In this document: positions 1 to 64,000 of the stretch, in pieces
How the letters are laid out: each line of letters opens with the position of its first letter
Numbering within the stretch: the stretch's first letter is position 1
Virus record (IMG/VR): IMGVR_UViG_3300045131_002929
Span: 1-64,000 of that record
DNA from: a virus
Strand: one strand, 5' to 3'
DNA: 64,000 nt
Program-made: the position numbers and the translations under genes
The notes under the pieces: model-generated
Databases searched by the model: none
The model's input: only the letters and a program-made list of their open reading frames with translations
What the model was told of the DNA's origin: nothing

Positions 1-95
1 GTGGAGTCGATGATGTCCAGCGCGCTTGCGCCGGCGATCCCGGCCACCCCGTTGCCCGCCCGGCTTTCCATTTTATCGCAAATGACTGTTTTCAT
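1..95 (-). CDS. 5' end of an unidentified gene, cut by the window edge
   Basis: An ATG at 93-95 on the minus strand follows the stop of the propeller gene by 13 bases and has an AGGGG ribosome-binding sequence about nine bases upstream. About 31 codons lie inside the window, beginning MKTVICDKMESR and continuing with a Gly/Ala-rich stretch. This is too little for identification. Its position at the end of the fibre block makes another tail-fibre or fibre-assembly gene the natural guess. Confidence 0.5.
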   Translation of the reverse strand, partial: MKTVICDKMESRAGNGVAGIAGASALDIIDS

Positions 96-108
96 AATTG
101 AGGGCCCC

Positions 109-1218
109 TTAAAATTTATTGAAGTGCGGGCTGAGGCAGCTGGCCAGCGAGGTGGGCATGCCAGTGTCGTAGAGGCCCAGACATGCCGCCGCTTTATTGG
201 CAAATAGTATCTTGCCATTGGGTAGCATCACTCCGCCTGAGTATGCGAAATACTTAGGGACCACCATCGGTTCCCTGGCCGGTCCATTCGTATACGTATT
301 GGTCACTGGATCGTAGATGCTGACGAAACCCCAGCTGTGCGGCACAAAGCACACTTTGCCGTTGGGCATGAGCACACCCCCGGCGAAATCAGACCAGCCG
401 CCACCACGTTCGCATTGTGCGGAGAGGGTGTTAGAGGTCGGATCGTACACACAGACATTGGTGCTGTCATGGGGCACTAGGCATACTTTTCCGTCAGACA
501 GCAGCACCCCGCCGGAAAAGGCACAGCCATTGGCGTCAGGCACATACGGGCCGCGTGTATAGGTGTTGTCCCCTGGGTTATACACGTATATGCGGTGTAT
601 GTTATAGTGTGTCACCAGGCACACTTTGCCATCGGGCAGTAGCACCCCACCGGAAAAAAACGGCGGCACGGTCATCACATCTGCCGACATGTCGCATGGG
701 GTTATGGAGTGGGTCGCTGGATCATACACCAGGATGACGGGGCTAAATGACGCGCTATGCGCGCTATACCACGGCACCATGCACACCTTGCCGCTGGGCA
801 GTAGCACTCCGCCTTGATATTGCGCCTCAGCAGGCGTCGCGCAGTCGCTGGCGTACGTGTTGGCGACCGGATCATAGATCCCCACGTAGCCGGATGTCGT
901 CGGGATTAGGCATACCTTGCCATTCGGCAGCAGCACTCCGCCGGAGAACCCGCTGGCTATCGGCCCATTGGTGTAGGTGTTCGATGATGGATCGTATATT
1001 CCGACATAAGCCGCCGTGTCCGGCACCAGGCACACTTTGCCGTTGGGCATGAGCACGCAACCTGAAAACCCCCCGTCAGTGGCCGGTCCCGGCGTGAAGC
1101 TGCCGCGCCACGTGCCGGCGTCGCCGCCTCTTATCGAAAGCGCGCCGGGCCTGGCGCCGCCCACGACCTCAACGGAGCCCGTCCGCGCCTCGACCCTATC
1201 CGCCGTGTTGTAGCTCAT
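109..1218 (-). CDS. Seven-repeat beta-propeller protein (Kelch-like), putative receptor-binding or tail-fibre tip protein
   Basis: The 369-residue product contains seven repeats of about 45 residues. Each has a core like GGVLLPNGKVCLVP followed by a strand such as YVGIYDPVANTYT, which is the pattern of Kelch or galactose-oxidase propellers; seven blades would close a propeller. The N-terminal 40 residues are non-repetitive and could attach the propeller to a fibre. The same blade type forms the C-terminus of the 1254-residue fibre at 1865-5629, and both proteins end in NKF. It lies in a tight minus-strand series of fibre genes. A role in binding surface glycans or proteins is inference; the propeller repeat is directly visible. 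Confidence 0.7.
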   Translation of the reverse strand: MSYNTADRVEARTGSVEVVGGARPGALSIRGGDAGTWRGSFTPGPATDGGFSGCVLMPNGKVCLVPDTAAYVGIYDPSSNTYTNGPIASGFSGGVLLPNGKVCLIPTTSGYVGIYDPVANTYASDCATPAEAQYQGGVLLPSGKVCMVPWYSAHSASFSPVILVYDPATHSITPCDMSADVMTVPPFFSGGVLLPDGKVCLVTHYNIHRIYVYNPGDNTYTRGPYVPDANGCAFSGGVLLSDGKVCLVPHDSTNVCVYDPTSNTLSAQCERGGGWSDFAGGVLMPNGKVCFVPHSWGFVSIYDPVTNTYTNGPAREPMVVPKYFAYSGGVMLPNGKILFANKAAACLGLYDTGMPTSLASCLSPHFNKF

Positions 1219-1222
1219 CGGA

Positions 1223-1474
1223 TCACCACCTGTTAGCGATCACGGTGACCCACTCGTAGGTGCTGGCCCCCGTCTGCATGACCATGTCGGCGTAGCTGTT
1301 GCTGCCTGACGTGCGGTAGCGCATCGTGCCGACCGTGGCCGCGGACGGCGTGGAGGCGTCGTCGGCGATTTGTAGGCCGCCCGAGACGCGCAGCTTGGCG
1401 AATGTTGGCGTGTTTGCGACATCCAACCCCAATTGCTGTCTTATGTCAGCCGCATTATCGCTTATAGTTGTCAT
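1223..1474 (-). CDS. Small fibre-tip-like protein
   Basis: The product has 83 residues. Its C-terminal half, around GTMRYRTSGSNSYADMVMQT and ending YEWVTVIANRW, resembles the short C-terminal segments of many phage tail-fibre proteins, where a 'GTxRY' strand is followed by a tryptophan-containing strand. The start is supported by GAGGG seven bases upstream of the ATG. It stands four bases from its downstream neighbour and is probably co-translated with the fibre genes. The exact function is unknown; a free fibre tip or fibre-associated subunit is plausible. Confidence 0.55.
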   Translation of the reverse strand: MTTISDNAADIRQQLGLDVANTPTFAKLRVSGGLQIADDASTPSAATVGTMRYRTSGSNSYADMVMQTGASTYEWVTVIANRW

Positions 1475-1477
1475 TTT

Positions 1478-1849
1478 TTAACCCTCAAATGGGAACATCG
1501 GTGGCGCGTTCGGATCGACTGGGACTGGAGGCGGGTAATTCTTGCTTGGGTCACGCTTATAAGCCTCGTGCAAATAGGCCGATTGAATCATTCCAAATAA
1601 TTGGGCATAACTTACTTTCGATTCAGTCGGCTCCAGTGTGATTGGATCGAAAATTGGAAATTCTTCTGTCATGTCTGGGGTAAAACTGAATCCGGCCAAA
1701 TCCTTTTGGAAATCCGTGTCGTCCTGCGCGACGTTCGCATATTCCCTTTCGAGGCATTCGACAGACCAGCCAGCCATTGATTTGCCAGAGCGGCGGATTC
1801 CGAAATAGCGTGCGGTCATCTGCGGGATAGTGTTGTCTGAGTAGTTCAT
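1478..1849 (-). CDS. Hypothetical protein, possible tail-fibre chaperone or accessory
   Basis: The product has 123 residues and an excellent AAGGAGAG ribosome-binding site. It is mixed polar, with tryptophan- and tyrosine-containing segments in the first half and a proline-rich end (YPPPVPVDPNAPPMFPFEG). It has no repeats, signal peptide or membrane segment. It sits between the large fibre and the small fibre-tip gene, a position often occupied by fibre-assembly chaperones, but no family could be recognised. Confidence 0.6.
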   Translation of the reverse strand: MNYSDNTIPQMTARYFGIRRSGKSMAGWSVECLEREYANVAQDDTDFQKDLAGFSFTPDMTEEFPIFDPITLEPTESKVSYAQLFGMIQSAYLHEAYKRDPSKNYPPPVPVDPNAPPMFPFEG

Positions 1850-1864
1850 TGGTTCTCTCCTTTT

Positions 1865-4800
1865 TTAGAATTTGTTGAGTGTGCCGCCAAGTAGCAGCGG
1901 CGTGGGGAAATTAAGAGACGCATGGGATATGGCTCCAGCGTATATCCGCGCCTGCGTTGCGTTGAATGGCACGCAGAACACACGCCCGTCGGGCAGCAGG
2001 ACGCCGCCAATGTATGCGTTACCGCCCGGCGCGGCGCCAACGTCGGTGAAACCGCCTGCCGCATCATATATCCGCGCCTGCGTTGCGTTTAATGGCACGC
2101 AGAACACACGCCCGTCGGGCAGCAGGACGCCGCCCTGGTATGCGCCAGCGACCGGCGCGGCGCCAACGTCGGTGAAACCGCCTGCCGCATCATATATCCG
2201 CGCCTGCGTTGCGTTGAATGGCACGCAGAACACACGCCCGTCGGGCAGCAGGACGCCGCCAACGTATGCGCAACCGCCCGGCGCGGCGCCAACGTCGGTG
2301 AAACCGCCTGCCGCATCATATATCCGCGCCTGCGTTGCGTAGTGTGGCACGCAGAACACACGCCCGTCGGGCAGCAGGACGCCGCCCTGGTATGCGCCAG
2401 CGACCGGCGCGGCACCAACGTCGGTGAAACCGCCTGCCGCATCGTATATCCGCGCCTGCGTTGCGACGTATGGCACGCAGAACACACGCCCGTCGGGCAG
2501 CAGGACGCCGCCAACGTATGCGCCAGCGACCGGCGCGGCGCCAACGTCGGTGGACGACCATGCGGCCGTGTCTACCGTCAATCGATTTTTATTCGCAGTA
2601 GTCAGTGATTTGTGTTGTTTGTAAATGGATCTGATCATCAGCGGGGAAATGGTGTCGTAGACATTGGCGACCGACTGCAATTTAATTTTGCCGTCTTTGC
2701 ACAGCACGCCGTCAACATCAACGCCATGCGCGGACGTGACTTCGGCGATATGATTTGTTTTAACGCTGTTGGCGGCGGCCACCGCGACATCCCCGCCAAC
2801 CCTGAGCAGCTCGCTGCCGCCGGGGTCGGTGCCGACGATCACGTCGCCATTTTTCCGCACGGTGACGAAAGGAGCCACTCCGTGCACGTTGGCGTGTCCG
2901 CCGCTTCCGTGCGCGTATCCTATTTTCAACCCGCCAGCGGCGCTGGCGGGCCCGTCGTGCATTATGCCCCACACGTCGAAATCGCTGGTGTTGGCGCCGT
3001 TGACCAGCACAAGCCCGTAGTTTGGCCAGGCACCGTTGTATTGAGTGGCCACCATCAACGCGCTCATAGTTCCCGCCGAGTTGTTGTTGCTGAACAACGC
3101 CGTCGCGCGGGAATCCTCGTAGCATCCGCAAGCACCTGTGAAAGCCGACGGCGTGCGCACTAGGGAATCCTTGAGCAGCACGCCGTCAACATCAACGCCA
3201 TGCGCGGACGTAATCTCTGCGATATGATCCGCCGATAATGATTCCGCAGCCGGGCGGGTCGGGATATTGCCGGACGCGGTGCCCGTGGTGCCGGTGGCTG
3301 CGGTGCCTAGGCCGTGGACGCTGGCGCCGGTCGCGGCGATATGCGTGTCGATCTGGGCGTGCGTGTTCGTGCCGACGCTGGTCAGGTCGCCGTGGCTGCG
3401 CGTGGCGAGCTGCGTCAGGCTGCCGGACTTCAACGCGTAGCCGGACAGATCCTGGTCGCCCGTGTTGATGCCGGACAATGTGCTGATACCCAGCTTCGTC
3501 TTGATCGTGCTGGCGGTCTCGTCGCCGGTGTTGGCCCCGGTGATGGCGTCCAGCTTGGTCTTGTCCGCGGAGGACATCGACCCGGCCGCCGATGTGGTGG
3601 CCGCGCTGATGCTGATGGCGGGCGTGGTCCCGCCGGACGACACGATCGGAGCAGTTCCGGAAACAGCCGTCACCTGCGCCGCGTTGGCGACGTTGCCCAG
3701 TCCCACGTCGGAGCTGATCAGCGACACGACGCCGGTCTTGCCGGCGACGCTGTCCACGGCCCCCGACGTGATGTACACGAACGCCGATCCACTCCAGCGG
3801 TAGGTCTTGTTGGTGTCCAGCGCCACGTAGATCTTGCCCGTTGCCTTCGTCGAAAGCGCGTTCAACGCCGTCAGCGAGGCCGCCTCTACGACGTCGTCCA
3901 CGTAGCTGGGCAACTGCGTAGTGGGCACGAGCCCGTTGGCGTCGAGGCTGGCGTAGCCGCTGGCCTGGCCTTTGTTGGCGGCATTTTCAGCCGTGTAGCC
4001 TAGAGCGGCCTGCTTGGCCGTCCATGCCGTGATTTGGGCGTCCGTCACGAATCTGTTGCTGGAGTCCTGCGTGATGATCGACGGCGCGTGGTTCGCCGGA
4101 TGCGTGTAGTTGGTGGCCCCGGCGGCGATGCCCGCCAGCTTGGTCTGCTCGGCGGCCGTGTAGGCTTTGTTGGTGGCGCCGGACGCGACATCGTCCTGGG
4201 TCAGCGTGATGTCCGCGGAGAGGGCCTTGGCGTTCACCGTGCGGGCGGTGGGCACGCCGCCTAATCCGCTAAGAGTTTGATCGCCGGTGTTGGAGCCCGA
4301 AAGGGTCGTGATCTCCAGCTTGGTTTTGATCGTGGAGGCCGTCTCGTCGCCCGTGTTCGTCCCGGATGTGTTGCCGATGACCGTCTTCTGAGCGTCCGTG
4401 CAGTAGCGTTTATTAGCGGAGTCCGCGATGTCCGCCGTGGTGGCATCGGCGCCGGAAGTGATCAATCCCTTGGAGTCGTATGTGATCTTGGTCTTAGTCG
4501 CTCCGGTGATCGCCGCGTTGGCGACGACCGCCGCGTCGGCTTTCGCGCCCTGTGTGGCCGTGGCGTAGCTGCCGGACGCCTGTTTACCATCCAATGCGGT
4601 CTGCAATCCGGAGACGCCTGAAATTGTATGGGCGGAGCCGTCGGCCTTGGCGGCATGGGCGGACACCGCCGAGCTGGCGGCCCCCGCGGACTCATAACTG
4701 CCTGAGGCCTGCTTGCCGTCGAGCGCCGTCTGCAACCCTGAGATGGCTGAAATCGCCGCGCCTGACTGAAGGGCGCTGTCGGCCTTGGTTCCCTGCGCGG

Positions 4801-5629
4801 CCGTGGCGTAGGCCGACGCGGCGGTCGTGGCGGCCGTGCCCAGGCCCGATATGTCCGCGGCGGCCAGATCCACCGCGCCGACCTTGCCGGCCACGCTCAG
4901 CACGGCGTTGGGCGGTGTGAGCAGCTCCTGCCAGTTGGCCAGCGTAGCGGGCCCGGCCACCTTCAAAATGAACGATTTGCTGACATCCGTGCGGATGGCC
5001 ACGTCGCCCACCTCGGCGGTGGACAGCGCCAGCATGGCGGCCTGGTCGGCGGCGATGAACGTGTCGGTGATGGCCAGCGCCGGCAGCTGGCTGGCGTCTA
5101 CCTTGCCGCCCACCAGGTCGGCCTTGGCCGAGAGGGCCGTGGAGAGGCCGCTGACCGTGGATATGGCGGTCCCGCTTTGAAGCGCGGTGTCGGCCAGCGC
5201 GCCTTGGGCGGCCGTGGCGTATGACCCGGCCGCCTGCTTGCCGTCAAGGGCGTCGACCAGCCCGCTGATCATGGCCATGGCGGTGCCCTGCTGCAAGGCC
5301 GTGTCGGCCTTCGCGCCCTGGGCCGCGGTGGCGTACCCGCCCACCGGCTGCTTGCCGGCCAGCGCGGCCACCAGCCCCGTGATCTGGGCCTGCTCCAGCG
5401 TGAGGGCGTCGGAGCCGTACCGGGCATGGGTGGCCGCGTGCTCGGAAGTCACCCCGATGCTGTTGAACCTGGCGTCGTCGCCCGCGGCCACGGTTCCGGC
5501 CGCGAAGCCGACCGGCAGGCCGGCGTAGGCCACCTTGCCGTCTTTCAGCACAACCCCGTCGACGACCACGCCCTGGGCTGAAGTCGCCTCCTCGATCCGA
5601 TCCAAATAAGCGATGTTACTGCAGCCCAT
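1865..5629 (-). CDS. Large tail-fibre protein with repetitive shaft and beta-propeller-like C-terminus
   Basis: The 1254-residue product begins with a short attachment region containing VDGVVLKDGKVA. A long shaft follows, built of degenerate repeats of the type ISGLxxALDGKQAxGSYATA and TGDETASTIKTKL, which are typical of trimeric phage fibres. Around residues 800-1000 the motif 'ITSAHGVDVDGVLLKD' recurs. The last ~210 residues are five almost identical 42-residue repeats of the propeller-blade type (core GGVLLPDGRVFCVP), then a short unique tail ending NKF. The repeat DNA is conserved as well as the protein. Fibre identity is well supported by composition and neighbours; the receptor is unknown. 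Confidence 0.85.
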   Translation of the reverse strand: MGCSNIAYLDRIEEATSAQGVVVDGVVLKDGKVAYAGLPVGFAAGTVAAGDDARFNSIGVTSEHAATHARYGSDALTLEQAQITGLVAALAGKQPVGGYATAAQGAKADTALQQGTAMAMISGLVDALDGKQAAGSYATAAQGALADTALQSGTAISTVSGLSTALSAKADLVGGKVDASQLPALAITDTFIAADQAAMLALSTAEVGDVAIRTDVSKSFILKVAGPATLANWQELLTPPNAVLSVAGKVGAVDLAAADISGLGTAATTAASAYATAAQGTKADSALQSGAAISAISGLQTALDGKQASGSYESAGAASSAVSAHAAKADGSAHTISGVSGLQTALDGKQASGSYATATQGAKADAAVVANAAITGATKTKITYDSKGLITSGADATTADIADSANKRYCTDAQKTVIGNTSGTNTGDETASTIKTKLEITTLSGSNTGDQTLSGLGGVPTARTVNAKALSADITLTQDDVASGATNKAYTAAEQTKLAGIAAGATNYTHPANHAPSIITQDSSNRFVTDAQITAWTAKQAALGYTAENAANKGQASGYASLDANGLVPTTQLPSYVDDVVEAASLTALNALSTKATGKIYVALDTNKTYRWSGSAFVYITSGAVDSVAGKTGVVSLISSDVGLGNVANAAQVTAVSGTAPIVSSGGTTPAISISAATTSAAGSMSSADKTKLDAITGANTGDETASTIKTKLGISTLSGINTGDQDLSGYALKSGSLTQLATRSHGDLTSVGTNTHAQIDTHIAATGASVHGLGTAATGTTGTASGNIPTRPAAESLSADHIAEITSAHGVDVDGVLLKDSLVRTPSAFTGACGCYEDSRATALFSNNNSAGTMSALMVATQYNGAWPNYGLVLVNGANTSDFDVWGIMHDGPASAAGGLKIGYAHGSGGHANVHGVAPFVTVRKNGDVIVGTDPGGSELLRVGGDVAVAAANSVKTNHIAEVTSAHGVDVDGVLCKDGKIKLQSVANVYDTISPLMIRSIYKQHKSLTTANKNRLTVDTAAWSSTDVGAAPVAGAYVGGVLLPDGRVFCVPYVATQARIYDAAGGFTDVGAAPVAGAYQGGVLLPDGRVFCVPHYATQARIYDAAGGFTDVGAAPGGCAYVGGVLLPDGRVFCVPFNATQARIYDAAGGFTDVGAAPVAGAYQGGVLLPDGRVFCVPLNATQARIYDAAGGFTDVGAAPGGNAYIGGVLLPDGRVFCVPFNATQARIYAGAISHASLNFPTPLLLGGTLNKF
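1940..2551 (-). repeat. Five tandem 126-bp repeats in the fibre C-terminus
   Basis: The sequence CACGCCCGTC recurs at 1981, 2107, 2233, 2359 and 2485, an exact 126-base (42-codon) period. The copies are nearly identical except at a few codons: the residues after 'GAAP' alternate between VAGAY and GG-x-AY, and the two residues before 'ATQARIY' vary (YV, HY, FN, LN, FN). The last copy is cut after ARIY. This is a coding repeat that could expand or contract by recombination. Confidence 0.95.
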
Positions 5630-5692
5630 GGCGCCCCCCCCTGATCCTGTTTTATTTTTATTTCAATGGAATGTCATTTTTCAGTCTATGGA

Positions 5693-5722
5693 AAGGGCCG
5701 GGGGTCGGACCCGGCCCTTGGG
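5693..5722 (-). terminator. Probable rho-independent terminator after the 466-residue fibre gene
   Basis: Read on the minus strand, an eight-base-pair stem GGGCCGGG/CCCGGCCC with a short loop is followed by TTTCC. It begins directly after the stop codon of the gene at 5726-7126. The U-tract is short, so termination may be partial. Confidence 0.6.
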
Positions 5723-5725
5723 TGC

Positions 5726-7126
5726 TTAGAACACGCCGCCGTCGACGATGGCGACATAGAGGTCGTCCCCGTCGAGCTTGATGGAGACGGCGTCGACGTT
5801 GACCTTGAGGGATCCGTCGGAGTCCTGGCCGAGGCCGAGTCCGGCCACGTCGCTGTTGATCTTGGCGGCCGTGACGGCGTCGTCCTTGATCTTGCCGGTG
5901 AGGACGGCGTCGGTGGCCAACTTGGCGTCGGTGACGTTCTCGTCGGCGATCTTGGCGGTCGTGACGTTGCTGTTGAGGATCTTGGACGTGATGACCGAGT
6001 CGGCGGCCAGCTTGGCGTCGGTGACGTTGTAGTCGGCGATCTTGGGGGTCGTGATGGCGCTGCTCTTGACTTGGAGCGTGTCTACCCCGGAGGCCTTGAT
6101 CTGGATCTTGCCGGAGCTGACTTCGATCATGGTTCCGTCGACGGCCACGCCGGCGCCGTTGGCGCTAAGCGCGATCGGGGCGACGTTGGCCGTGGTGACG
6201 TCGGACTTGATCCTGAGCTGCCCGTCGGTCAGGTCGGAGCTGAGCTCCAAGCCGCCGGTGGATTCAAGGTCGAGCCCGACCTCGTCCGCGGGGAGGACCT
6301 TGATGCCCGCGCCCATGTTGATGCTGATGGTGTTGCCGCTCTTGGACAATCCGGAGCCAGCGTCGATCTGGCCGGCGCCGGAGAACTGGACCCACCCGGC
6401 GCCCTCAGCGTCGAAAGTGTAACCCGCGTCGAACTCCTTGTCGAGGACGGCCCAGTTGGCCTCAGGCATGACGCCGGAGTTCCAGGCGCCGCTGGCGACG
6501 GTGTAGATCTTGTTGTCGGTGGAGAGGACCACGCGGTAGCCGTCGGCCAAGGCGGCCGCGGACGGGAGGGCCGCCACGATCTTGTCGACAGGCGGCTTCC
6601 AGGTCAAGCCTGTGATGCTGTTGTCGACGTAGTTCTTGGTCTTGTCGGAAGACCAGAGCTTGGTGGAGCTGACGGATGCGTCGTCGATGACGCGGTGGAT
6701 GGTCTCGTCTGCGATATGGTCTGCGGCGGCCTCGGCGGTGACCGAGTGGGTCCCGTCGTCGATGCGCGTGACCATGCCGCTGCTGACCTGGGTGGCGAGC
6801 ACTTTGGCGTACGTGCCGTCGGCCAAGTCGTCGATGCTGGTGGCGGAGGCCTGGACCCAGCCGGTGACGGATCCCTGGTCGAGCCAGAGGATCTTGGTGT
6901 CGGTCGCGAAGTACAGCTGGCCGGGAGTCTTGGCGGTGCCCTTGGCGGAGTCAGCCCCGCTCTTGACCTTGCCGATCAGATTCTTGTTCTTGTCCTCGTC
7001 CACGACGTAGACCTGCTTGGTGTCCGTGGTGAAAAGAATTTCACCGATGGCCAAGCTGGAGCCGAGGAGTGCGTCGAGATTCTCTTGCGAGCCGCGTTTG
7101 ATTTGGATCTTCTGGAAGTTAGCCAT
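5726..7126 (-). CDS. Tail-fibre protein with Mtd-type N-terminal domain
   Basis: The product has 466 residues. Residues 1-45 (IQIKRGSQENLDALLG, then LAIGEILFTTDTKQVYVV) match the N-terminal module shared by the Bordetella phage major tropism determinant and many phage fibres. The middle (residues ~110-240) carries a 'HRVIDDASVSSTKLWSSDK' segment and a WVQFSGAGQIDAGSGL segment, both shared with its neighbour at 7204-8361, so the two are paralogues. The C-terminal third is a chain of 'ITTPKIADYNVTDAKLA'-type repeats predicted to form a trimeric shaft. It ends DGGVF, a tail shared with two neighbours. Confidence 0.8.
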   Translation of the reverse strand: MANFQKIQIKRGSQENLDALLGSSLAIGEILFTTDTKQVYVVDEDKNKNLIGKVKSGADSAKGTAKTPGQLYFATDTKILWLDQGSVTGWVQASATSIDDLADGTYAKVLATQVSSGMVTRIDDGTHSVTAEAAADHIADETIHRVIDDASVSSTKLWSSDKTKNYVDNSITGLTWKPPVDKIVAALPSAAALADGYRVVLSTDNKIYTVASGAWNSGVMPEANWAVLDKEFDAGYTFDAEGAGWVQFSGAGQIDAGSGLSKSGNTISINMGAGIKVLPADEVGLDLESTGGLELSSDLTDGQLRIKSDVTTANVAPIALSANGAGVAVDGTMIEVSSGKIQIKASGVDTLQVKSSAITTPKIADYNVTDAKLAADSVITSKILNSNVTTAKIADENVTDAKLATDAVLTGKIKDDAVTAAKINSDVAGLGLGQDSDGSLKVNVDAVSIKLDGDDLYVAIVDGGVF

Positions 7127-7203
7127 TGCTATCCCCTTTTTCGTTTCTGTTTCTGCCTTGTCTCTACACTATATGCGAAGGCTCCCTCGCGGGGCCGGAC
7201 GTC

Positions 7204-8361
7204 TTAGAACGTGCCGCCGTCGATGGCGGACACCGTGAGCACCTGCGAGCCTGAATTGCCCGCCATGGCGAGCACGTTGGGATCGTACGATATGGAGATG
7301 CCGCTGCCGTCGCCGGCCACGGAGAGGCCGCCGTCGACCGCCGCTACGGTCGGATCCAGCGCCGCCGGTAGGACGGCCTGCTGCGCCAGCTTCAGCGTGG
7401 CGTAGGTCTCCTGCCCCGTCTGTGATATGACAAACTCGGGTCCCACCGCCACGGCGACCTCGTTGTCCAGCCGGATCAAACCGGCGCCGAACGTCAAGGC
7501 GGCCGACGCGCTGAACTGGACCCAGCCCGCGCCCACTCCGCCGTTCTGCGTGTCGGCGTTGTAGGTCCACGCGCTGTCGTCGGTCTTGACCAGCACCGCC
7601 CAGTTGTCCACGGGCGCCGTCACGACCCAGGAGGTCGTGGCCAGGTCGTACGTGTAGATGGCCTGGTCGTCGTCGGTGGTCATCCAGCGCATGCCGTCGG
7701 CCATTCCGGTGAAGGCGAGCCGCTCGGCCTTGGTGCCCATCATGTCCACGGGCTCGCGCCACGTGAAGCCCTCCACGGCCGCGTCGATGTAATCCTTGGC
7801 CTTCTTGCCGGACCACAGCTTGGCGGCGTCGTAGGAGCTGTCGTCGATGACGTGGTGCAGGACGGACGTGTCGGCCAGCGGCGCGCCGGTCTCGTCCAGC
7901 TCGTTGACGTGGTGGTAGAGCTCGTCGGCGGTCAGCGCCGCGCCGCCCTCGGCGGTGGCCGTGGGGGCGTACAGTTTGACGATCTTGCCCGCGCCGTCGC
8001 CGGTTCCGGTCTCGGTCGCCTTGATCTTGTTGTAGAGGCTGCCGTCGGGCACGCCATCCAGGTCGCGGCTGCCCACCTGCTCCCAGGTCGCGCCTACTCT
8101 TTTAAGCCAGAGCTTGCCGGTGTCGTCACAAAAAAACAAAGACCCTGCGGGTAGCTCCCCCGCGAGCCGCTCGGCGTTGGTGCCGACCTGCACGCCGCCG
8201 ATGAGATTCTGAGTGTGGACGCCTTGGACGACCGTGTTCACGAACACCTGCTTGGTGTCGGTCGTGAAGATGATCTCACCGTCGTCGAAGGCGCCGCCGG
8301 GCAGGGCCTGCATGGCCTCCAGCGTGCCACGTCTGAGTAGTATCTTGCTTGGTTTCGCCAT
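7204..8361 (-). CDS. Second tail-fibre protein with Mtd-type N-terminal domain
   Basis: The product has 385 residues. The N-terminus (ILLRRGTLEAMQALPG, then FDDGEIIFTTDTKQVFV) is the same Mtd-type domain as in the next gene downstream. The shared middle includes 'LHHVIDDSSYDAAKLWSGKK', a WREPVD segment and GWVQFSASAALTFGAGL. It lacks the long 'TDAKLA' shaft of its paralogue and ends in DGGTF. The start ATG has AGGGGAG upstream. The pair looks like a tandem duplication followed by divergence, as is common where phages vary host recognition. Confidence 0.8.
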   Translation of the reverse strand: MAKPSKILLRRGTLEAMQALPGGAFDDGEIIFTTDTKQVFVNTVVQGVHTQNLIGGVQVGTNAERLAGELPAGSLFFCDDTGKLWLKRVGATWEQVGSRDLDGVPDGSLYNKIKATETGTGDGAGKIVKLYAPTATAEGGAALTADELYHHVNELDETGAPLADTSVLHHVIDDSSYDAAKLWSGKKAKDYIDAAVEGFTWREPVDMMGTKAERLAFTGMADGMRWMTTDDDQAIYTYDLATTSWVVTAPVDNWAVLVKTDDSAWTYNADTQNGGVGAGWVQFSASAALTFGAGLIRLDNEVAVAVGPEFVISQTGQETYATLKLAQQAVLPAALDPTVAAVDGGLSVAGDGSGISISYDPNVLAMAGNSGSQVLTVSAIDGGTF

Positions 8362-8397
8362 TGTCGACTCCCCTGTTCAGTTAGATTACTATAATAC

Positions 8398-9063
8398 CTA
8401 GAATACGCCGCCGTCTACCCCGTCCAGCATCGATCCGCCCACCGCCTCGTCGACTCTGGCTATCGTCTGCCGCGTGGCCTCCTCCCAGCCAGGCGTGAAC
8501 GCGCCTTGGTACAGCCCCACCTTGGCCGTGGCCCTGTACAGCGTCGCCGGACCCTCAAGCGGGTACGTGCCCTCCCGTATGGACTCCGAGATCCTGATCG
8601 CGTCGCTGCACAGCAGCTCGGACAAGTAAGTCACCGTGAATTCTTTGCCGGACTGATCCACCACGCGGTCGCCCAGCGCGACGAGCGCGGCGGCCTCCGT
8701 GTCATCGCAGGTCAGCGAGACAGAATACTCGTAGTTGGCCAAGCTGACCGGCGCCACCGCCGACAACTCGCCCGACGTCGATAGCGCGGGCCTGTACGTC
8801 CGCTGCCCGGGCGTGCCCAGCGTGGACGCGTAGTCCGAATCCTCCGCGGGCGTGTTCGGCCCGGCGGCGTAGGCCACGCCACCGTCCACGAAGTCCGCGG
8901 GCTCGCCTTCCCAACCCGCCACGGCGAACTCAGAGGCCGCCGAGTCGGTTATGACGTCGCCGGTCTGCAGGTAGGGCGCCTTGAACGGATCCTGGAAGTA
9001 CAAGTTGAAGGCGTGTGGGCTGCCCGCCGACACGGCGTATATCCACACTTTCTGATTCAGCAT
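8398..9063 (-). CDS. Structural protein of unknown type, fibre block
   Basis: The product has 221 residues. The first half resembles a small beta-rich virion protein (MLNQKVWIYAVSAGSP start, then FNLYFQDPFKAPYLQTGD). The last 25 residues, EATRQTIARVDEAVGGSM, lead into a DGVDGGVF terminus shared with the two Mtd-type fibres. The shared end suggests it assembles with them or uses the same attachment or folding partner. No enzymatic motif was seen and the family was not recognised. Confidence 0.6.
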   Translation of the reverse strand: MLNQKVWIYAVSAGSPHAFNLYFQDPFKAPYLQTGDVITDSAASEFAVAGWEGEPADFVDGGVAYAAGPNTPAEDSDYASTLGTPGQRTYRPALSTSGELSAVAPVSLANYEYSVSLTCDDTEAAALVALGDRVVDQSGKEFTVTYLSELLCSDAIRISESIREGTYPLEGPATLYRATAKVGLYQGAFTPGWEEATRQTIARVDEAVGGSMLDGVDGGVF

Positions 9064-9067
9064 GGCG

Positions 9068-9574
9068 TCAACCCATTTTTAGGTACAAAATCGAATCTGT
9101 GTCACCCACGATGGTGTTGTAGGCCGACACCCGGATCTGCGTCAGGTCCCTGTTGGTCTTGAATGTGCCCGCCGATGGCGCGCCGATGTTCCACGCTATT
9201 CTGGCCGGGGCCGTGCGGTACACGATCGAGGCGTCGATCAGGGTCTTGCCCACGTTGTGGATGAGGATCAGGTCGGTGGTGGCCATGGTGCCCAGGTCCG
9301 TGCTGATCCGCGCGTCGCCCGAGACCACGCCCTGCAGCAGCAGCCACCCGTCCGGGATGCCGCCGGCCGGGGCGTTGGCTATCTTGGCGGTCACGGTGTT
9401 GGTCGGCGTCACCGCGTCGTAGCCGAGCCGGATCAGGTACTCGACCGTCTTGAACTTGTCGTCGACGTACTTCTTCGGCGCGGCCTCGCAGTCCAGCGTG
9501 GGTGCCGCGTACACTTTGCCGATCTTGAACGTCGACCGCATCGTGCCTGCCAGATCGGAAAGAAAACGGACCAT
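9068..9574 (-). CDS. Small virion protein sharing an N-terminal module with the next gene
   Basis: The product has 168 residues. The N-terminus DLAGTMRSTFKIGKV closely matches DLVGTMRDTFRIGSV of the protein at 9632-10240, which then diverges. Residues ~30-70 contain KKYVDDKFKTVEYLIRLGYD, a phrase common near the start of phage tail-fibre segments. The remainder is beta-rich, with TAPARIAWNIGAPSAGTFK. The shared N-terminus may be an attachment or trimer-initiating peptide for a fibre or tail appendage. Function is not otherwise known. Confidence 0.6.
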   Translation of the reverse strand: MVRFLSDLAGTMRSTFKIGKVYAAPTLDCEAAPKKYVDDKFKTVEYLIRLGYDAVTPTNTVTAKIANAPAGGIPDGWLLLQGVVSGDARISTDLGTMATTDLILIHNVGKTLIDASIVYRTAPARIAWNIGAPSAGTFKTNRDLTQIRVSAYNTIVGDTDSILYLKMG

Positions 9575-9598
9575 GCTGAACCTCGCCGATGGAAATTG

Positions 9599-9628
9599 GA
9601 AAGCGGGGGCTTTACGGGGCCCCCGCTA
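9599..9628 (-). terminator. Rho-independent terminator after the gene at 9632-10240
   Basis: On the minus strand a nine-base stem AGCGGGGGC/GCCCCCGCT closes a short loop and is followed by TTTCC. It lies between the stop of the 202-residue gene and the start of the 168-residue gene, so it separates two otherwise similar genes. Confidence 0.65.
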
Positions 9629-9631
9629 ATG

Positions 9632-10240
9632 TCAGACGTATTCGACGTAGATGTCGGCCGCGCCCTGCGTGGCTCCGCCGACCACGAGCGCGTATGTGAC
9701 AGGCAAGCTACTGGGCCCGACGGACAGGTCCACCGCGATCTCATAGCGGCCGACGGCCAGCAGGTCGTTGTCCGCGGCGGCCATGTAGGCGGCCGGGCTG
9801 GCGCCGTATCCGACGGTGACCGTGGGCGTCCCGTTGAAGGCGGCCGTGACGTCGACGTAGACGCGCTTGATGACGCTGTTCGCATTGGCCGTGAACACGT
9901 TGCCGGAAGCGGAGGCGCTGGTGAAATTCTTGGTGGCCGTGCTGGAGCCGCCCGAGGAGGCCGCCGGCGTGATGAACGACAACGCGCCATTGCCATCCGT
10001 GGACAGCACTTGGCCGGACGTGCCCGCGTTGGCTGGCAGCGTGAATGTCAAAGCACCGGCCGCGCTGCTGGCCAGCGTGGTCTTGTCCACGGTGACCGCG
10101 CTCGCCTTGATGGCGGCGTCGGCGCTGTCGGCGGCGTTGCGCGCCGTGACCACGCCAGAGACGTTTTTCAACCTGACGGATCCGATCCTGAACGTGTCCC
10201 GCATTGTGCCGACTAAGTCGGCGATGATCTTGTTGGCCAT
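9632..10240 (-). CDS. Small fibre-like virion protein
   Basis: The product has 202 residues. It begins MANKIIADLVGTMRDTFRIG, sharing its first ~22 residues with the protein at 9068-9574. It continues with a segment common in phage fibres (SGQVLSTDGNGALSFITPA, where a new 'frame' of data is offered) and a beta-rich C-terminal domain (VYVDVTAAFNGTPTVTVGYG). The C-terminal domain also resembles that of the collagen-like neighbour (SLTVGVAADHSFLLGADDV), suggesting a shared beta-sandwich. A good AGGGGTGAGG Shine-Dalgarno precedes the ATG. Confidence 0.6.
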   Translation of the reverse strand: MANKIIADLVGTMRDTFRIGSVRLKNVSGVVTARNAADSADAAIKASAVTVDKTTLASSAAGALTFTLPANAGTSGQVLSTDGNGALSFITPAASSGGSSTATKNFTSASASGNVFTANANSVIKRVYVDVTAAFNGTPTVTVGYGASPAAYMAAADNDLLAVGRYEIAVDLSVGPSSLPVTYALVVGGATQGAADIYVEYV

Positions 10241-10244
10241 TGCC

Positions 10245-10814
10245 TCACCCCTTATTGGCTATTTCCACTCTGACGGCCGCCGAACCGGAGGTGGCCCCCG
10301 CGCCCGGCGACACATATACGAAAACGTCGAAAGGCCCCTCGAACTCATGCTCGCGCGTGAATTCGCACAGCACGCCCAGGTCGACGTCGTCCGCGCCCAG
10401 CAGGAACGAATGGTCGGCGGCCACCCCTACGGTCAGCGAGGCGCCGGCGCCGTTCCACGCGGATTCGACCGACGCCGTCACGGATAGGATGGAGCAGTCG
10501 GCCGATACGGCGGCCACCATGGAGCTTGCCGGGCTGGCGTAGTCCACCGTCGACTCTATGACGCGGACGCCAGGATAGCCGCGCGGGCCTGGCTGGCCTG
10601 GCTGGCCTGGCGGGCCTGGCGGGCCTGGCGTGAAGTAGGCAGTGCCGGTGTCGGTCCAACCGGTAGGGTCGACCCACACGTAGGTGTGGCCGTCGCTGGT
10701 CACTATGGCGAAATCGCCAGGGCTGGCGGTGGGGTAGGTCGACACCAGCTCGGCTAGGCTGCTGTAAGTGCCTAGGGATTCGTCAATTACCCCGCCTGGA
10801 TTTGAGACTGGCAT
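10245..10814 (-). CDS. Collagen-like fibre protein
   Basis: The product has 189 residues when started at the ATG at 10812-10814 (MPVSNPGGVID); a longer reading would run over the preceding gene in another frame. Residues ~15-60 carry a phrase typical of phage fibres (SLAELVSTYPTASPGDFAIV). Residues ~68-86 are a short collagen triple-helix repeat, GPPGPPGQPGQPGPRGYPG. The rest is a beta-rich domain related in pattern to the end of the protein at 9632-10240. A homotrimeric fibre is the expected structure. The start overlaps the end of the upstream gene by 28 bases. Confidence 0.75.
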   Translation of the reverse strand: MPVSNPGGVIDESLGTYSSLAELVSTYPTASPGDFAIVTSDGHTYVWVDPTGWTDTGTAYFTPGPPGPPGQPGQPGPRGYPGVRVIESTVDYASPASSMVAAVSADCSILSVTASVESAWNGAGASLTVGVAADHSFLLGADDVDLGVLCEFTREHEFEGPFDVFVYVSPGAGATSGSAAVRVEIANKG

Positions 10815-11098
10815 CGGGCTGGTCCTCCATGGTCGACCTTGCGGGCCGCCTCCAAACGCTCCCTTACTACCCGCCTGAGCTCCAGCTGCTTCGAGGCATA
10901 CGCTTTTGGCTCGACCAACGCCTTGCCGGACCTGAACAGCTTGCGCATGTCCTCTCCGGCCATATCGTCCAGCGCCTCGAGTATGAAATAGACCACGTTC
11001 CTGTAGCCGTTGCTCTCCGTCTCCGATCCTACGCAGGAAAAGACGCCGGTAGCGCAAAGATACGCAGACTCGTCGATGTCTTTTAAGCGGAGGCGCAC
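10787..11098 (-). CDS. Hypothetical protein, GTG start
   Basis: The product has 103 residues, beginning MRLRLKDIDESAYLCATGVF. The start is GTG, supported by GGAGGG seven bases upstream and by its fit just after the stop of the upstream gene. The middle (NVVYFILEALDDMAGEDMRK) and the basic, probably helical C-terminal half (KQLELRRVVRERLEAARK) suggest a small helical protein. No family was recognised. The 28-base overlap with the collagen-like gene implies translational coupling. Confidence 0.6.
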   Translation of the reverse strand: MRLRLKDIDESAYLCATGVFSCVGSETESNGYRNVVYFILEALDDMAGEDMRKLFRSGKALVEPKAYASKQLELRRVVRERLEAARKVDHGGPARCQSQIQAG

Positions 11099-11101
11099 TT
11101 G

Positions 11102-11395
11102 TCAACCCTCCACATAGGAGATGTTTTTGCCTGCCGACGCGCAGTACACGGCAATAGGGCCTGTGTAGTAGTTGAGATAGTTCATCTCATAGACGCCGCC
11201 GTTCGGACTGAGGCGAATCCCTTTATGAGCCTCGGCCGTCTCATACAAAGCGAGATACATGACAGCGTCGCTGTCGTTGCATATGCAGGCGTACCTGCGG
11301 GCCGGGTTCTGCGCCAGGACGAGCACCGAGGCTGCGGCGACCGTGGCGATGGACCTCGGCGCCGCGGAGCTGACGCGTTCGATATATGTGTTCAT
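11102..11395 (-). CDS. Small beta-rich virion protein (possible decoration protein)
   Basis: The product has 97 residues. It contains the pattern RRYACICNDSDAVMYLALYE followed by RLSPNGGVYEMNYL and TGPIAVYCAS, the signature order of small beta-sandwich proteins found in phage structural blocks (a strand with 'N-x-S-x', then a proline-glycine turn, then 'G-x-I/V-Y'). AAGGAT precedes the ATG. Its likely role is a capsid or tail decoration subunit, but this is inference from pattern and place. Confidence 0.6.
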   Translation of the reverse strand: MNTYIERVSSAAPRSIATVAAASVLVLAQNPARRYACICNDSDAVMYLALYETAEAHKGIRLSPNGGVYEMNYLNYYTGPIAVYCASAGKNISYVEG

Positions 11396-11402
11396 GTTAT
11401 CC

Positions 11403-11672
11403 TTAGATTAGAGGTGCCCTGCGCCACTTGCGTCGCTCGACACAAAAGTAAATATAGCCCCCTGAAACGGCCCTGTCGCCCGGTTCGCCGTCCGAGTCGG
11501 GGCGGCGCGGCGCTTTGACGACCCTGGCCACCGCGCCTTCCAGCCGCGGGCAGACGCCTTTCGCGGAGGATGTCGCCAGTCGCGAGGCGGCGGCGCCTTC
11601 GGCCGCCGTCAAATGCAGCGCGAAGCCGGGCTCCGCGTGCGCGACTGGTTTTACCCTCGGCGGCGGTTTCAT
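11403..11672 (-). CDS. Hypothetical small basic protein
   Basis: The product has 89 residues. This frame was chosen over an overlapping one because its ATG overlaps the stop of the upstream gene by four bases, a coupling seen repeatedly in this cluster, and because it reads as an ordinary protein ending GGYIYFCVERRKWRRAPLI. It is rich in Ala, Arg and Pro. No family was recognised. A TATATTTA sequence inside its 3' end could be a promoter for the next gene. Confidence 0.45.
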   Translation of the reverse strand: MKPPPRVKPVAHAEPGFALHLTAAEGAAASRLATSSAKGVCPRLEGAVARVVKAPRRPDSDGEPGDRAVSGGYIYFCVERRKWRRAPLI

Positions 11673-12346
11673 CCAAAAGCCTCGTCGATCGGGGCCGATT
11701 CCTTGTCCGAGCTTGCGATTAGAAAGTCCGCCAGCTCGTCGCGGGTGGCGTCCTTGGCCATCTCATGGCTGCCGCCGGCCTTAACCGCAGCCAGCATCAG
11801 CGCTTTTTTCGACATCTTGGAATAGCGTGAGCGGTCCGGGGCGCTTTTAACCTCGGCCTTGGCTTCGACTTCAGCTGCGTCGAAGGAGCCCCTGCCCCAT
11901 ACGGCATCTTCGAAACTGACCGGGCTCGCATCCTTCAAGGCAGCGGCCTCCTCGCCCGTGATGGCGTCGAACACGGACGCGGCGGGCGGAGCCAGGGCTT
12001 CGCCCACGTCGCGAATGCCGTCCACGAGGGTGTCTTCGCCTTTAAGCGGATCCGAATAGGCCGTCTCGGCGGCGGGCGCTGGTTTGGCGGCGGGCGCCGG
12101 GGTCTGTTCGCAGGCGGCCGCGTCGTCGGCGCCTACTTTGAATTCTGTGATCAGCGCCACCTGGACCCGACCGGCCGCCAAATCGGACCTGATCTGCCTG
12201 ATGTTGCCTGGAAATTGGATATTGTGAGTGTAGACGTCCCCGTCCAGCGTGATGGACTGCCCCTGCGCGAGGTTGACGCCGCCGGAGCAGGCCCAGCCGT
12301 ACGTCTGTTTGGAGGCCGTAGGGTTCGTTATCTTCGTTTTTACCAT
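11669..12346 (-). CDS. Virion-block protein with N-terminal beta domain and C-terminal SAP-like helix-extended-helix
   Basis: The product has 225 residues. An ATG four codons upstream exists, but GGAGCG lies at the proper distance only from the ATG at 12344-12346 (MVKTKITNPT). Residues 1-70 look like a small beta domain (YGWACSGGVNLAQGQSITLD). Residues ~75-180 are an acidic, Ala/Pro-rich linker. The last ~40 residues (MSKKALMLAAVKAGGSH, then TRDELADFLIAS) have the spacing of a SAP or Rho-N type helix-extended-helix, often involved in nucleic-acid or protein binding. It lies immediately downstream of the capsid gene's terminator and has its own candidate promoter. Confidence 0.6.
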   Translation of the reverse strand: MVKTKITNPTASKQTYGWACSGGVNLAQGQSITLDGDVYTHNIQFPGNIRQIRSDLAAGRVQVALITEFKVGADDAAACEQTPAPAAKPAPAAETAYSDPLKGEDTLVDGIRDVGEALAPPAASVFDAITGEEAAALKDASPVSFEDAVWGRGSFDAAEVEAKAEVKSAPDRSRYSKMSKKALMLAAVKAGGSHEMAKDATRDELADFLIASSDKESAPIDEAFG

Positions 12347-12378
12347 GATTCGCTCCATACTTTGTATTGCTTCTACGT

Positions 12379-12388
12379 GAATATAGCA
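12379..12388 (-). promoter_or_regulatory. TATATT-type candidate promoter
   Basis: On the minus strand the sequence reads GCTATATTCACG, about 34 bases upstream of the ATG at 12346 and just after the capsid terminator. Similar TATATT[AC] sequences lie upstream of four other transcription-unit starts in the window. Confidence 0.4.
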
Positions 12389-12401
12389 GCTGGCCTAGAC
12401 T

Positions 12402-12433
12402 AAAAAAAAGCCCCGGGCTTGAGGCCAGGGGCT
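12402..12433 (-). terminator. Strong rho-independent terminator after the major capsid gene
   Basis: On the minus strand, AAGCCCCTGG, a short loop and CCCGGGGCTT are followed by an unbroken run of Ts. This is the clearest terminator of the minus-strand block and isolates the capsid operon from the fibre genes. Confidence 0.85.
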
Positions 12434-12454
12434 TCCTAAGCGCTGATCGCGCCC

Positions 12455-13459
12455 TTAGATGGCTGCGCCCGTCTTCCAGCTGTGGTTGGCCGTGCCGCCG
12501 AAGTCGCAGCGGGCGACGGCCGCGCTGTTGCCGACCGCGGCGCCGATGCACTCGTAGCAGAACCAGTCGATGAAGAAGTCTTCCTTCTTCGTCGAGAGGG
12601 TGACGTCGTCCAGCACGAAGAAGCGGCCAAGGAACTTGGGCTCCGCGAACTGATAGATGACGCCGGTGGGGACGAGGTCGGTCTTGATCGTGACGACCCA
12701 CTTGAGCCCCATGATCTGGCGCTCGCCGAAGCCGTTGACGAACATCTCCTCGGAGAGGTCGCCACCGACTTCGTTACGCGTGAGGCCTGCGACATCCCAG
12801 ACGGTGATGTTGTTGACCAGCGCGACGGAGGGGTTCAAGTGGCGGTTGGAGGACGGCAGGGCTTTGCGCATCTCCTTGAGGGTGGTGCGGGTCATGCCGT
12901 TGTATGTGATGTTCTGGCAGAAGTCGATCTCCGCGTTGTAGGAGTTGGCGTCCTGCGTGGCGGCCGCGTTGACGTTGGCCGGGTTGCCCTGCGTGACGAT
13001 ATAGTCCACGACTTGGAGGTACTTGCGGTCCTCTTCGGCCATGATGCGCTTGAGCATGATGTCCTCGAGGATCTGCTTGATGTCCATGTCGTAGGTCAAC
13101 AGGGTGTTGACGTCGGCGCGGAACCGGCGGGACATGATGCGGTCGAACATCACGCGGAAGCGCGGGCCCTTGATGTAATGCCCGATGGGGAGCGTTCCGA
13201 AAGGCACGCTGTAGGCGGCCGGGGAGTTTGGCTCCTTGTCGAGGATGATCACGGGTTTGTCGGTGTCGACCTGGCGGTCCAGGTCGGCGGGCTCGACTTT
13301 GACGGGCGGTTGGAGGCGGCGGGCGAATCCATCCTCATAGAGGCGCATGCGGAGGTAGTCTTCGACACCCTCCTGGGCCTGCTTGCGGATCACGCTGTCG
13401 GACGAGGTGAACCCGTTGATGAGGGTCTCGTTCACCATGCGGACTGTTGGGTCTTGCAT
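12455..13459 (-). CDS. Probable major capsid protein
   Basis: The product has 334 residues. The evidence is chiefly contextual. It is the last gene of a row containing a protease-like gene, a scaffold-like gene and a small head gene. It has a near-ideal Shine-Dalgarno (AAAGGAG) and a strong terminator directly after it, and it looks like a compact single-domain alpha/beta protein. Visible features are an N-terminal helical region (VIRKQAQEGVEDYLRMRLYE), a central helical spine (DIKQILEDIMLKRIMAEEDR) and conserved-looking beta regions (GLKWVVTIKTDLVPTGVIYQ). The size fits an HK97-fold capsid protein of a large phage. Sequence alone does not prove it. Confidence 0.6.
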   Translation of the reverse strand: MQDPTVRMVNETLINGFTSSDSVIRKQAQEGVEDYLRMRLYEDGFARRLQPPVKVEPADLDRQVDTDKPVIILDKEPNSPAAYSVPFGTLPIGHYIKGPRFRVMFDRIMSRRFRADVNTLLTYDMDIKQILEDIMLKRIMAEEDRKYLQVVDYIVTQGNPANVNAAATQDANSYNAEIDFCQNITYNGMTRTTLKEMRKALPSSNRHLNPSVALVNNITVWDVAGLTRNEVGGDLSEEMFVNGFGERQIMGLKWVVTIKTDLVPTGVIYQFAEPKFLGRFFVLDDVTLSTKKEDFFIDWFCYECIGAAVGNSAAVARCDFGGTANHSWKTGAAI

Positions 13460-13477
13460 TGTAATGGGCTCCTTTGA

Positions 13478-14014
13478 TTATGAGTTGACTGCGGGCATGT
13501 GGGTCGTCCAGAAGGACAGGACCGACTTGTTGTCCGCGTTGGTGGAGGAGCCCCTGGAGACGACGCCCAGGACATGATTCGACGAGTAGAGGTCGGCGGA
13601 CAAGGTGACCTTGCCGATGTCGGCCCCGACCGCGAACGTGAGCAGGTCGTTCGGCTTGTAGATGCCGACGACGAACTCGGTGGTCTGGATCTCGTACCCG
13701 CCCGTGGCGACGAGGCCGGACTGGACTCCGCCGGACATATTGCCGATGTCGGAGTTCGCGTCGAACTCGTTGGTGCCTTGGATGGCGAAGATCGCCATTG
13801 GGGCGTTGTGGGCCACGAGGGCCGTGGCGAGGACGCCGGCGCCGAGGCCGGAGACGAACTTGCCGTTGGCGTTAAGCGTGAGAACTCCGCCTTGGCGAAC
13901 GGATTCGCCTGAAGCGGCCTCGGCTGAGAAGTCGAGGGCGTACATCTGTGAGCGGCCGGAAAGCTCGATGATCGAATGGTCGAACATCTGAGCGGGGGTC
14001 AGTGTGCCTGGCAT
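13478..14014 (-). CDS. Putative head decoration or head-stabilising protein
   Basis: The product has 178 residues, Gly-, Ser- and Ala-rich with strong beta character (GGVLTLNANGKFVSGLGAGV and GGYEIQTTEFVVGIYKPND). It has no charged coil or enzymatic motif. It lies directly upstream of the probable major capsid gene with a strong AGGAGG site. Many large phages encode a decoration or second capsid protein next to the capsid gene, which is the basis for the call. Confidence 0.5.
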   Translation of the reverse strand: MPGTLTPAQMFDHSIIELSGRSQMYALDFSAEAASGESVRQGGVLTLNANGKFVSGLGAGVLATALVAHNAPMAIFAIQGTNEFDANSDIGNMSGGVQSGLVATGGYEIQTTEFVVGIYKPNDLLTFAVGADIGKVTLSADLYSSNHVLGVVSRGSSTNADNKSVLSFWTTHMPAVNS

Positions 14015-14041
14015 TGCTATTGCCTCCTGGTCATTTGTTGC

Positions 14042-14374
14042 TTATTGCTTGTACGGTATACCGAACCGCTCGTAGAACTTGCGGTCAGATTCACGGATCG
14101 TGGACGGAGCGGACGCCTTTTTCGGAAGCGCCGCCGGTTTGCCGAGCGACCAGACCTTGCCCTCGTCGGCAGCCTTCTTGCTGAGGGCCGCCATCTTGGC
14201 CACGTCGGTCGTGCCGGTCGCCTCCTGGACGTTGCGGACGAATTGCTCGGCGCCCACCTTCCAGGCCTGCAGCGAGCTGATCTCGGCCGCCATCTTGTCC
14301 ATCTTGCGCGTCTGCGCCTCGACGACGTTGTTGGCGGCCTCCATGAAGTCGAGAACCTCTCTTGGGTCGATCAT
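14042..14374 (-). CDS. Small helical head-block protein
   Basis: The product has 110 residues and is largely helical (EVLDFMEAANNVVEAQTRKM). It carries three copies of the hydrophobic-x-K-x-A motif found throughout this block (KMDKMAAE, ALSKKAAD, ALPKKASA). The C-terminus ESDRKFYERFGIPYKQ looks like a short binding tail. It lies between the scaffold-like gene and the decoration-like gene, so a head-assembly role is likely. Confidence 0.55.
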   Translation of the reverse strand: MIDPREVLDFMEAANNVVEAQTRKMDKMAAEISSLQAWKVGAEQFVRNVQEATGTTDVAKMAALSKKAADEGKVWSLGKPAALPKKASAPSTIRESDRKFYERFGIPYKQ

Positions 14375-14386
14375 TGGATTTGCCCC

Positions 14387-15490
14387 TTACTTGAGAAGTC
14401 CGTGGCGGAAGTCGCGGACGACATTTTTAAGATTCTCGAACTGCTCGGCGGCCGTCTTCATCAGAAAGGCCTGTTTGTCGGCCGCGCCCAGCTTGTCGAA
14501 CCAGACCTTCTGCTCCGCGGCTGTCTTCTTGAGGTAGGACTCCTGCGCGGTCTTGTGCAGCTTGGCGAAGGCCTGCTGCTGAGCCGCCGCCTGCTTGCGC
14601 ATGACGAGGGAGCGCTCCATGGCCTGCTTCGCCACCTCGGGGGCCTCGCCGTCGAGCTCGTTCACGGCAGCCTCGATGACTTCCGGCGGAATGCCCATGC
14701 CGATGAGGTCCTGCAGGAGCTGCGCGGCGTCGTCGGGGCTCGGAGCGCCGCCATCCGGCGCGCCGGAGGCGTCCATCTCGGGGATCTCGCCGCCGGGCAT
14801 GGGCGCCGCGCCTTCGTCGCCGTCGGGCTCGCTGGCGTCGCCGTCGGCGGGCATGACGCTGTCCGGGTCTTCCGCCGCGACATCGTCGAGCATCTTGGAA
14901 GCGGTGTCGTCGTCGACTCCGAGGGAGTCTTTGACCGCCTTCTCGTCCTCGGCCCGCTTGGCCAAGCCGAGCTTATAGGATTCGACAAAGTCGACGTAGG
15001 CCTGGTCGGCTGCGGTCTTGACGAGCTTTTCAGCTTGGGGGACCCGGCCGAGGGCCGCTACTTTCTCAAGGATCTTATCGCCCAGGCGGCGGGCCCTCTG
15101 CATCTCATTCGCCATAAACCGTTCCTCCGATTCTTTGTTCATACTTGCGTCTTGCGTGTTGAAATCCCCGGTAACGCCTTGCGGGCGGCTCGGCGCTTTG
15201 TTCGCGGAGCCTTTGGAAGTGGCGCTCTGTCCGTTCGGGATAGCCTCTGCGTAGTCGGAATCCTTCTCCCTGCCGAACTCGCCCTCCTGTGGGTTGGTCC
15301 GCTCCTCCGCCGACACGCCGTCCGTACGGCAGCACACGTTGGCCTTCTCAGTGCCGGCGGGGTAGCCGCCGACATCCTTGGCCTCGACGTCCTCGGTTCC
15401 GCCGCGGTCGGCCGCCTTCTTCTCGAAAGCGATCTTGCCGAGGAAGCTGTCGATGAATCCCAAAGCCTGCTCATTGCTTGTCTTGTGCAT
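14387..15490 (-). CDS. Scaffold-like head-assembly protein
   Basis: The product has 367 residues and is very acidic in its centre (residues ~195-260 are rich in Asp, Glu, Pro and Gly), flanked by helical, Lys/Ala-rich ends. At least eight hydrophobic-x-K-x-A motifs occur (for example AFEKKAAD, LVKTAADQ, LHKTAQES, LKKTAAEQ, FLMKTAAEQ). The acidic, low-complexity and helical composition, and its place between a protease-like gene and the capsid gene, match phage scaffolding or prohead-core proteins. No sequence family was recognised, so the call rests on composition and order. Confidence 0.5.
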   Translation of the reverse strand: MHKTSNEQALGFIDSFLGKIAFEKKAADRGGTEDVEAKDVGGYPAGTEKANVCCRTDGVSAEERTNPQEGEFGREKDSDYAEAIPNGQSATSKGSANKAPSRPQGVTGDFNTQDASMNKESEERFMANEMQRARRLGDKILEKVAALGRVPQAEKLVKTAADQAYVDFVESYKLGLAKRAEDEKAVKDSLGVDDDTASKMLDDVAAEDPDSVMPADGDASEPDGDEGAAPMPGGEIPEMDASGAPDGGAPSPDDAAQLLQDLIGMGIPPEVIEAAVNELDGEAPEVAKQAMERSLVMRKQAAAQQQAFAKLHKTAQESYLKKTAAEQKVWFDKLGAADKQAFLMKTAAEQFENLKNVVRDFRHGLLK

Positions 15491-15565
15491 GGAAAAATAC
15501 CCCTGTGTAAGTTCTATCCACTGTTAGTAGCATAACATTGAGGCCGTCCGGCTGCAAGCTTAACC

Positions 15566-17023
15566 TCAATCTTCGTCTTTTTTAACCTTCTGCAGCATGG
15601 CGGCCATGACCTCCGGACCTTCTTTGCCCTTCAAAGCCGACAGGAGATACTTGCCGTACTCTTCCGAAAGCGCCTTCGCCTTCTTGTCCCCGGACCCTCC
15701 TTCTTTTACTTCGCCGGCCGCGGGTATGCGCTTCAACATCCCGGCCGCCGGCTTTCTCATGATGGTTATCGAAATCCGCCTGGCCAGCGGGGCCTCGGCG
15801 AGCGAGTGGCCGTCCATGAGCCCGGATACGAGCCGACCTATCCCGCCAAGCATCGAGGACGAGCCTTCGTACGCGTCGTCGGACAGCATCGCAGGCAGAT
15901 CGGGCGAGGCGAGCATCGAACGGAACACACCCGGCAGCTCATCCTTGGCCGGCTGGACTATATCCTTGATCTCGTTGAACTTATCACCCATGACGAGCTT
16001 GAGGAACATGTCGATGGGCAGCACGACGCTGCCGCGCGACATGGCGGCGAACGACCCGGGCAGGTCGGCGGCCATCTTACTCAGCGCGCCCTCGCCGTCC
16101 ACGCCCCAGCCCGCCGCCTTGGAAAAGGCGAGCATGACGTCCGCCGCCCAGGGGGCGGTCGACGCGCGCTCGACGTCGGCCTCGACCGCGGCCAGCTTGC
16201 GCAGCAGGGCGAGCTTGCCGATCTCCCTGATCGGGGCGGGCGGTCTGAACCCCTCCAGCAGCGCCAGCTCGTGGGAGCTGACGACCTGCGTGCGCGACGC
16301 CACCTTGCGCAGCGCGAAAGCGATTTTGTCGGCCGGCCGGAACACGCAGCTGATGTCGTGGAACTTAGGGCAGTCGTTGATGGCGAACACCTGGTGGCCT
16401 AGCTTAGTGAGCTCCAGCGGGTGGTCCGCTATGTGCGAGCAGCTTTCGCCGACGGTCCGCCGCTGGTGCGAACATACCGAACAGGTGTCGAACGGGACCA
16501 CAGCGCCCATCGACCAGTACACAGGCTCCTCGCGGGCGATCTTCTCCAACTCCTTTTCCCAGAGCTTGTTGTCCAGTTGGATGATCAGCTCGCCGCGGCC
16601 CATCTTCTCGTTGTAGCATTCCATGGCGATCTTGCCGAGCGCCGCGTCCGGATTCTTGTTGTCGGAGTGGTGCCTGTAGACGTAGGCGCCGTCGCTGAAC
16701 GTTTTGTGGAACTCGCGCAGGCCGCCCTTCAACTGGGCTGTCTTGGGCATGCCCCGCTTCGGCTCGGAAAAAGTGAAGGGCGTCGCGGATCCGTTGAACC
16801 AGTCGCTGTTCGCGTTGGGGCCGTATAGCGCGCCGTCGCCTGTGGTTATGACGTGCACGTAGGACGCGTTCTTGTCGAGCGCCATCCCTTTAAGCCTGTC
16901 GTCGAATACCGCGGCCCGCTTCTCCATGGCCGTCTTGTCCAGGCCTTTGGAGCAGGCGTGTATGAGCTTGGCGACGGGTTCGTCGAACTGGAAGCTGGCC
17001 GGCAGTACTATCTTTTCGATCAT
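15566..17023 (-). CDS. Prohead protease-like protein with zinc-binding insert
   Basis: The product has 485 residues. Residues ~55-75 (VHVITTGDGALYGPNANSDW) and ~112-155 (DGAYVYRHHS, then AYNE-like CYNEKMGRGELIIQLDN) match the layout of T4 gp21-type prohead proteases. The His pair at 118-119 and the Ser at 171 (YWSMGAVVPFDTC) are the expected catalytic residues. Directly after the Ser comes a C-x2-C and C-x-H metal site (C181, C184, C195, H197), also seen in protease-family members of large phages. The remaining ~270 residues are a helical extension with several K-x-A motifs (ALRKVASR, ALSKMAAD). The start overlaps the upstream stop (TGATG). It would cleave scaffold and capsid proteins during head maturation. 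Confidence 0.65.
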   Translation of the reverse strand: MIEKIVLPASFQFDEPVAKLIHACSKGLDKTAMEKRAAVFDDRLKGMALDKNASYVHVITTGDGALYGPNANSDWFNGSATPFTFSEPKRGMPKTAQLKGGLREFHKTFSDGAYVYRHHSDNKNPDAALGKIAMECYNEKMGRGELIIQLDNKLWEKELEKIAREEPVYWSMGAVVPFDTCSVCSHQRRTVGESCSHIADHPLELTKLGHQVFAINDCPKFHDISCVFRPADKIAFALRKVASRTQVVSSHELALLEGFRPPAPIREIGKLALLRKLAAVEADVERASTAPWAADVMLAFSKAAGWGVDGEGALSKMAADLPGSFAAMSRGSVVLPIDMFLKLVMGDKFNEIKDIVQPAKDELPGVFRSMLASPDLPAMLSDDAYEGSSSMLGGIGRLVSGLMDGHSLAEAPLARRISITIMRKPAAGMLKRIPAAGEVKEGGSGDKKAKALSEEYGKYLLSALKGKEGPEVMAAMLQKVKKDED

Positions 17024-18231
17024 CAGGCGTACTCCTTGTCTGGTCTGATCGACGCGGAGTCGGCGTATCCGACCTGGTCGCCCCGCTCCTTGGTCTTGGC
17101 GGCGCCGGTCCCGAGCATGTCCTTTAGCTCAAACTGGTCCAACATCCCGCCCTGCGTCAGGTACCGGCGCATGGCCGCGCGGATCCACAGCTTGTTGCCT
17201 GCGAGCGACGGGGTGGTGCGCCTTATGTCATTGTAAGCCTGCAGAGCGTCCATCAGCGGATACCCGTTCAAGACTGGGTCGAATTTGTAGAGCTTCAGAA
17301 AATCGGCTTTGGACTCGACGGCCTTCAAAGCCCCCGAGAGCTTGGCCGGCATGCCGTTGTCAGGGTCCAGCCCTTCGGCTACGCTCGGCGCGCCGCCGGC
17401 GCCCAGCATGGACACTATATTGTCAGCGACTCCCATCTCGCCCGCGGCGGTCTTTGAAAAAAAAACAGCGAGCTCGGCCTCGGCGGCGGCGGCCTTGTCC
17501 AGCTCGCCGACGATCTGGCTCAGCGCGATGTAAGGCGCGTCGGCGGGTAGGAAGACGGCCGACGCGGTCTTCGCCAGCGGCGCCGACATGCGGCAGAACC
17601 GCGACTTCGAGGCGGTCTTGGCGATGAGCTCGGCTCCGCGGGCGACGCCGTGGGCGTTGACGACGTTCTGCGCGAACGAGGCGCGCGCCTCGTCGGACAG
17701 CGGCTCCAGTAATCCGGCGAGCTTATGGAATAGACACTCCGCCGAGGTCCTGGCCTTGCCGATGGAACGCCTGAGCTCCTCCTCCGAGGCTTTCACTACG
17801 GACTCGGCCGCGGCCTGCTTGCGGAAAGCGGTGGCCGGGCTGGGCTGCGCGGTCGCGAACCTCTCGGCGGAGGCTGCTTTGACCATTGCCGGCTGGAAGG
17901 CCCTGGAGGCGAAATCCACTGGGCGGGACTCGGCGGCCGACTTGGACGCGGCGGCCGGTCTGTCCTCGAAGACGCGGGACAGGATCGCCTCTGGCCGGGC
18001 CAAGGGGAAATCCTCGGCGCGGCGGTCTGACGACGCGGCCTTCAGAAAGGCCACGCTCTTCGCCTTGTTGTACATCTCGGCCACGCGGCACACCTCAGGC
18101 GCCGTGAGCCCTCTGCCCGCGGCGGCCTTGTAGACGGCCTCGCTAGGATCCTCGAGGCCCCTGGACAGCTCCGCGGCTTTGTCCAGCACACTGAGAAGCA
18201 GCCGTTCCCTCTCTTTTGGCATCCTATCCAT
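17023..18231 (-). CDS. Helical head-block protein of unknown function
   Basis: The product has 402 residues and is mostly helical and Ala/Lys/Glu-rich, with about ten hydrophobic-x-K-x-A motifs (VLDKAAEL, FLKAASSD, AFRKQAAAES, ELIAKTASK, PLAKTASA, FFSKTAAGE). The last 120 residues are more ordinary globular sequence (KFDPVLNGYPLMDALQAYND, then TTPSLAGNKLWIRAAMRRYL). It overlaps its neighbours on both sides, eight bases upstream and one base downstream, so it is translationally coupled to the protease-like gene. An inner-head or portal-associated protein is possible; no homologue was recognised. Confidence 0.6.
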   Translation of the reverse strand: MDRMPKERERLLLSVLDKAAELSRGLEDPSEAVYKAAAGRGLTAPEVCRVAEMYNKAKSVAFLKAASSDRRAEDFPLARPEAILSRVFEDRPAAASKSAAESRPVDFASRAFQPAMVKAASAERFATAQPSPATAFRKQAAAESVVKASEEELRRSIGKARTSAECLFHKLAGLLEPLSDEARASFAQNVVNAHGVARGAELIAKTASKSRFCRMSAPLAKTASAVFLPADAPYIALSQIVGELDKAAAAEAELAVFFSKTAAGEMGVADNIVSMLGAGGAPSVAEGLDPDNGMPAKLSGALKAVESKADFLKLYKFDPVLNGYPLMDALQAYNDIRRTTPSLAGNKLWIRAAMRRYLTQGGMLDQFELKDMLGTGAAKTKERGDQVGYADSASIRPDKEYA

Positions 18232-19072
18232 TCGTAGCTCCTGATGTTTCTAGCAGCCTTGGTTCCGCCGGACCCGCGTCCAGCGCTCCCGAGGCCATTT
18301 TTATTCCGCCCGATATGCCTGCCAGCACGTCCGCGATTTCCGATGCCGCCTTCGGCATGTCCGATTTGTCGGACTTGGACCCCGACAAAGCCACACTAAA
18401 GCGTTGAACCTCCATCGGATCCGACGCCGACACGCTCAAGGCCTCCCACGATTTGCTCCATACATACAGCGACCGCAGATTGCGGCCGTCGTTGTCCAGC
18501 CAGTCCTTGTCGGCCGCCGTCATCTTGGATCTGTCGAGGATGATGCGCCGGAATCTATCCACGCCGCCGGCCACAGCTATCTGTTTATAGCCGATCGACG
18601 TGAACATGCTATGTTCATAAGCCTTCAAATACACATGCAGCAACGCTTTCTGCGACGCGATGACCAGTTCGTCCTCCACGTCGTAGAAGCATTCCAGATA
18701 AGTCTGGGCGAGGCCTTTTGGACAAGCCAGATCCCGCGCGATCGCGGCGGGCTTGGCGCCGCCCAGGGCCAGCGCCTCCATGGCGTGCCTGATGTTGTCA
18801 GGCCTGCGGGACTCCTTCAACATGAACGCCAAATGCACGAAACCGTGCTTCGACATCAAATAGTTGTCGTCTGACTCTATCTTGGCCTTGCTGACCATTC
18901 TGTCCATGAGGTAGGCGGTAAGCCTCCTCAGCGTCTTGTCCTCGTTCTCTTTGAATTGTACGGTCTTGTTCTTGCCTTTTTTGGCCAAGGCGGCCAGTTT
19001 AACGGCCTTTTGATGCCGCCAATCTGGCTCGCGTAGAACAAGAGGCGTCTCAAGCCTGGCGTCCTGCTCCAT
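18224..19072 (-). CDS. Conserved-looking head-block protein with possible helix-turn-helix
   Basis: The product has 282 residues. Residues ~110-140 (GGAKPAAIARDLACPKGLAQ, then TYLECFYDV) have the look of a helix-turn-helix, followed by a helical bundle containing ELVIASQKALLHVYLKAYEH. The C-terminal 60 residues are a low-complexity Ser/Ala tail. It lies between two large head-block genes with little or no spacing. The helix-turn-helix could bind DNA or only be structural. The function was not identified. Confidence 0.55.
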   Translation of the reverse strand: MEQDARLETPLVLREPDWRHQKAVKLAALAKKGKNKTVQFKENEDKTLRRLTAYLMDRMVSKAKIESDDNYLMSKHGFVHLAFMLKESRRPDNIRHAMEALALGGAKPAAIARDLACPKGLAQTYLECFYDVEDELVIASQKALLHVYLKAYEHSMFTSIGYKQIAVAGGVDRFRRIILDRSKMTAADKDWLDNDGRNLRSLYVWSKSWEALSVSASDPMEVQRFSVALSGSKSDKSDMPKAASEIADVLAGISGGIKMASGALDAGPAEPRLLETSGATNG

Positions 19073-19078
19073 TGTGCC

Positions 19079-21334
19079 CTACCCCATAGACTCTACGCTG
19101 TCAGTGTCGCCTAGATCCCCTCCGATGCTGCCTCGCGTCTCGTTCGTGAGCGAGTCGAAGTCCGTCGACTTCTCCTTTAAGAAAAGAATGAGATCGCCGA
19201 GCGTGGCGAACACGCTGCGCAGCGAATCCTCGAGCTTGCTCATAGACTGCGTTCCGAACTGCTCGGCGTACTTGTCGTTGTGCCAGTAGAACAGGAACAG
19301 CATTCTGCCGAGGCGGTCCATCGCCTTCGTCAGATCCTGCAGATACCCGCCGGTGGCCTCGAGCGGTTTGCTGGTGCCCGCCAGCGCCGCGAGGATGGAC
19401 GTGTCCATGACCTCTTTGACGCCCTGGTTGCTGGCGTCCATGGCGGCGTTGAGCGCCTGGGCCGGCATCATCCTGTTCGTAGTCTCCAGCGGGGCCTGCT
19501 CCGTGGACATCCGCGCGCCCGAGCCGGGCTGGTCGCGCTGCAGCTGGTAGAGGCCGGTGCCCGAGTCGCTGGTGTAGTCCTCAGCCATTTTCAACATGTA
19601 GGAAACACTGGCGCCCCTGAACCCGCCGCCCTTCCGCTCGGCCGCCAGCAGGATGGCCTCGGCCTCCTCCTTGCGTATGCCGCAGTCGCGGGCCAGGTGC
19701 AGCATCGCCGCGAGCTTCGAAAGCGAGGGCCTGCCGCCCTTCGGGCTCTCCACGCTGAAGCCGCTGCGGTCGGCGTACACCTTGAGCCGCTTCAGGCCGG
19801 CCTGTTTGCCCATGTGGTAGATCATCACGTCGGAGTCGCCGAGCTGGAAAGGCCGGGCGCCTTCGTACATCTTGTAGTAGACGGTCCCTGTCGGCACTGC
19901 CAGCTCGCCTTTGAACACGCGCAGCTTGCCGTTGGCGCCGGTGAAGCGGATCGTCTTGACGTTGCCGGCGCAGCAGCCGCAGGCCGGCAGTACGTCGCGG
20001 CCGGTCAGGAATCTGGAGCGGTGGTCGGACCCATAGGGCAGATGGACCAGCGCCGCGTCGCCCGAGAGGTCTACGAGCAGGAGCTGCTGGCCTTTCGAGT
20101 CGAGGTAGGCGTCCTTGTCGAACGCCTTGACGTTTTTCAGTTTGTCGTAGGCGGCCTCGGGCAGTCGGGAGCACTGCGTCACGTGAACCTGCTTGGCCGG
20201 GACGCGGTGGTAGCCCTTCTCAGGCTCCGCCGTCGAGATCAGGAACACGTCGTCGGTCGGATGCAGATTGCCGTGCGACGAGCCGCCGCCTTTGACGTTG
20301 GCCCGGAGGATCAGGAAAGCCGCGGTGGTTCCGTCCTGCATCAGCACGTTGTAGATGCCGCTGGCGGCCGGGTTCGTGAAGTTGAAATTGTTGGACTCGG
20401 AGTTGTAGACCTGGGTGGTCTGCCGCCTGGAGTCGCGGATGAGCACGCCCTCGTCGATCAGCTTGGCCTTCTCGTCGTCGGAGAGGCCCGCGACCCGCGG
20501 GTCGTCCACTCCGTTGATGACGTCCAGCCCGCCGGACTGCTCCGACTTGGAGGCGGCTTCCGTCTTTACGTCGCTATCCGGCAAGCCGTCGTCGCGGTGC
20601 TCGCCGCCGCTCGGCTCCGTCTTAAGCATGACCCTCGACTCGCGGACCGGGCCGCCATCCGCCTTGGACGCGCTTACGGCGTACTCGGTCAGGCTGCCGC
20701 GGTTGCCCTTGGACGCCTCTTTGGCTTTCGTCGAGTCAGCCTCGTCGGCGGCCTTGGCCATGGCGCGCAAATCATCCGGGGAGTAATATTTGAGGACGGC
20801 GTTGGCGAAATCGGGCTTGTTCTCCATAGTCCGCGCGAACGTCATGAACGCCTCGGAGCCCAGCTTGCCGAAGCCCTGGATCAGATTGTCGACGGGCTCC
20901 GCCGGCGGGAGCCATCCGCTGTTGCCGGGGGACAGATCGGCCTCCTCGGAGATCTTCTCGTGGGGCGCGAGCATAAGGTGGATGAGATCCGGCTTCTTGG
21001 TCTTGACCTTGGCCCGGTCGACGCCGACGCCGAAACTCTTGATCCGCCCTTTGCGGACTAGGCTGAACCAGCCGTCGTTGAGCGGCGTCATGAGATCCAT
21101 GTCGCGCATGTACATCATCTCCTGGCCCTTGAGCCTGCCTTTGATGAAGAAGGCGGGCACGTAGACCCACATGCCGTCGACGACGAAAGCCATGACTCCG
21201 ACGCCTTTGGTGTCGTCCTCGCTCTTATCGATGAGCTGGAAGCCGACTCGGAACGGGTAGAGCGCGGGAACGCGCTCCTGGAGGCGGGCGTCGGCCAGTT
21301 GGGCGAGCTTCAATTCGAAATTACTGTCGAACAT
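19079..21334 (-). CDS. Large head-block protein of unknown function
   Basis: The product has 751 residues. The N-terminal ~170 residues form a well-ordered domain (MFDSNFELKLAQLADARLQE, LYPFRVGFQLIDKSEDD, VMAFVVDGMWVYVPAFFIKG). A polar Ser/Lys-rich linker follows at ~210-290. A second globular region (~300-560) includes a Cys cluster, PACGCCAGN. The C-terminus (~600-751) is helical, with RLGRMLFLFYWHNDKYAEQF. A candidate promoter lies about 35 bases upstream. The length suits a portal or internal virion protein, but no portal-type pattern is convincing and the function remains open. Confidence 0.6.
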   Translation of the reverse strand: MFDSNFELKLAQLADARLQERVPALYPFRVGFQLIDKSEDDTKGVGVMAFVVDGMWVYVPAFFIKGRLKGQEMMYMRDMDLMTPLNDGWFSLVRKGRIKSFGVGVDRAKVKTKKPDLIHLMLAPHEKISEEADLSPGNSGWLPPAEPVDNLIQGFGKLGSEAFMTFARTMENKPDFANAVLKYYSPDDLRAMAKAADEADSTKAKEASKGNRGSLTEYAVSASKADGGPVRESRVMLKTEPSGGEHRDDGLPDSDVKTEAASKSEQSGGLDVINGVDDPRVAGLSDDEKAKLIDEGVLIRDSRRQTTQVYNSESNNFNFTNPAASGIYNVLMQDGTTAAFLILRANVKGGGSSHGNLHPTDDVFLISTAEPEKGYHRVPAKQVHVTQCSRLPEAAYDKLKNVKAFDKDAYLDSKGQQLLLVDLSGDAALVHLPYGSDHRSRFLTGRDVLPACGCCAGNVKTIRFTGANGKLRVFKGELAVPTGTVYYKMYEGARPFQLGDSDVMIYHMGKQAGLKRLKVYADRSGFSVESPKGGRPSLSKLAAMLHLARDCGIRKEEAEAILLAAERKGGGFRGASVSYMLKMAEDYTSDSGTGLYQLQRDQPGSGARMSTEQAPLETTNRMMPAQALNAAMDASNQGVKEVMDTSILAALAGTSKPLEATGGYLQDLTKAMDRLGRMLFLFYWHNDKYAEQFGTQSMSKLEDSLRSVFATLGDLILFLKEKSTDFDSLTNETRGSIGGDLGDTDSVESMG

Positions 21335-21360
21335 TTGATGACCCCTGTGTTTTTTAGCGT

Positions 21361-21534
21361 CTATTTTTGAATATAACGCGGAGAAGATCCCAAAAGCCGC
21401 CGAGCCAGGTAGTCGCGCCCGCTTTTGTCCGCATCCTGGGCTGCCGGCTTGTCTTCGCGCCGCGGGCTGCGCTCGTTCAGGTATTTCACCAACGGGATTA
21501 TGATGTCGTCGGCCAATGGCGCGAGTCCTTCCAT
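21361..21534 (-). CDS. Small hypothetical protein coupled to the RNA polymerase gene
   Basis: This 57-residue reading frame begins MEGLAPLADDIIIPLVKYLN. Its ATG overlaps the stop of the RNA polymerase beta'-like gene (TGATG), with the ribosome-binding sequence GGGAGG inside that gene's end. It continues ERSPRREDKPAAQDADKS and ends at a TAG at 21361-21363. It fills the gap before the next gene exactly. The first half is a probable helix and the second half is basic and polar. Function unknown. Confidence 0.6.
   Translation of the reverse strand: MEGLAPLADDIIIPLVKYLNERSPRREDKPAAQDADKSGRDYLARRLLGSSPRYIQK
21368..21378 (-). promoter_or_regulatory. TATATT-type candidate promoter before the 751-residue gene
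   Basis: The minus strand reads GCGTTATATTCAAAAATAG, lying inside the 3' end of the small coupled gene and about 35 bases upstream of the ATG at 21334. It is the same motif type as the candidates at 12379, 27351, 28441 and 34301. Confidence 0.4.
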
Positions 21535-24533
21535 CAGAGCCTCCCGCTGACGATCTTCGGGATGTAGGACGTGCCCGCCGGATCCGAGGTGGAGCCGCGC
21601 GAGGCCGAATCTATCAGCGAGCTTTTGAGATTGAAGCCGCCCAGCCGCGTCTGCCAGTCCGGATCGTCGGTGCCGATGTCCAGCACGCTCGACACGACCG
21701 GCCGGAACTGCGGCGGGTCGGCGTGGGCGAGCACCGTCTTGACTCCGGCCGCCGCCAGCTTTTCAGCCGCCGACTTCGAAACCCTGTCGCCTATGAGCAT
21801 GTGCATATAGGGAGCCTCGAGATACATGCCCGCCGCCTGCCTGGCCGACACTGTCTGCGTGCCCGGCCGCGGCTCCCAGTCCGCGGTGAGCGCCGAATGG
21901 CTGACGACGTCGCCCGGGAAATGGCCGTTCACGCCGTCCAGATCGGTGATCTCCACCCGCGACAGGAACGACTTGGCCATGACCTCCGAATTGCGGCGGT
22001 GGTTGGCCGCCCCGTTCTCCTTCAACGTGGCGGCCAGCAGGCCCACGTAGTACTGGCGCGCTTCGCCCAGTCCTTTGAGCTCCGCTATCCTGGCGGGGTT
22101 CGGTATCCCGGAGGCGAGCGCGTCGCCGGCCTCCACATGGTCGCCTGTCTTTATCTTCAGAGCGGATGTCTGCGGTATGTAGATCTTGTTTTTGCCTATG
22201 GTGGCGTACCAGCCGCCCTGGTCCGCCTTGTCCAGCGAGGCCACCGATCCGTCCTCGGGGGCGAGCGGGGCCCAGTCCGGCGAGCTTTTCGGAACCTGGA
22301 AGATCTGGTTGACGGCTTTGAATCCTTTCGTCTTCTTATCGTCCACGCCCGCCACGCCGCCCGTATGCTTGGAGCTGATGACGGCCTGCGTCATGGGCTC
22401 GGCTATCGCGGCGGCGGAGGTGAGGCCTATGTGGTCGCCTATGGCCGGCAGGTCGCCGGACTCGCGCATGCCCGCGCATTTCGAGCAGACGCCCTCCGGC
22501 ATCCGGCAGGTCACGGCGGACCGGATCACGATCCGGCTGCCCTCCAAAGCAGTCAAATCCCTGGCCGTCAGCACATGGCCCCTGTCGAGTCCGCCTGCGG
22601 GGGCGGCCAGCAGGGCGCCTACGTTGTCCGGGTTCGAGCCGTCGACGGTCATGCCGACGCCGTCCGCGCCGCAGTCGTCGGCCGTAACCACCTCTCTATG
22701 AGCGGCATGCTTCAGCTGCTTGGAGTTGGACACGATGGCCCCGTTAGCCAGCACAAATAAATGGCGGGGGCAGTCCACCTCTATATCGAAAGTCTCAGCC
22801 TCGCCGGCGCACTTCGACCCTTGATACGTGAAAGAGTACGACATATCCCTTGCACTGCCTGTGAAGCCTTCCATCAACATTTTTAGATGGGCCATCTTAC
22901 GACCGCGCATCGGAATCTCATCCAGAAAACGCCTAACGCTGCATGAGTTGGAGACGCAGATGGTATAGACCGGCCTATTTCCGGTTACAGCCACGTCGTA
23001 GCGCCTCATTAGTCTCGTCTTTCCAACCCCAGCGCAGGATTTAATGACAGGCGAGGAATAGATGCCGAACCGCACTTCCATGAGCTCTTTGACTTTACCA
23101 ACCAGTTTCTCAGAAGTCATACCCAGTCTCAGAACAGGCAGCTTCGACAAATTTGAAGGCGTGGCGCACCCGTCAGTCGACCAGATCCCTCCCAGCAGCT
23201 CGGCCACGGACAACTTATCCCAGCCTTCAACGACGTCCGGTATGGTTTTCTCCCAGCTTCTTTTACCAAAAAGACCCAGCTTTTTTAATAGCGATGTGAA
23301 CGCGCTCGGTATGCTTTTTATGCTGCGCCCGTTCGACACATACCCGCTGGGCCCTCCGCACCCGACATAAAATTCTATGTCCGGCGCTTTATACCCAGGC
23401 CTGACTATCCTGGTTAGTGACAAGCCGTGTCTGTCTAGATAAGAATTCAAAAAATCCACGAGAGTGTCGTCCGCGCACGAGAACGTCGCGTTATGTCCGG
23501 ACGTGCATCCGTCTCCGAGCAGCGCGCCTATGAAAAAAGCCAAATCAAAACGCCTTCCATGGTTAGACTCGAACCCGAAAGCAGGTTTCAATGAAAAGTT
23601 CTTCCGTGCGTCACCCAAAGGTCTTACAGCCAAGGGCTTGGAACTGATTTTTCCACGTTTGAACGCAGCCAGGGCTCTATGTTCTGCTGTCGCTACTATG
23701 GAGATGGATTCCCTGCGCGCCGCGCCTTTCCTGAACACGAACTCCTTGACCGCCCTTGTGCCATTGTTGAACTTGGCTGTGACGCGCGTCTCAAAAGCCC
23801 TGCCTGTGGTGTCCGCGCCCATAACCCGATCGCCGACCTCGATATCCCGTATCTTTTTAACGCTGAAGTCGGCCATACGGACCAGCGTGTCGCCGTGCAG
23901 GCATAGGTAGCCCGCGTCAGGTGTGGCCATCTGCAGATCGATCAGACCTTTGCGGGCGCCGTACGCCCCGGCCCAGAACTCGGCGGGCGTGACGCCCTCG
24001 CCGTACCCGTGCAGGCCTGGTATCGGCACCGGCCGCTCTTTATGGTCGACCACCACCATGTCGCCGAAAAGAAGCTGCATGGCCTGCGACAAACTGCCGC
24101 GGGCGCCGATGATGGCGTGGTCTATGAAGGTGTTCTTGTTCATGCCCGTGGCCGTGATCAGGCCCTGCACCTTGGCCATCTCGGGCAGCATCGCCTTGAC
24201 GATCATCTGGCCTTTGTCCTTGGGCGATATCTTGGGGTCCTGGGAGATGGCGCGGACTTTGGCCCGCAGCGCGGTCCTTAGATCGGCCAGCTCCTTAGGC
24301 GGCTCCAGGTCGTCCAGGCCTGGGCTGGCCCTGCCGCCGAAGCTGGATCCGGCCAGCAGCGAGACCCTTTCGACGTTGCGCATGACCTCGGGCCATCGAT
24401 CGGGATCCTCGCGGGCGTACGCGTCGAGCACGGCGTTGAGCTTTTTACTGTCGAAGGGCGCGCTGATGTCTTTGTGGCCGGGCGGCAGCGCCTCGGCCAT
24501 CATCACGCGGCCTATGGTCGTGGTCTCAGCCAT
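21534..24533 (-). CDS. RNA polymerase beta' subunit C-terminal part, interrupted by an intein
   Basis: The precursor has 999 residues and about 606 after intein removal. Residues 143-210 (GARGSLSQ, then the bridge-helix-like GARKGLIDLQMATPDAGYL) and 604-730 align with bacterial beta'. All four cysteines of the second beta' zinc site are present with correct spacing: C621 in VVTADDCG, and C676, C683 and C686 in C-x6-C-x2-C. The trigger-loop region reads AAAIAEPMTQAVISSKH; the usual E-P, Q and final H are kept, but the Met-Arg pair is replaced. The catalytic NADFDGD segment is absent, so this is a split beta' C-terminal subunit as in phiKZ-type phages. The other subunits must be encoded elsewhere. 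Its place in the head block hints at a virion-packaged polymerase (inference). Confidence 0.85.
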   Translation of the reverse strand: MAETTTIGRVMMAEALPPGHKDISAPFDSKKLNAVLDAYAREDPDRWPEVMRNVERVSLLAGSSFGGRASPGLDDLEPPKELADLRTALRAKVRAISQDPKISPKDKGQMIVKAMLPEMAKVQGLITATGMNKNTFIDHAIIGARGSLSQAMQLLFGDMVVVDHKERPVPIPGLHGYGEGVTPAEFWAGAYGARKGLIDLQMATPDAGYLCLHGDTLVRMADFSVKKIRDIEVGDRVMGADTTGRAFETRVTAKFNNGTRAVKEFVFRKGAARRESISIVATAEHRALAAFKRGKISSKPLAVRPLGDARKNFSLKPAFGFESNHGRRFDLAFFIGALLGDGCTSGHNATFSCADDTLVDFLNSYLDRHGLSLTRIVRPGYKAPDIEFYVGCGGPSGYVSNGRSIKSIPSAFTSLLKKLGLFGKRSWEKTIPDVVEGWDKLSVAELLGGIWSTDGCATPSNLSKLPVLRLGMTSEKLVGKVKELMEVRFGIYSSPVIKSCAGVGKTRLMRRYDVAVTGNRPVYTICVSNSCSVRRFLDEIPMRGRKMAHLKMLMEGFTGSARDMSYSFTYQGSKCAGEAETFDIEVDCPRHLFVLANGAIVSNSKQLKHAAHREVVTADDCGADGVGMTVDGSNPDNVGALLAAPAGGLDRGHVLTARDLTALEGSRIVIRSAVTCRMPEGVCSKCAGMRESGDLPAIGDHIGLTSAAAIAEPMTQAVISSKHTGGVAGVDDKKTKGFKAVNQIFQVPKSSPDWAPLAPEDGSVASLDKADQGGWYATIGKNKIYIPQTSALKIKTGDHVEAGDALASGIPNPARIAELKGLGEARQYYVGLLAATLKENGAANHRRNSEVMAKSFLSRVEITDLDGVNGHFPGDVVSHSALTADWEPRPGTQTVSARQAAGMYLEAPYMHMLIGDRVSKSAAEKLAAAGVKTVLAHADPPQFRPVVSSVLDIGTDDPDWQTRLGGFNLKSSLIDSASRGSTSDPAGTSYIPKIVSGRL
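22725..23903 (-). mobile_element. Intein with LAGLIDADG homing endonuclease inside the RNA polymerase gene
   Basis: The intein spans residues 211-603 of the host protein (393 residues). It starts with Cys (CLHGDTLVRM), continues with an intein block around VKKIRDIEVGDRVMG and contains TAEHRAL (block B type). It carries two LAGLIDADG-like helices, FFIGALLGDGC near 333 and AELLGGIWSTDGC near 444. It ends VLANGAIVSN, followed by Ser as the +1 extein residue. The penultimate residue is Ser, not the usual His. The insertion falls between the bridge helix and the first zinc cysteine. The DNA here is visibly poorer in G+C than its surroundings, consistent with later arrival. Confidence 0.9.
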
Positions 24534-24534
24534 C

Positions 24535-24861
24535 TTACTTCTCGCCTATAGGTTTATCCTCTAGGATCATGTCGTGCAGCCTATGCCCCAAAGCGTTGAA
24601 GATGCCTTCGCCTGCCGCGCCTTTGGGGTCGGCGTGGTCGGCCCTACCGCTCTCGTGCCGCACGACCACCACCTTACGGACGGGATCGGGGGCGGCGTCG
24701 TACATGGCCCGCTGAGCCTCCGTGAGCAGCGCGCCGTCCGGCCCGACGAGCCCTGCCGGCGTCCATTTGACGCCGAAGGACTTGAGCTTGTCGGAGACCA
24801 TGGAGCCGCCGTCCACGGCCTCGACCGCGGCCTTGTGCAGCTTTTTATCGAAAAGGGCCAT
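24535..24861 (-). CDS. Hypothetical protein preceding the RNA polymerase gene
   Basis: The product has 108 residues, beginning MALFDKKLHKAAVEAVDGGS. An N-terminal K-x-A-type motif is followed by a segment like LKSFGVKWTPAGLVGPDGAL and a charged region (RKVVVVRHESGRADHADPKG). It overlaps the upstream gene's stop by one base and is separated from the RNA polymerase gene by only a base or two, so the three are one translational unit. Not identified. Confidence 0.6.
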   Translation of the reverse strand: MALFDKKLHKAAVEAVDGGSMVSDKLKSFGVKWTPAGLVGPDGALLTEAQRAMYDAAPDPVRKVVVVRHESGRADHADPKGAAGEGIFNALGHRLHDMILEDKPIGEK

Positions 24862-25754
24862 CAGTACCCCCTGTCCACGGCGCGCATCCGGCTCATGGCG
24901 TTCTGGATTCTGGCGGCGGCCGTGGGCGGGCCGCGCTTGAGCGGGCGCAGCGCGGCCTGCACCTGCATGCCAGGCATGGGGGCGCCGGCTGGACCTGGCG
25001 CCGGCATCATCGGCGGGGCGAGCCCTGGCGGGGCCATGCCAGGCGGCGGTATGCCCGCGCCTGGATCCTGCTGGGCCATGGCGTCGAGCGCCTGGGGCGT
25101 GAAAGGCTGCTGGGTCTGGTCGAGCGCGCCTTCGTCAGGCGGCGCGGCGTCGGGCGGCGGGGTGCCGCCGGCCGCCTCCACGTCGGACTGGCCCACGTCG
25201 CCGGGCTTGACGCCGAGCGCGGCCGGGGATATCCCCAGCTGGCCGGCCATCGCGAAAAGCATCCGCTCGATCTCGTCGAGCCTGTCTGAAAGTTCGGCGA
25301 CCGTCGCCTTGCCGGAGCCATCGCTTTTGTTCGACTCATGGGCGTCCAGGATCTTGGGCATCATGTCCATCAGCGCCTCCATGGTGACCGGCGTGCCGCT
25401 CGGCGGCGGGGCGCCTGGGTCCATTCCAGGGGGCGGGCCTGCCGGCGGCGGCGCGCCTGGCGGGGGCGGGGCCATGCTGGGATCCACGCCGGCGCCTAGG
25501 CCCATGCTCTGCAGGATCTGGCTCATGGTGGCGGGGTCGATGGGGCCTTGCGGGCCGACCGGGCCTTGCGGGGTCACCTGGATGCCTTGCTGCTGCAGCG
25601 CCTGCGCCACCTGCGGCGACGCCATCATCTGCATCATGGTGGCCGGGTCCATGGCCGGGGCCGGCGCGGCGGGCGGCGGCGTGGGCGGCATAGGCGAGAA
25701 AGCCACTTTGCGCATCAATCTGGTTGTCAATCTATGAAATCTGGTGTCTTCCAT
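24861..25754 (-). CDS. Proline- and methionine-rich virion-block protein
   Basis: The product has 297 residues. Two long Pro/Gly/Ala/Met-rich disordered stretches (residues ~25-115 and ~195-275, with PPPPGAPPPAGPPPGMDPG) flank a helical segment (TVAELSDRLDEIERMLFAMA) that could be a short coiled coil. The N-terminus carries RLMRKVAFSP, one of the block's K-x-A motifs. Such proteins are often flexible internal head or scaffold-associated components, but no family was recognised. Confidence 0.6.
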   Translation of the reverse strand: MEDTRFHRLTTRLMRKVAFSPMPPTPPPAAPAPAMDPATMMQMMASPQVAQALQQQGIQVTPQGPVGPQGPIDPATMSQILQSMGLGAGVDPSMAPPPPGAPPPAGPPPGMDPGAPPPSGTPVTMEALMDMMPKILDAHESNKSDGSGKATVAELSDRLDEIERMLFAMAGQLGISPAALGVKPGDVGQSDVEAAGGTPPPDAAPPDEGALDQTQQPFTPQALDAMAQQDPGAGIPPPGMAPPGLAPPMMPAPGPAGAPMPGMQVQAALRPLKRGPPTAAARIQNAMSRMRAVDRGY

Positions 25755-25816
25755 GCTCCGATTCTCCTTTTTATAAAGTAGCCGCCGTGCGTGATAGAGA
25801 AAAACGTAAAATAAAA

Positions 25817-26932
25817 CTATGCCGTCCTAGCCGCGGCACCACTACCGCCTGTCCCTGCCATCCGTATAAGGGCTTTAGCCAAGGCGGCCATCTCCTCGTC
25901 GCTGGAGTCTTCAAAGCGCACATCACTGACAGCCTTCCGTCCATCATTACTACCGGACGCGCGTAGAAGCCTGCTCAATCTACGGACCCCAGCCTCGGTC
26001 GGCACGTCATGTTCAGCCTTGATGGCGTCATTCCTTACAGGCGCAGGCGGAAGCCTACTGACCGCCGTAAGTCCGTCAGGCGCCATTGCCTTCCCTGCAT
26101 TATGCTGGTCTATATTGGCCCCGGCGGCACGCATCCTTAGCGACGGATCGACGCCGCGCCAGTAGGCGGCCCGCGCGTCCGACTCGCGCTGCTGCGGGTT
26201 GTACGCGCTGAGGTAGTCCCGCAGCTGCGACCGGCTGGTCGGCGCGGAATACATTTTATCGTCGACGTTGTCGCTGTCGAGCCAGCGCTGGAACGACCGC
26301 GGGCCGTTCGGCCGGCCTTCGAAGGCGGTCGCCACATCCTTGGCGTAATCCGCGTAGGGCTCGGTCCGCGGCGGGGGCGCCGGCCGGTCGGCGGTCAGCT
26401 GGTTGGCGTTGTTGAGCGTCCGCAGCCTGGTCATCTCGCTGTTGTACCGCTCGTATTCGTCGCGTGACTGCGCCTCGCCGTCCCACCCTAGGAACCTACC
26501 ATCCTTTGACACAGACTGGTTGCCGGCTCTGGCCGCGGGCGACATGAAAGGCGCGGGCTCGCCGGTGCCGTCCCCGGGGTCTTCGTATCTAACCTGCGGG
26601 GCGGGGCCTGGCGGGCCCGCGTAGCCCGCGGCGCGCGCGGCCAGGTCGAAGGCCCGGGCCTTCTGCTCGAAGGTCCGCCCCTGCACGGGCTGCGGCGCGT
26701 TCGGGTCCACGCTGGTTATGCGCGTGGTCTGCCCGCCGCCTTGGCGCCACACCTGCTGGCCGGCGTCGGTGTCCGCCCGGCTCACGTAGTCGTTGCCTTG
26801 CGGGTTGGCCGGGCCGGGGTCCACAAGCGGTGTTTCCTTATCGTTGTTTATCTGCCGCCAAACAGGCGGCTGGGCGGCCGCGGCCGCTTTGCAAAGCTCC
26901 ATGCGCACTTTATCGGAATACACGGCGCCCAT
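25817..26932 (-). CDS. Hydrophilic virion-block protein of unknown function
   Basis: The product has 371 residues and is rich in Arg, Asp, Ala, Pro and Gln, with little predicted hydrophobic core. Recognisable stretches are MELCKAAAAAQPP near the start, NPQQRESDARAAYWRGVDPS in the middle and ALAKALIRMAG near the end; the first and last are K-x-A-type motifs. It overlaps no neighbour but lies two bases from the gene downstream of it. It is likely disordered and an internal or scaffold-like component. The function is not known. Confidence 0.55.
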   Translation of the reverse strand: MGAVYSDKVRMELCKAAAAAQPPVWRQINNDKETPLVDPGPANPQGNDYVSRADTDAGQQVWRQGGGQTTRITSVDPNAPQPVQGRTFEQKARAFDLAARAAGYAGPPGPAPQVRYEDPGDGTGEPAPFMSPAARAGNQSVSKDGRFLGWDGEAQSRDEYERYNSEMTRLRTLNNANQLTADRPAPPPRTEPYADYAKDVATAFEGRPNGPRSFQRWLDSDNVDDKMYSAPTSRSQLRDYLSAYNPQQRESDARAAYWRGVDPSLRMRAAGANIDQHNAGKAMAPDGLTAVSRLPPAPVRNDAIKAEHDVPTEAGVRRLSRLLRASGSNDGRKAVSDVRFEDSSDEEMAALAKALIRMAGTGGSGAAARTA

Positions 26933-26934
26933 GG

Positions 26935-27297
26935 CTAAGCCCCCCGTACTTTGTTAAGCGCCGCGGACGCGGCCGCGCGGCCCTTGTCGCCGGCCCAGCC
27001 GGACGCGGCCGCGAGGGCCAGCGCCAGGGCGGGCGGAATCGTCAGGCCCGCGCCCAGGCCGAGCGCGCCTTTCGATAAGGCGTCGGCGGCCATGCTGGCC
27101 GTATCCTCCATGAAGCCGTTGCCGGCATAGGCCGGCTCGGCGGTCAGCTTGCCGCGCAGGTAGCCGAACAGCGACTTATTGGCCGCGGCCAGCTCGCCGC
27201 CCAGGCCTTTCGCGGCCGTGGCGGCGCCGGCGGGCAAGCGCGCGGCGGCCTGTTTGACCAGGCGCGCCGTCCGGCTGTCATATTCGCGTGTGTTCAA
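26935..27297 (-). CDS. Small Ala/Gly-rich protein with a hydrophobic segment, TTG start
   Basis: The product has 120 residues. The only sensible start is a TTG preceded by GGGGG; the sequence begins MNTREYDSRTARLVKQAAAR. Residues ~75-100 (GALGLGAGLTIPPALALALA) form a possible membrane or helical-hairpin segment. One K-x-A motif is present (LVKQAAAR). A TATATTAC sequence lies about 55 bases upstream. The function is not known. Confidence 0.5.
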   Translation of the reverse strand: MNTREYDSRTARLVKQAAARLPAGAATAAKGLGGELAAANKSLFGYLRGKLTAEPAYAGNGFMEDTASMAADALSKGALGLGAGLTIPPALALALAAASGWAGDKGRAAASAALNKVRGA

Positions 27298-27347
27298 ATC
27301 GGCCCCCAGTCTTCAACATGCCGAAAAAAGTAGTGAGCAAGGCTGTG

Positions 27348-27362
27348 TGTAATATAATGGCG
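27348..27362 (-). promoter_or_regulatory. TATATTAC candidate promoter
   Basis: The minus strand reads CATTATATTACACACAG, in the intergenic stretch between the 289-residue gene and the TTG-started gene. It is the closest match in the window to the TATATTAC core described for phiKZ early promoters. Confidence 0.45.
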
Positions 27363-27364
27363 GC

Positions 27365-28234
27365 TCAGCCTGGCGGCGGCTGGGCCGGAATGGCGGCCCA
27401 CTGCCTGGCGTCAAGGCCTGCGGCCGGCTGCGCCTGGCTTGCGACGGAGGCCGTCGGGGCGGCGGCGGGCTTCGGGTCGTGCTTCGCGTGCCACGCTTTT
27501 TGCTGCTCGGCGAAGGCCGCGGCGCCGGCGTCATGGTCGGCCAGCCTTTTGTCATTGGCGGCGGCCCACTCCGCAAGCGCGCCTTTGGACTTGCCGCCAT
27601 TGGACTGCGCCCACGCCGCGTCGAGGTCCTCGGCGGAGCCCGGCCGCGGCCGGGCCGGCTCGGCTTGGGTCGCGGCCGGGGCGGGCTTCGCGGCCTGAAT
27701 GCCGCCCCACTGCCTGGCGTCAAGGCCGTCAAGGCCTGATGCGGCCGGCTCCGGCTTAGGGGCCGCGGCGGCCTGGGCCTGGTTCACGGCCGTCGGCCGC
27801 GGCCAAAGCCGCTCGAACTCCGCGGCGGCCGCCGCCCTGGACTGCGCCAGCGCATTGTCCACTGGCTTGGCGGCCGTCGGCCGCGGCGCCTGCGCCTTCA
27901 TAGGCTGCCTGAAGACGGCGCCGCCCGGATCGAAGCGCGGCGCGGCGCCGTCGAGGTTGTTCTGCCGCATCCGGGCCATGTTGTCGAAGGGGTTGCCCGC
28001 CGTGGCCTTCGGCGCGCTGGCCGGGTCATAGGCGGCGCGCTCGGCCTGCGCCAGACCGGATGCGTAGCCGCCGGCCGCCCGAACGGGCGCGGGGCGGCCG
28101 CGCGCGTCATAGCCTAGCCGGTCGTTGTAAGCCTCGGCCTTGGCCTTGTTGCCGCCGAAGGCGTCCTCGGCCGCCATTTTATCCATAAGTCCGCGGATGG
28201 CCGTCCTAGCCTGCTTTGAAAGTATCGAAGCCAT
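27365..28234 (-). CDS. Ala-rich, probably disordered virion-block protein
   Basis: The product has 289 residues. The N-terminus MASILSKQARTAIRGLMDKM carries two K-x-A-type motifs (ILSKQART, LMDKMAAE). The remainder is low-complexity, rich in Ala, Pro, Gln and Asp. A short repeat, GLDARQWGGIQA and GLDARQWAAIPA, occurs twice in the C-terminal half with matching DNA. It is probably unstructured. It belongs to the same minus-strand operon as the RNA polymerase and head genes. Confidence 0.55.
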   Translation of the reverse strand: MASILSKQARTAIRGLMDKMAAEDAFGGNKAKAEAYNDRLGYDARGRPAPVRAAGGYASGLAQAERAAYDPASAPKATAGNPFDNMARMRQNNLDGAAPRFDPGGAVFRQPMKAQAPRPTAAKPVDNALAQSRAAAAAEFERLWPRPTAVNQAQAAAAPKPEPAASGLDGLDARQWGGIQAAKPAPAATQAEPARPRPGSAEDLDAAWAQSNGGKSKGALAEWAAANDKRLADHDAGAAAFAEQQKAWHAKHDPKPAAAPTASVASQAQPAAGLDARQWAAIPAQPPPG

Positions 28235-28238
28235 TTCA

Positions 28239-28421
28239 TCACACCATTGTGGATTCGGCCGGGCCCGCCTGCGCGGGCTGCGGCGCGTTCTCGTTCGGGT
28301 TGGGTTTGGCGGCCACGCCCGGGGGCCGCGGTTTGACGCCGGCGCGGCGCGCCGCGAGCCTTAGGTCCGCCAGCGAGCCGGCGGCCTTATCGAACAGATC
28401 CTTGTTGTATAGTTCAACCAT
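28239..28421 (-). CDS. Small protein, first gene of the minus-strand block
   Basis: The product has 60 residues from an ATG at 28419-28421 (MVELYNKDLFDKAAGSLADL). An upstream GTG in frame is less likely because it lies on the ribosome-binding sequence. It carries one K-x-A motif (LFDKAAGS), then a basic Pro-rich tail. Being closest to the divergent promoter region, it is the first gene of the long minus-strand transcript. Function unknown. Confidence 0.55.
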   Translation of the reverse strand: MVELYNKDLFDKAAGSLADLRLAARRAGVKPRPPGVAAKPNPNENAPQPAQAGPAESTMV

Positions 28422-28440
28422 ATGGGGCGCCCTCACTGTG

Positions 28441-28450
28441 GAATATAGCG
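28441..28450 (-). promoter_or_regulatory. TATATT-type candidate promoter at the divergent junction
   Basis: The minus strand reads GCGCTATATTCCACAG, about 21 bases upstream of the first minus-strand gene. It sits in the short space between two divergently oriented genes (28421 minus, 28485 plus). Confidence 0.4.
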
Positions 28451-28484
28451 CGCCGCCTACTTCAAACCAAACGTGGAGTTCTCT

Positions 28485-28940
28485 ATGCCGGACGACTCAA
28501 GGGCGCGCGACAACGAGCGGAAAAGGCGCATCGAAAAGAATGAGACGCTGCTGAGACGGTTTGAAGAAACCGTTATCGACTGTGAAGCCTACCTAAAGCG
28601 CACGGACGGCCAAATCAAAGCCAAGGCCGACCAGATCAAGCGGCAGACGGCCGAACTGGCGGCGGCGAGGCTGAAACTCGGCCGCATGCGCTCGAACGCC
28701 AAGGAGGTGGCCGCATATGAGCGCGAGAAGGCCGAATGTGAAACTAAGCTGGCGGCGGCGGCGGCCGAAATGGCCACCCTGGAATCCTATGCCCAGGGAA
28801 TGAGGGATCATCTGGCCTACCTACAGGGAATCATCGAGCGGATCAAGGCGGAGCTGGCGGATCTACGGGCCGGCGGCGATGACGAGCCTAAGGGCCGGCG
28901 GCGCGCCAACCGTAAAAGGGGCAGGCCGCCGGCCCAGTAA
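28485..28940 (+). CDS. Coiled-coil protein with AT-hook-like C-terminus
   Basis: The product has 151 residues from the ATG that has GGAG six bases upstream; a GTG twelve bases earlier lies on that Shine-Dalgarno. Residues ~15-125 are an almost continuous charged heptad coil (KAKADQIKRQTAELAAARLK and AEMATLESYAQGMRDHLAYL). The last residues, RRRANRKRGRPPAQ, contain a K-R-G-R-P-P core as in AT-hook minor-groove binders. It is the only plus-strand gene in this part of the window and faces a convergent gene. A DNA-bridging or scaffolding function is inferred only. Confidence 0.65.
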   Translation: MPDDSRARDNERKRRIEKNETLLRRFEETVIDCEAYLKRTDGQIKAKADQIKRQTAELAAARLKLGRMRSNAKEVAAYEREKAECETKLAAAAAEMATLESYAQGMRDHLAYLQGIIERIKAELADLRAGGDDEPKGRRRANRKRGRPPAQ

Positions 28941-28968
28941 AAAAAACCAAGGCGGCGTTCAATTGCCG
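28939..28968 (-). terminator. Probable terminator of the minus-strand cassette region
   Basis: On the minus strand a GCGGC/GCCGC stem around the stop codon of the 45-residue gene is followed by CTTGG and eight Ts. It marks the end of minus-strand transcription before the convergent plus-strand gene. Confidence 0.5.
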
Positions 28969-29096
28969 CAGGGCCGCGGCGCCGGCCGCGGGGGCGCCGG
29001 AATGGCGGCGGCGGTCTCCGCGTCATCCAGCCGGCGCCAGTACTGATCCGGCGTCATCGTCGACCGCCAGGCCTGCTTTATGTTCTGCTTTTCCAT
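28959..29096 (-). CDS. Tiny hypothetical protein
   Basis: The product has 45 residues: MEKQNIKQAWRSTMTPDQYW, then RRLDDAETAAAIPAPPRP and a short basic end. A longer in-frame start at 29162 would have no Shine-Dalgarno and would read through a terminator-like hairpin. The tract SMTPDQYW-RRLDDAE looks like an ordinary helical peptide. It is followed by a plausible terminator. The coding call is tentative because the hairpin with a T-run abuts its ATG. Confidence 0.35.
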   Translation of the reverse strand: MEKQNIKQAWRSTMTPDQYWRRLDDAETAAAIPAPPRPAPRPCGN

Positions 29097-29101
29097 AAAA
29101 A

Positions 29102-29152
29102 TAGCCCCCGGGGGTGTTTTACCGGCGGAAAAGCGGGCCACCCCGGGGGCTA
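29102..29152 (-). terminator. Large inverted repeat with T-run directly before a start codon
   Basis: Arms TAGCCCCCGGGGGTG (29102-29116) and CACCCCGGGGGCTA (29139-29152) are near-perfect inverted repeats. On the minus strand the stem is followed by TATTTTT and then the ATG of the 45-residue gene. It reads as a terminator or an attenuator. Confidence 0.55.
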
Positions 29153-29532
29153 GGGTACCCATTATTAAAGAAGGTGGGGGGCGCGGCCCGGCTGGCGGCC
29201 CGGTCGGCCGGGGGCCTTATTATATTAAGGTCGTTTAATAATATATTTTGGCGGATTTTTTATCCCACGCGCGGGAAGGGAAGTCCCCCACCCCTGGGGT
29301 CCCCCCGGTTGGCCGCGCCCCAAAATTCAAATCGTTTGGTTTGACCTGGGGCGGCGTGGCTGGGCGGGCTAAAGAAAAGACAGGCGGGCCAGGCGGCCAC
29401 TGTTCGCTTTCGCGAGCGAGAAGCTTCGAGGGTTGGTTGGTTGGGCGGCGCGCGGCGCGGACCCCGGGGCAAGCGGCCAAGCCGCCTCCATCGAGTCCGC
29501 GCCGCAATCCCCCACGCCGCTGTAATGGGACT
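29153..29532. other. Gene-poor stretch: AT-rich patch and a short terminator-ended cassette
   Basis: I see no convincing gene here. 29217-29250 is a striking AT-rich patch (TTATTATATTAAGG, then TTTAATAATATATTTT) within very GC-rich DNA. 29185-29213 resembles 30466-30497 (both contain GGCTGGCGGCCCGGTCGG). At 29360-29400 the minus strand has a weak stem then TCTTTTCTTTAGCCCGCCC, the same end sequence that follows other terminators nearby. With the promoter-like element at 29533 this outlines a transcript of roughly 150 bases that encodes no obvious protein. Confidence 0.45.
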
Positions 29533-29587
29533 GCAATGGATAATGCCCTGCCCGGGCCTTTTCTTCAGCCCCCTCCTATAAGGTTCC
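29533..29587 (-). promoter_or_regulatory. Cassette promoter-like element, copy 1
   Basis: On the minus strand: GGAACCTTATAGGAGGG, a GC spacer, TGAAGA, 16 bases, CATTAT, then CCATTGCAG. The -35-like hexamer is altered here. It directly abuts the tail of the terminator of the gene at 29645-29986. Confidence 0.55.
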
Positions 29588-29596
29588 GGGAAGCTG

Positions 29597-29640
29597 GGCG
29601 GGCTAAGAAAAAGGCCGGATCCCCGCGAGGGGCCGGCAGA
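29597..29640 (-). terminator. Terminator of the 113-residue gene
   Basis: On the minus strand a GC-rich stem (GCCGGCCCCTCGCGGGGATCC, folding GGCC/GGCC with inner CCCC/GGGG) is followed by TTTTTCTTAGCCCGCCCAGC. The sequence TTAGCC[CT]GCCC also follows three other terminator runs in this region. Confidence 0.6.
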
Positions 29641-29644
29641 GGTT

Positions 29645-29986
29645 TTAGTTGCCGCGCTCCAACTGGTCGAAATGTCTACGGACAAGTATAGCCCACCTCA
29701 TCGCCACATCTAGGTGGCGATGAAATTGAATAGCCCCTGTTCTGCCGCACTGGACGAACCAGCCGGCGGTTTCGTCCGAGGCCGCTTTCACGTAGAAGTC
29801 CGGGTGATGCCCGAACTCGCCAGGCGCGGGCCTTGTCCAGTCCGTCGTCACACGGACAGTTGGCTCTGAGCTCGGCAGAAGCTCCCATGCATCTCTCATT
29901 GCTGAGCGCTGCTGAGGTGCGAGCGTCTCCGCCCTCGACCATCCTAACAATCTGTTGATTAAGTCGCATGTGTCTACTGCGTTCAT
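29645..29986 (-). CDS. Hypothetical protein in its own transcription cassette
   Basis: The product has 113 residues from the ATG at 29984-29986 (MNAVDTCDLINRLLGWSRAE), with GGAAAGGA upstream. Upstream in-frame codons run through the promoter element and are excluded. The sequence looks like a small alpha/beta protein: TVRVTTDWTRPAPGEFGHHP, then DETAGWFVQCGRTGAIQFHR. It is flanked by promoter element copy 2 upstream and a terminator downstream, so it is a single-gene unit. Not identified. Confidence 0.65.
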   Translation of the reverse strand: MNAVDTCDLINRLLGWSRAETLAPQQRSAMRDAWELLPSSEPTVRVTTDWTRPAPGEFGHHPDFYVKAASDETAGWFVQCGRTGAIQFHRHLDVAMRWAILVRRHFDQLERGN

Positions 29987-30052
29987 GATGATCCTTTCCT
30001 TCCCGGCAGGCGCCGCGTCGGCCCGCAGACGGTCGGGAATGTTGGTTCCGCC

Positions 30053-30110
30053 TGCAATGGATAATGCCCTGGCCGGCCCGTTTATTAAGCCTTCCCTCCT
30101 ATAAGGTTCC
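30053..30110 (-). promoter_or_regulatory. Cassette promoter-like element, copy 2
   Basis: On the minus strand: GGAACCTTATAGGAGGG, AAGGC, TTAATA, 16 bases, CATTAT, then CCATTGCAG. It lies about 65 bases upstream of the 113-residue gene. Confidence 0.65.
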
Positions 30111-30550
30111 AAAACAACCGTCCCGCCGCGACACACCGAAGGCAGCCTTGGCCCTACCACTCTTTCGAAGTGAGGCTGAGGCTGCCCTTGCTGAGTAATT
30201 CAGGCCCGCCCGCTGAAACGACCCTCGGCGCTCTTCCAGGCCGCGTTTGTCCACTAGGGAACGCTGACGCCCTTACTAAACCGCCCAAAGCCGAACCGAC
30301 GAACGGACTATTCCGGGGCCGGCCGCCCGCCTGGGCTTCGCGCTAGCTGGTCCACTGTCCGGAATCCCGGGGGTAGGTCGCGCTACTGACCAGGCCGGCG
30401 AACCGGCCCGCTACACATACTATATATAAGGTATAAGGGGCCGTCAAGTCCGCGGGGCGGAAAAAGCGGCCAGGCTGGCGGCCCGGTCGGCCGGGGGGTG
30501 GGGGGGGCAGGCATGGCCGTGTGTGCGGGGCCGGCCCGAACGAGCCCTTG
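30111..30550 (-). ncRNA. Gene-free stretch with dense inverted repeats, candidate structured RNA
   Basis: No credible reading frame is present. On the minus strand there is a perfect GGCCGG-TTCG-CCGGCC hairpin (30393-30408), a UUCG tetraloop as RNA. Paired arms AAGGCAGCCT (30139-30148) and AGGCTGCCCTT (30179-30189) enclose a smaller CACT/AGTG hairpin. A short stem followed by five Ts lies near 30461. An AT-rich CTTATATATAGTATG at 30415-30432 could start transcription of the lower part. Strand and boundaries are inferred, and no known RNA family was recognised. Confidence 0.35.
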
Positions 30551-30608
30551 AGCTTGCTGGCCCTGGCCCGGCCTTTTATTAAGCCGGCGCTCCCTCCTAT
30601 AAGGTTCC
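30551..30608 (-). promoter_or_regulatory. Cassette promoter-like element, copy 3 (degenerate)
   Basis: On the minus strand: GGAACCTTATAGGAGGG, a spacer and TTAATA are intact, but the position of the -10-like CATAAT reads CCAGCA. It leads into the gene-free stretch. Confidence 0.5.
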
Positions 30609-30680
30609 GTTTAGACTAATCCGCCCCACAAGGTCAGCTAGGGTCTTCGGCCTTGGGAGTGCCCGCTTGCACGCCCATGC

Positions 30681-30703
30681 CAGCCCTTACTACGTAAGGG
30701 CTG
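30681..30703. repeat. Short palindrome
   Basis: AGCCCTTAC and GTAAGGGCT are nine-base inverted arms around three bases. It lies between promoter copy 3 and the terminator of the glycine-zipper gene, so it could be a protein-binding site or part of the terminator tail. Confidence 0.5.
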
Positions 30704-30710
30704 GGCAGGC

Positions 30711-30752
30711 TAAAAAAAAGCCAGGCGCCGCCCTTGCGGGCAGCTGCCTGGC
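30711..30752 (-). terminator. Rho-independent terminator of the glycine-zipper gene
   Basis: On the minus strand the GCCAGGCAGC.../...GCGCCTGGC stem with inner GCCCGCAAGGGC is followed by eight Ts and AGCCTGCCCAG. Confidence 0.8.
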
Positions 30753-30768
30753 CCGTGGCCCTGTCGGG

Positions 30769-31305
30769 TCACGGGTTGGCCGTGGCCGTGGCAGGGGCCG
30801 GGGCGGCCGGGGCCAGCCTGGCCATGTCCACGGTCAGCTGGGTCACCAGCTGGGTCAGCCGGTTCTGGGCCTGGCCCAGCTGGGTCACCAGCTGGGTCAG
30901 GTCCGGCCGGGCCATGTCCGGCCCCTGCTGGGCCTGCTGGGGCTGGGGCGGGGCGGCCTGCCGGGGCGGGGCCGCCTGCTGGGCAGCCCGCTCCTCCGCC
31001 GCCTCGAGGAGCGCTATGTAGCGCTCCTCTACCGCTGAGCTCGGGACCGCCTTCTGGGCGGTCCAGAACTCCGAGGCCTCCCGGCGGAGCCAGGCTCCGG
31101 CGCGGTGGCCTAGGACCGCCCCGTCCGCGGTGCCGCCGATTCCGGCGCCGATGGCGGCGCCGGCGAGGCCGCCGAGGACTGAGCCGCCGGCGACGCCCAT
31201 GGCGCCGCCGGGGACCGACGCGACCGTGAGGCCGCCGAGGCCCCCGGCCACGCCGCCGGCCACGCCGCCCAGAATCCCTCCCAGAATCGTTGCTGTTTTG
31301 ATCAT
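30769..31305 (-). CDS. Glycine-zipper membrane protein with C-terminal coiled coil
   Basis: The product has 178 residues. Residues ~5-65 are a run of Gly-zipper repeats (ILGGILGGVAGGVAGGLGG, then GGLAGAAIGAGIGGTADGA), typical of small channel-forming or membrane-inserting proteins. A helical region (EERYIALLEAAEERAAQQA), a Pro/Gln linker and a heptad coil (LTQLVTQLGQAQNRLTQLV) follow. It stands alone between promoter element copy 4 and a strong terminator. A membrane-active or inner-virion role is possible; the family was not identified. Confidence 0.65.
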   Translation of the reverse strand: MIKTATILGGILGGVAGGVAGGLGGLTVASVPGGAMGVAGGSVLGGLAGAAIGAGIGGTADGAVLGHRAGAWLRREASEFWTAQKAVPSSAVEERYIALLEAAEERAAQQAAPPRQAAPPQPQQAQQGPDMARPDLTQLVTQLGQAQNRLTQLVTQLTVDMARLAPAAPAPATATANP

Positions 31306-31399
31306 TTGCTACCTCCTGTGTCCGGACCTGACTGGCTGTCGCGCTGGCCACATGCCATGCCGTCGACGCCGCGGCTGACCGGTCCGATAGGGTCCGCCG

Positions 31400-31461
31400 C
31401 AATTGATTATGCCCTGGCCCGGCCTTTTATTAAGCGGCGGGGGCCCCTCCTATGAGGTTCC
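31400..31461 (-). promoter_or_regulatory. Cassette promoter-like element, copy 4
   Basis: On the minus strand: GGAACCTCATAGGAGGG, a spacer, TTAATA, 16 bases, CATAAT, then CAATTG. It is about 95 bases upstream of the glycine-zipper gene. Confidence 0.65.
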
Positions 31462-31517
31462 AGCGGGCCGGGGTTGCCGGCTTGGCTTGCCGCCTTGGGG
31501 GTATTGCCCCGGGCAGG

Positions 31518-31546
31518 CTAAAAAAAGCCCTTGCGGGCCTTTGGGC
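31518..31546 (-). terminator. Terminator after the 62-residue gene
   Basis: On the minus strand AAAGGCCC-GCAA-GGGCTTT continues into a T-run, then AGCCTGCCC, the shared terminator tail of this region. It ends the five- or six-gene cassette that begins at 34106. Confidence 0.75.
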
Positions 31547-31571
31547 CGGGCTTGAACCGGCCTTGGCGTTA

Positions 31572-31760
31572 TCAATGCCTGCCGGCCCTGAGGCCGGCCA
31601 CGCCGACCGCCATGCAGAGCTCGAAGAGCTCTGCCGGCGTCAGGCCGGCGGCCGCAGCCTGCGGGCCGAGCTCTTCGCAGGCGGCCTTGGCGGCCGCCTG
31701 CATTTGTCTTTCGGTGGCCATGTAGGCCACCTTGGCTTCGATAATATCCTTGAGCTTCAT
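31572..31760 (-). CDS. Small helical hypothetical protein
   Basis: The product has 62 residues (MKLKDIIEAKVAYMATERQM, then a helical ALA-rich end). A G-rich tract precedes the ATG. It has a helical composition with heptad-like spacing. It is the last gene of a minus-strand cassette and is followed by a terminator. Function unknown. Confidence 0.6.
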   Translation of the reverse strand: MKLKDIIEAKVAYMATERQMQAAAKAACEELGPQAAAAGLTPAELFELCMAVGVAGLRAGRH

Positions 31761-31785
31761 TTTACCCCCCCCCCTTTTTTTTGTT

Positions 31786-32730
31786 TTACTTCAGCCTGGC
31801 GCCAAGGCGGCGCGCCATGGCCAAGGCCATCTCCTCGGCCTTGGCCGCCGATCCCCAGCCGCCGCGGTCGCAGCCGGCGATCACGGCCTTGCCGCCCGAG
31901 GTCGGACCCCAGACCTCTTTGGCCAACTGGGCGCAGTCGACGCCATCGATGGCGTCGCAGAGGCTGACGGTCGTCGCGAAGGGCGCGCAGCCCTGCCACG
32001 ACACGACCGCCTTGTACAGGACGCCGTCGTGCCTGTACAGGTGGTTCACGAAGGCCGGGCGTCCGCCCTTCTCCGGGGCGCGCCTGATCACGACGGCGTG
32101 GCCGACGTCGGCCAGGTCCTCGAAGGACTCGGCTTCGAGGGACTCGTTGGCTTTCGCCCAGCAGGCGCGCTTGGCCTCGAGGGCGGCGTCGCCGGCGATG
32201 GCGCGGCGCCAAATGGAGAACCACTCCTCGACGAGGGCGGTGACGTCCATAGACGTCTGGCCCTCCGCCCAGAGCGGCGTCCTGGGCGCGCACGCCCACA
32301 TGGTCTCGATGACGCGGGCCGCGGCGTCGTTCATGGCCCAGAGTTCGGCCTTGATCTCGGGCAGGCGGTGCGGCCCGCGGACGTCGACGTCGACCGCGGC
32401 CGCGTAGCGCGCGGCCTGAACCGCCAGGTCGCTGTCCTGGAGCTCGACTCCGAGCATGGCGGCTAAGCCGAGCGCGGCGTCGAGGTCGATGTGGCTCGCC
32501 ACACCGTATGCGGCGGGCTTCTCGCCGATCTGGAGGCGGCGGACGCATGGCGCGTCCTCGTTTTCCCGCCCTTCGTGGTGGTCCCAATCGACCGCGGCGG
32601 CGATCCCGGCGGGCCTCTGGCCGCCCCAGGTGGCCTCGCACAATCCGACCCGGAGTCCGTCGCGGACGGCCTCGAGGGCGGCTGAGGTGGCTGCTTCGGC
32701 GGTTTTGAACATAATGATGCGGTAGCTCAT
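31786..32730 (-). CDS. Hypothetical protein with DHH-like motifs
   Basis: The product has 314 residues with a strong AGGAGG site. Residues ~48-52 read WDHHEG and ~78-86 read ASHIDLDAALG. An Asp-His-His and a His-x-Asp-x-Asp are signature motifs of DHH phosphoesterases, but their order is the reverse of the usual one, so the resemblance may be accidental or reflect a permuted fold. The rest is alpha-helical in the middle and beta-rich at the end (GVLYKAVVSWQGCAPFATTV, then GGKAVIAGCDRGGWG). It is the largest gene of the small-gene region. Metal-dependent hydrolase is a weak guess. Confidence 0.6.
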   Translation of the reverse strand: MSYRIIMFKTAEAATSAALEAVRDGLRVGLCEATWGGQRPAGIAAAVDWDHHEGRENEDAPCVRRLQIGEKPAAYGVASHIDLDAALGLAAMLGVELQDSDLAVQAARYAAAVDVDVRGPHRLPEIKAELWAMNDAAARVIETMWACAPRTPLWAEGQTSMDVTALVEEWFSIWRRAIAGDAALEAKRACWAKANESLEAESFEDLADVGHAVVIRRAPEKGGRPAFVNHLYRHDGVLYKAVVSWQGCAPFATTVSLCDAIDGVDCAQLAKEVWGPTSGGKAVIAGCDRGGWGSAAKAEEMALAMARRLGARLK

Positions 32731-32835
32731 TTCAAAATCCTCCTATTGATTTTGAGCTTTGACTTTATTCAGCATGCGGGTGGGCGCGCATGCCTTCGAT
32801 ATGTTTCGTTAAGTGCCTACCGAGCTATCCAGGGC

Positions 32836-33153
32836 TCACTCATAGTCGGAGCCCTCCAGGAAAGGGCTGGCGGCCCGGCTGGCGGCCAGCACTCGGCTGA
32901 CCTGGATGACTTCTGGGGCGGCGCCCCCGAAGCCTACGACCTCGACCGCCGTATCGTGTACGGCGGTCACACGGACTATCTCCGTGACGGGCTTGCCGTC
33001 GCGGAGATACTTGACCCAGACCACGTCCTGTGGCCTGAGATCTAGCGCGGCCACCGCCTCGGGGGGCGGCGGGTTGAACTGCGGGCAGCGGGCCCCGCAG
33101 GATCCGATCTGGCCGCAGTGGGCCAGATCCTGCTGACACTCGAACTTATGCAT
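32836..33153 (-). CDS. Hypothetical small protein with Cys-rich N-terminus
   Basis: The product has 105 residues, GAGGAG before the ATG. The N-terminus has Cys and His residues spaced as C-x5-H-C-x5-C-x3-C (ECQQDLAHCGQIGSCGARC), a possible zinc-binding knuckle. A small beta domain follows (QDVVWVKYLRDGKPVTEIVR). It lies in a cassette of small unknown genes. Confidence 0.6.
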   Translation of the reverse strand: MHKFECQQDLAHCGQIGSCGARCPQFNPPPPEAVAALDLRPQDVVWVKYLRDGKPVTEIVRVTAVHDTAVEVVGFGGAAPEVIQVSRVLAASRAASPFLEGSDYE

Positions 33154-33154
33154 T

Positions 33155-33457
33155 TTAGCTCCTCAAATACTCTTTGGTCTCAGCGATGGCCAGCTTCACC
33201 ACCTCATCGACGATGCGGTGGCCGGCTTGACGCAGGCCAGCGGCCAGCCTGGCGCGGACAAGCCGCCGCCAGACCTTGGCGGACCGGAGGCGGGCGTACC
33301 CGCCTTCCGGGATCTCGAGCGCGTCGACGGACGCGCTCATATGGGCCATCAAGGCGATGGCCCGATCGAACCGCCGCAGCTCGTCAGGAGCCGCGGCCTT
33401 AACGCCCGGGGACCATGTCCAGTCCCCGAACGAATTCCGCTGCGGATCCATATCCAT
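33155..33457 (-). CDS. Hypothetical helical protein
   Basis: The product has 100 residues from the ATG preceded by AAGGAGG at seven bases (MDMDPQRNSFGDWTWSPGVK); more upstream in-frame codons overlap the neighbour without a Shine-Dalgarno. It is basic and helical (SAKVWRRLVRARLAAGLRQA). It sits one base from the downstream gene. Function unknown. Confidence 0.6.
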   Translation of the reverse strand: MDMDPQRNSFGDWTWSPGVKAAAPDELRRFDRAIALMAHMSASVDALEIPEGGYARLRSAKVWRRLVRARLAAGLRQAGHRIVDEVVKLAIAETKEYLRS

Positions 33458-33468
33458 AGAATTCCTCC

Positions 33469-33807
33469 TTAGTTGCCGCCGCATTGGCAGCAGTCAAACC
33501 CCTGACGGTCGCGTCCGTCCGGGCCGTTGTTGCACCCGCAGTAGGTGCAATAATCGTCGGCCTCATGGCCGACTTCCGGGACGTCCCGCTGAAAATAACT
33601 TCTCAGCGTGTCGACGCGACCGTCGCTCCAACGCCGGACGGCGTCCCGCACGAAGCGGGTCGCGCCGTCGAGCTGGCAGGAGCGCTCCTCGCCTACCGGC
33701 GCGGGCTCCTGCGCGATAATCGCGCCCGCGGGCAGATCGCCCGCGTCGTTGCTGGCGTGGTGGTACCACGCCAGGCCCTTGTCGGGCATCCGGTAGAGGA
33801 TACCCAT
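33469..33807 (-). CDS. Small protein with C-terminal zinc-ribbon-like cysteines
   Basis: The product has 112 residues. The start ATG overlaps the upstream stop (TGATG). The last 25 residues hold a C-x2-C-x-C and a C-C-x2-C pair (CTYCGCNN, then DCCQCGGN), suggestive of metal binding. The main body has HHASNDAGDLPAGAIIAQEP, a beta-turn-rich region. It could be a small regulator, but nothing identifies it. Confidence 0.6.
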   Translation of the reverse strand: MGILYRMPDKGLAWYHHASNDAGDLPAGAIIAQEPAPVGEERSCQLDGATRFVRDAVRRWSDGRVDTLRSYFQRDVPEVGHEADDYCTYCGCNNGPDGRDRQGFDCCQCGGN

Positions 33808-34106
33808 CACTCCACCTCGCGGCGGAGTGCTTCGAGTGCGTCGTCCGACGCCCTCCTGAGATCCATCGCCAGGCTGGCCAGCCTTGCGGCGGCCGCCTGG
33901 ATTGCCGGCTCCTCCGAGCCGGCTTCGAATTCCCAGGCCACGGCGGCTGCCGTGGCCGCGAAAGAGCCCGCGGCCGTGAGGCCGCTGACCTGGTTGTCAA
34001 CCAGGCCGGCTCTAATGTCCCAGGCGTCGCCGCCCAGGACATCGACGCCCGTCAAACGGGCGGCCAGGATTTCCACCTGGCCCAGGAGTTCCATGACGTT
34101 CCCCAT
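33807..34106 (-). CDS. Hypothetical helical protein, first gene of its cassette
   Basis: The product has 99 residues with GTAGGAGGA before the ATG (MGNVMELLGQVEILAARLTG). It is predicted mostly helical, with GSFAATAAAVAWEFEAGSEE in the middle. It is the first gene after promoter element copy 5 and a leader hairpin, heading a cassette that runs to 31572. Function unknown. Confidence 0.6.
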   Translation of the reverse strand: MGNVMELLGQVEILAARLTGVDVLGGDAWDIRAGLVDNQVSGLTAAGSFAATAAAVAWEFEAGSEEPAIQAAAARLASLAMDLRRASDDALEALRREVE

Positions 34107-34140
34107 AAATCCTCCTACGGGTTGGGGGTTTCAATGACAA

Positions 34141-34169
34141 AGGCCGGCCACCTCGACGGTGGCCGGCCT
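34141..34169 (-). promoter_or_regulatory. Perfect leader hairpin
   Basis: Twelve-base arms AGGCCGGCCACC and GGTGGCCGGCCT surround TCGAC. On the minus-strand leader it is followed by TTTGTC, about 35 bases before the ATG at 34106. It could be an attenuator, a stability element or a protein site. Confidence 0.5.
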
Positions 34170-34228
34170 GGGTGCCTGGACCGAACAGACCCGCGCGCTT
34201 GCCGCGGCCTTGCGGCTAATGGCCCGTC

Positions 34229-34293
34229 CAATTGATTATGCCCATTTAAGGTCTTTTATTAAGCGCGGGCCGGGCGCCCTCCTTAAAGGTTCC
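34229..34293 (-). promoter_or_regulatory. Cassette promoter-like element, copy 5
   Basis: On the minus strand: GGAACCTTTAAGGAGGG, a longer spacer, TTAATA, 16 bases, CATAAT, then CAATTGG. It drives toward the small-gene cassette 34106-31572, back to back with the plus-strand operon. Confidence 0.65.
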
Positions 34294-34299
34294 GCGGCC

Positions 34300-34312
34300 G
34301 CTATATTAACAA
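34300..34312 (+). promoter_or_regulatory. TATATT-type candidate promoter for the plus-strand block
   Basis: GCTATATTAACAAC ends about 30 bases before the ATG at 34342. It is the plus-strand counterpart of the minus-strand TATATT candidates and would start transcription of the adhesin operon. Confidence 0.45.
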
Positions 34313-34341
34313 CTAGCCAACAACCAACCGTGGAGTCAGAT

Positions 34342-34692
34342 ATGAGCCTGCTTTCAAAGACAGCCCGCGAGTTCCTAGCCTTCAGGAAGCGAGCCGCGAT
34401 GAGCCCGCCGAAAGACCAGCCGGAGCCGGCGGCCAGCCCCGAGGCGGCCATGGCCGAGGCCCAGCAGGCGGCGCAGATGGAGCTGGAGCGCGCCAAGCTG
34501 GACGCGCAGACCATGGTCCAGGCGGAAAAGACCAAGATCGAAGCCGAGAACGAGGTGCGCAGGATGCGCGAGGAGGCGAAAACGGCGCAGCAGCCGCAGC
34601 CTGGCGCGGATTCTTCGCAGATGGCGCCGCCGAACCCCTTGGGCAATCCGCCGCCCGGGCTGCCCGCGCAAGGCGGCATGCCGCAGGCTTAA
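34342..34692 (+). CDS. Helical, Gln/Pro-rich small protein with the block's K-x-A motifs
   Basis: The product has 116 residues from the ATG with GTGGAG seven bases upstream; the longer reading from 34159 crosses the promoter region. It starts MSLLSKTAREFLAFRKRAAM, carrying two K-x-A motifs as in the head block. A long charged helix (AQMELERAKLDAQTMVQAEK) and a Pro/Gly/Gln tail (NPLGNPPPGLPAQGGMPQA) follow. The composition resembles the scaffold-like proteins on the minus strand. Function unknown. Confidence 0.6.
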   Translation: MSLLSKTAREFLAFRKRAAMSPPKDQPEPAASPEAAMAEAQQAAQMELERAKLDAQTMVQAEKTKIEAENEVRRMREEAKTAQQPQPGADSSQMAPPNPLGNPPPGLPAQGGMPQA

Positions 34693-34731
34693 AGGCCGCA
34701 GGGCAGCTTCACAGCCGGGAGGGCACGCCGC

Positions 34732-34998
34732 ATGGACAAGCCGTTCGCACCCCGCGACCCCATAGCCCACGGGCCGGTCGACGGAACCCACCTGACCGAC
34801 TACTGGCGGGCCGCATGCCTGCGCGACGCCGACGCCGCCGGCCCGGGCATGGTGCCGGCCGGCCTGGCCGCGTGCAGGGACGCCGCGCCGGGCGCCAGAG
34901 GCTGGCCGGGCGCGCGGACCATACTCCAACCTGACGGAAAAATAATGTTCCACGACGGCGGCGCCTGGCGCGGGCTGCAGGAGGACGCGGGATGGTAG
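34732..34998 (+). CDS. Hypothetical small protein
   Basis: The product has 88 residues with GGGAGGG before the ATG. It reads MDKPFAPRDPIAHGPVDGTH and ends KIMFHDGGAWRGLQEDAGW. The end (ILQPDGKIMFHDGGAW) has the pattern of a small beta hairpin like the 'YYWNAGGRWHRS' hairpin at residues ~72-83 of the giant protein at 35246. It overlaps the next gene by seven bases. Not identified. Confidence 0.55.
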   Translation: MDKPFAPRDPIAHGPVDGTHLTDYWRAACLRDADAAGPGMVPAGLAACRDAAPGARGWPGARTILQPDGKIMFHDGGAWRGLQEDAGW

Positions 34999-35246
34999 AG
35001 CAGCTGAAGGGCGGGGCCGCCGACGGCAGGCCGGCGCGGACCTTCGACAAGGCCGACCTGGCCAAGGGGCGCGCCGTGGAGCGCGAGCACACGGCCGACC
35101 CGCGGGCCGCGGCCGAGATAGCCAAGGACCACCTGGCCGAGTTCCCGGACTATTACGCCGAGCTGGCGCGGATGGAGGCCAAACTGGAGCGGCGCGAGCT
35201 GAACAAGCGCGCATATCTGCTCGGCTACCTAAGGCGGGACCGCTGA
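34992..35246 (+). CDS. DUF5661-like small protein
   Basis: The product has 84 residues. The segment DLAKGRAVEREHTADPRAAA, followed by EIAKDHLAEFPDYYAELARM, fits the conserved pattern of DUF5661: 'L-x-x-G-x-x-x-E-x-E-H-T', then 'I-A-x-D-H-L-x-E-x-P-x-Y-Y'. The biochemical function of that family is not known to me. The gene overlaps both neighbours (seven bases upstream; TGATG with the giant protein downstream), so it is co-translated with the adhesin operon. Confidence 0.7.
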   Translation: MVEQLKGGAADGRPARTFDKADLAKGRAVEREHTADPRAAAEIAKDHLAEFPDYYAELARMEAKLERRELNKRAYLLGYLRRDR

Positions 35247-38200
35247 TGGCGCCCAAACTCAATTTCAAACCGCACGGCCGCGGCCTGCACCTGGACGCGG
35301 CCTCGAAGGCCCGGGCCACGCGCGTCGTCGAATCGGGCGGCGCGCTGATGTCGCCCGCGCTTTTCGGCGTGTACAAGCCGGCCGCAGTGCCCGCCTCTAA
35401 ATCCGCGTCGGGCGCCGAAGGCCAGTGGGCCGTGGACGAGAACTACTACTACTGGAACGCAGGCGGCCGCTGGCATAGGTCGGCGCTGGCCGCTTGGAGC
35501 CCGGAACTGTTCGGCTCGAGCAGCAGCAGCAGCAGCACAGGCGGCGAAAGCTTCTCGTCGGACAGCAGCTGGGGCACCTCCAGCAGCTCGAACAGCTCCA
35601 GCAGCTCGTCGCTTTCCGACTTGTCAAGCCTGAGCTCCAACTCCTCCAGCTCGTCGAACTCCTCCAGCTCGTCCAGCCAGTCGAGCTCCTCAAGCTCGTC
35701 CAGCAAGTCCAGCCAGTCGAGCTCCTCAAGCTCGTCCAGCCGCGGCGACGACTGCGAATGGATCCAGCGCTCGCCGCCTAAAGGCCCGCCGGCGCCGGGA
35801 CTCTGGTCGGCCTGCGCCATGAGCCGCGGCGGCAGGCTGCGCGCGGCGGCTGAGTATGGCGGCCGCATATGGACGTCCACGGACCACGGCGTGAGCTGGC
35901 AGGGCCGCGGATGGGCCAGCGGCGGCGCCATAGGCGACCTGCCCAAGGATCCGAACACGACGCCCTACGACATGGCGCGGCAATGGTGCCTGCTGACGGC
36001 GGCCGACGACGACAGCCGGCTGGTGGCCGCCGAGGACGGCGGCTTGATATGGGTCAGCACGGACTGCGGCATGCACTGGGCCGCGGGCACGGGCCTGGCG
36101 CCGCGCGAGTGGCGCGGGCTGGCGCTGCGCACCACGGACGGCGTGCGGCTGGCGGCCTTGGCCCTGGACGGCACGCTGGCCCTATCCTCGAACGGCGGGC
36201 AGTCGTGGACCGAATCGGCCGGACCCTGCGTCAACGCCTACGCGCTGGCCGCCGCGGCGGGCGCGACCGGGTCGAACGACATACTGGCCGTGGCCGGCTC
36301 GCCAGGCTACGTGCACATATCCCAGGACTCGGGCGCGACGTGGTCGGCCAGGGAGTCGCTGGACAAGCGCGACTGGCGCGGCCTTGCCATGGACGACGAC
36401 GGCCTTGTGCTGTACGCCTGCGCCGATAAGGAGCACTGCTGGAAATCGCTGAACGGCGGCGTGGCGTGGTCGAAGCTGGAGTCGCTGGGAAGCGGCGACT
36501 GGTCCGACGTGGCATGCGGGCCGGACGGCTCCTGCCTGATGCTGGGCGAGAACGCGGGCGCGCTGCGCGTCAGCTACGACTACGGCGGTAGCTGGCGGCG
36601 CATGGCGGCCGTGCAGCAGGACAACCTGAGCAGCTCCAGCGACGCCGTGAACGGCTGGACCGGCGTGGCCATGTCGGGCACCGGCTTCTACCTGATGGCC
36701 TGCGCGTACGGCGGCGGCGTCTGGACGTACGGATGCCTGAGCTCCACATCCTCGTCCTCCCAAGGCGACGCGTGCGCCTGGGTGGAGCGCTGGCAGCTGG
36801 GCACGCACCTTTGGCGCGCCGTGGCCTACTCGCCGCGCGGCGACCGCTGCGTGGCCGTCGGGCTCGGCGTCGGCGTGTGGCTGGGCGAGTTCCATGGCAC
36901 GCGCTGGAAGGTGTGGCCCGCCCCGCTGCAGCCCGGCCTGCCGCCCGCCTACGCCTCGCAGTCCGGCTCGCCGGAGAACCCCAACATGGACTACAGCAGC
37001 TCGAGCAGCTCGAGCAGCTCGCTGTCGTCGGAGCAGAGCAGGGCCACGAAGGGCTGGAACTGCTGCGCCATAAGCGCGGACGGATCGGTGGCCCTTATAG
37101 GCCAGGACGGCGGCAGCCTGCAGATTACGAAGACCTTCGGCGCCAGCTGGACCGTGGCCGCGGGGATAGCCCGCTGGTCGAGCTGCTCCATATCGGAGAA
37201 CGGCAACAAGATGATAGCCGGCACCAACGGCGGCCGCGTGTGGATCTCGCAGGACAAAGGCACCACATGGGTCGAGCAGACGCGCCTGCCTAGGACGCGC
37301 TGGCTGGCCGTGCTTATGGAGGGCGACGGCCGCAGGGCCTTCGCGGCCAGCAGCATCGGCATGATCTACGGCCTGGGCCTGCGCGACTGGTTCGAATCCA
37401 GCAGCTCCAGCTCCAGCTCGGGATCCGCCGACGACCCGGTGGTGACGCTCGCCGGCCTGCCGCCAGCCAAGACCAACAATAGAACGGCGGCCGTCACCGT
37501 GCTGAGCGGGCCCGACATAGGCCGCGGCCTGGTCACGCATTACGGCTATTCGGTGGACGGCGGCGAATATGAGTTCGAAGTGCCGCTGGCCGAGCCCCTG
37601 CTGCTGGCCAACCTTTCCGAAGGGCCGCACAAACTACGCGTGGTCGGCCGTTACCAGTACGACCTGCACGGCAATACGGGCGGGTATGAGGGGATCGACC
37701 ACCCGCTGGAGCATTCGTGGGCCGTGGACACCGTGCCGCCGCAGGCCGTCACCCTGACCGGGATCTCGCTCGCGCTGGCCAACAGCTCGACGGCCAACAT
37801 CACGGTGCACGCCGCCGCCGACGTGGTCGGCTACCTATGGCGGCTGGACGACGGCCCGTGGGTGGACGACGTGGTGCCGATCGGCGCGCCGCTGATCCAG
37901 CTGACGGGCCTTGCCGAGGGCCGCCATGTGGTGCACGTCAAAGGCGTGGACGCGGTCGGCAACTGGCAGGCGGCCCCCACCGTGACCGACAGCGCGGCCT
38001 GGACCGTGGACACGGTGCCGCCGGCCTACGTGGCCCTTACAGCGCCCGCCGCGCTCGTCACGAACTCGACAGTGGCCGCCTTCACCGTCAGCGGCGCGGT
38101 CGACGTGGTGGCGTACAAGTGGCGGCTGGACGCGGGCGCATGGGGCAACGAGGTGGCCATATCCAGCCCGGTCATAAGCCTAGCCGGCCTGGCCGAGGGC

Positions 38201-38974
38201 GTCCACCAGCTGTTCGCGCTGGGCCGCGACGCCGCCGGCAACTGGACGGCCGCGGAAGCCGCCAGCCAGCAGTGGACGGTCGACCTGACCCCGCCCGCGG
38301 CCACGGTGGCGGGCTACCCGGTCGGACCGGTCAACTACGCGTCCACCAACATAGCCGTGGGCGGCGCCGGCGTGGTGTCGTACCAATACAAAGTCAACGC
38401 GGCCGGCACGTATACGGCCGACATACCCGTAGGCACGCCGCTCGTGGCCACCGGACTGGCCAACGGCTTGAACAGGATCTACGTCCGCGGCAGGGACGCC
38501 GCCGGCAACTTGCAGCCCGCCGCGAGCGCCACGCAGACCGGCGAATGGACCGTGGACACCACGCCGCCGCCAGCCGTGACGCTGACGGGCGGCTTGACGG
38601 GCCTGACGACCGCGAAGGCCACCGTCTTCACAGTCGCCGCCGACGCTGACGTGGCCGCCTACAAATGGGAACTGTTCACGAACGGGACCGGCCACGGCCT
38701 GAGCCAGGCCATACCCATATACCTGACCGACTCCATCCACATACTCGACACGATATCGGAGGGCGAGCATTACATTAGGGTCATAGGCTATGACCTGGCG
38801 GGCAACCCGCAGCCGACGCCCACCATAAGCCAAACCTGGACGCTGGACACGACGGCGCCCGTGGCGCAGCTCAGCGGGGTGCCCGTAGGGGCCACATCGA
38901 CGCGCGGCGCCACCGTGACCGTAGGCGGATCAGGGGTCGTCAAATACAAATACGAGCTGGTGTACCATGTTTAG
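35246..38974 (+). CDS. Giant adhesin-like fibre protein 1: serine tracts, Asp-box propeller, Ig-like repeats
   Basis: The product has 1242 residues. Residues ~1-88 are a unique N-terminal domain. Residues ~90-166 are an extended serine-rich tract. Residues ~170-720 hold at least eight Asp-box motifs of sialidase or BNR type (for example STDHGVSW, SQDSGATW, SQDKGTTW), probably one or two propellers, with smaller serine runs near 500, 581-597 and 716-728. Residues ~730-1205 are five Ig-like repeats ending W-T-V-D-T-x-P-P. The final ~37 residues are the first half of a sixth repeat, ending YKYELVYHV. The other half begins the next protein. No catalytic sialidase residues were recognised, so a binding or structural role is inferred. 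Confidence 0.8.
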   Translation: MAPKLNFKPHGRGLHLDAASKARATRVVESGGALMSPALFGVYKPAAVPASKSASGAEGQWAVDENYYYWNAGGRWHRSALAAWSPELFGSSSSSSSTGGESFSSDSSWGTSSSSNSSSSSSLSDLSSLSSNSSSSSNSSSSSSQSSSSSSSSKSSQSSSSSSSSRGDDCEWIQRSPPKGPPAPGLWSACAMSRGGRLRAAAEYGGRIWTSTDHGVSWQGRGWASGGAIGDLPKDPNTTPYDMARQWCLLTAADDDSRLVAAEDGGLIWVSTDCGMHWAAGTGLAPREWRGLALRTTDGVRLAALALDGTLALSSNGGQSWTESAGPCVNAYALAAAAGATGSNDILAVAGSPGYVHISQDSGATWSARESLDKRDWRGLAMDDDGLVLYACADKEHCWKSLNGGVAWSKLESLGSGDWSDVACGPDGSCLMLGENAGALRVSYDYGGSWRRMAAVQQDNLSSSSDAVNGWTGVAMSGTGFYLMACAYGGGVWTYGCLSSTSSSSQGDACAWVERWQLGTHLWRAVAYSPRGDRCVAVGLGVGVWLGEFHGTRWKVWPAPLQPGLPPAYASQSGSPENPNMDYSSSSSSSSSLSSEQSRATKGWNCCAISADGSVALIGQDGGSLQITKTFGASWTVAAGIARWSSCSISENGNKMIAGTNGGRVWISQDKGTTWVEQTRLPRTRWLAVLMEGDGRRAFAASSIGMIYGLGLRDWFESSSSSSSSGSADDPVVTLAGLPPAKTNNRTAAVTVLSGPDIGRGLVTHYGYSVDGGEYEFEVPLAEPLLLANLSEGPHKLRVVGRYQYDLHGNTGGYEGIDHPLEHSWAVDTVPPQAVTLTGISLALANSSTANITVHAAADVVGYLWRLDDGPWVDDVVPIGAPLIQLTGLAEGRHVVHVKGVDAVGNWQAAPTVTDSAAWTVDTVPPAYVALTAPAALVTNSTVAAFTVSGAVDVVAYKWRLDAGAWGNEVAISSPVISLAGLAEGVHQLFALGRDAAGNWTAAEAASQQWTVDLTPPAATVAGYPVGPVNYASTNIAVGGAGVVSYQYKVNAAGTYTADIPVGTPLVATGLANGLNRIYVRGRDAAGNLQPAASATQTGEWTVDTTPPPAVTLTGGLTGLTTAKATVFTVAADADVAAYKWELFTNGTGHGLSQAIPIYLTDSIHILDTISEGEHYIRVIGYDLAGNPQPTPTISQTWTLDTTAPVAQLSGVPVGATSTRGATVTVGGSGVVKYKYELVYHV
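35512..35745 (+). repeat. Serine-codon tract
   Basis: About 78 codons, mostly AGC, TCC and TCG for serine, are broken by Asn, Asp, Leu, Gln and Lys. The DNA is visibly repetitive (AGCTCGTCCAGC, CAGTCGAGCTCC). It encodes an extended low-complexity linker in the first giant adhesin. Confidence 0.9.
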
Positions 38975-41891
38975 CGGCGAGATCGACGTCGGCGTGCCGA
39001 TCATCATACCCTCCGGCTCGCCGGACGGCTCGTACACCGTGCGCGTGGTCGGCTGCGACGCTGCCGGCAACTGGCAGCCGGTGGAGCTGGCCACCGAGCC
39101 GCCCGAGTGGACCGTCTACACCAAGTTCAACATGACCATGGCCACGCCGCTTGGCGTCGGCACGGCCAGCCCCGCCACGGCCCAGTCAGGCCCTGGCGAG
39201 GCGGTGGCCATAAGCGCCTTGGCCGGATCCGGCTACATATTCTCCCGGTGGGTCGCCACGGGACCGGCCACATTCGAGGACTACGAATCCGCCGTGACCA
39301 CGGTCACGCTGGCCGGCGACGCCTCCGTGCGCGCCGTGTTCGGCACGCTGGTCGTGAGCTACACGCTGAACTACTCGGCCCAGGCCCACGGGGCCGTAAC
39401 CGGCGAGGCCGTCCAGGTGGTAGTCCGGGGCGCGGGCGGATCTTCCGTCACGGCTGTGGCCGAAGCCGGCTATCATTTCAGCGGATGGAGCGACGGGGTC
39501 ATGTCTGCCACCCGCGTGGACTCCAACGTCATGGCCAGCATCGCCGTATCCGCGCACTTCGCGCTGGACGCCGCGCTGTACACCGTGATCTTCGCCGCGG
39601 GCGCGCACGGCTCGCTCTCGGGCGACCTGACTCAGTCGGTGGCTTACGGCGACAGCTGCACAAGGGTGTTCGCCCTGTCCGCGACAGGCTACCGATTTTC
39701 CAGATGGAGCGACGGCTCGACCTATTCGTACCTCACGTTGACCGGCGTGACGTGCGACATGACGCTGACCGCTTTCTTCGAGATAGAGACAGGATATAGG
39801 TACTTGAAGTACCAGGCGTCGACGGGCGGCAGCATAGCGGGCAACGCCGACCAGTCGATCCCCACCGACAGCACAGGCTCTCAAGTCACGGCCGTCGCTC
39901 TGGCCGGCTATCACTTCAAAATCTGGAGCGACGGGTCGGCGCGGGCCACCAGGACGGACACTGCCGGCTATGACAAGACGTTCACGGCCTATTTCGAAGT
40001 GAATTTCTTCACCGTGGCCTACGCGGCCACGGATGGCGGCTCCGTGACGGGAACCCTGATCCAGAAGATCAACGCCGGCAGCTTTGGGTCCGAAGTCGTG
40101 GCCACGCCCGACGAAGGGCACCATTTCACCTACTGGAGCGACGGGCTGGCCACGGCCGCACGGACGGAGTACGACGTCACCTACAACATGACGCTGACCG
40201 CCAACTTCCTGCCCGACGCCAGCAACGTCACGCTGGCCTACTCCGCGGGCCTGCACGGCGCGATCGAAGGCGTGGCCACGCAATCCGTGCCCGTTGGCGG
40301 CTCGGGCTCGCAGGTAACGGCGGTTCCGGACGCGGGCTACAGATTCGCCTACTGGGACGACGGCGTGGGCACGGCCGCGCGCACCGACTCGAACGTCATG
40401 TTCGGCAAGGCCCCCACCGCCTACTTCGAACGTTTGAAATACACCCTGGAGTATACGGCGGAATACGGCGGCGAGATCCAAGGGACCACTCTGCAGACCG
40501 TGTCCCCGGGCGGCGACGGCACTTACGTGGCGGCCGGGGCCCATACTGGATACCGTTTCATCAAGTGGTCGGACGGCCTGGCCACAGCGGGCCGCGTAGA
40601 CTGGAACGTGACTTGCAGCTTATCCGTGTCCGCTTTCTTCGATATCATCAAAAGCGCATACGTGCTGACCTACACGGCCGGAATGGGCGGCTCGATATCA
40701 GGCTCGAAGACGCAGCTAGTCGCCAGCGGGGGCACTGGATCCTCTGTGACCGCCATGCCCGCCGCGGGCCATCATTTCGTGATGTGGAGCGACGGGCTGG
40801 CCACAGCCGCCCGGACGGACTCCTTAGTGTACTGCGACAAGGCGCTCACGGCCTACTTCGCCGCCGACTCGGCGGCTTATCTGCTTGCATACGCCACGGA
40901 CGGCAACGGGACGCTGGCGGGCGCCGCGGTCCAGTCCGTAGCGTCCGGCGGCTCCGGCACCGAAGTCGTGGCCGTGGCGAACACGGGATACCACTTCAGC
41001 GGTTGGAGCGACGGGTACGCGCGGGGGGCCCGCACCGACCTGAACGTCAAAATGGATATAACGGCCACGGCCATGTTCGCGCTGGGCGGCCAGAACTGCG
41101 TGGTGACATATTCCGCCGGGCCATGCGGCTCGGTTACCGGAATACTCACCCAGTCGGTGGCCCAGGGCGGCGCGTGCACGGCCGTGACGGCCGTGCCGGA
41201 CTCCGGCTACCACTTCGTGACGTGGAGCGACGGGTCGACGTCGGCCACCAGGACCGACCTAGGCGTGGCCTGCGACCGAACGTACATGGCCGTGTTCGAC
41301 CCGAGCGTGTACACGGCCGACTATAGGGCAGGGCCGAACGGGTCTATCAGTGGATCAGCGCACCAGTTGATATCGCACGGTCACAATGCCAGCTCAGTGA
41401 CGGGCGTGCCTTCAGGTTATTATAGAAAGTCCCACTGGAGCGACGGATACCCGTTGACGGCGAACATGGGCGTGCGCGTAGACCAAGCCGTGGACCACAA
41501 CATAGACGCCGCGATCTACTTCTATCTGCCAACTTACAGCGTCTCAGTCTCCGCGGGGGCAGGCGGCACGGCCACCCCTGACACCGTGGGCGGCGCCATC
41601 GCCATGGCGGGCGAAACCGTGGTCGCGCTGCGCGCCGAGCCCGCCGTCGGATACGTGTTCAGCAAGTGGACGGTGCTGCGCGGCAGCGCGCCCGCTGCCC
41701 CTACGGCTGCGGACACTACGGTCACGGTGGGCGCCGACACCTCGATAAGGGCCGACTTCGCCGTCCTCGTGCCGAGCGCCGCCTTCGTAAGCGGTGTTCC
41801 GACCGGAACCACGAACGTGCAAGGCGGCACAGTCGTCGTCGGTGGGTCGAACGTGGTATCGTATAAGTATGAAATAGTCAAAGTCAGTTAG
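38967..41891 (+). CDS. Giant adhesin-like fibre protein 2: InlB-type repeats between two half Ig-like domains
   Basis: The product has 974 residues. The first ~50 residues (MFSGEIDVGVPIIIPSGSPD onward) are the second half of an Ig-like repeat whose first half ends the preceding protein. About ten repeats of ~70 residues follow, with the pattern Y-x-A-x-x-G-x-x-x-G... GYHFSGWSDG... T-A-Y-F, the divergent InlB B-repeat seen in bacterial surface proteins, plus a variant repeat at each end. The last ~38 residues are the first half of another Ig-like repeat, ending YKYEIVKVS. The ATG overlaps the upstream gene by eight bases with only a weak Shine-Dalgarno, so translation may be coupled or frameshifted from it. 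Confidence 0.75.
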   Translation: MFSGEIDVGVPIIIPSGSPDGSYTVRVVGCDAAGNWQPVELATEPPEWTVYTKFNMTMATPLGVGTASPATAQSGPGEAVAISALAGSGYIFSRWVATGPATFEDYESAVTTVTLAGDASVRAVFGTLVVSYTLNYSAQAHGAVTGEAVQVVVRGAGGSSVTAVAEAGYHFSGWSDGVMSATRVDSNVMASIAVSAHFALDAALYTVIFAAGAHGSLSGDLTQSVAYGDSCTRVFALSATGYRFSRWSDGSTYSYLTLTGVTCDMTLTAFFEIETGYRYLKYQASTGGSIAGNADQSIPTDSTGSQVTAVALAGYHFKIWSDGSARATRTDTAGYDKTFTAYFEVNFFTVAYAATDGGSVTGTLIQKINAGSFGSEVVATPDEGHHFTYWSDGLATAARTEYDVTYNMTLTANFLPDASNVTLAYSAGLHGAIEGVATQSVPVGGSGSQVTAVPDAGYRFAYWDDGVGTAARTDSNVMFGKAPTAYFERLKYTLEYTAEYGGEIQGTTLQTVSPGGDGTYVAAGAHTGYRFIKWSDGLATAGRVDWNVTCSLSVSAFFDIIKSAYVLTYTAGMGGSISGSKTQLVASGGTGSSVTAMPAAGHHFVMWSDGLATAARTDSLVYCDKALTAYFAADSAAYLLAYATDGNGTLAGAAVQSVASGGSGTEVVAVANTGYHFSGWSDGYARGARTDLNVKMDITATAMFALGGQNCVVTYSAGPCGSVTGILTQSVAQGGACTAVTAVPDSGYHFVTWSDGSTSATRTDLGVACDRTYMAVFDPSVYTADYRAGPNGSISGSAHQLISHGHNASSVTGVPSGYYRKSHWSDGYPLTANMGVRVDQAVDHNIDAAIYFYLPTYSVSVSAGAGGTATPDTVGGAIAMAGETVVALRAEPAVGYVFSKWTVLRGSAPAAPTAADTTVTVGADTSIRADFAVLVPSAAFVSGVPTGTTNVQGGTVVVGGSNVVSYKYEIVKVS

Positions 41892-41899
41892 GAGCGGCC

Positions 41900-44800
41900 A
41901 TGGCCTGGAGCGACGAAATACCTGTCGGGACGCCGATAACCATCCCCTTGGACCTGGTGGACGGAGTGTACCGCATCCTGGTGATAGGTAAGGCCCCCGC
42001 GGGCAACTGGCAGGCCACCGCGCTGACCAGTTCCAACTGGACGCTGGACACGACGGCGCCCACGGCTGTGATCGGGTCGCCGCCGGCCAGTCTCACAAAC
42101 CTCACCTCTTTCTCGATCGCTATAACGGGCGCAGGGGTAACCCAGTACAAATACGCATTGAACGGCGGCGCGTACAGCCAGCCCAGTAGCATAAGCTCGC
42201 GCATCGCCCTAAGCGGGCTCGCCGATGGAGCTTACTCGCTGGACGTGGTCGGGCGCGACGCGGTCGGCAACTGGCAGACGACGCCCACGACCTACAGTTG
42301 GGTAGTGGACACCACGGCCGCCGTGGCCGTGCTCTCCAATACCCCGCAGCCCGTGACCCAAGAAACTTCGGCGACTATCTCCGTGGACGGAACCGACGTG
42401 GTGGCCTATATGTATAAGCTGAATGGCGGAGCATGGTCCGCCTCCACCCCGGTGGCCACGCCTATAGCTCTGGCTAACCTTACTGAGGGGACCTATTCGC
42501 TATCCGTCAAAAGCGTGGACGCGGCCGGCAACTGGCAGGTGGCGCCCACGACCTACAGTTGGGTAGTGGACACCACGGCCCCCATCGCGGTGCTGTCCAA
42601 CGCTCCACAGCCCGTGACCGCGGCGACTTCGGCGACTATATACGTGGGCGACGACGTGGTGGCCTATATGTATAAGCTGAATGGCGGAGCATGGTCCACT
42701 TCCACCCCGGTGGCCACGCCTATAACCCTGTCGAACCTTACTGAGGGGGCTTACACGCTGGACGTGGTCGGGCGCGACGCGGCCGGCAACTGGCAGGTGG
42801 CGCCCACGACCTACAGTTGGGTAGTGGACACCACGGCCCCCATCGCGGTGCTGTCCGGAGTTCCGCAGCCGCTATTCCTAACGATTGATGTTAGTCATGC
42901 GCATATATACGTGGGCGGAACCGACGTGGTGGCCTATATGTATAAGCTGAATGGCGGAGCATGGTCCACTTCCACCCCGGTGGCCACGCCTATAGGCGTG
43001 GACCTTTACCACGGAGCTTACTCTCTGGAAGTGGTCGGCTGCGACGCGGTCGGCAACTGGCAGACGACGCCCACGACCTACAGTTGGGTAGTGGACAAGC
43101 CGCTGTTTGCTGTGCTGTCCGGCGCTCCGGAGGAACATACCAAAGAGACTTCGGCGACTATATACGTGGGCGGCGACGACGTGGTGGCCTATATGTATAG
43201 GCTGAATGCCGGGTTATGGTCCGCCTCCACCCCGGTGGCCACGCCTATAACCCTGTCGAACCTTACTGAGGGGGCTTACACGCTGGACGTCAAAGGCTTG
43301 AATCCGGAGAGCAGCTTGCCGACGTGGAACCGCCTGCACTACTGGGTGGTGGACACGACGGCGCCCACGGCTGTGATCTGGTCGCCGCCGGCCAGTCTCA
43401 CAAACCTCACCTCTTTCTCGATCAATATAACGGGCGCAGGGGTAACCCAGTACAAATACGCGTTGAACGGCGGCGCGTACAGCCAGCCCATTAGCATAAG
43501 CTCGCACATCGCCCTAAGCGGGCTCGCCGATGGAGCTTACTCTCTGGAAGTGGTCGGCTGCGACGCGGCCGGCAACTGGCAGACGACGCCCACCACGGCC
43601 AGCTGGACGGTCGACGCCACGGCCCCCATCGCGGTGCTGTCCAACGCTCCACAGCCCGTGACCGCGGCGACTTCGGCGACTATCTCCGTGGGCGGAACCG
43701 ACGTGGTGGGATATGCGTATAGGCTGAATGGCGGAGCATGGTCCAATTACGTCCCGGTGGCCACGCCTATAACCCTGTCGAACCTTGCTAAGGGGGCTTA
43801 CTCGCTGTACGTGGCCGGCCACGACGCGGCCGGCAACTGGCAGGTGGCGCCCACGACCTACAGTTGGGTAGTGGACGAGGCGCTCACGGCCGTGCTCGGC
43901 GGCAGCGTGCCGAGCGGGGTCTACACCCAGTATGTCCAAGGGATAAGCGTGGGCGGCTACGGCGTGACTCACTATAAATATTCGCTCAACGGCGGGGCCT
44001 ACACCGACGAGGCGCCTATAAGCGCGGCTATAGATCTGCCTATGTTGCCGGACGGCGAATACACGCTGGACGTCATAGGCAGGGGGCTGGCGGGGAACTG
44101 GCTGGGCACCCCCACCCACGCCGCCTGGTCTTTACTGATACCGCCGCCTGTGGCTACGGTAAGCGGCATCCTCAACCCTTCTCTCAGCACTGTAAACGCC
44201 TCCATAGGCGGAGCAAGGGTGGCCGCGTTTAACTACAAGCTAGACCAGATGACTACTATAGGTCCCGTCGTCGCAAGCGGGTACGGGCTCAGTCTGAACA
44301 TCGAGCCCAACGGGCCGCATCAGTTGTCTGTGTGGGGAATCGACCTCGCAGGCCGGGTGCAGACTACGCCTACGGTTGTAGAGTGGACCGTGGACTCCGC
44401 CCAGCCTGTATTCAACCTAGTCTATGACGCCGGCGGCGCGAACGGCACCGTTCCGTTCGATAACAAATGGTATTTTATGAACAGCAAGGTGTATCTAGCT
44501 AGCGCGTCCACTTTGAACTACCCCTCTAAAAAGTTCAACAGCTGGTTTATGTCCGACTACGGCTCTAGGAATCCCGGTGAATACATAATGACGCCTACCG
44601 CAGCGCCCCAAGGCGGGCATATTATTTTCTGCCAAGCCCAGTGGACCATTTTTAATTGGTATGCCGCTAATTCCAGTATTCTGTATATCACCGGTGTTGT
44701 CAATAACGTGCCCCAGAGCGGAACCGTCACAATACCCTATTCCTTAGGGCACCAAGCTGTAACTGTAATTGGCAACAATTGTTTTAAAGATATGTCGGCC

Positions 44801-45298
44801 ATATCCAGTGTGGTTTTGAACTGCACCTCGCTTAGCGAAATACAAAGCCAGGCGTTCGCCGGCTGCAGCGGAATGACTTCCATAACCACGCCTAACTCCC
44901 TGACCCGCTTAGGCGTTAGCGCGTTCGAAGGGTGCTCCAGCCTGACGGCCTTTACGATCCCTGTCGACTTGACCGTTATTCAAAACCGCGCCTTCTACGG
45001 CTGCTCCAGTATATCTTCAATCAATATAGGCGCCACGAATGTTAGCTTGGTAGGCGAGGCCGCCTTCCAAGGCTGCGCCAGCTTGAGCGACTTGTCTTTC
45101 GGTACGACGCTGCAGGTTGTAGGCGCGAACGCTTTCACGGGCACTGGCATCACCCATGCACACTTCAAAGGCAACGCGCCGTCCATTCAATCCACATCCT
45201 ACCCGGCAGGCACCGTGCTGCATTATGTTCCAGGCAAGACCGGCTGGACTAATCCGATGGCAGGTTTCACGACCGTAGGCGACGAAACACCCTACTAG
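41900..45298 (+). CDS. Giant adhesin-like fibre protein 3: Ig-like repeats, InlB-type repeat, BspA-type LRR
   Basis: The product has 1132 residues. It opens with MAWSDEIPVGTPITIP, the second half of an Ig-like repeat begun at the end of protein 2. About nine Ig-like repeats of 85-95 residues follow (core VAYMYKLNGGAWS ... DAAGNWQ ... SWVVDTTAP), several nearly identical in DNA. Residues ~830-915 are an InlB-type repeat. The final ~210 residues are BspA-type leucine-rich repeats (AFAGCSGMTSITTP, AFEGCSSLTAFTIP, AFYGCSSISSINIG). TTAGGAG overlaps the upstream stop and serves as ribosome-binding site. BspA-type LRRs usually mediate surface adhesion. Confidence 0.8.
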   Translation: MAWSDEIPVGTPITIPLDLVDGVYRILVIGKAPAGNWQATALTSSNWTLDTTAPTAVIGSPPASLTNLTSFSIAITGAGVTQYKYALNGGAYSQPSSISSRIALSGLADGAYSLDVVGRDAVGNWQTTPTTYSWVVDTTAAVAVLSNTPQPVTQETSATISVDGTDVVAYMYKLNGGAWSASTPVATPIALANLTEGTYSLSVKSVDAAGNWQVAPTTYSWVVDTTAPIAVLSNAPQPVTAATSATIYVGDDVVAYMYKLNGGAWSTSTPVATPITLSNLTEGAYTLDVVGRDAAGNWQVAPTTYSWVVDTTAPIAVLSGVPQPLFLTIDVSHAHIYVGGTDVVAYMYKLNGGAWSTSTPVATPIGVDLYHGAYSLEVVGCDAVGNWQTTPTTYSWVVDKPLFAVLSGAPEEHTKETSATIYVGGDDVVAYMYRLNAGLWSASTPVATPITLSNLTEGAYTLDVKGLNPESSLPTWNRLHYWVVDTTAPTAVIWSPPASLTNLTSFSINITGAGVTQYKYALNGGAYSQPISISSHIALSGLADGAYSLEVVGCDAAGNWQTTPTTASWTVDATAPIAVLSNAPQPVTAATSATISVGGTDVVGYAYRLNGGAWSNYVPVATPITLSNLAKGAYSLYVAGHDAAGNWQVAPTTYSWVVDEALTAVLGGSVPSGVYTQYVQGISVGGYGVTHYKYSLNGGAYTDEAPISAAIDLPMLPDGEYTLDVIGRGLAGNWLGTPTHAAWSLLIPPPVATVSGILNPSLSTVNASIGGARVAAFNYKLDQMTTIGPVVASGYGLSLNIEPNGPHQLSVWGIDLAGRVQTTPTVVEWTVDSAQPVFNLVYDAGGANGTVPFDNKWYFMNSKVYLASASTLNYPSKKFNSWFMSDYGSRNPGEYIMTPTAAPQGGHIIFCQAQWTIFNWYAANSSILYITGVVNNVPQSGTVTIPYSLGHQAVTVIGNNCFKDMSAISSVVLNCTSLSEIQSQAFAGCSGMTSITTPNSLTRLGVSAFEGCSSLTAFTIPVDLTVIQNRAFYGCSSISSINIGATNVSLVGEAAFQGCASLSDLSFGTTLQVVGANAFTGTGITHAHFKGNAPSIQSTSYPAGTVLHYVPGKTGWTNPMAGFTTVGDETPY

Positions 45299-45312
45299 GG
45301 GGGCAATGAAGC

Positions 45313-46671
45313 ATGGCCTACTCAGAATCATCCATGAGCTCCCTGTCCTCGGACTCCACCGAGCTGCTGAACTCCACCAGCTCGGACTCCTCAGCCTCCT
45401 TCGCCATGGGCAAGGGCGCGGCTGGCAGCTTCGCCTGGTGGCCCACGCGGGCCCCCGTGGCGGACTGGCGCGCCATGGCCGCCAGCCACGACTGCTCGCT
45501 CATACTGGCCGCCGCGGACCGCGAGGCCGGCGGCGGGCTGCACGTGAGCCAGGACGGCGGCCACACCTGGCTGCCCTGCTGGAGCTCCTACCCTAGAAGC
45601 TGGCGGGCCGTGGCCGTGTCGCGCAGGGGCGAGATGATGGCCGCCTGCGACTCCATGGGCATGATCTACGCCACCCACGCCGCCTACGACTCGTCGTCCA
45701 CGCCCGGCGACGCCTGGCACTGGAAGGCGCAGCCCTCCGCGGGCGAGCGCGACTGGCGCGGGGTGGCCATAGGCGAGGAAGGCAATTTCCTGGTGGCCGT
45801 GGCGGCCGGCGGGCGGCTGTGGACCAAGTACTGCCAGGACAACGACATGAGCACCTCGAGCGTCAGCGTGGCCGGCGACAGCAGCTCCTCCGCGAACGAC
45901 TGCGTAGTCTCGTTCAACAGCAAGGGCGGGGCCGCCGTAGAGCCGCTGCGCGTGAACGCCGGCTACTCCATAGCGCTGGGCGAATGGCCGAGGCCGACGC
46001 GGGCCGCGCGCTCGTTCGGCGGGTGGTGCTCCGACTTCCAGTGCCTGACTTTGTTCGACGAGTCGGCCGTCGTCAACTACGACCTGACTTTGTTCGCCAA
46101 GTGGAACAAAGCCACGGGCGCGGCCTTCCACGCCAACGGCGGCGGCGACATACCGGATCAGAGCGCGACGCTTGTCAACGGGCAGTATTACGTGACGGCG
46201 CCGCCGGCGCCGGTAAGGGCCGGCCACACCTTCCAAGGGTGGTATGCTGACGAACTGCTGCAAGGGGCCTTATTCGACTTCGCGGCGCCCATATCAGGAT
46301 TCCGCGACCTGTACGCCAAGTGGCAGATCGACACCTACGCCGTGACTTTCAACAGCAACGGCGGCACGGCCGTGGGGCCGCAGTCGGTGGTGTTCAACAA
46401 CCAAGTAGCCAAGCCGGCCGACCCCGTGTTCGCCGGCTACAGGCTGATCGGGTGGTTCCTAGGGTCGGCGGAATCGTCCTACGATTTCAATTCGGGGGTC
46501 CAAGGTGCTATGGTTCTTAAGGCGAAGTGGACCATATACATTCCAAGCGCAGCCAGCGAGAACCTGTTCGACGACGGGGCGCAGAACCTTATGATGTCCG
46601 CCGGCGACGACCACGAGATAGAGATGAACGAGGCCATCGCGCTGTCCCAAGGCGGCTGCGAGCCTTTCTAA
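45313..46671 (+). CDS. Adhesin-like protein: serine-rich start, Asp-box domain, InlB-type repeats
   Basis: The product has 452 residues with AGGGGGG before the ATG. The N-terminus is Ser-rich (SSMSSLSSDSTELLNSTSSD). Residues ~40-180 hold an Asp-box segment (SQDGGHTW) related to that of the first giant protein. Residues ~195-410 are three InlB-type repeats (VVSFNSKGGAAVEPLRVNAG, AAFHANGGGDIPDQSATL, AVTFNSNGGTAVGPQSVVFN). The end is acidic (DDHEIEMNEAIALSQGG). It is probably another fibre subunit of the same appendage. Confidence 0.7.
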   Translation: MAYSESSMSSLSSDSTELLNSTSSDSSASFAMGKGAAGSFAWWPTRAPVADWRAMAASHDCSLILAAADREAGGGLHVSQDGGHTWLPCWSSYPRSWRAVAVSRRGEMMAACDSMGMIYATHAAYDSSSTPGDAWHWKAQPSAGERDWRGVAIGEEGNFLVAVAAGGRLWTKYCQDNDMSTSSVSVAGDSSSSANDCVVSFNSKGGAAVEPLRVNAGYSIALGEWPRPTRAARSFGGWCSDFQCLTLFDESAVVNYDLTLFAKWNKATGAAFHANGGGDIPDQSATLVNGQYYVTAPPAPVRAGHTFQGWYADELLQGALFDFAAPISGFRDLYAKWQIDTYAVTFNSNGGTAVGPQSVVFNNQVAKPADPVFAGYRLIGWFLGSAESSYDFNSGVQGAMVLKAKWTIYIPSAASENLFDDGAQNLMMSAGDDHEIEMNEAIALSQGGCEPF

Positions 46672-46685
46672 CCAGGAGAATCGAC

Positions 46686-47006
46686 ATGTTCGTACGCAAG
46701 GTAATGGCGCTGGGCACGTTGCCCGAAGCCGCCGACGCCGTGTACACGGCCCCCGCCGACGTCACCGGGCTGATCCACAACGTCACGCTGCACAACAAGT
46801 CCGTCAACGCGCAGACCGTCACGCTGCAGTACCACTCGGGGTCCGTGGACTACCAGATGTACAGGCTGCAGATCCCGGCGGCCGACACGGTCAGCCTGGG
46901 CTTCTACAACGAGGGCTTCGTGGTCATGACCGGATGCTCGCTGCGCGGCTACGCCACGGAGGCCGGGGCCGTCAACGTGAAGGTCGACGGAACCGAGGAG
47001 TCTTAA
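46686..47006 (+). CDS. Small beta-sandwich virion protein
   Basis: The product has 106 residues from the ATG with CCAGGAG upstream. The pattern IHNVTLHNKSVNAQTVTLQY, then QIPAADTVSLGFYNEGFVVM, is typical of small phage beta-sandwich proteins and is similar in style to the one at 11102-11395. It lies between two large adhesin genes, so it may be a connector or decoration subunit of the appendage. Confidence 0.6.
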   Translation: MFVRKVMALGTLPEAADAVYTAPADVTGLIHNVTLHNKSVNAQTVTLQYHSGSVDYQMYRLQIPAADTVSLGFYNEGFVVMTGCSLRGYATEAGAVNVKVDGTEES

Positions 47007-47007
47007 T

Positions 47008-50000
47008 ATGCTCAAGCAGGCCTCCAAGCGCAGGGCCGGCGACGGCAGGCCTGTGCCCCATTTCGACGTCGCCGACATGGGCGCGAGCTCGTGGTCGGAC
47101 AAGACGACCAAGCTGCTGCTCCACTTCGACGGGTCCATGCTGGACGGGTCGCTCTACTCAAGGTCCGTGCTGCCGGCGGGCGACGCGCGCCTGGACTCCA
47201 CGTCGTCCAGCCTGGGCGGCTCGTCGCTGCGCGTGACCGGCGCCTCGCATCTGGACGTCATGCTGGGACCGGACGCGCTGCCGGGTTCGCGCAGCCTGTC
47301 CATCGAGGGCTTCTTCCTGGTGGACTCCGTGAGCTCGACGTTCAGGGTGTGGGAGTGGTTCCAGGACGCCGCGAACAACCTGGCGCTCGACTACGTGGCC
47401 AACACGGGGTGGAAGGTGAGCAGGCTGGACGCGGGGACGCAGACGACTCTGCTGATAGGGTCGGCGGCCGCCATCCAGACGTGGCTCCACGTCGCCGTGA
47501 CCCGGGTCGGGACCACTTGGCGCCTACTGGTCGACGGGGTCGAACAGGCCGCTTTGGCCTACCAGTGGTCACCCGTGTGGACGTTCGGCTCCACCTTCAG
47601 GCTGGGCCGCAACTACGCCGCCGCGTCGGCTATGGTAGGCAACGTCGACGAGGTCAGGCTGGTCGTGGGCGGGCCCGTGGTGGCTTCCGTGCCTACGGCC
47701 AGGTATGGCGTCGCCGAGCTGCTGACCGGCAGGGGCGCGCAGCTCGTCGACATTAACGGCGCCGGAGTCTACTACTGGGGCGTCTCGCCCGAGGGCGGCG
47801 GCGAACCCGTCGCCTGCAGGTGCGGCGACTACCTGCTGGTCTTCGGCCGGCGCCTGACGCGCGGCGGCTCGATCTTCGAATGCGTCGTCGACACGATGGC
47901 GCTGCAATGGCTGGGCAACGTCAGCTGGGGCGGCTACGACTACGAGCCCTGGCGCGGCTACGTCGAAGCGGTCGGCCAATGCCTGGTCGTAGGCGCCAGG
48001 GCGCTAATGGTGCGCTCCGCCGGCAACCCTGGGCTTATGCTTGGCGACGCGCTAAGTTCGTACTCCGTGAACGGTTACGCCGCGGTAAGCAATAGCGTCG
48101 TCAGGGATAACGACTGCTTCTACGTGGGCAACGCCGGATCCATACGCATGGCCAAATTGGGCGGCGGCGCGTTGTTCACATGGTTCGACGGCATATCGAC
48201 CACTTATCTCACGCACATGCCGGCGGCCTGCATAACCGCCGCGGGCGCCGACAACGGGGTGCGTGTGGCCGCGTTGCGCTCTGGGTCGCAGTACGGCTCC
48301 GGGTGCCAGGCGCTGGTGGTAGGGCGCGGCGGGCTGGTCTCGGCCTACTCGTCGCTCATCGTGACGCTGACGGATCCGATCACCCGGCTGTCCGCGGACG
48401 TGAGCCTGGCCCAGCTGCCTGAGCTTTTCGTGGGCGTGTCCGCGTTCTGTTGGAAGGGCGTGTGCTCCGCCACCCATGTCTACCTGGCGCTGAACTCGCT
48501 CAACGGGTCGCCCGCCGGGATAATCGTCAGGCTGCCGATGGCGGATTGGTCGCTGGCCGGCGTGGAGGCCTTGCGCCTGCACTCGGTCGACGCGCGGCTG
48601 GTCAACATATCGGGCCTGGCCTATGACGGCCGGCACGTGTACTGCCTCGCGTCGGGCCTTGCCGGCGGCGCGCTGGCCAAGGTCGACGAGCTTAACTTCA
48701 CAGCGTCCGGCGTGGAGGTGGTGGAGCTGGGCCCCAACAGCTGGGTGTGGTCCGAGCTTGTGGACTTCGATTCCTACTTGTGCGCCGTGTCCAGGGCGCG
48801 GGCGGTCAAGATTCCCTGCCGCGTCCACTCCGCCGCCTATTTCGAATGTTCCGACGCAGAGCTGCCCTACCCGCTGCCTATTTCGACGGTATCGCTGCTG
48901 CAGATGACGGGCGGTGCGGCTTTCGACGAGACGCTGCGCGGATCGCGCGTGACATCCACGAACGTGGCCTTCGCCGCGTCGGGCGGCAAGTTCACAGGCA
49001 AGGCCTCCATCGTGGGCACTAATTCCTTGCTGACGCTGTACCCGAGCCCGGCCGGCCCGAACTTCCCCATATGCCGCCCCGGCGACTACAACACGGTGGG
49101 CGCCTACACGCTGGACTTCTGGCTGAAGTTCGACGCGCTGCCGACGGACTACAGAACGGTGTTCAACACAGGCGTCGAGGACTATGGGTTTATGGCCCTT
49201 TATTTTAAGCCCGGGAGTTCCCCCAAGATGATTTGCAAAACACATTACGAAGGCGAGTCTCGTAAGCTGCTTGCTGATACCCCGGTCGGCACGTGGTTCC
49301 ATGTGGAGTTTTCCGTGGAGAACCGCGTTGGCCGAAACAGTGGAGCGCGGCTATTTTTGAACGGTAAATCGCAGGTAGACGTTTCTCTGACGGTGTCGCC
49401 TGTTTTAGCCTTGGCCGGCGGCGGCGCGGCTATGAGCTATGGCGGCAGCTTGTTCCTAGTGGCCAGCGGCGGGAATTACTCCGCCTTGTCGGCGCCCAGC
49501 GCCAACATAACCACGCTGGGCGTGTCGCCCAATGGGCAGTTCATGCTCGCGGCCGTGTCCGGCGGCAGCATGTACGCGTCCATCGACGGCGGGGCCAGCT
49601 GGACGACTAGGTCCGCGGCGGGCGTGTTGTCGTGGACTAACCTGATATGCCGCGACGACGGCAGCTGCGTGGCTAGCGTGTGGAACAACGCGACGTACTA
49701 TGAGTCTTCCAATTTTGGCGAATCGTGGTCCGCCAAGTCCGTCGGCACAACCACCACCCGCATAGTCATGTCGTCGGATGGTAGGTACAGGCTTGGCGCC
49801 GGGTCGACTGATGGATGGTATTACGGCAATCCCACCATGCACATATCTTCCGATTACGGCGCCACATGGTCCACTTATAATTACGGCTCAGTCGGCGCAT
49901 TTACGAATAGCGTGGCAATGTCCGCGTCCGGCGCCGTCATGGCCGGCGCGGCGGCGTTGTACGCGGCGAATCTGCCTACCCACGAACGCTACGTGTATAT

Positions 50001-50502
50001 CAGCGTGAACTACGGCGCCACATGGACGCAGCTTACGGGGGCAGGCGGCCGTAACAGCTGGACATGCTGCGCGGTGTCGGCGGACGGCGCGAAGGCAGCC
50101 TTCGCGGCTGTGGGCTCGCGGCTATGGATCTACACCGTGGCGACCGGAACGTTCGACGAGATCACCGACGTGCCCGAGAAGCCGGCTTGGAACTCCGTGG
50201 CGTTGTCCGCGGACGGCTCCAAGGCTTACGCGTTGTCCGGCGACGGCTATCTGTACCGAGTCGATGTGACGGCTGGCACCTTGGAGCCGTCGAACGGCGT
50301 TTTGAATTTTCAGGCCATAGTCGGAGCGGCCGTAGCAAACTATTGGGGGGTGAATCAGTGCGGCATCGGCTACCACAATCAATTCTTCTTCGGCAACGCC
50401 TGGCAAGCCGCCTGGCCCGGCATGCACGTGTCGGACATAAGGCTGACGAACGACGTGCTGCACACCGCCGATTTCACGCCGCCAGCGCAGAAGACGCTTT
50501 GA
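47008..50502 (+). CDS. Giant LamG/Asp-box fibre protein
   Basis: The product has 1164 residues. Residues ~28-235 are a LamG/concanavalin-like domain (KLLLHFDGSMLDGS, then VGNVDEVRLVVG). Residues ~240-620 are beta-rich and may form a propeller. A second LamG begins near 640 (YTLDFWLKFDALPTDYRTVF, LFLNGKSQVDVSL). It is interrupted at ~795-1105 by an Asp-box module (SIDGGASW, SSNFGESW, SSDYGATW, SVNYGATW) and resumes with CGIGYHNQFFFG ... HVSDIRLTNDVLHTADFTPP, the standard last strands of a phage LamG. Both domain types are expected to bind carbohydrate or protein ligands. It belongs to the adhesin operon. Confidence 0.75.
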   Translation: MLKQASKRRAGDGRPVPHFDVADMGASSWSDKTTKLLLHFDGSMLDGSLYSRSVLPAGDARLDSTSSSLGGSSLRVTGASHLDVMLGPDALPGSRSLSIEGFFLVDSVSSTFRVWEWFQDAANNLALDYVANTGWKVSRLDAGTQTTLLIGSAAAIQTWLHVAVTRVGTTWRLLVDGVEQAALAYQWSPVWTFGSTFRLGRNYAAASAMVGNVDEVRLVVGGPVVASVPTARYGVAELLTGRGAQLVDINGAGVYYWGVSPEGGGEPVACRCGDYLLVFGRRLTRGGSIFECVVDTMALQWLGNVSWGGYDYEPWRGYVEAVGQCLVVGARALMVRSAGNPGLMLGDALSSYSVNGYAAVSNSVVRDNDCFYVGNAGSIRMAKLGGGALFTWFDGISTTYLTHMPAACITAAGADNGVRVAALRSGSQYGSGCQALVVGRGGLVSAYSSLIVTLTDPITRLSADVSLAQLPELFVGVSAFCWKGVCSATHVYLALNSLNGSPAGIIVRLPMADWSLAGVEALRLHSVDARLVNISGLAYDGRHVYCLASGLAGGALAKVDELNFTASGVEVVELGPNSWVWSELVDFDSYLCAVSRARAVKIPCRVHSAAYFECSDAELPYPLPISTVSLLQMTGGAAFDETLRGSRVTSTNVAFAASGGKFTGKASIVGTNSLLTLYPSPAGPNFPICRPGDYNTVGAYTLDFWLKFDALPTDYRTVFNTGVEDYGFMALYFKPGSSPKMICKTHYEGESRKLLADTPVGTWFHVEFSVENRVGRNSGARLFLNGKSQVDVSLTVSPVLALAGGGAAMSYGGSLFLVASGGNYSALSAPSANITTLGVSPNGQFMLAAVSGGSMYASIDGGASWTTRSAAGVLSWTNLICRDDGSCVASVWNNATYYESSNFGESWSAKSVGTTTTRIVMSSDGRYRLGAGSTDGWYYGNPTMHISSDYGATWSTYNYGSVGAFTNSVAMSASGAVMAGAAALYAANLPTHERYVYISVNYGATWTQLTGAGGRNSWTCCAVSADGAKAAFAAVGSRLWIYTVATGTFDEITDVPEKPAWNSVALSADGSKAYALSGDGYLYRVDVTAGTLEPSNGVLNFQAIVGAAVANYWGVNQCGIGYHNQFFFGNAWQAAWPGMHVSDIRLTNDVLHTADFTPPAQKTL

Positions 50503-50527
50503 CAAAACGTAAAACAGAGTAAAAAAA

Positions 50528-52006
50528 ATGACAGATGGCGTGATCTACTTCAACGTCGGCACCAAGTGCCTCCACAGGCTGGCCGTGTCGCTGCGCTCAA
50601 TGCGCAGAATACACTCAGGGCCCTGCGCCGCACTTTGCGCCGACGAATGCCCGCGATGGTTCGCGGAGCTGGCCCGCGCGCTCGACGTCGAACTCCGCGC
50701 CTTCGATCCTGAAGGGCTGCCCCCGCTGGTATTGAAGGCGCGGCTGCACCGCCACAGCCCTTTCGACCGCTCGCTCTTCATAGACGCGGACACGCTGGTG
50801 ACCGGCCGCTTCGACGAGCTTTTCGACCTGATAGGCGAATATGGCTTCGCCGTGGGCCGCTTCGCCGGATGGCGCACCAAGGGCCGGACCATCGCCAGCC
50901 GCATAGCGGCCATGGCCCCGGCGTGCGGGCCGGCCATGGTGGCCGCCGCCTTGGCCTACGGCCCGGCTGTGAACACCGGGGTGTTCGGCTTCACGAAGGA
51001 TTCGAAATTTTTAGAGCCGTGGGCGGACCTTACGCTGCGCGCCCACGAGCTCGGGTGCTCCCGCATACCGGACGAGCTCGCGTGCCAGATGCTGCTGCCC
51101 GCCATCCGCAGCGCGACTTTCGACGAACGCTACGGCGAGTCGGTGAAATTCGGCAAGCTGGGTCCGACCACCCGCATAGTCCATTACCACGGCCGCAAGC
51201 ACGCGCAGGGCTTCCCGGCATGCGGCGAGTGGAAGCGGGCCTACTGGGAGCTCATGGCCGAATGCACGGACGAGGTCCGGGCCGGCCTGGCCGCGGACCT
51301 CGGCGACAAGACGCTGCGCAACTACCGGCGGCGCGAGGCGCTGACCTTCGTCACGGCGGTGGATCCGGGCTATCTGGCCAGCCTGCGGGCCAACTTTCCG
51401 CTTATGGCGGAGGTCGCCGGAATAGCTGGCGAGCCTTGGATCTGCTATGTGAACGGGATTCCCATCGACGACCCGCGGCTTGACTTCCTGAAGGGCCGCG
51501 CCCTTGTGCGAGCCTGGGACTTCGACGCGCCCACCCAGCGCGAGCGGATGCTGACCTGTTTCGTGAAGGCCGCGCCGTTCGACGTCAAGACGCCGCGCTG
51601 GGTCAAGGTGGACGCTGACGTCCGGCCGAGTGGCGCCGCTTTCAAATTCGAGGCGGGCTGGCGCGGCGCGGCGCTCGTAGGCCACCGCTGGCATTACACC
51701 AAGCCTGGCCGATGGCTGCGCGGCCTGGAGGAATGGGCGGACGCCCACCCAGGTTTCGCGGGCAGCGCCCGGCTGTTCACGGCGGGCCATCTGGTGGACG
51801 CCGACGCGCAGCTTCGCTACGGCCACCCCAGGATAGCCTCGTTCATGTGCGCGCACGACACGGCGTTCACGCGTAGATGCGCCGAGCTGGCGGGCCCGGG
51901 GCGGCTGCCGGTGCCCAGCCACGACACTTTCCTATGGTACTGCGCGGCGCGGCTGGGCGAGCCTATCGCCCGTACCAACTTCAAGAAGAAGGGCTTCCAC
52001 CCATGA
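50528..52006 (+). CDS. Two-domain glycosyltransferase-like protein (GT8-type first domain)
   Basis: The product has 492 residues. Residues ~1-240 resemble a GT8-type GT-A fold (YFNVGTKCLHRLAVSLRSMR, then a metal-binding DxD in SLFIDADTLVTG near residue 86 and AVNTGVFGFTKDS). Residues ~275-490 look like a second GT-A domain, with RWVKVDADVRPSG near 357 as its DxD. The weak CAGAG site and A-run precede the ATG. It overlaps the next glycosyltransferase by four bases (ATGA). A transferase acting on the serine-rich virion proteins encoded just upstream is an attractive inference; modifying the host surface is the alternative. Confidence 0.65.
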   Translation: MTDGVIYFNVGTKCLHRLAVSLRSMRRIHSGPCAALCADECPRWFAELARALDVELRAFDPEGLPPLVLKARLHRHSPFDRSLFIDADTLVTGRFDELFDLIGEYGFAVGRFAGWRTKGRTIASRIAAMAPACGPAMVAAALAYGPAVNTGVFGFTKDSKFLEPWADLTLRAHELGCSRIPDELACQMLLPAIRSATFDERYGESVKFGKLGPTTRIVHYHGRKHAQGFPACGEWKRAYWELMAECTDEVRAGLAADLGDKTLRNYRRREALTFVTAVDPGYLASLRANFPLMAEVAGIAGEPWICYVNGIPIDDPRLDFLKGRALVRAWDFDAPTQRERMLTCFVKAAPFDVKTPRWVKVDADVRPSGAAFKFEAGWRGAALVGHRWHYTKPGRWLRGLEEWADAHPGFAGSARLFTAGHLVDADAQLRYGHPRIASFMCAHDTAFTRRCAELAGPGRLPVPSHDTFLWYCAARLGEPIARTNFKKKGFHP

Positions 52007-52734
52007 TAGAGCTGAACGCGCAGTGCCACTCGTTCGGCATGCGGCTATGCTGGATGCTGTCCAGCCTGGCCGACCAGCGCGGAGCCGCCGGCCTGTTCAA
52101 AGTGTCCGTGGCCTACGCCGCCGACGAGCCGGGGGCGCTGGCCGCCTGCAGAGTGCTGGACTATTTCAAGGGCCGCCTGAGCCTAGTCCGCAGGGAGTAC
52201 CCCGACATGGCCGCCATGATGCTGCGCGGCCGCACCCGCTCGGCGGCCGCCATGGACACGGACGCGGAGTGGATCTTCTTCGCGGACTGCGACGCCGTGT
52301 ACCACCCGGACTACATGGCGGCGCTCGCGTCGGAGCTAGGTCGCCTGCGCGGCGAGGCCGCCGGCAAGTGCGTCTGGTCGGCGCGGCGCACGATGGCCGT
52401 GGAGGCCGGCGAGGCGCTGGTGGGCTCGATGGCCAGGCCGGCCTATGTCCCTGACTCTTTCAAAAGGGCCGACGCCGTCTCCACTGCGTGGTCGAAGCCG
52501 TGCCCCTGCGTGGGCAACACCCAGATAGCCCTGGCCGCCGACGTGAGGGCGCGCGGCGGGTACTCGCCCGGCAAAGCCGACGCCAGCTGGCTGGCCGGCG
52601 CGGGCAACACGAAGAGCGACGTCGGCTTCAGAAGGTCGATGGACGGATGCCTCAGGCTCGAGCTGCCTGATCAGATACACATAAACCACAAGCGCGACGC
52701 GGGTTCCGGCAGGCACCTGACGGAGCAAAGGTAG
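52003..52734 (+). CDS. Glycosyltransferase-like protein (GT2 style)
   Basis: The product has 243 residues from the ATG that overlaps the upstream stop. Visible features are the N-terminal strand-helix MIELNAQCHSFGMRLCWMLS, a DxD-like site WIFFADCDAVYHPDYMAALA near residue 90, and a C-terminal acceptor-side region (GGYSPGKADASWLAGAGNTK). The order matches compact GT-A enzymes. It is coupled to the GT8-like gene. Confidence 0.6.
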   Translation: MIELNAQCHSFGMRLCWMLSSLADQRGAAGLFKVSVAYAADEPGALAACRVLDYFKGRLSLVRREYPDMAAMMLRGRTRSAAAMDTDAEWIFFADCDAVYHPDYMAALASELGRLRGEAAGKCVWSARRTMAVEAGEALVGSMARPAYVPDSFKRADAVSTAWSKPCPCVGNTQIALAADVRARGGYSPGKADASWLAGAGNTKSDVGFRRSMDGCLRLELPDQIHINHKRDAGSGRHLTEQR

Positions 52735-52744
52735 CAGTAAAAAA

Positions 52745-53752
52745 ATGCCAAGGATGGTCAGTCTCAAGGAGGATCCGGCCGACGACGCCTCGCTGCGGCA
52801 CGGATACGACAGGCACGTCGGCGACGACTGCGGCAGCCGGACTATGGCCGGCACCTATAGGTTCGGCCAGTACTGCCCCATGTTTTTCACGCAGGAAGGC
52901 GCGACAGCCCACCTGGAGGGCATGTACAGGGGCCGGGCCTGCTTCCTCATAGGCGGCGGGCCGAGCTTGGCCACCCACGACCTGGAGCAGCTGCGCAAAG
53001 CCGGCTGCCTGACCTTCGGGCTGAACAACTCGGCCAAGGTCTTCCGGCCGGACCTGTGGACGTGCGTCGACGACCCTGGCCGCTTCCTGTACTCCGTGTG
53101 GCAGGATCCCCGGATAATGAAGCTGGTGCCCATGGCCCACTTCAAAAAGAATCTGTGGACCAGCTGCTTCGTCGGCGGCCAGCCTCAGTGGCGGCGGGCC
53201 GGCACCACGGTTGGCGACATGCCCAACGTCTGGGGCTTCAGGCGCAACGAGAAGTTCGCGGCGCACCGCTTCCTGACGGAGAACACGATCAACTGGGGGT
53301 GCCACAAGGACTTCGGCGGCTGCCGCTCCGTCATGATCGCGGCCATGCGCCTTATGTGGGAGCTCGGGATACGGACCGTCTACCTGCTCGGCGTCGACAT
53401 GAAGATGACCCAGGAGCGCGGCTACGCGTTCGACGAGGGCCGCAGCCCGAACGCCGTGCGCAACAACGAGCACACCTACGCGCGCATGCTGAGCGAATAC
53501 TTCCCGAAGCTGAAGCCTGAGTTCGACGCCCACGGCTACAAGGTGTACAACTGCAACCCGGACAGCTGCCGCGGCATATTCCCGCACAAGCCCTTCGCGG
53601 AGTGCGTGGCCGAGGCCAACGCCGCGATAGGCGACACGGCCAGGGAGCGGACGGAGGGCATGTACCTGGTCCTGGAGGAGAAGGAGCGGCTGGGCACGGC
53701 CGAGGCCGCCCTGGAGGCGACCAAAGGCTTGAAGCCCGCCAAAGAATCCTAA
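52745..53752 (+). CDS. DUF115/MAF-like protein, putative sugar-nucleotide or glycosyl transfer enzyme
   Basis: The product has 335 residues. Residues ~60-130 (GRACFLIGGGPSLATHDLEQ, then TFGLNNSAKVFRPDLWTCVD) have the GGGPSL loop, the 'N-N-S' strand end and the 'P-D-x-x-x-x-x-D-D' motif of the DUF115 Rossmann-like domain. This domain is found in phages and in the MAF enzymes that O-glycosylate flagellin Ser/Thr. Residues ~200-250 include MRLMWELGIRTVYLLGVDMK. It follows the two glycosyltransferase-like genes by about ten bases. The exact reaction cannot be told from sequence. Confidence 0.55.
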   Translation: MPRMVSLKEDPADDASLRHGYDRHVGDDCGSRTMAGTYRFGQYCPMFFTQEGATAHLEGMYRGRACFLIGGGPSLATHDLEQLRKAGCLTFGLNNSAKVFRPDLWTCVDDPGRFLYSVWQDPRIMKLVPMAHFKKNLWTSCFVGGQPQWRRAGTTVGDMPNVWGFRRNEKFAAHRFLTENTINWGCHKDFGGCRSVMIAAMRLMWELGIRTVYLLGVDMKMTQERGYAFDEGRSPNAVRNNEHTYARMLSEYFPKLKPEFDAHGYKVYNCNPDSCRGIFPHKPFAECVAEANAAIGDTARERTEGMYLVLEEKERLGTAEAALEATKGLKPAKES

Positions 53753-53753
53753 G

Positions 53754-53772
53754 CGATATACTAACATAAGAT
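53754..53772 (+). promoter_or_regulatory. Candidate promoter between the glycosylation genes and the tail genes
   Basis: GCGATATACTAACATAAG lies about 35 bases before the ATG at 53806 and resembles GCTATATTAACA at 34300. This 50-base gap is the widest after the adhesin operon and could start a separate tail operon. Confidence 0.35.
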
Positions 53773-53805
53773 GCTTGCGTCAAATTTCCAACAGAGTGGA
53801 CAGAC

Positions 53806-54057
53806 ATGGCCGACGAGAATGGATACAAAACCCTTGCGCCGATGGTCCACTACGGGGTCAACCGCAAATACGGCCCGCACATCGGCATAGGCGGCGCCGG
53901 CGCCAAAGTGCATCTATATCCGCAGTTCATCCACATAGGCGGGGCCGACGACGCGGAGCGCGTGCCGCTGACCCCTAGGCAGGTTCGGCTGGTCTCGAAG
54001 ATAATAGAGCAGATGGGCCGGCTGCCGGCCCAGACCGGAGATTCCAATGCTACCTGA
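53806..54057 (+). CDS. Small hypothetical protein, start of the tail block
   Basis: The product has 83 residues: MADENGYKTLAPMVHYGVNR, then IGIGGAGAKVHLYPQFIHIG and a helical end (TPRQVRLVSKIIEQMGRL). It overlaps the next gene by eleven bases. The beta-turn-rich middle could be a small virion component. Not identified. Confidence 0.6.
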   Translation: MADENGYKTLAPMVHYGVNRKYGPHIGIGGAGAKVHLYPQFIHIGGADDAERVPLTPRQVRLVSKIIEQMGRLPAQTGDSNAT

Positions 54058-54961
54058 CATCTGTCTCACATGCGGCGACAACGAGTCGGCCACCGCCATC
54101 GGCAGGCCGGAAGGCGTGGGCGGCGGGGTGCCCGACTCGGCGTCGCTGTCGCAGACCGGCATGGCCTCGCGCGGCTCGATAGGCGGCCGCTGCAAGAACA
54201 AGCCTGTGCTGTCCATGGTCAGCCGTTCCGCCCGCACCTTCGTCGTCGCGCTTCAGCGCGCCGACGGATCGCCCGTCGACCTTACAGGCCTGACCGCCGA
54301 GTTCGCCGCCAAAGAGGACAACAGGGCGATCACATTCTACATCCGCAAGCCGATGGTCGTGGCCGACGCCGCGGACGGGCTGCTCACGGTGGATCTGCTG
54401 CCGGACGAGGTTCTCCATGGCGGCGTGTGGCTGGCCGCCATCCTGCTTAGCGGGACGCCAGGCCTGCTCGCCACTTACGACTTGTGGCTCCACGTCGAGA
54501 AAAGCATCCTGTCCTCCGACAGGAAGAACAACATGGTCACGATTCCAGAGCTGCGGCTGGTCCTCATGGACCGCTGCCCGGCCGACAATCCGCTGCTGGA
54601 CGACGTGGACTTCTCGGACTCCGACCTCTGCAGCGCCATCACGCTGCCCGTCTACGAGTGGAACGAGACCCCACCCGTGCTCGAGCAATACACCTACACG
54701 CCGGCCACGTTCCCCTATAAGTACAACTGGCTGCAGGCCGCGGCCGGCGAGGCGATGCGCATAACGGCGCGCAGGCTGTCGCGCAACAGGCTGGTGTACA
54801 CGGCCGGCGGCGTGAACGTGGACGACCTGGCCCGGGCGCAGGTCTACGCGCAGATGGGCCAGGAGCTGCGCGACGAGTGGAAGACTTGGATGATGCGCGA
54901 GAAGGTAAGGCTGAACGCCGAACAGATATACGGAGGGGTCCGCTCGCGGATCTACTACTGA
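54047..54961 (+). CDS. Neck or baseplate-type structural protein
   Basis: The product has 304 residues. The N-terminal ~150 residues hold a beta-domain of the kind found at the N-terminus of BppU-like baseplate proteins (SARTFVVALQRADGSPVDLT, LTAEFAAKEDNRAITFYIRK). Residues ~165-300 (LMDRCPADNPLLDDVDFSDS, LPVYEWNETPPVLEQYTY, FPYKYNWLQAAAGEAMRIT, VDDLARAQVYAQMGQELRDE) follow a pattern I associate with head-tail or neck proteins of large phages. The gene lies just before the tail genes and overlaps its neighbours on both sides. Confidence 0.55.
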   Translation: MLPDICLTCGDNESATAIGRPEGVGGGVPDSASLSQTGMASRGSIGGRCKNKPVLSMVSRSARTFVVALQRADGSPVDLTGLTAEFAAKEDNRAITFYIRKPMVVADAADGLLTVDLLPDEVLHGGVWLAAILLSGTPGLLATYDLWLHVEKSILSSDRKNNMVTIPELRLVLMDRCPADNPLLDDVDFSDSDLCSAITLPVYEWNETPPVLEQYTYTPATFPYKYNWLQAAAGEAMRITARRLSRNRLVYTAGGVNVDDLARAQVYAQMGQELRDEWKTWMMREKVRLNAEQIYGGVRSRIYY

Positions 54962-55899
54962 TGGCCGACTATTTCGGAGTCGTCGAAGTCCTTACCACGC
55001 CGGACGACGTCCGGACGGTATGGTGGCGTATGGGCCGCAACTTCAGCCCGGGCGCCCTGGCGCCGCGGTTCTATGTGGACTGGGGCCGCGCAGCCGGGCC
55101 GTGGACATGCCTGAACCCGACTGCGCCTGTGGTCGGCGACTGCCTGTTCGTGGATTCCGCGAGACGGACCTTCGACATGCAGAAGGATCTTTGGTACAGG
55201 GTAAGGGCGGAGTGGGGCGCCTACAGAGACGCGTCGCTGCCCTGCCAGGCGCTGGGCACGCTGAACGCGCAGGCCCGCCTGACAGCCAAGGCCATCGTCA
55301 AATCCCTGTACACCGGAATGAAGAAGGGCGGGATCCACGGGTTCCTGCTGCGGCGTAGGGACTGGGGGCCCAAATGCTCGACCTGCGCCGACTGGGACAC
55401 CGAGGAGCCTACCATAGGCGACTGCCCCGAATGCCACGGCGTAGGCGTGGCCGGCGGCTACTACCCCGGCGTCGACTGCTGGGTGGAGATCGTACAGCCG
55501 CGGGCCCGCGCCCGCTCGCTGACCGAGGGCGGCCTCGGCGTGGCCGACCCGCAGACCGTCACGGGCCGCTGCGTGGCTTACCCCTGGATCACGGCCGGCG
55601 ACCTTTTCGTGCCGGCGCGCTCCAACGAGCGTTTCATCATACGCAAGATCGACCACCTGGCCGACATGGAGACGAAGCCCATCCTGTTCCTGCTCACCAT
55701 GAACAGGCTGCCGGAGACGTCGCCCGCCATGAACGTGCCGATAGCCGGCAGGCCTGAGGTCTTCACGGTGGAGGCCGGGCCTTGCGTCGCGGTACCCGCC
55801 ACGCCGCCCATACCCGACTCGGAGGACGAGCAGGTGCGTTCCTCCGCCGCTTCCGACGACGCCGGATGGCGCAGAGGCTTGAAACACGAACCCTGGTGA
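54961..55899 (+). CDS. Tail or neck protein with zinc-ribbon
   Basis: The product has 312 residues from the ATG overlapping the upstream stop (TGATG). Residues ~139-160 carry C-x2-C ... C-x2-C (CSTCADWD, then CPECHGVGVAGGY), a zinc-ribbon-like site embedded in a structural protein. The N-terminal half has MADYFGVVEVLTTPDDVRTV and a Trp-rich region (VWWRMGRNFSPGAL, then LWYRVRAEWGAY). Proteins with such an embedded ribbon occur near the neck and tail-completion genes of large myoviruses. Function otherwise unknown. Confidence 0.55.
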   Translation: MADYFGVVEVLTTPDDVRTVWWRMGRNFSPGALAPRFYVDWGRAAGPWTCLNPTAPVVGDCLFVDSARRTFDMQKDLWYRVRAEWGAYRDASLPCQALGTLNAQARLTAKAIVKSLYTGMKKGGIHGFLLRRRDWGPKCSTCADWDTEEPTIGDCPECHGVGVAGGYYPGVDCWVEIVQPRARARSLTEGGLGVADPQTVTGRCVAYPWITAGDLFVPARSNERFIIRKIDHLADMETKPILFLLTMNRLPETSPAMNVPIAGRPEVFTVEAGPCVAVPATPPIPDSEDEQVRSSAASDDAGWRRGLKHEPW

Positions 55900-55902
55900 G
55901 CC

Positions 55903-56556
55903 ATGGCCGATTTCACAGAACCAGTATGGACTACGCCGCAGGACGTCGAGCCCTGCGTCCGCTCGTCCATGGAGCGGGACCGGGACCCTTTCAAAATAAC
56001 CGGCCTGGTCGTGCAATTCCTGAGGAGCCGATTCTTCACCGGCGCGAACATAGGCAACCCGGATCTTAAAGGCTACCTATGGTCGGCCGACGACGCCGCC
56101 AGCCGGATCCTGATAGAGCCAGCTTTCCGGTACAAGACGCGCGACGTTGGCAGAAGACCTGCTTATCTCGTTGCCAGACAGCAAGTGGCAGCCGAGCAGA
56201 CGGCTTTGAGCGGCAGCCGGATGACCATGATGTCGGAGAACAGAGGCGGCCTTACCGGGGTCTGCTACAACATGATCGTCAAGGGCTCGCACCAGATAGC
56301 CTGCGTCGGTCAGACGGGAGCGGAGGCCGAGGCGCTGGCCATCGAGGCGTTCTACGCCTGCATGGAGTTCGCGCCCGTGTTGAAAAGCGAGGGCGCGCTG
56401 GGTAGATTAAGCGTAGATGGAATGGGTCCGCTGCAGAAGATCGATGAGAACCAGGAGAATCTATCGGTGGTCGTATCGCTGTCCTGGGCCTACACCCATA
56501 GCTGGACGCTTTCGCAAACGGCGCCCATCTTGAAAAGTATAATAGCAGTCAACTAA
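55903..56556 (+). CDS. Putative tail terminator or completion protein
   Basis: The product has 217 residues. An N-terminal region (CVRSSMERDRDPFKITGLVV, then FFTGANIGNPDLKGYLW) leads into a domain like VCYNMIVKGSHQIACVGQTG, then AEALAIEAFYACMEFAPVLK, ending in a beta strand pair (VVVSLSWAYTHSWTLSQTAP). Position directly before the sheath, and the 'G-x-x-x-A-E-x-L-A' helix, suit a tail terminator. There is no definitive signature. Confidence 0.5.
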   Translation: MADFTEPVWTTPQDVEPCVRSSMERDRDPFKITGLVVQFLRSRFFTGANIGNPDLKGYLWSADDAASRILIEPAFRYKTRDVGRRPAYLVARQQVAAEQTALSGSRMTMMSENRGGLTGVCYNMIVKGSHQIACVGQTGAEAEALAIEAFYACMEFAPVLKSEGALGRLSVDGMGPLQKIDENQENLSVVVSLSWAYTHSWTLSQTAPILKSIIAVN

Positions 56557-56569
56557 AAGAGAGGCGCAA

Positions 56570-59236
56570 ATGGCATACGTTCAACCGCAACTCAAGATCC
56601 ACGAGGAGTTCACAACGGCGCAGGCCTCCGGCGTATCGCCGCTGTACGCGTGCCTCGTCGGACCCAAGTACAAACTACACCGCTACTCACAGAGCGCCGA
56701 GAAGGCTCTGCTAGGCGCCTACTCCCCGAGCGTCGCGCTCACCGGCGCATACCCCGGCAAAGTCGCGGGCGGCGTGGTCGACCAGGCCTCCGTGTCCGTG
56801 TGGCTCGAAAAAGGCAGGCTGGCCTACTACAGCGGCGCCGATTTCGCCATGCCGGCCGGATCCGCGGCGGGCACCAACAAACTGGCCTCCGACAAGACCT
56901 TGCGCGCTTCGATCGGCTACGACCGCGACGCCGCCTTCGGGTCGCGCGACGTGTCGCTCAACGACCGCGTCGAAGTCACATGGACCGAGGGGGCGGACAC
57001 CGGCTACAGGGCCACCCGCGTGATGGGCTTCATCAACGAGGTGGAGGCGGCTGTCGAAAACGTCGTCGCGGGGGCCAACAAGGCCGCCGTGGCCGTCGGC
57101 TCCGTCGCCGTCGCCAGCAACACGATCGACGCGCTGGCCGAGCTCACGCCCGCCGCCGTCGCGGGCAGCGCCTACTCCGGCATCCGATATGGATACCCCG
57201 AGGAGGTCTACACGGTCCGCGTGACGAAGTCCGGCGGCAGCGGCGTGGCCGAGGCCATGATCCTCTCCGACTCCGGCACCGACGACGTCCTCAACAAGGT
57301 GGTCAACTTCACGTCCACCGACATCGGAACCCGCGGCGTCAAGCTCAAATTGACGGCCGACTCGGGCACCGGGCTGTTGACGCTCGGCGAGGAGATCGTC
57401 GTCAACGCCAGCCAGACGTACGCTGTTCCGACGCTCACGCCGAACGCGACGTACGGCGGGCCGGCCGACACGACCTACATCGTCCAGTGCATGCTGGGCG
57501 GAACCGTCGGGATCAACACCGTCGACAACCCAGCCCCCGCCTATAAGGTGACCACGACCAACGGCGTGGACGCCATGGCCTCCACGCAGATCCTCGCGGC
57601 AGGCTCCATCGCCATCGGCAACTACGGAGTGTGCCTAACGGTGGCCTCCGGCGCGAAGTTCTGCAAAGGCGACTCATGGACCGTCAAAGCCAACGCCGAC
57701 ACGTTCGGCGCGATCAAGACGATGGTCCTGGCCGACAAGCTGGTCGACGAGACCGACGCGAACATCAAGTGCACGACGGCCTCGACCGTGACCATCAAGA
57801 TCGGGCTGCCGGCGGACGTCAAACTGCCGCGCGCCGCCTACGCGCTCACCTCGAGCGCGGTCACGGTGCCAGCGGGGCTGACCTACCGCGGCAACTACCT
57901 CGGATCCGACCAGACCTTCCCGGTCATGGCCGGCGACATGTACGTCGACTACCGCGAGTTCATCGCCTCGGGGGCCAACGAGGTCCGCGCCGTGGGCAGC
58001 TCCGCAGACGTGCTCGCGCTCCTCGGACCGGCCAGCGAATCCAACCCTCTCGCCCTCGCCGCCGATTTGGCGCTCGCGAACAGCGGCGGATCGCCCGTCT
58101 ATTACGTCCAGGTCGCCTCCGACGACGTCGCGGGCTACACCGCGGCCCTGGACGCCACGACCAACACGCAGGAGGTCTACTCCCTCGTGCCTTTGACCAA
58201 GGCCGAGGCTGTGAAGAGCCTGGTGGCCGCCCACGTGGCCGACCAGTCCTCCGCCTACAAGAACAACTGGCGCATCGCCTGGTTCGGATCCTCCATCGGG
58301 GATCAGAAGCCCGTCTACGTCAGCGAGGCCGGCATGGACGTACTTGCCACCGTGGTCAAGCCCGGTGGCAACGAGTACGCGGACCTGATCAGCAGCAACG
58401 GCAAGTTCGTCACCAACGAGGTGGCCGTCGGCGATGTGATCCGGTACAACTACCAGCCCAGCACGAGCGGCGTCACGACCTACACGGAAGGCGTGGTCGT
58501 GGCCGTGGTCTCCGAGGACGAGCTGCGCATCTCCGCGCTCGACGAGGAGAACTTCGACAACGAGATCAAGATCGAGCTTTGGCGCCCGCGCTCGCAGACG
58601 GCCATGGCCGGCGACATCGCGGCCGAGTCCAACGGATACGGCAACCGCCGCGTCCGCAACATCTGGCCCGACGCCCTGCCCTTGGAAGACGGAACGGAAG
58701 TCCCGAGCCAGTTCCTGGCCGCGGCCCTCGCGGGCCTGCGTTCAGGCTCCGCGCCCCACCAGCCCTTGACCAACGTGTCGATCGCCGGTTTCGGAATTCC
58801 GACCAGGACCAACATGTTCCCGGCCTCCGACCTGAACACGATCGCGGGCGGCGGCACTTGGATCGTGATGTCCAGCTCCGGCGACGTCATCACGCGCCAT
58901 CAGCTGACCACCGACATGAGCGACATCAACATGCGCGAGGACACCGTCACGTGCAACGTCGACTCGCTCGCCAGGCGGTACCGCTCCGGGTTCGCCGACC
59001 TGACGGGCAAGGGCAACGTGTCGCAGGAGATGCTGGACGTCATCCGCATGCGGCTGCTGTCCGTCTCGTCCGCGATCCTCGCCGTGGCGTGGCCCGCCGC
59101 CATCGGACCGCAGATGCAGGGCTTCGATATAACGGGCATCTGGATCGACCCCGTCCTGAAAGACCAGGTGCACGTCAGGGTGACTCCGTTGCTGCCCTAC
59201 CCGTTGAACAACCTGGACGTCTACATCACCATCTAA
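56570..59236 (+). CDS. Tail sheath protein
   Basis: The product has 888 residues, longer than many sheaths. The N-terminus, MAYVQPQLKIHEEFTTAQAS then PLYACLVGPKYKLHRYS, is typical of sheath N-terminal arms. The C-terminal domain contains LPYPLNNLDVYITI and the conserved SGDVITRHQLTTDM region with DTVTCNVDSLARRYR. It is followed immediately by a tube-like gene, the usual order. The sheath contracts around the tube during infection. A Shine-Dalgarno (AGAGAGGCGC) precedes the ATG. Confidence 0.85.
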   Translation: MAYVQPQLKIHEEFTTAQASGVSPLYACLVGPKYKLHRYSQSAEKALLGAYSPSVALTGAYPGKVAGGVVDQASVSVWLEKGRLAYYSGADFAMPAGSAAGTNKLASDKTLRASIGYDRDAAFGSRDVSLNDRVEVTWTEGADTGYRATRVMGFINEVEAAVENVVAGANKAAVAVGSVAVASNTIDALAELTPAAVAGSAYSGIRYGYPEEVYTVRVTKSGGSGVAEAMILSDSGTDDVLNKVVNFTSTDIGTRGVKLKLTADSGTGLLTLGEEIVVNASQTYAVPTLTPNATYGGPADTTYIVQCMLGGTVGINTVDNPAPAYKVTTTNGVDAMASTQILAAGSIAIGNYGVCLTVASGAKFCKGDSWTVKANADTFGAIKTMVLADKLVDETDANIKCTTASTVTIKIGLPADVKLPRAAYALTSSAVTVPAGLTYRGNYLGSDQTFPVMAGDMYVDYREFIASGANEVRAVGSSADVLALLGPASESNPLALAADLALANSGGSPVYYVQVASDDVAGYTAALDATTNTQEVYSLVPLTKAEAVKSLVAAHVADQSSAYKNNWRIAWFGSSIGDQKPVYVSEAGMDVLATVVKPGGNEYADLISSNGKFVTNEVAVGDVIRYNYQPSTSGVTTYTEGVVVAVVSEDELRISALDEENFDNEIKIELWRPRSQTAMAGDIAAESNGYGNRRVRNIWPDALPLEDGTEVPSQFLAAALAGLRSGSAPHQPLTNVSIAGFGIPTRTNMFPASDLNTIAGGGTWIVMSSSGDVITRHQLTTDMSDINMREDTVTCNVDSLARRYRSGFADLTGKGNVSQEMLDVIRMRLLSVSSAILAVAWPAAIGPQMQGFDITGIWIDPVLKDQVHVRVTPLLPYPLNNLDVYITI

Positions 59237-59244
59237 GCAACCGA

Positions 59245-59271
59245 CCGGCGCCTAAACGGGGCGCCGGTCAT
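59245..59271 (+). promoter_or_regulatory. Intergenic hairpin between sheath and tube genes
   Basis: GACCGGCGCC and GGCGCCGGTC are perfect ten-base arms around a short loop. On the plus strand no T-run follows (CATAAAAG), so it is not a standard terminator. It may stop decay or processing enzymes and set a sheath-to-tube ratio. Confidence 0.5.
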
Positions 59272-59291
59272 AAAAGAAAGGCAGATAAAAC

Positions 59292-59888
59292 ATGGCTGAC
59301 GCAAACACATACACGGACGTCTTCGGCTCGGCGCTTCAGTTTGGCGGATCCTGGAAACTGGACGGCGCCATTCTGACGTTCACAACCGGCGGATCGTTCG
59401 GCGGCGACACTGTCGGAGTCAACAACGACGGTACGACCAAAATCACAAAGGGCACAGTCAAGCAGGGGAAGCTTACTTACGAGCTCGTGGTCCAGGACGT
59501 GCAGTTCACCTACAAACGCCCGGTCAACAGGCTGTTGTCTTTGACGAGCGCCAAGCAGTACATGGTCACAGGCAGGGGCATGGGTCAGTTGCAGATCTCG
59601 TCCATCATGGGTAAGAAGGACGACATGTACCTTTTCATCCAGACGTTCTCCAACCCTTGCAACGTCGGCTCCAACATCATCTCGCTCAAAGCTTGCGACA
59701 ACGCGTGCCCCGTTCAAGCGGAAGCGGGCGAGGAGGCCAGCAAAGGCAAACCGCAGATCTTCAACCTGCTCTACGTGCTGCTCGACAGCATCGCGGCCCA
59801 GGTGCAGGTAGGCGAGCTCTCCTATGTGACCGAGACGATCACCGGAGTCTTCGGAGGCCTTAACCTCGAGACTGAAATCAAAAACTGA
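59292..59888 (+). CDS. Tail tube protein
   Basis: The product has 198 residues, a normal size for a myovirus tube protein. Beta-rich sequence (GSWKLDGAILTFTTGGSFGG, then VVQDVQFTYKRPVNRLLSL) is followed by a middle GRGMGQLQISSIMG and a C-terminal TETITGVFGGLNLETEI. It directly follows the sheath and precedes a terminator. It would polymerise as hexameric rings inside the sheath. Confidence 0.8.
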   Translation: MADANTYTDVFGSALQFGGSWKLDGAILTFTTGGSFGGDTVGVNNDGTTKITKGTVKQGKLTYELVVQDVQFTYKRPVNRLLSLTSAKQYMVTGRGMGQLQISSIMGKKDDMYLFIQTFSNPCNVGSNIISLKACDNACPVQAEAGEEASKGKPQIFNLLYVLLDSIAAQVQVGELSYVTETITGVFGGLNLETEIKN

Positions 59889-59919
59889 AAAGTAACGACC
59901 TTCGACAAGACAGCGCGAA

Positions 59920-59962
59920 CAGCCGCCGGCTGCCCGGACGCCGGGCCCGGCGGCTTTCTCTT
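59920..59962 (+). terminator. Rho-independent terminator after the tail tube gene
   Basis: AGCCGCCGG and CCGGCGGCT arms with an inner GCCCGG/CCGGGC are followed by TTTCTCTT. It separates the tube from the spike gene. The U-tract is imperfect. Confidence 0.65.
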
Positions 59963-60009
59963 AATCAAGCGCAGGCCGTGATCCGTACGGCCCTCATCAG
60001 CGGGGAACC

Positions 60010-63000
60010 ATGTCCAACAGATCCGCGTTCCTATCCACCGACACGACCCGGCCGGCCTATCAAAGCACGCAGCTGGACGTGGACCGCGCGCGCTCGGAAG
60101 CCGAGAGCCTGCTCAACATAAGAGCCGCTGGCCTATTCTGCATAGCCACCGTGCTTTACGCCATACCCGGCACGGGGCTTTTCAAAGTTCTAGGCGGCTT
60201 CTCCGCCGGAGTCATGACCGCCATGGCCGTGGCCGACGCCGGCGGCCGCCTGCCCGGCGCCAAGTTCACGCCGGCCTACCCGCCCGGCAGCCGCGTGCTG
60301 CTATACAGGCGCAAACACGGCGACCACCCCAATCTGCCCGACGCCCTGATCATCGGATTCCTGCCCGACAGCGCGCTGACCACTTCCGACACGACCAACT
60401 CCGGGCTGCGCCTGCGGCATATACACGACACGCCGCCACGCTTCCGCGCCGCGCCCAACGGCGTCTGGCAGACCAGGCCCGAGGTGAAGGCCGGCATGGT
60501 CAGCGACGAGTCCATGCGCGTGAACTACTCGCACGGCAAACCGCTGGACGCCGCCGACGGCGACTACATGGTCTCGAACGCCTTCGGCGGCGGGCTGCTG
60601 ATCTCCGATCTGATGCTGGCCCTGAAGGCGTCGCCGTCGGCCAAGATCGAAATGTTTCTGCCGGACTCGAAAGTCCGCATCACTTCCGATACTTTCGTAC
60701 ATGCCGGAATGTGCCACGACTTCAAGATACTGGAGGCCTTCGGCGGCGCGAACCGCTCAGAGGATTTCGGGTTCACGCCTTTCGACCTGCTGGGCCTGGC
60801 CCCCGGGGCCTCACTGAAGGAATCCTCCGAGGCGGACCTGCGCGACCTCCGGCTGTACCTCGACCCCGCGAAGAAGCCTTATGGCCATAGGCCGCTGGCC
60901 AGGGTGTCCCGAATGGCCGGGCCCGTCTTCGACGGCCTGCACGACCAGGTCTGCTCCGTGGGGCTGATCGGAACCGGCGGCGCGCAGGACGCCTACAAGA
61001 CCGCCGTGGCCGCCCTGTCGCTTAGGGTGGACGGGGTAGGCAGGCTGTACGGCGCCCGCGAGGCCTCGCTGCTGCGGACGCTGCTCATACCCGTGTTCGA
61101 CGAGAGCGACTTCAAAGAGGAGGTCGGCGAGTATCGCGGCAACACGACAGGCCCCGACGGCGCGCCCATAGCCCTGAACGACCCCGCGTACGCGCCTGCG
61201 CCTGAGACGCTGCGTATGAGCCCGCGCGAGGCCCTGGCCCGCGACGCGGCCAGGCAGACCAGCTCCGAGGACAACGCCGCGGAAGCCGCGGCCGACAGCG
61301 GCGAGTCGCTGCGGACGTTCCAGGCGTGGGGCTACTCCGCGGGCGAGCCCGGGTCGCCGGAAGACGTCACGGACCAGGCCACCGTCAAATACTTCGGCAT
61401 AGAAGACCTGCGCCAGCCCGTGTCTGCGGTGGACGCGGAAAAAGCCAAGCAGCTGGATGTGGACATAACGTTCGGGTCGGCCTACGCCGCGATAGCCGAC
61501 AACGCGGATCTGAAATGCCGCCTGCTGGCGAACCTCAGCACGAAATGGGACGCCCCCGAGGTCGACGCCATATTAAACGCCGCGAGGGCGCTCAGCTCGG
61601 ACCCGCCGGACGCGGGGGCCGAGGCGCGGACAGTCGACTCCCTAGGCTCCACCGGCGAGTTCCTGAAGTTCATGACGATGCCACCCCTCGAGGAGAAGGA
61701 GCAGCGCTACGGCGAGTGCGGCCAGGTCCGCACCATGCTGAACCCTTTCGCGGACTTCGCCAAGGCCACCGACAAGCCGAGCGAGAAGCTCGTGAAGGAG
61801 GACGGCGGCGACAAATTCAAGATCTATGGCAACACCTGCGGCGTCCGTTGCCTGGAGGATGGCTCCGTCGTATTGTCCGGCGGCTTCGGCGAGGAGATAA
61901 GGATGCACCGCGGCAACATCTACCTGACATGCCCGGGCAGTATATACATGCAGCCCGGCAAGGACTTCGTCGCGATGGCGCCGCGGAACGCCGTGCTGAA
62001 GGCGGCGGACGGTTTCGCGGAGGTCACCTCCGGCGGCGTGGTGAACGTGGCGGGCGGCAACGACGTCAACATCTGCGCCGGCATGACCGGCAACACCGGC
62101 GTGCTGGTGCTGGAGAGCAAATCGAAATGCGGACTGCCGCAGCCGGCCGACAGATGGGGCAAGGAAGGCGGATGGGGTGGCATAAGCGCCCAGGAGCGGT
62201 ACGAAAGACTGTCGATAGTCGACACGGAAGCCGCGGAGCCTTCGGCCGGAACAGGCGGCGGCGTGGTGATACGCTCCAACACGGACGCCGCGCTCATAAC
62301 GGACAGCCTGCTCGTGGACGGCCCCGCGGCGGACAAGCCGCCGAACGTGGAGATGTTCGCGCGCGACCTGCTGACCCACTCGAGGCGCAGCATGCACTAC
62401 CTAGACAAGAACGGCGTCATGGCCGTGGTGGGCAAAGACGGCACTTCATGCTCGCTGACGAGTCTCGGCATGGCACTTGCCGCCCCCTGGACCAGCATAA
62501 TGACCAACCAGATGGACATCTACGGCAAGACCTTGAACACGGCGTGGCTCGGCCGCGGATCCGACGGCAAGCCCTACCATGAGACCGTGACGCTGGTTAC
62601 GAACCCGAACCCCGCCGTCAACGTGGCCGGCACGCTGACGGCGCCCCATCTGGTGGACGCCTCGCTGAGCGCCGGGATGGACGATCTGAACGCCTTCTTC
62701 GAGTATAAGCGCAGCTTCGCCACGGAGGCCGGCCTGGATCTATCGCCGGATCTCGCGGGGTACAACGCCGTCCCGCTGGCCGAATCCGACATCCCCTCCG
62801 CGAAGAGCGGCGGGGCCTGGTCCATCACGGCATTGTTCCCATGCAGCAGGGCGTACGGCACGTCCACGCTTGTGTTCCCCGAGGCCTTCTGGCAGACCGC
62901 GCTGGCCGACTCCATCACATGGAACGAGCCGCAGATGCCCCTGCATGCGAACCTGCTCCCCTACAGCATGCCCTGGCCGGGGTACGACGCCTGGAACGAC

Positions 63001-63105
63001 CCGCGCTCCTATCAGTACATAAAAATCGAGGACGGCAAATGGACGACGGCCATGGCGCCGCTCAGGGCCGGCTATAGGATAAACGAGAAGTCGATGGTTG
63101 AGTGA
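60010..63105 (+). CDS. Baseplate hub/spike protein (gp5/VgrG-like beta-helix)
   Basis: The product has 1031 residues. Residues ~600-700 (IYGNTCGVRCLEDGSVVLSG, RMHRGNIYLTCPGSIYMQPG, AVLKAADGFAEVTSGGVVNV) have the regular hydrophobic pattern of the triple-stranded beta-helix in phage spikes and VgrG proteins. The N-terminal ~560 residues are a large structured region, with a helix-rich SAGVMTAMAVADAGGRLPGA near 60. The C-terminal ~300 residues form a further domain. The expected role is the central hub and membrane-piercing spike. GGGGA precedes the ATG. No lysozyme motif was recognised. Confidence 0.65.
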   Translation: MSNRSAFLSTDTTRPAYQSTQLDVDRARSEAESLLNIRAAGLFCIATVLYAIPGTGLFKVLGGFSAGVMTAMAVADAGGRLPGAKFTPAYPPGSRVLLYRRKHGDHPNLPDALIIGFLPDSALTTSDTTNSGLRLRHIHDTPPRFRAAPNGVWQTRPEVKAGMVSDESMRVNYSHGKPLDAADGDYMVSNAFGGGLLISDLMLALKASPSAKIEMFLPDSKVRITSDTFVHAGMCHDFKILEAFGGANRSEDFGFTPFDLLGLAPGASLKESSEADLRDLRLYLDPAKKPYGHRPLARVSRMAGPVFDGLHDQVCSVGLIGTGGAQDAYKTAVAALSLRVDGVGRLYGAREASLLRTLLIPVFDESDFKEEVGEYRGNTTGPDGAPIALNDPAYAPAPETLRMSPREALARDAARQTSSEDNAAEAAADSGESLRTFQAWGYSAGEPGSPEDVTDQATVKYFGIEDLRQPVSAVDAEKAKQLDVDITFGSAYAAIADNADLKCRLLANLSTKWDAPEVDAILNAARALSSDPPDAGAEARTVDSLGSTGEFLKFMTMPPLEEKEQRYGECGQVRTMLNPFADFAKATDKPSEKLVKEDGGDKFKIYGNTCGVRCLEDGSVVLSGGFGEEIRMHRGNIYLTCPGSIYMQPGKDFVAMAPRNAVLKAADGFAEVTSGGVVNVAGGNDVNICAGMTGNTGVLVLESKSKCGLPQPADRWGKEGGWGGISAQERYERLSIVDTEAAEPSAGTGGGVVIRSNTDAALITDSLLVDGPAADKPPNVEMFARDLLTHSRRSMHYLDKNGVMAVVGKDGTSCSLTSLGMALAAPWTSIMTNQMDIYGKTLNTAWLGRGSDGKPYHETVTLVTNPNPAVNVAGTLTAPHLVDASLSAGMDDLNAFFEYKRSFATEAGLDLSPDLAGYNAVPLAESDIPSAKSGGAWSITALFPCSRAYGTSTLVFPEAFWQTALADSITWNEPQMPLHANLLPYSMPWPGYDAWNDPRSYQYIKIEDGKWTTAMAPLRAGYRINEKSMVE

Positions 63106-63202
63106 CGACTGTAAAGCCGCCCCCGCTGTAGATTATATCTGGGCCGTCGTTTCGACGGCGTCAAGTAGCGAGTAGAGCAAACGAGACGAAAGGTAGGAGC
63201 CT

Positions 63203-63703
63203 ATGGACGGAGCAAGCGCGGCAGAGCAGGATATGAACGAGCGGAAGGCATGCCCGCGGTGCGGGTTGCCGCTGGCGAAGGACTACTCCGACAAGCCCTC
63301 GGCCGAAGACCGCAAGAACTACATAAGGGCGGTGCTCGGCGGCAAACGCTTCCAGAAGGAGTTCACCTTCTTCGACGGCGCCCTCAAGGTCATGTTCCAG
63401 GAGATGACCGGCGGGGAGTCCAAGAAGCTGTTCGCGGCTATCAGCGAGCTCGAGTCCGATTCGAACCTAATGCCCAAGGCCGTGCGCATGAAAATGGGAC
63501 TATGCACCGTGTACGTCGACAAAGGCGGCCAGCGCGCGGACACCCTGAACGCCGAAGTCACGCGCGAAAGCCTCGAGGCGGCCTATGACAAGGCCTATGG
63601 CAGCTTGCCCGAGAGCGTGGTGGCCACAGTCCACGGCGCTTTCGCCGCGTTCAACAGCATAGTCGGCAAGATCGGGGAGTCCTGCCTGGATAAAAATTTT
63701 TAA
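63203..63703 (+). CDS. Tail assembly chaperone, short form
   Basis: The product has 166 residues with GTAGGAG before the ATG. The N-terminus has a zinc-knuckle-like CPRCGLPL segment. The body (KRFQKEFTFFDGALKVMFQE, KKLFAAISELESD, LESLEAAYDKAYG-like region) is a small helical protein. It lies between the spike and what should be the tape measure. Its stop codon directly follows a heptanucleotide slippery site and the -1 frame stays open downstream, which is the hallmark of tail assembly chaperones. The zero-frame product is the short form. Confidence 0.75.
   Translation: MDGASAAEQDMNERKACPRCGLPLAKDYSDKPSAEDRKNYIRAVLGGKRFQKEFTFFDGALKVMFQEMTGGESKKLFAAISELESDSNLMPKAVRMKMGLCTVYVDKGGQRADTLNAEVTRESLEAAYDKAYGSLPESVVATVHGAFAAFNSIVGKIGESCLDKNF
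63694..63700 (+). promoter_or_regulatory. -1 ribosomal frameshift site A_AAT_TTT
   Basis: The heptamer A AAT TTT is in the zero-frame phase X XXY YYZ and is followed at once by the TAA stop. After a -1 slip the frame reads TTA AGT GGG ... and stays open to the window end. Position, phase and downstream frame all fit a programmed frameshift. Confidence 0.75.
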
Positions 63704-64000
63704 GTGGGCGTTGGACGAGGCTCGCGGCCAGCGCCCATCATAAGGGCTATATAGACTACGGCAAAATGGAGGCGTGGACGGTCAGGGAAGTCCTGCGCGA
63801 GCATATGGCGCTGGAGGAGGCGGGCCGCGAGCACCATCGGGACGCCCTTATGATGCAAGCCGCGTGCGGATCGAAAATGGCCGAGGCCGCGGACCGCTTC
63901 GTAAAAGCGCACTCGCCTTGGCTGCTGTCGGCGGAGAACGCGCCCAGCCCTGAAGAGGCGGCCGCGTTGAAAGTGAAAGCCCTGGAAGAGCTGTACAGGA
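63700..64000 (+). CDS. Frameshifted C-terminal extension of the tail assembly chaperone, cut by the window edge
   Basis: In the -1 frame the reading continues as LSGRWTRLAASAHHKGYIDY, then GKMEAWTVREVLREHMALEE, without a stop to the end of the window. The extension is helical and charged, as in other long-form chaperones, with KMEAWTVREVLREHM in the role of a first helix. An internal ATG at 63766 is an alternative separate start. The true end lies beyond the window. Confidence 0.65.

Follow-up and report, generated by a model that had tools for sequence, protein, structure and literature searches.

Two consecutive gene boundaries divide an Ig-like repeat at the same hairpin in a gene array of an uncultured virus

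Three successive plus-strand genes of an uncultured virus (hereafter P1, P2 and P3) together bear an array of Ig-like repeats, and both boundaries between them (junctions J1 and J2) fall inside a repeat, at the same hairpin, leaving a first half at the end of one gene and the matching second half at the start of the next. The joint reading of sequence quality, frameshift simulation, start signals, loop turns and conservation indicates that the two boundaries are real and are not recent accidents. The interpretation that we favour, and to which we give about even chances, is that the three products would be separate chains of one long virion appendage, serving as base, shaft and tip, joined by complementation between the halves of the split Ig domains.

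The stretch of DNA analysed (the window) is 64,000 bases long and corresponds to bases 1-64000 of a virus record totalling 146,617 bases. It harbors a major-head-protein match and, downstream of P1-P3, a tail-sheath match (56570-59236); the virus is thus a tailed phage, probably of the contractile type. Its relative G002 shares 82% identity in the major head protein. The features of the three genes are listed in Table 1; the open reading frames and the end peptides quoted in a preliminary description of this DNA were borne out on re-reading of the sequence. Regarding the Pfam Big_13 profile (cut-off 27 bits), P3 passes at 80.3, whereas P1 stays below at 22.7. Among P1-P3, the leucine-rich region is present only at the end of P3. 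No Rfam match at gathering cut-offs was retrieved within the window.

Table 1. Position and content of the genes P1-P3, of their half domains and of the two junctions in the window.
Feature	Coordinates	Strand	Description
P1	35246..38974	+	1242 aa: anchor domain, Ser-rich linkers, BNR-like repeats, five intact Ig-like repeats, terminal first half
P1 N-terminal anchor domain	35246..35515	+	Also present in relative G002 (and G001), on two giant proteins rich in Ser
Five intact Ig-like repeats of P1	37436..38848	+	
P1C	38849..38971	+	Ig-like repeat first half (strands A-B-C), ends ...YKYELVYHV; profile positions 1-37
Junction J1	38967..38974	+	8-base overlap ATGTTTAG of P2 start with P1 stop; partial ribosome-binding site upstream
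P2	38967..41891	+	974 aa: Ig second half, ~11 InlB-B-type repeats, Ig first half
P2N	38967..39122	+	Ig-like repeat second half (C'-E-F-G), MFSGEIDVGVPI...; profile positions 42-86
P2C	41769..41888	+	Ig-like repeat first half, ends ...YKYEIVKVS; profile positions 2-37
Junction J2	41889..41902	+	TAG stop, AGGAG ribosome-binding site overlapping the stop, then ATG
P3	41900..45298	+	1132 aa: Ig second half, nine intact Ig-like repeats, C-terminal leucine-rich region
P3N	41900..42049	+	Ig-like repeat second half, MAWSDEIPVGTPI...; profile positions 39-87
Nine intact Ig-like repeats of P3 (Big_13)	42050..44395	+	
BspA-type leucine-rich region (LRR_5)	44837..45199	+	P3 end, E 4.8e-45; candidate tip

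The claim that both gene boundaries split an Ig-like repeat at the same loop was confirmed by a profile of the intact repeats (87 positions), which detected the four complementary halves independently: at 38849-38959 and 38970-39116 for J1, and at 41769-41876 and 41897-42049 for J2. Both cuts sit between strand C (Y-x-Y-x-L) and strand C', i.e., in the same C-C' hairpin, and the C-termini of P1 and P2 run for exactly five codons from the common YKYE to the TAG; the bases at J2 read TAG-GAGCGGCC-ATG. Any out-of-frame tail at the cuts is at most about four residues long, and no part of the domain is lost. The preliminary description had located the cuts in an NGG/AWS hairpin loop; both are indeed in the C-C' loop, but they do not fall cleanly within NGG/AWS, the loop being about 17 bases longer at J2 and about two bases shorter at J1 than in intact repeats. 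These differing lengths imply that the two cuts are not base-for-base copies of each other. Moreover, most intact repeats carry at the loop a turn of the N/D-G type (N or D followed by G-rich residues), and neither junction has one in any frame. P1, P2 and P3 lie in frames 2, 0 and 2, respectively; readthrough of the TAG codons would therefore be unable to join them and was ruled out.

A common origin of J1 and J2 in a single split unit was first suspected and then dropped. P1C and P2C are each other's best match, and an extra residue is common to P2N and P3N, but it is also found in intact P1 repeats; the trees of the halves do not support a descent of both junctions from one by duplication.

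The preliminary description had argued that one such cut might be due to chance and that two identical ones suggest design. The shared position is weak evidence by itself, since we estimate the coincidence at about 1 in 10 for an 87-residue repeat and repeat-mediated recombination could create both cuts at one site; what gives the argument weight is that the loop itself contains the signals for stop, start and ribosome binding. When single random frameshifts were simulated at any place in the intact arrays, 1.2% of the events gave a stop within four codons together with an ATG within six. ATG is scarce in these arrays (3.4% of positions), and in 13 out of 14 intact repeats the homologous loop has none within six codons. 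The predicted ribosome-binding duplexes at the starts of P2 and P3 (-7.0 and -6.5 kcal/mol, respectively) are better than the genome median of -5.8 over 94 genes, and about 15% of all plus-strand ATGs attain -6; these probability tests were picked after the finding had been seen, and their product is not to be read as a probability. The 8-base overlap is also used by another gene pair of the same phage.

As for conservation, the four halves (profile scores of 36.5 for P1C, 38.7 for P2N, 26.0 for P2C and 43.6 for P3N) are conserved as well as the halves of intact repeats, the P1C score lying within the range of the latter. Of 30 codons compared between P1C and P2C, two are identical, 18 differ synonymously and 10 change the amino acid. 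GC3 declines gradually from P1 to P3 with no step at the junctions, and a recent import of a whole gene at either of them is thus unsupported. Within P3, GC3 falls to 0.55 at 44600-44900, in the leucine-rich part, versus 0.85-0.95 in P1; the tip may hence be a more recent import.

According to the complementation reading, P1, P2 and P3 would be translated separately with coupled initiation, through the overlap at J1 and the ribosome-binding site overlapping the stop at J2. P1 would be fixed to the virion through its N-terminal anchor; its terminal A-B-C half would be completed by the C'-E-F-G half opening P2, and the C-terminal half of P2 would likewise be completed by the half that opens P3. 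The resulting order would be a base (anchor, BNR and Ig repeats), a shaft (InlB-type repeats) and a tip (Ig array and leucine-rich region), the whole assembly possibly acting as a host- or surface-binding fibre. The tail sheath gene lies downstream of this candidate appendage, and P1 shares its N-terminal domain with fibre-like proteins of G002. In G001/G002 this domain forms the N-terminus of two giant Ser-rich proteins (1877 and 1105 aa); the present genome has it only in P1, alone among P1-P5, and in a small minus-strand gene of the head region (11409-11618, E 3.9e-10). G002 also possesses a short, separate anchor-only frame at 8002-8286. P2 and P3 have no anchor; if they are in the virion, some other element must attach them, most obviously the half domains. 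The head-to-tail complementation put forward in the preliminary description fits this anatomy, with an anchor on P1 only, a half domain on every inner end, a leucine-rich tip on P3 only, conserved halves and good initiation signals, while the binding itself is what we infer from it.

Since P2 bears both types of half, it could join copies of itself besides P1 and P3, giving P1-(P2)n-P3, a polymerising fibre of variable length with a base, a repeatable shaft and an exchangeable tip; we regard this extension as rather improbable. If it held, the split Ig domains would double as plug-compatible recombination points. To our knowledge, phage fibres have their parts connected through trimeric hinges, adaptor proteins or N-terminal anchors; a domain divided between genes, if complementation occurs, would be another way to assemble separately made chains into a very long appendage, and such a connector would let tips be swapped and supply natural split-protein pairs. 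Gene callers and domain scans may list genes of this sort as fragments.

A structure prediction of the joined halves was carried out for J1 as a single fused chain (P1C plus P2N, with one base skipped and TACC read as Y), using a 17-row alignment of the window's own repeats. The fused sequence was predicted as an Ig-like domain (pLDDT 84.8, pTM 0.73), but with less confidence than an intact-repeat control run with the same alignment (pLDDT 96.4); the cut lies at residues 39-40 of the model, just after a strand at 32-37. The model suggests that the two J1 halves can form one domain when fused. The nearest solved structures are the BIg domains of SiiE (PDB 2yn3, 2yn5), a modest match with TM 0.59 and E 1.3e-3, and FN3/PKD-like domains. 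The BIg/Big_13 type is both the best fold match of the model and a sequence match of the repeats; SiiE is a giant bacterial one-chain adhesin, whereas the array described here is spread over three phage genes.

In donor-strand complementation (chaperone-usher and type V pili), an Ig-like domain is made whole by a segment of the adjacent chain, giving rise to a head-to-tail fibre. That process has been compared with uromodulin (PMC7486124). The similarity in principle claimed in the preliminary description holds for the idea of a domain completed by a neighbouring chain (here inferred) in a head-to-tail fibre, but it is a loose one: the pilus domain is short of one strand, filled by the N-terminal extension of the next subunit into a groove, while here, in a phage, the A-B-C/C'-E-F-G split yields two large halves of about three and four strands. 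The P1-P3 system thus resembles donor-strand complementation and is no member of the class. Split, sequence-discontinuous Ig-like domains also occur in the giant RTX adhesins FrhA and MpIBP (PMC10865825), where, however, both halves belong to one polypeptide around an inserted ligand-binding domain; in this phage they are distributed over three genes with their own starts.

The main rival of complementation is gene fission without it, which we consider possible, though unlikely: an ancestral giant fibre gene would have been broken by indels or by repeat recombination, P1 would be a shortened lone fibre, the half domains would have no partner function, and P2 and P3 would be made by reinitiation or be on their way to loss. 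Fibre genes break easily under selection, as in laboratory lambda, where 15 out of 19 selected stf mutants were frameshifts (PMC2762979), and bacterial Ig arrays do break as well; an apparent plain frameshift, with an out-of-frame tail and a restart inside a repeat, is found in a repeat gene of Pontibacter cellulosilyticus (L087:6283-9041). The lack of an anchor on P2 and P3 and the possibility that recombination between repeats placed both cuts alike are also compatible with fission. The lambda stf mutants share with P1-P3 a fibre gene with a broken frame, but they are selected losses, whereas here the reading frames are long and intact, out-of-frame tails are nearly absent, the halves are conserved and each loop holds a stop, a start and a ribosome-binding site. 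No relative with an intact copy was found among the viral contigs searched.

The evolved frameshift that the preliminary description offered as its alternative appears improbable. It would require a +1 shift at J1 and a -1 shift at J2, so that some of the chains would be fused and have their Ig domains complete. J1 has the right geometry for the former, its stop and overlapping frame requiring +1 and the fused loop then being of near normal length, and there is a precedent in SPP1, whose tail protein gp17.1* acquires an FN3 domain through a +1 frameshift (PMC6316719, PMC8718954). Nevertheless, neither junction has a recognised slippery site: the GUU UAG of J1 differs from the CCC-U type of SPP1, and J2, read by eye, has no X XXY YYZ heptamer, needs the opposite shift, which would lengthen the loop by about six residues. 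RNA folding was no better than that of shuffled sequences at J1 (z 0.23) and worse at J2 (z 2.48), and both ATGs have a ribosome-binding site. SPP1 is alike in having an Ig-type domain across a change of frame at a stop codon; there, recoding adds a whole domain, while here the cut is inside one.

That one or both boundaries are indel artefacts within a continuous gene is very improbable: altering the length at both junctions could open the frame, and repetitive DNA known from a single contig misassembles readily, but the check on sequencing error retrieved no frameshift in 16,104 aligned residues versus G002, and, with the canonical turn missing in every frame, an indel alone does not restore a normal repeat.

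That alignment covered 57 ORFs of G002 matched to this genome, only one of which was found in more than one frame, namely the DNA polymerase gene with intron-like insertions (L010:16823-19834, corresponding to about 100823-103834 of the genome). One insertion, of about 1 kb, holds a 225-aa frame that we take to resemble a homing endonuclease; a second one, of about 265 bases, falls just short of the gathering score in its match to a group I intron family (E 1.5e-9).

The comparison with related phages was run, and a profile search of eight related records found no copy of the Ig repeats of P1-P3; the arrangement is thus known from a single genome, which speaks against complementation. Two related records, G005 and G006, have consecutive genes with tandem repeated domains whose boundaries fall between whole domains; a cut inside a domain is therefore no rule of the group. 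Consecutive genes of a tandem domain (LAHKWGL...AWYDA) in related phages (L018:15214-20872 and L019:17329-20609) were rejected as split repeats, the boundary falling between complete domains. Among the viral contigs searched, neither close relatives of P1, P2 and P3 nor matches to the Ig profile were retrieved, and a gapped DNA pattern spanning J1 gave no match; the same profile recovered 30 loci from bacterial genomes. Among 444 adjacent gene pairs scanned in the collected loci, no other clean mid-domain split came to light; the scan flagged J1 but missed J2, where the longer loop interrupts the alignment, although the profile search does find J2. A candidate second split at the same loop (L062) was discarded, its break being a run of N. 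A word search of the open-access literature brought up no article describing consecutive phage genes that share one Ig domain between them.

Downstream of P3, two further giant repeat proteins are encoded (45313-46671 and 47008-50502), also without an anchor, the first opening straight in a Ser-rich linker. After the fibre genes comes a gene (50528-52006) presumably coding for a glycosyltransferase-like protein, as is also the case in G002 (17401-19738); the order of fibre and then sugar-transfer genes is thus shared by the two genomes, though their fibres differ.
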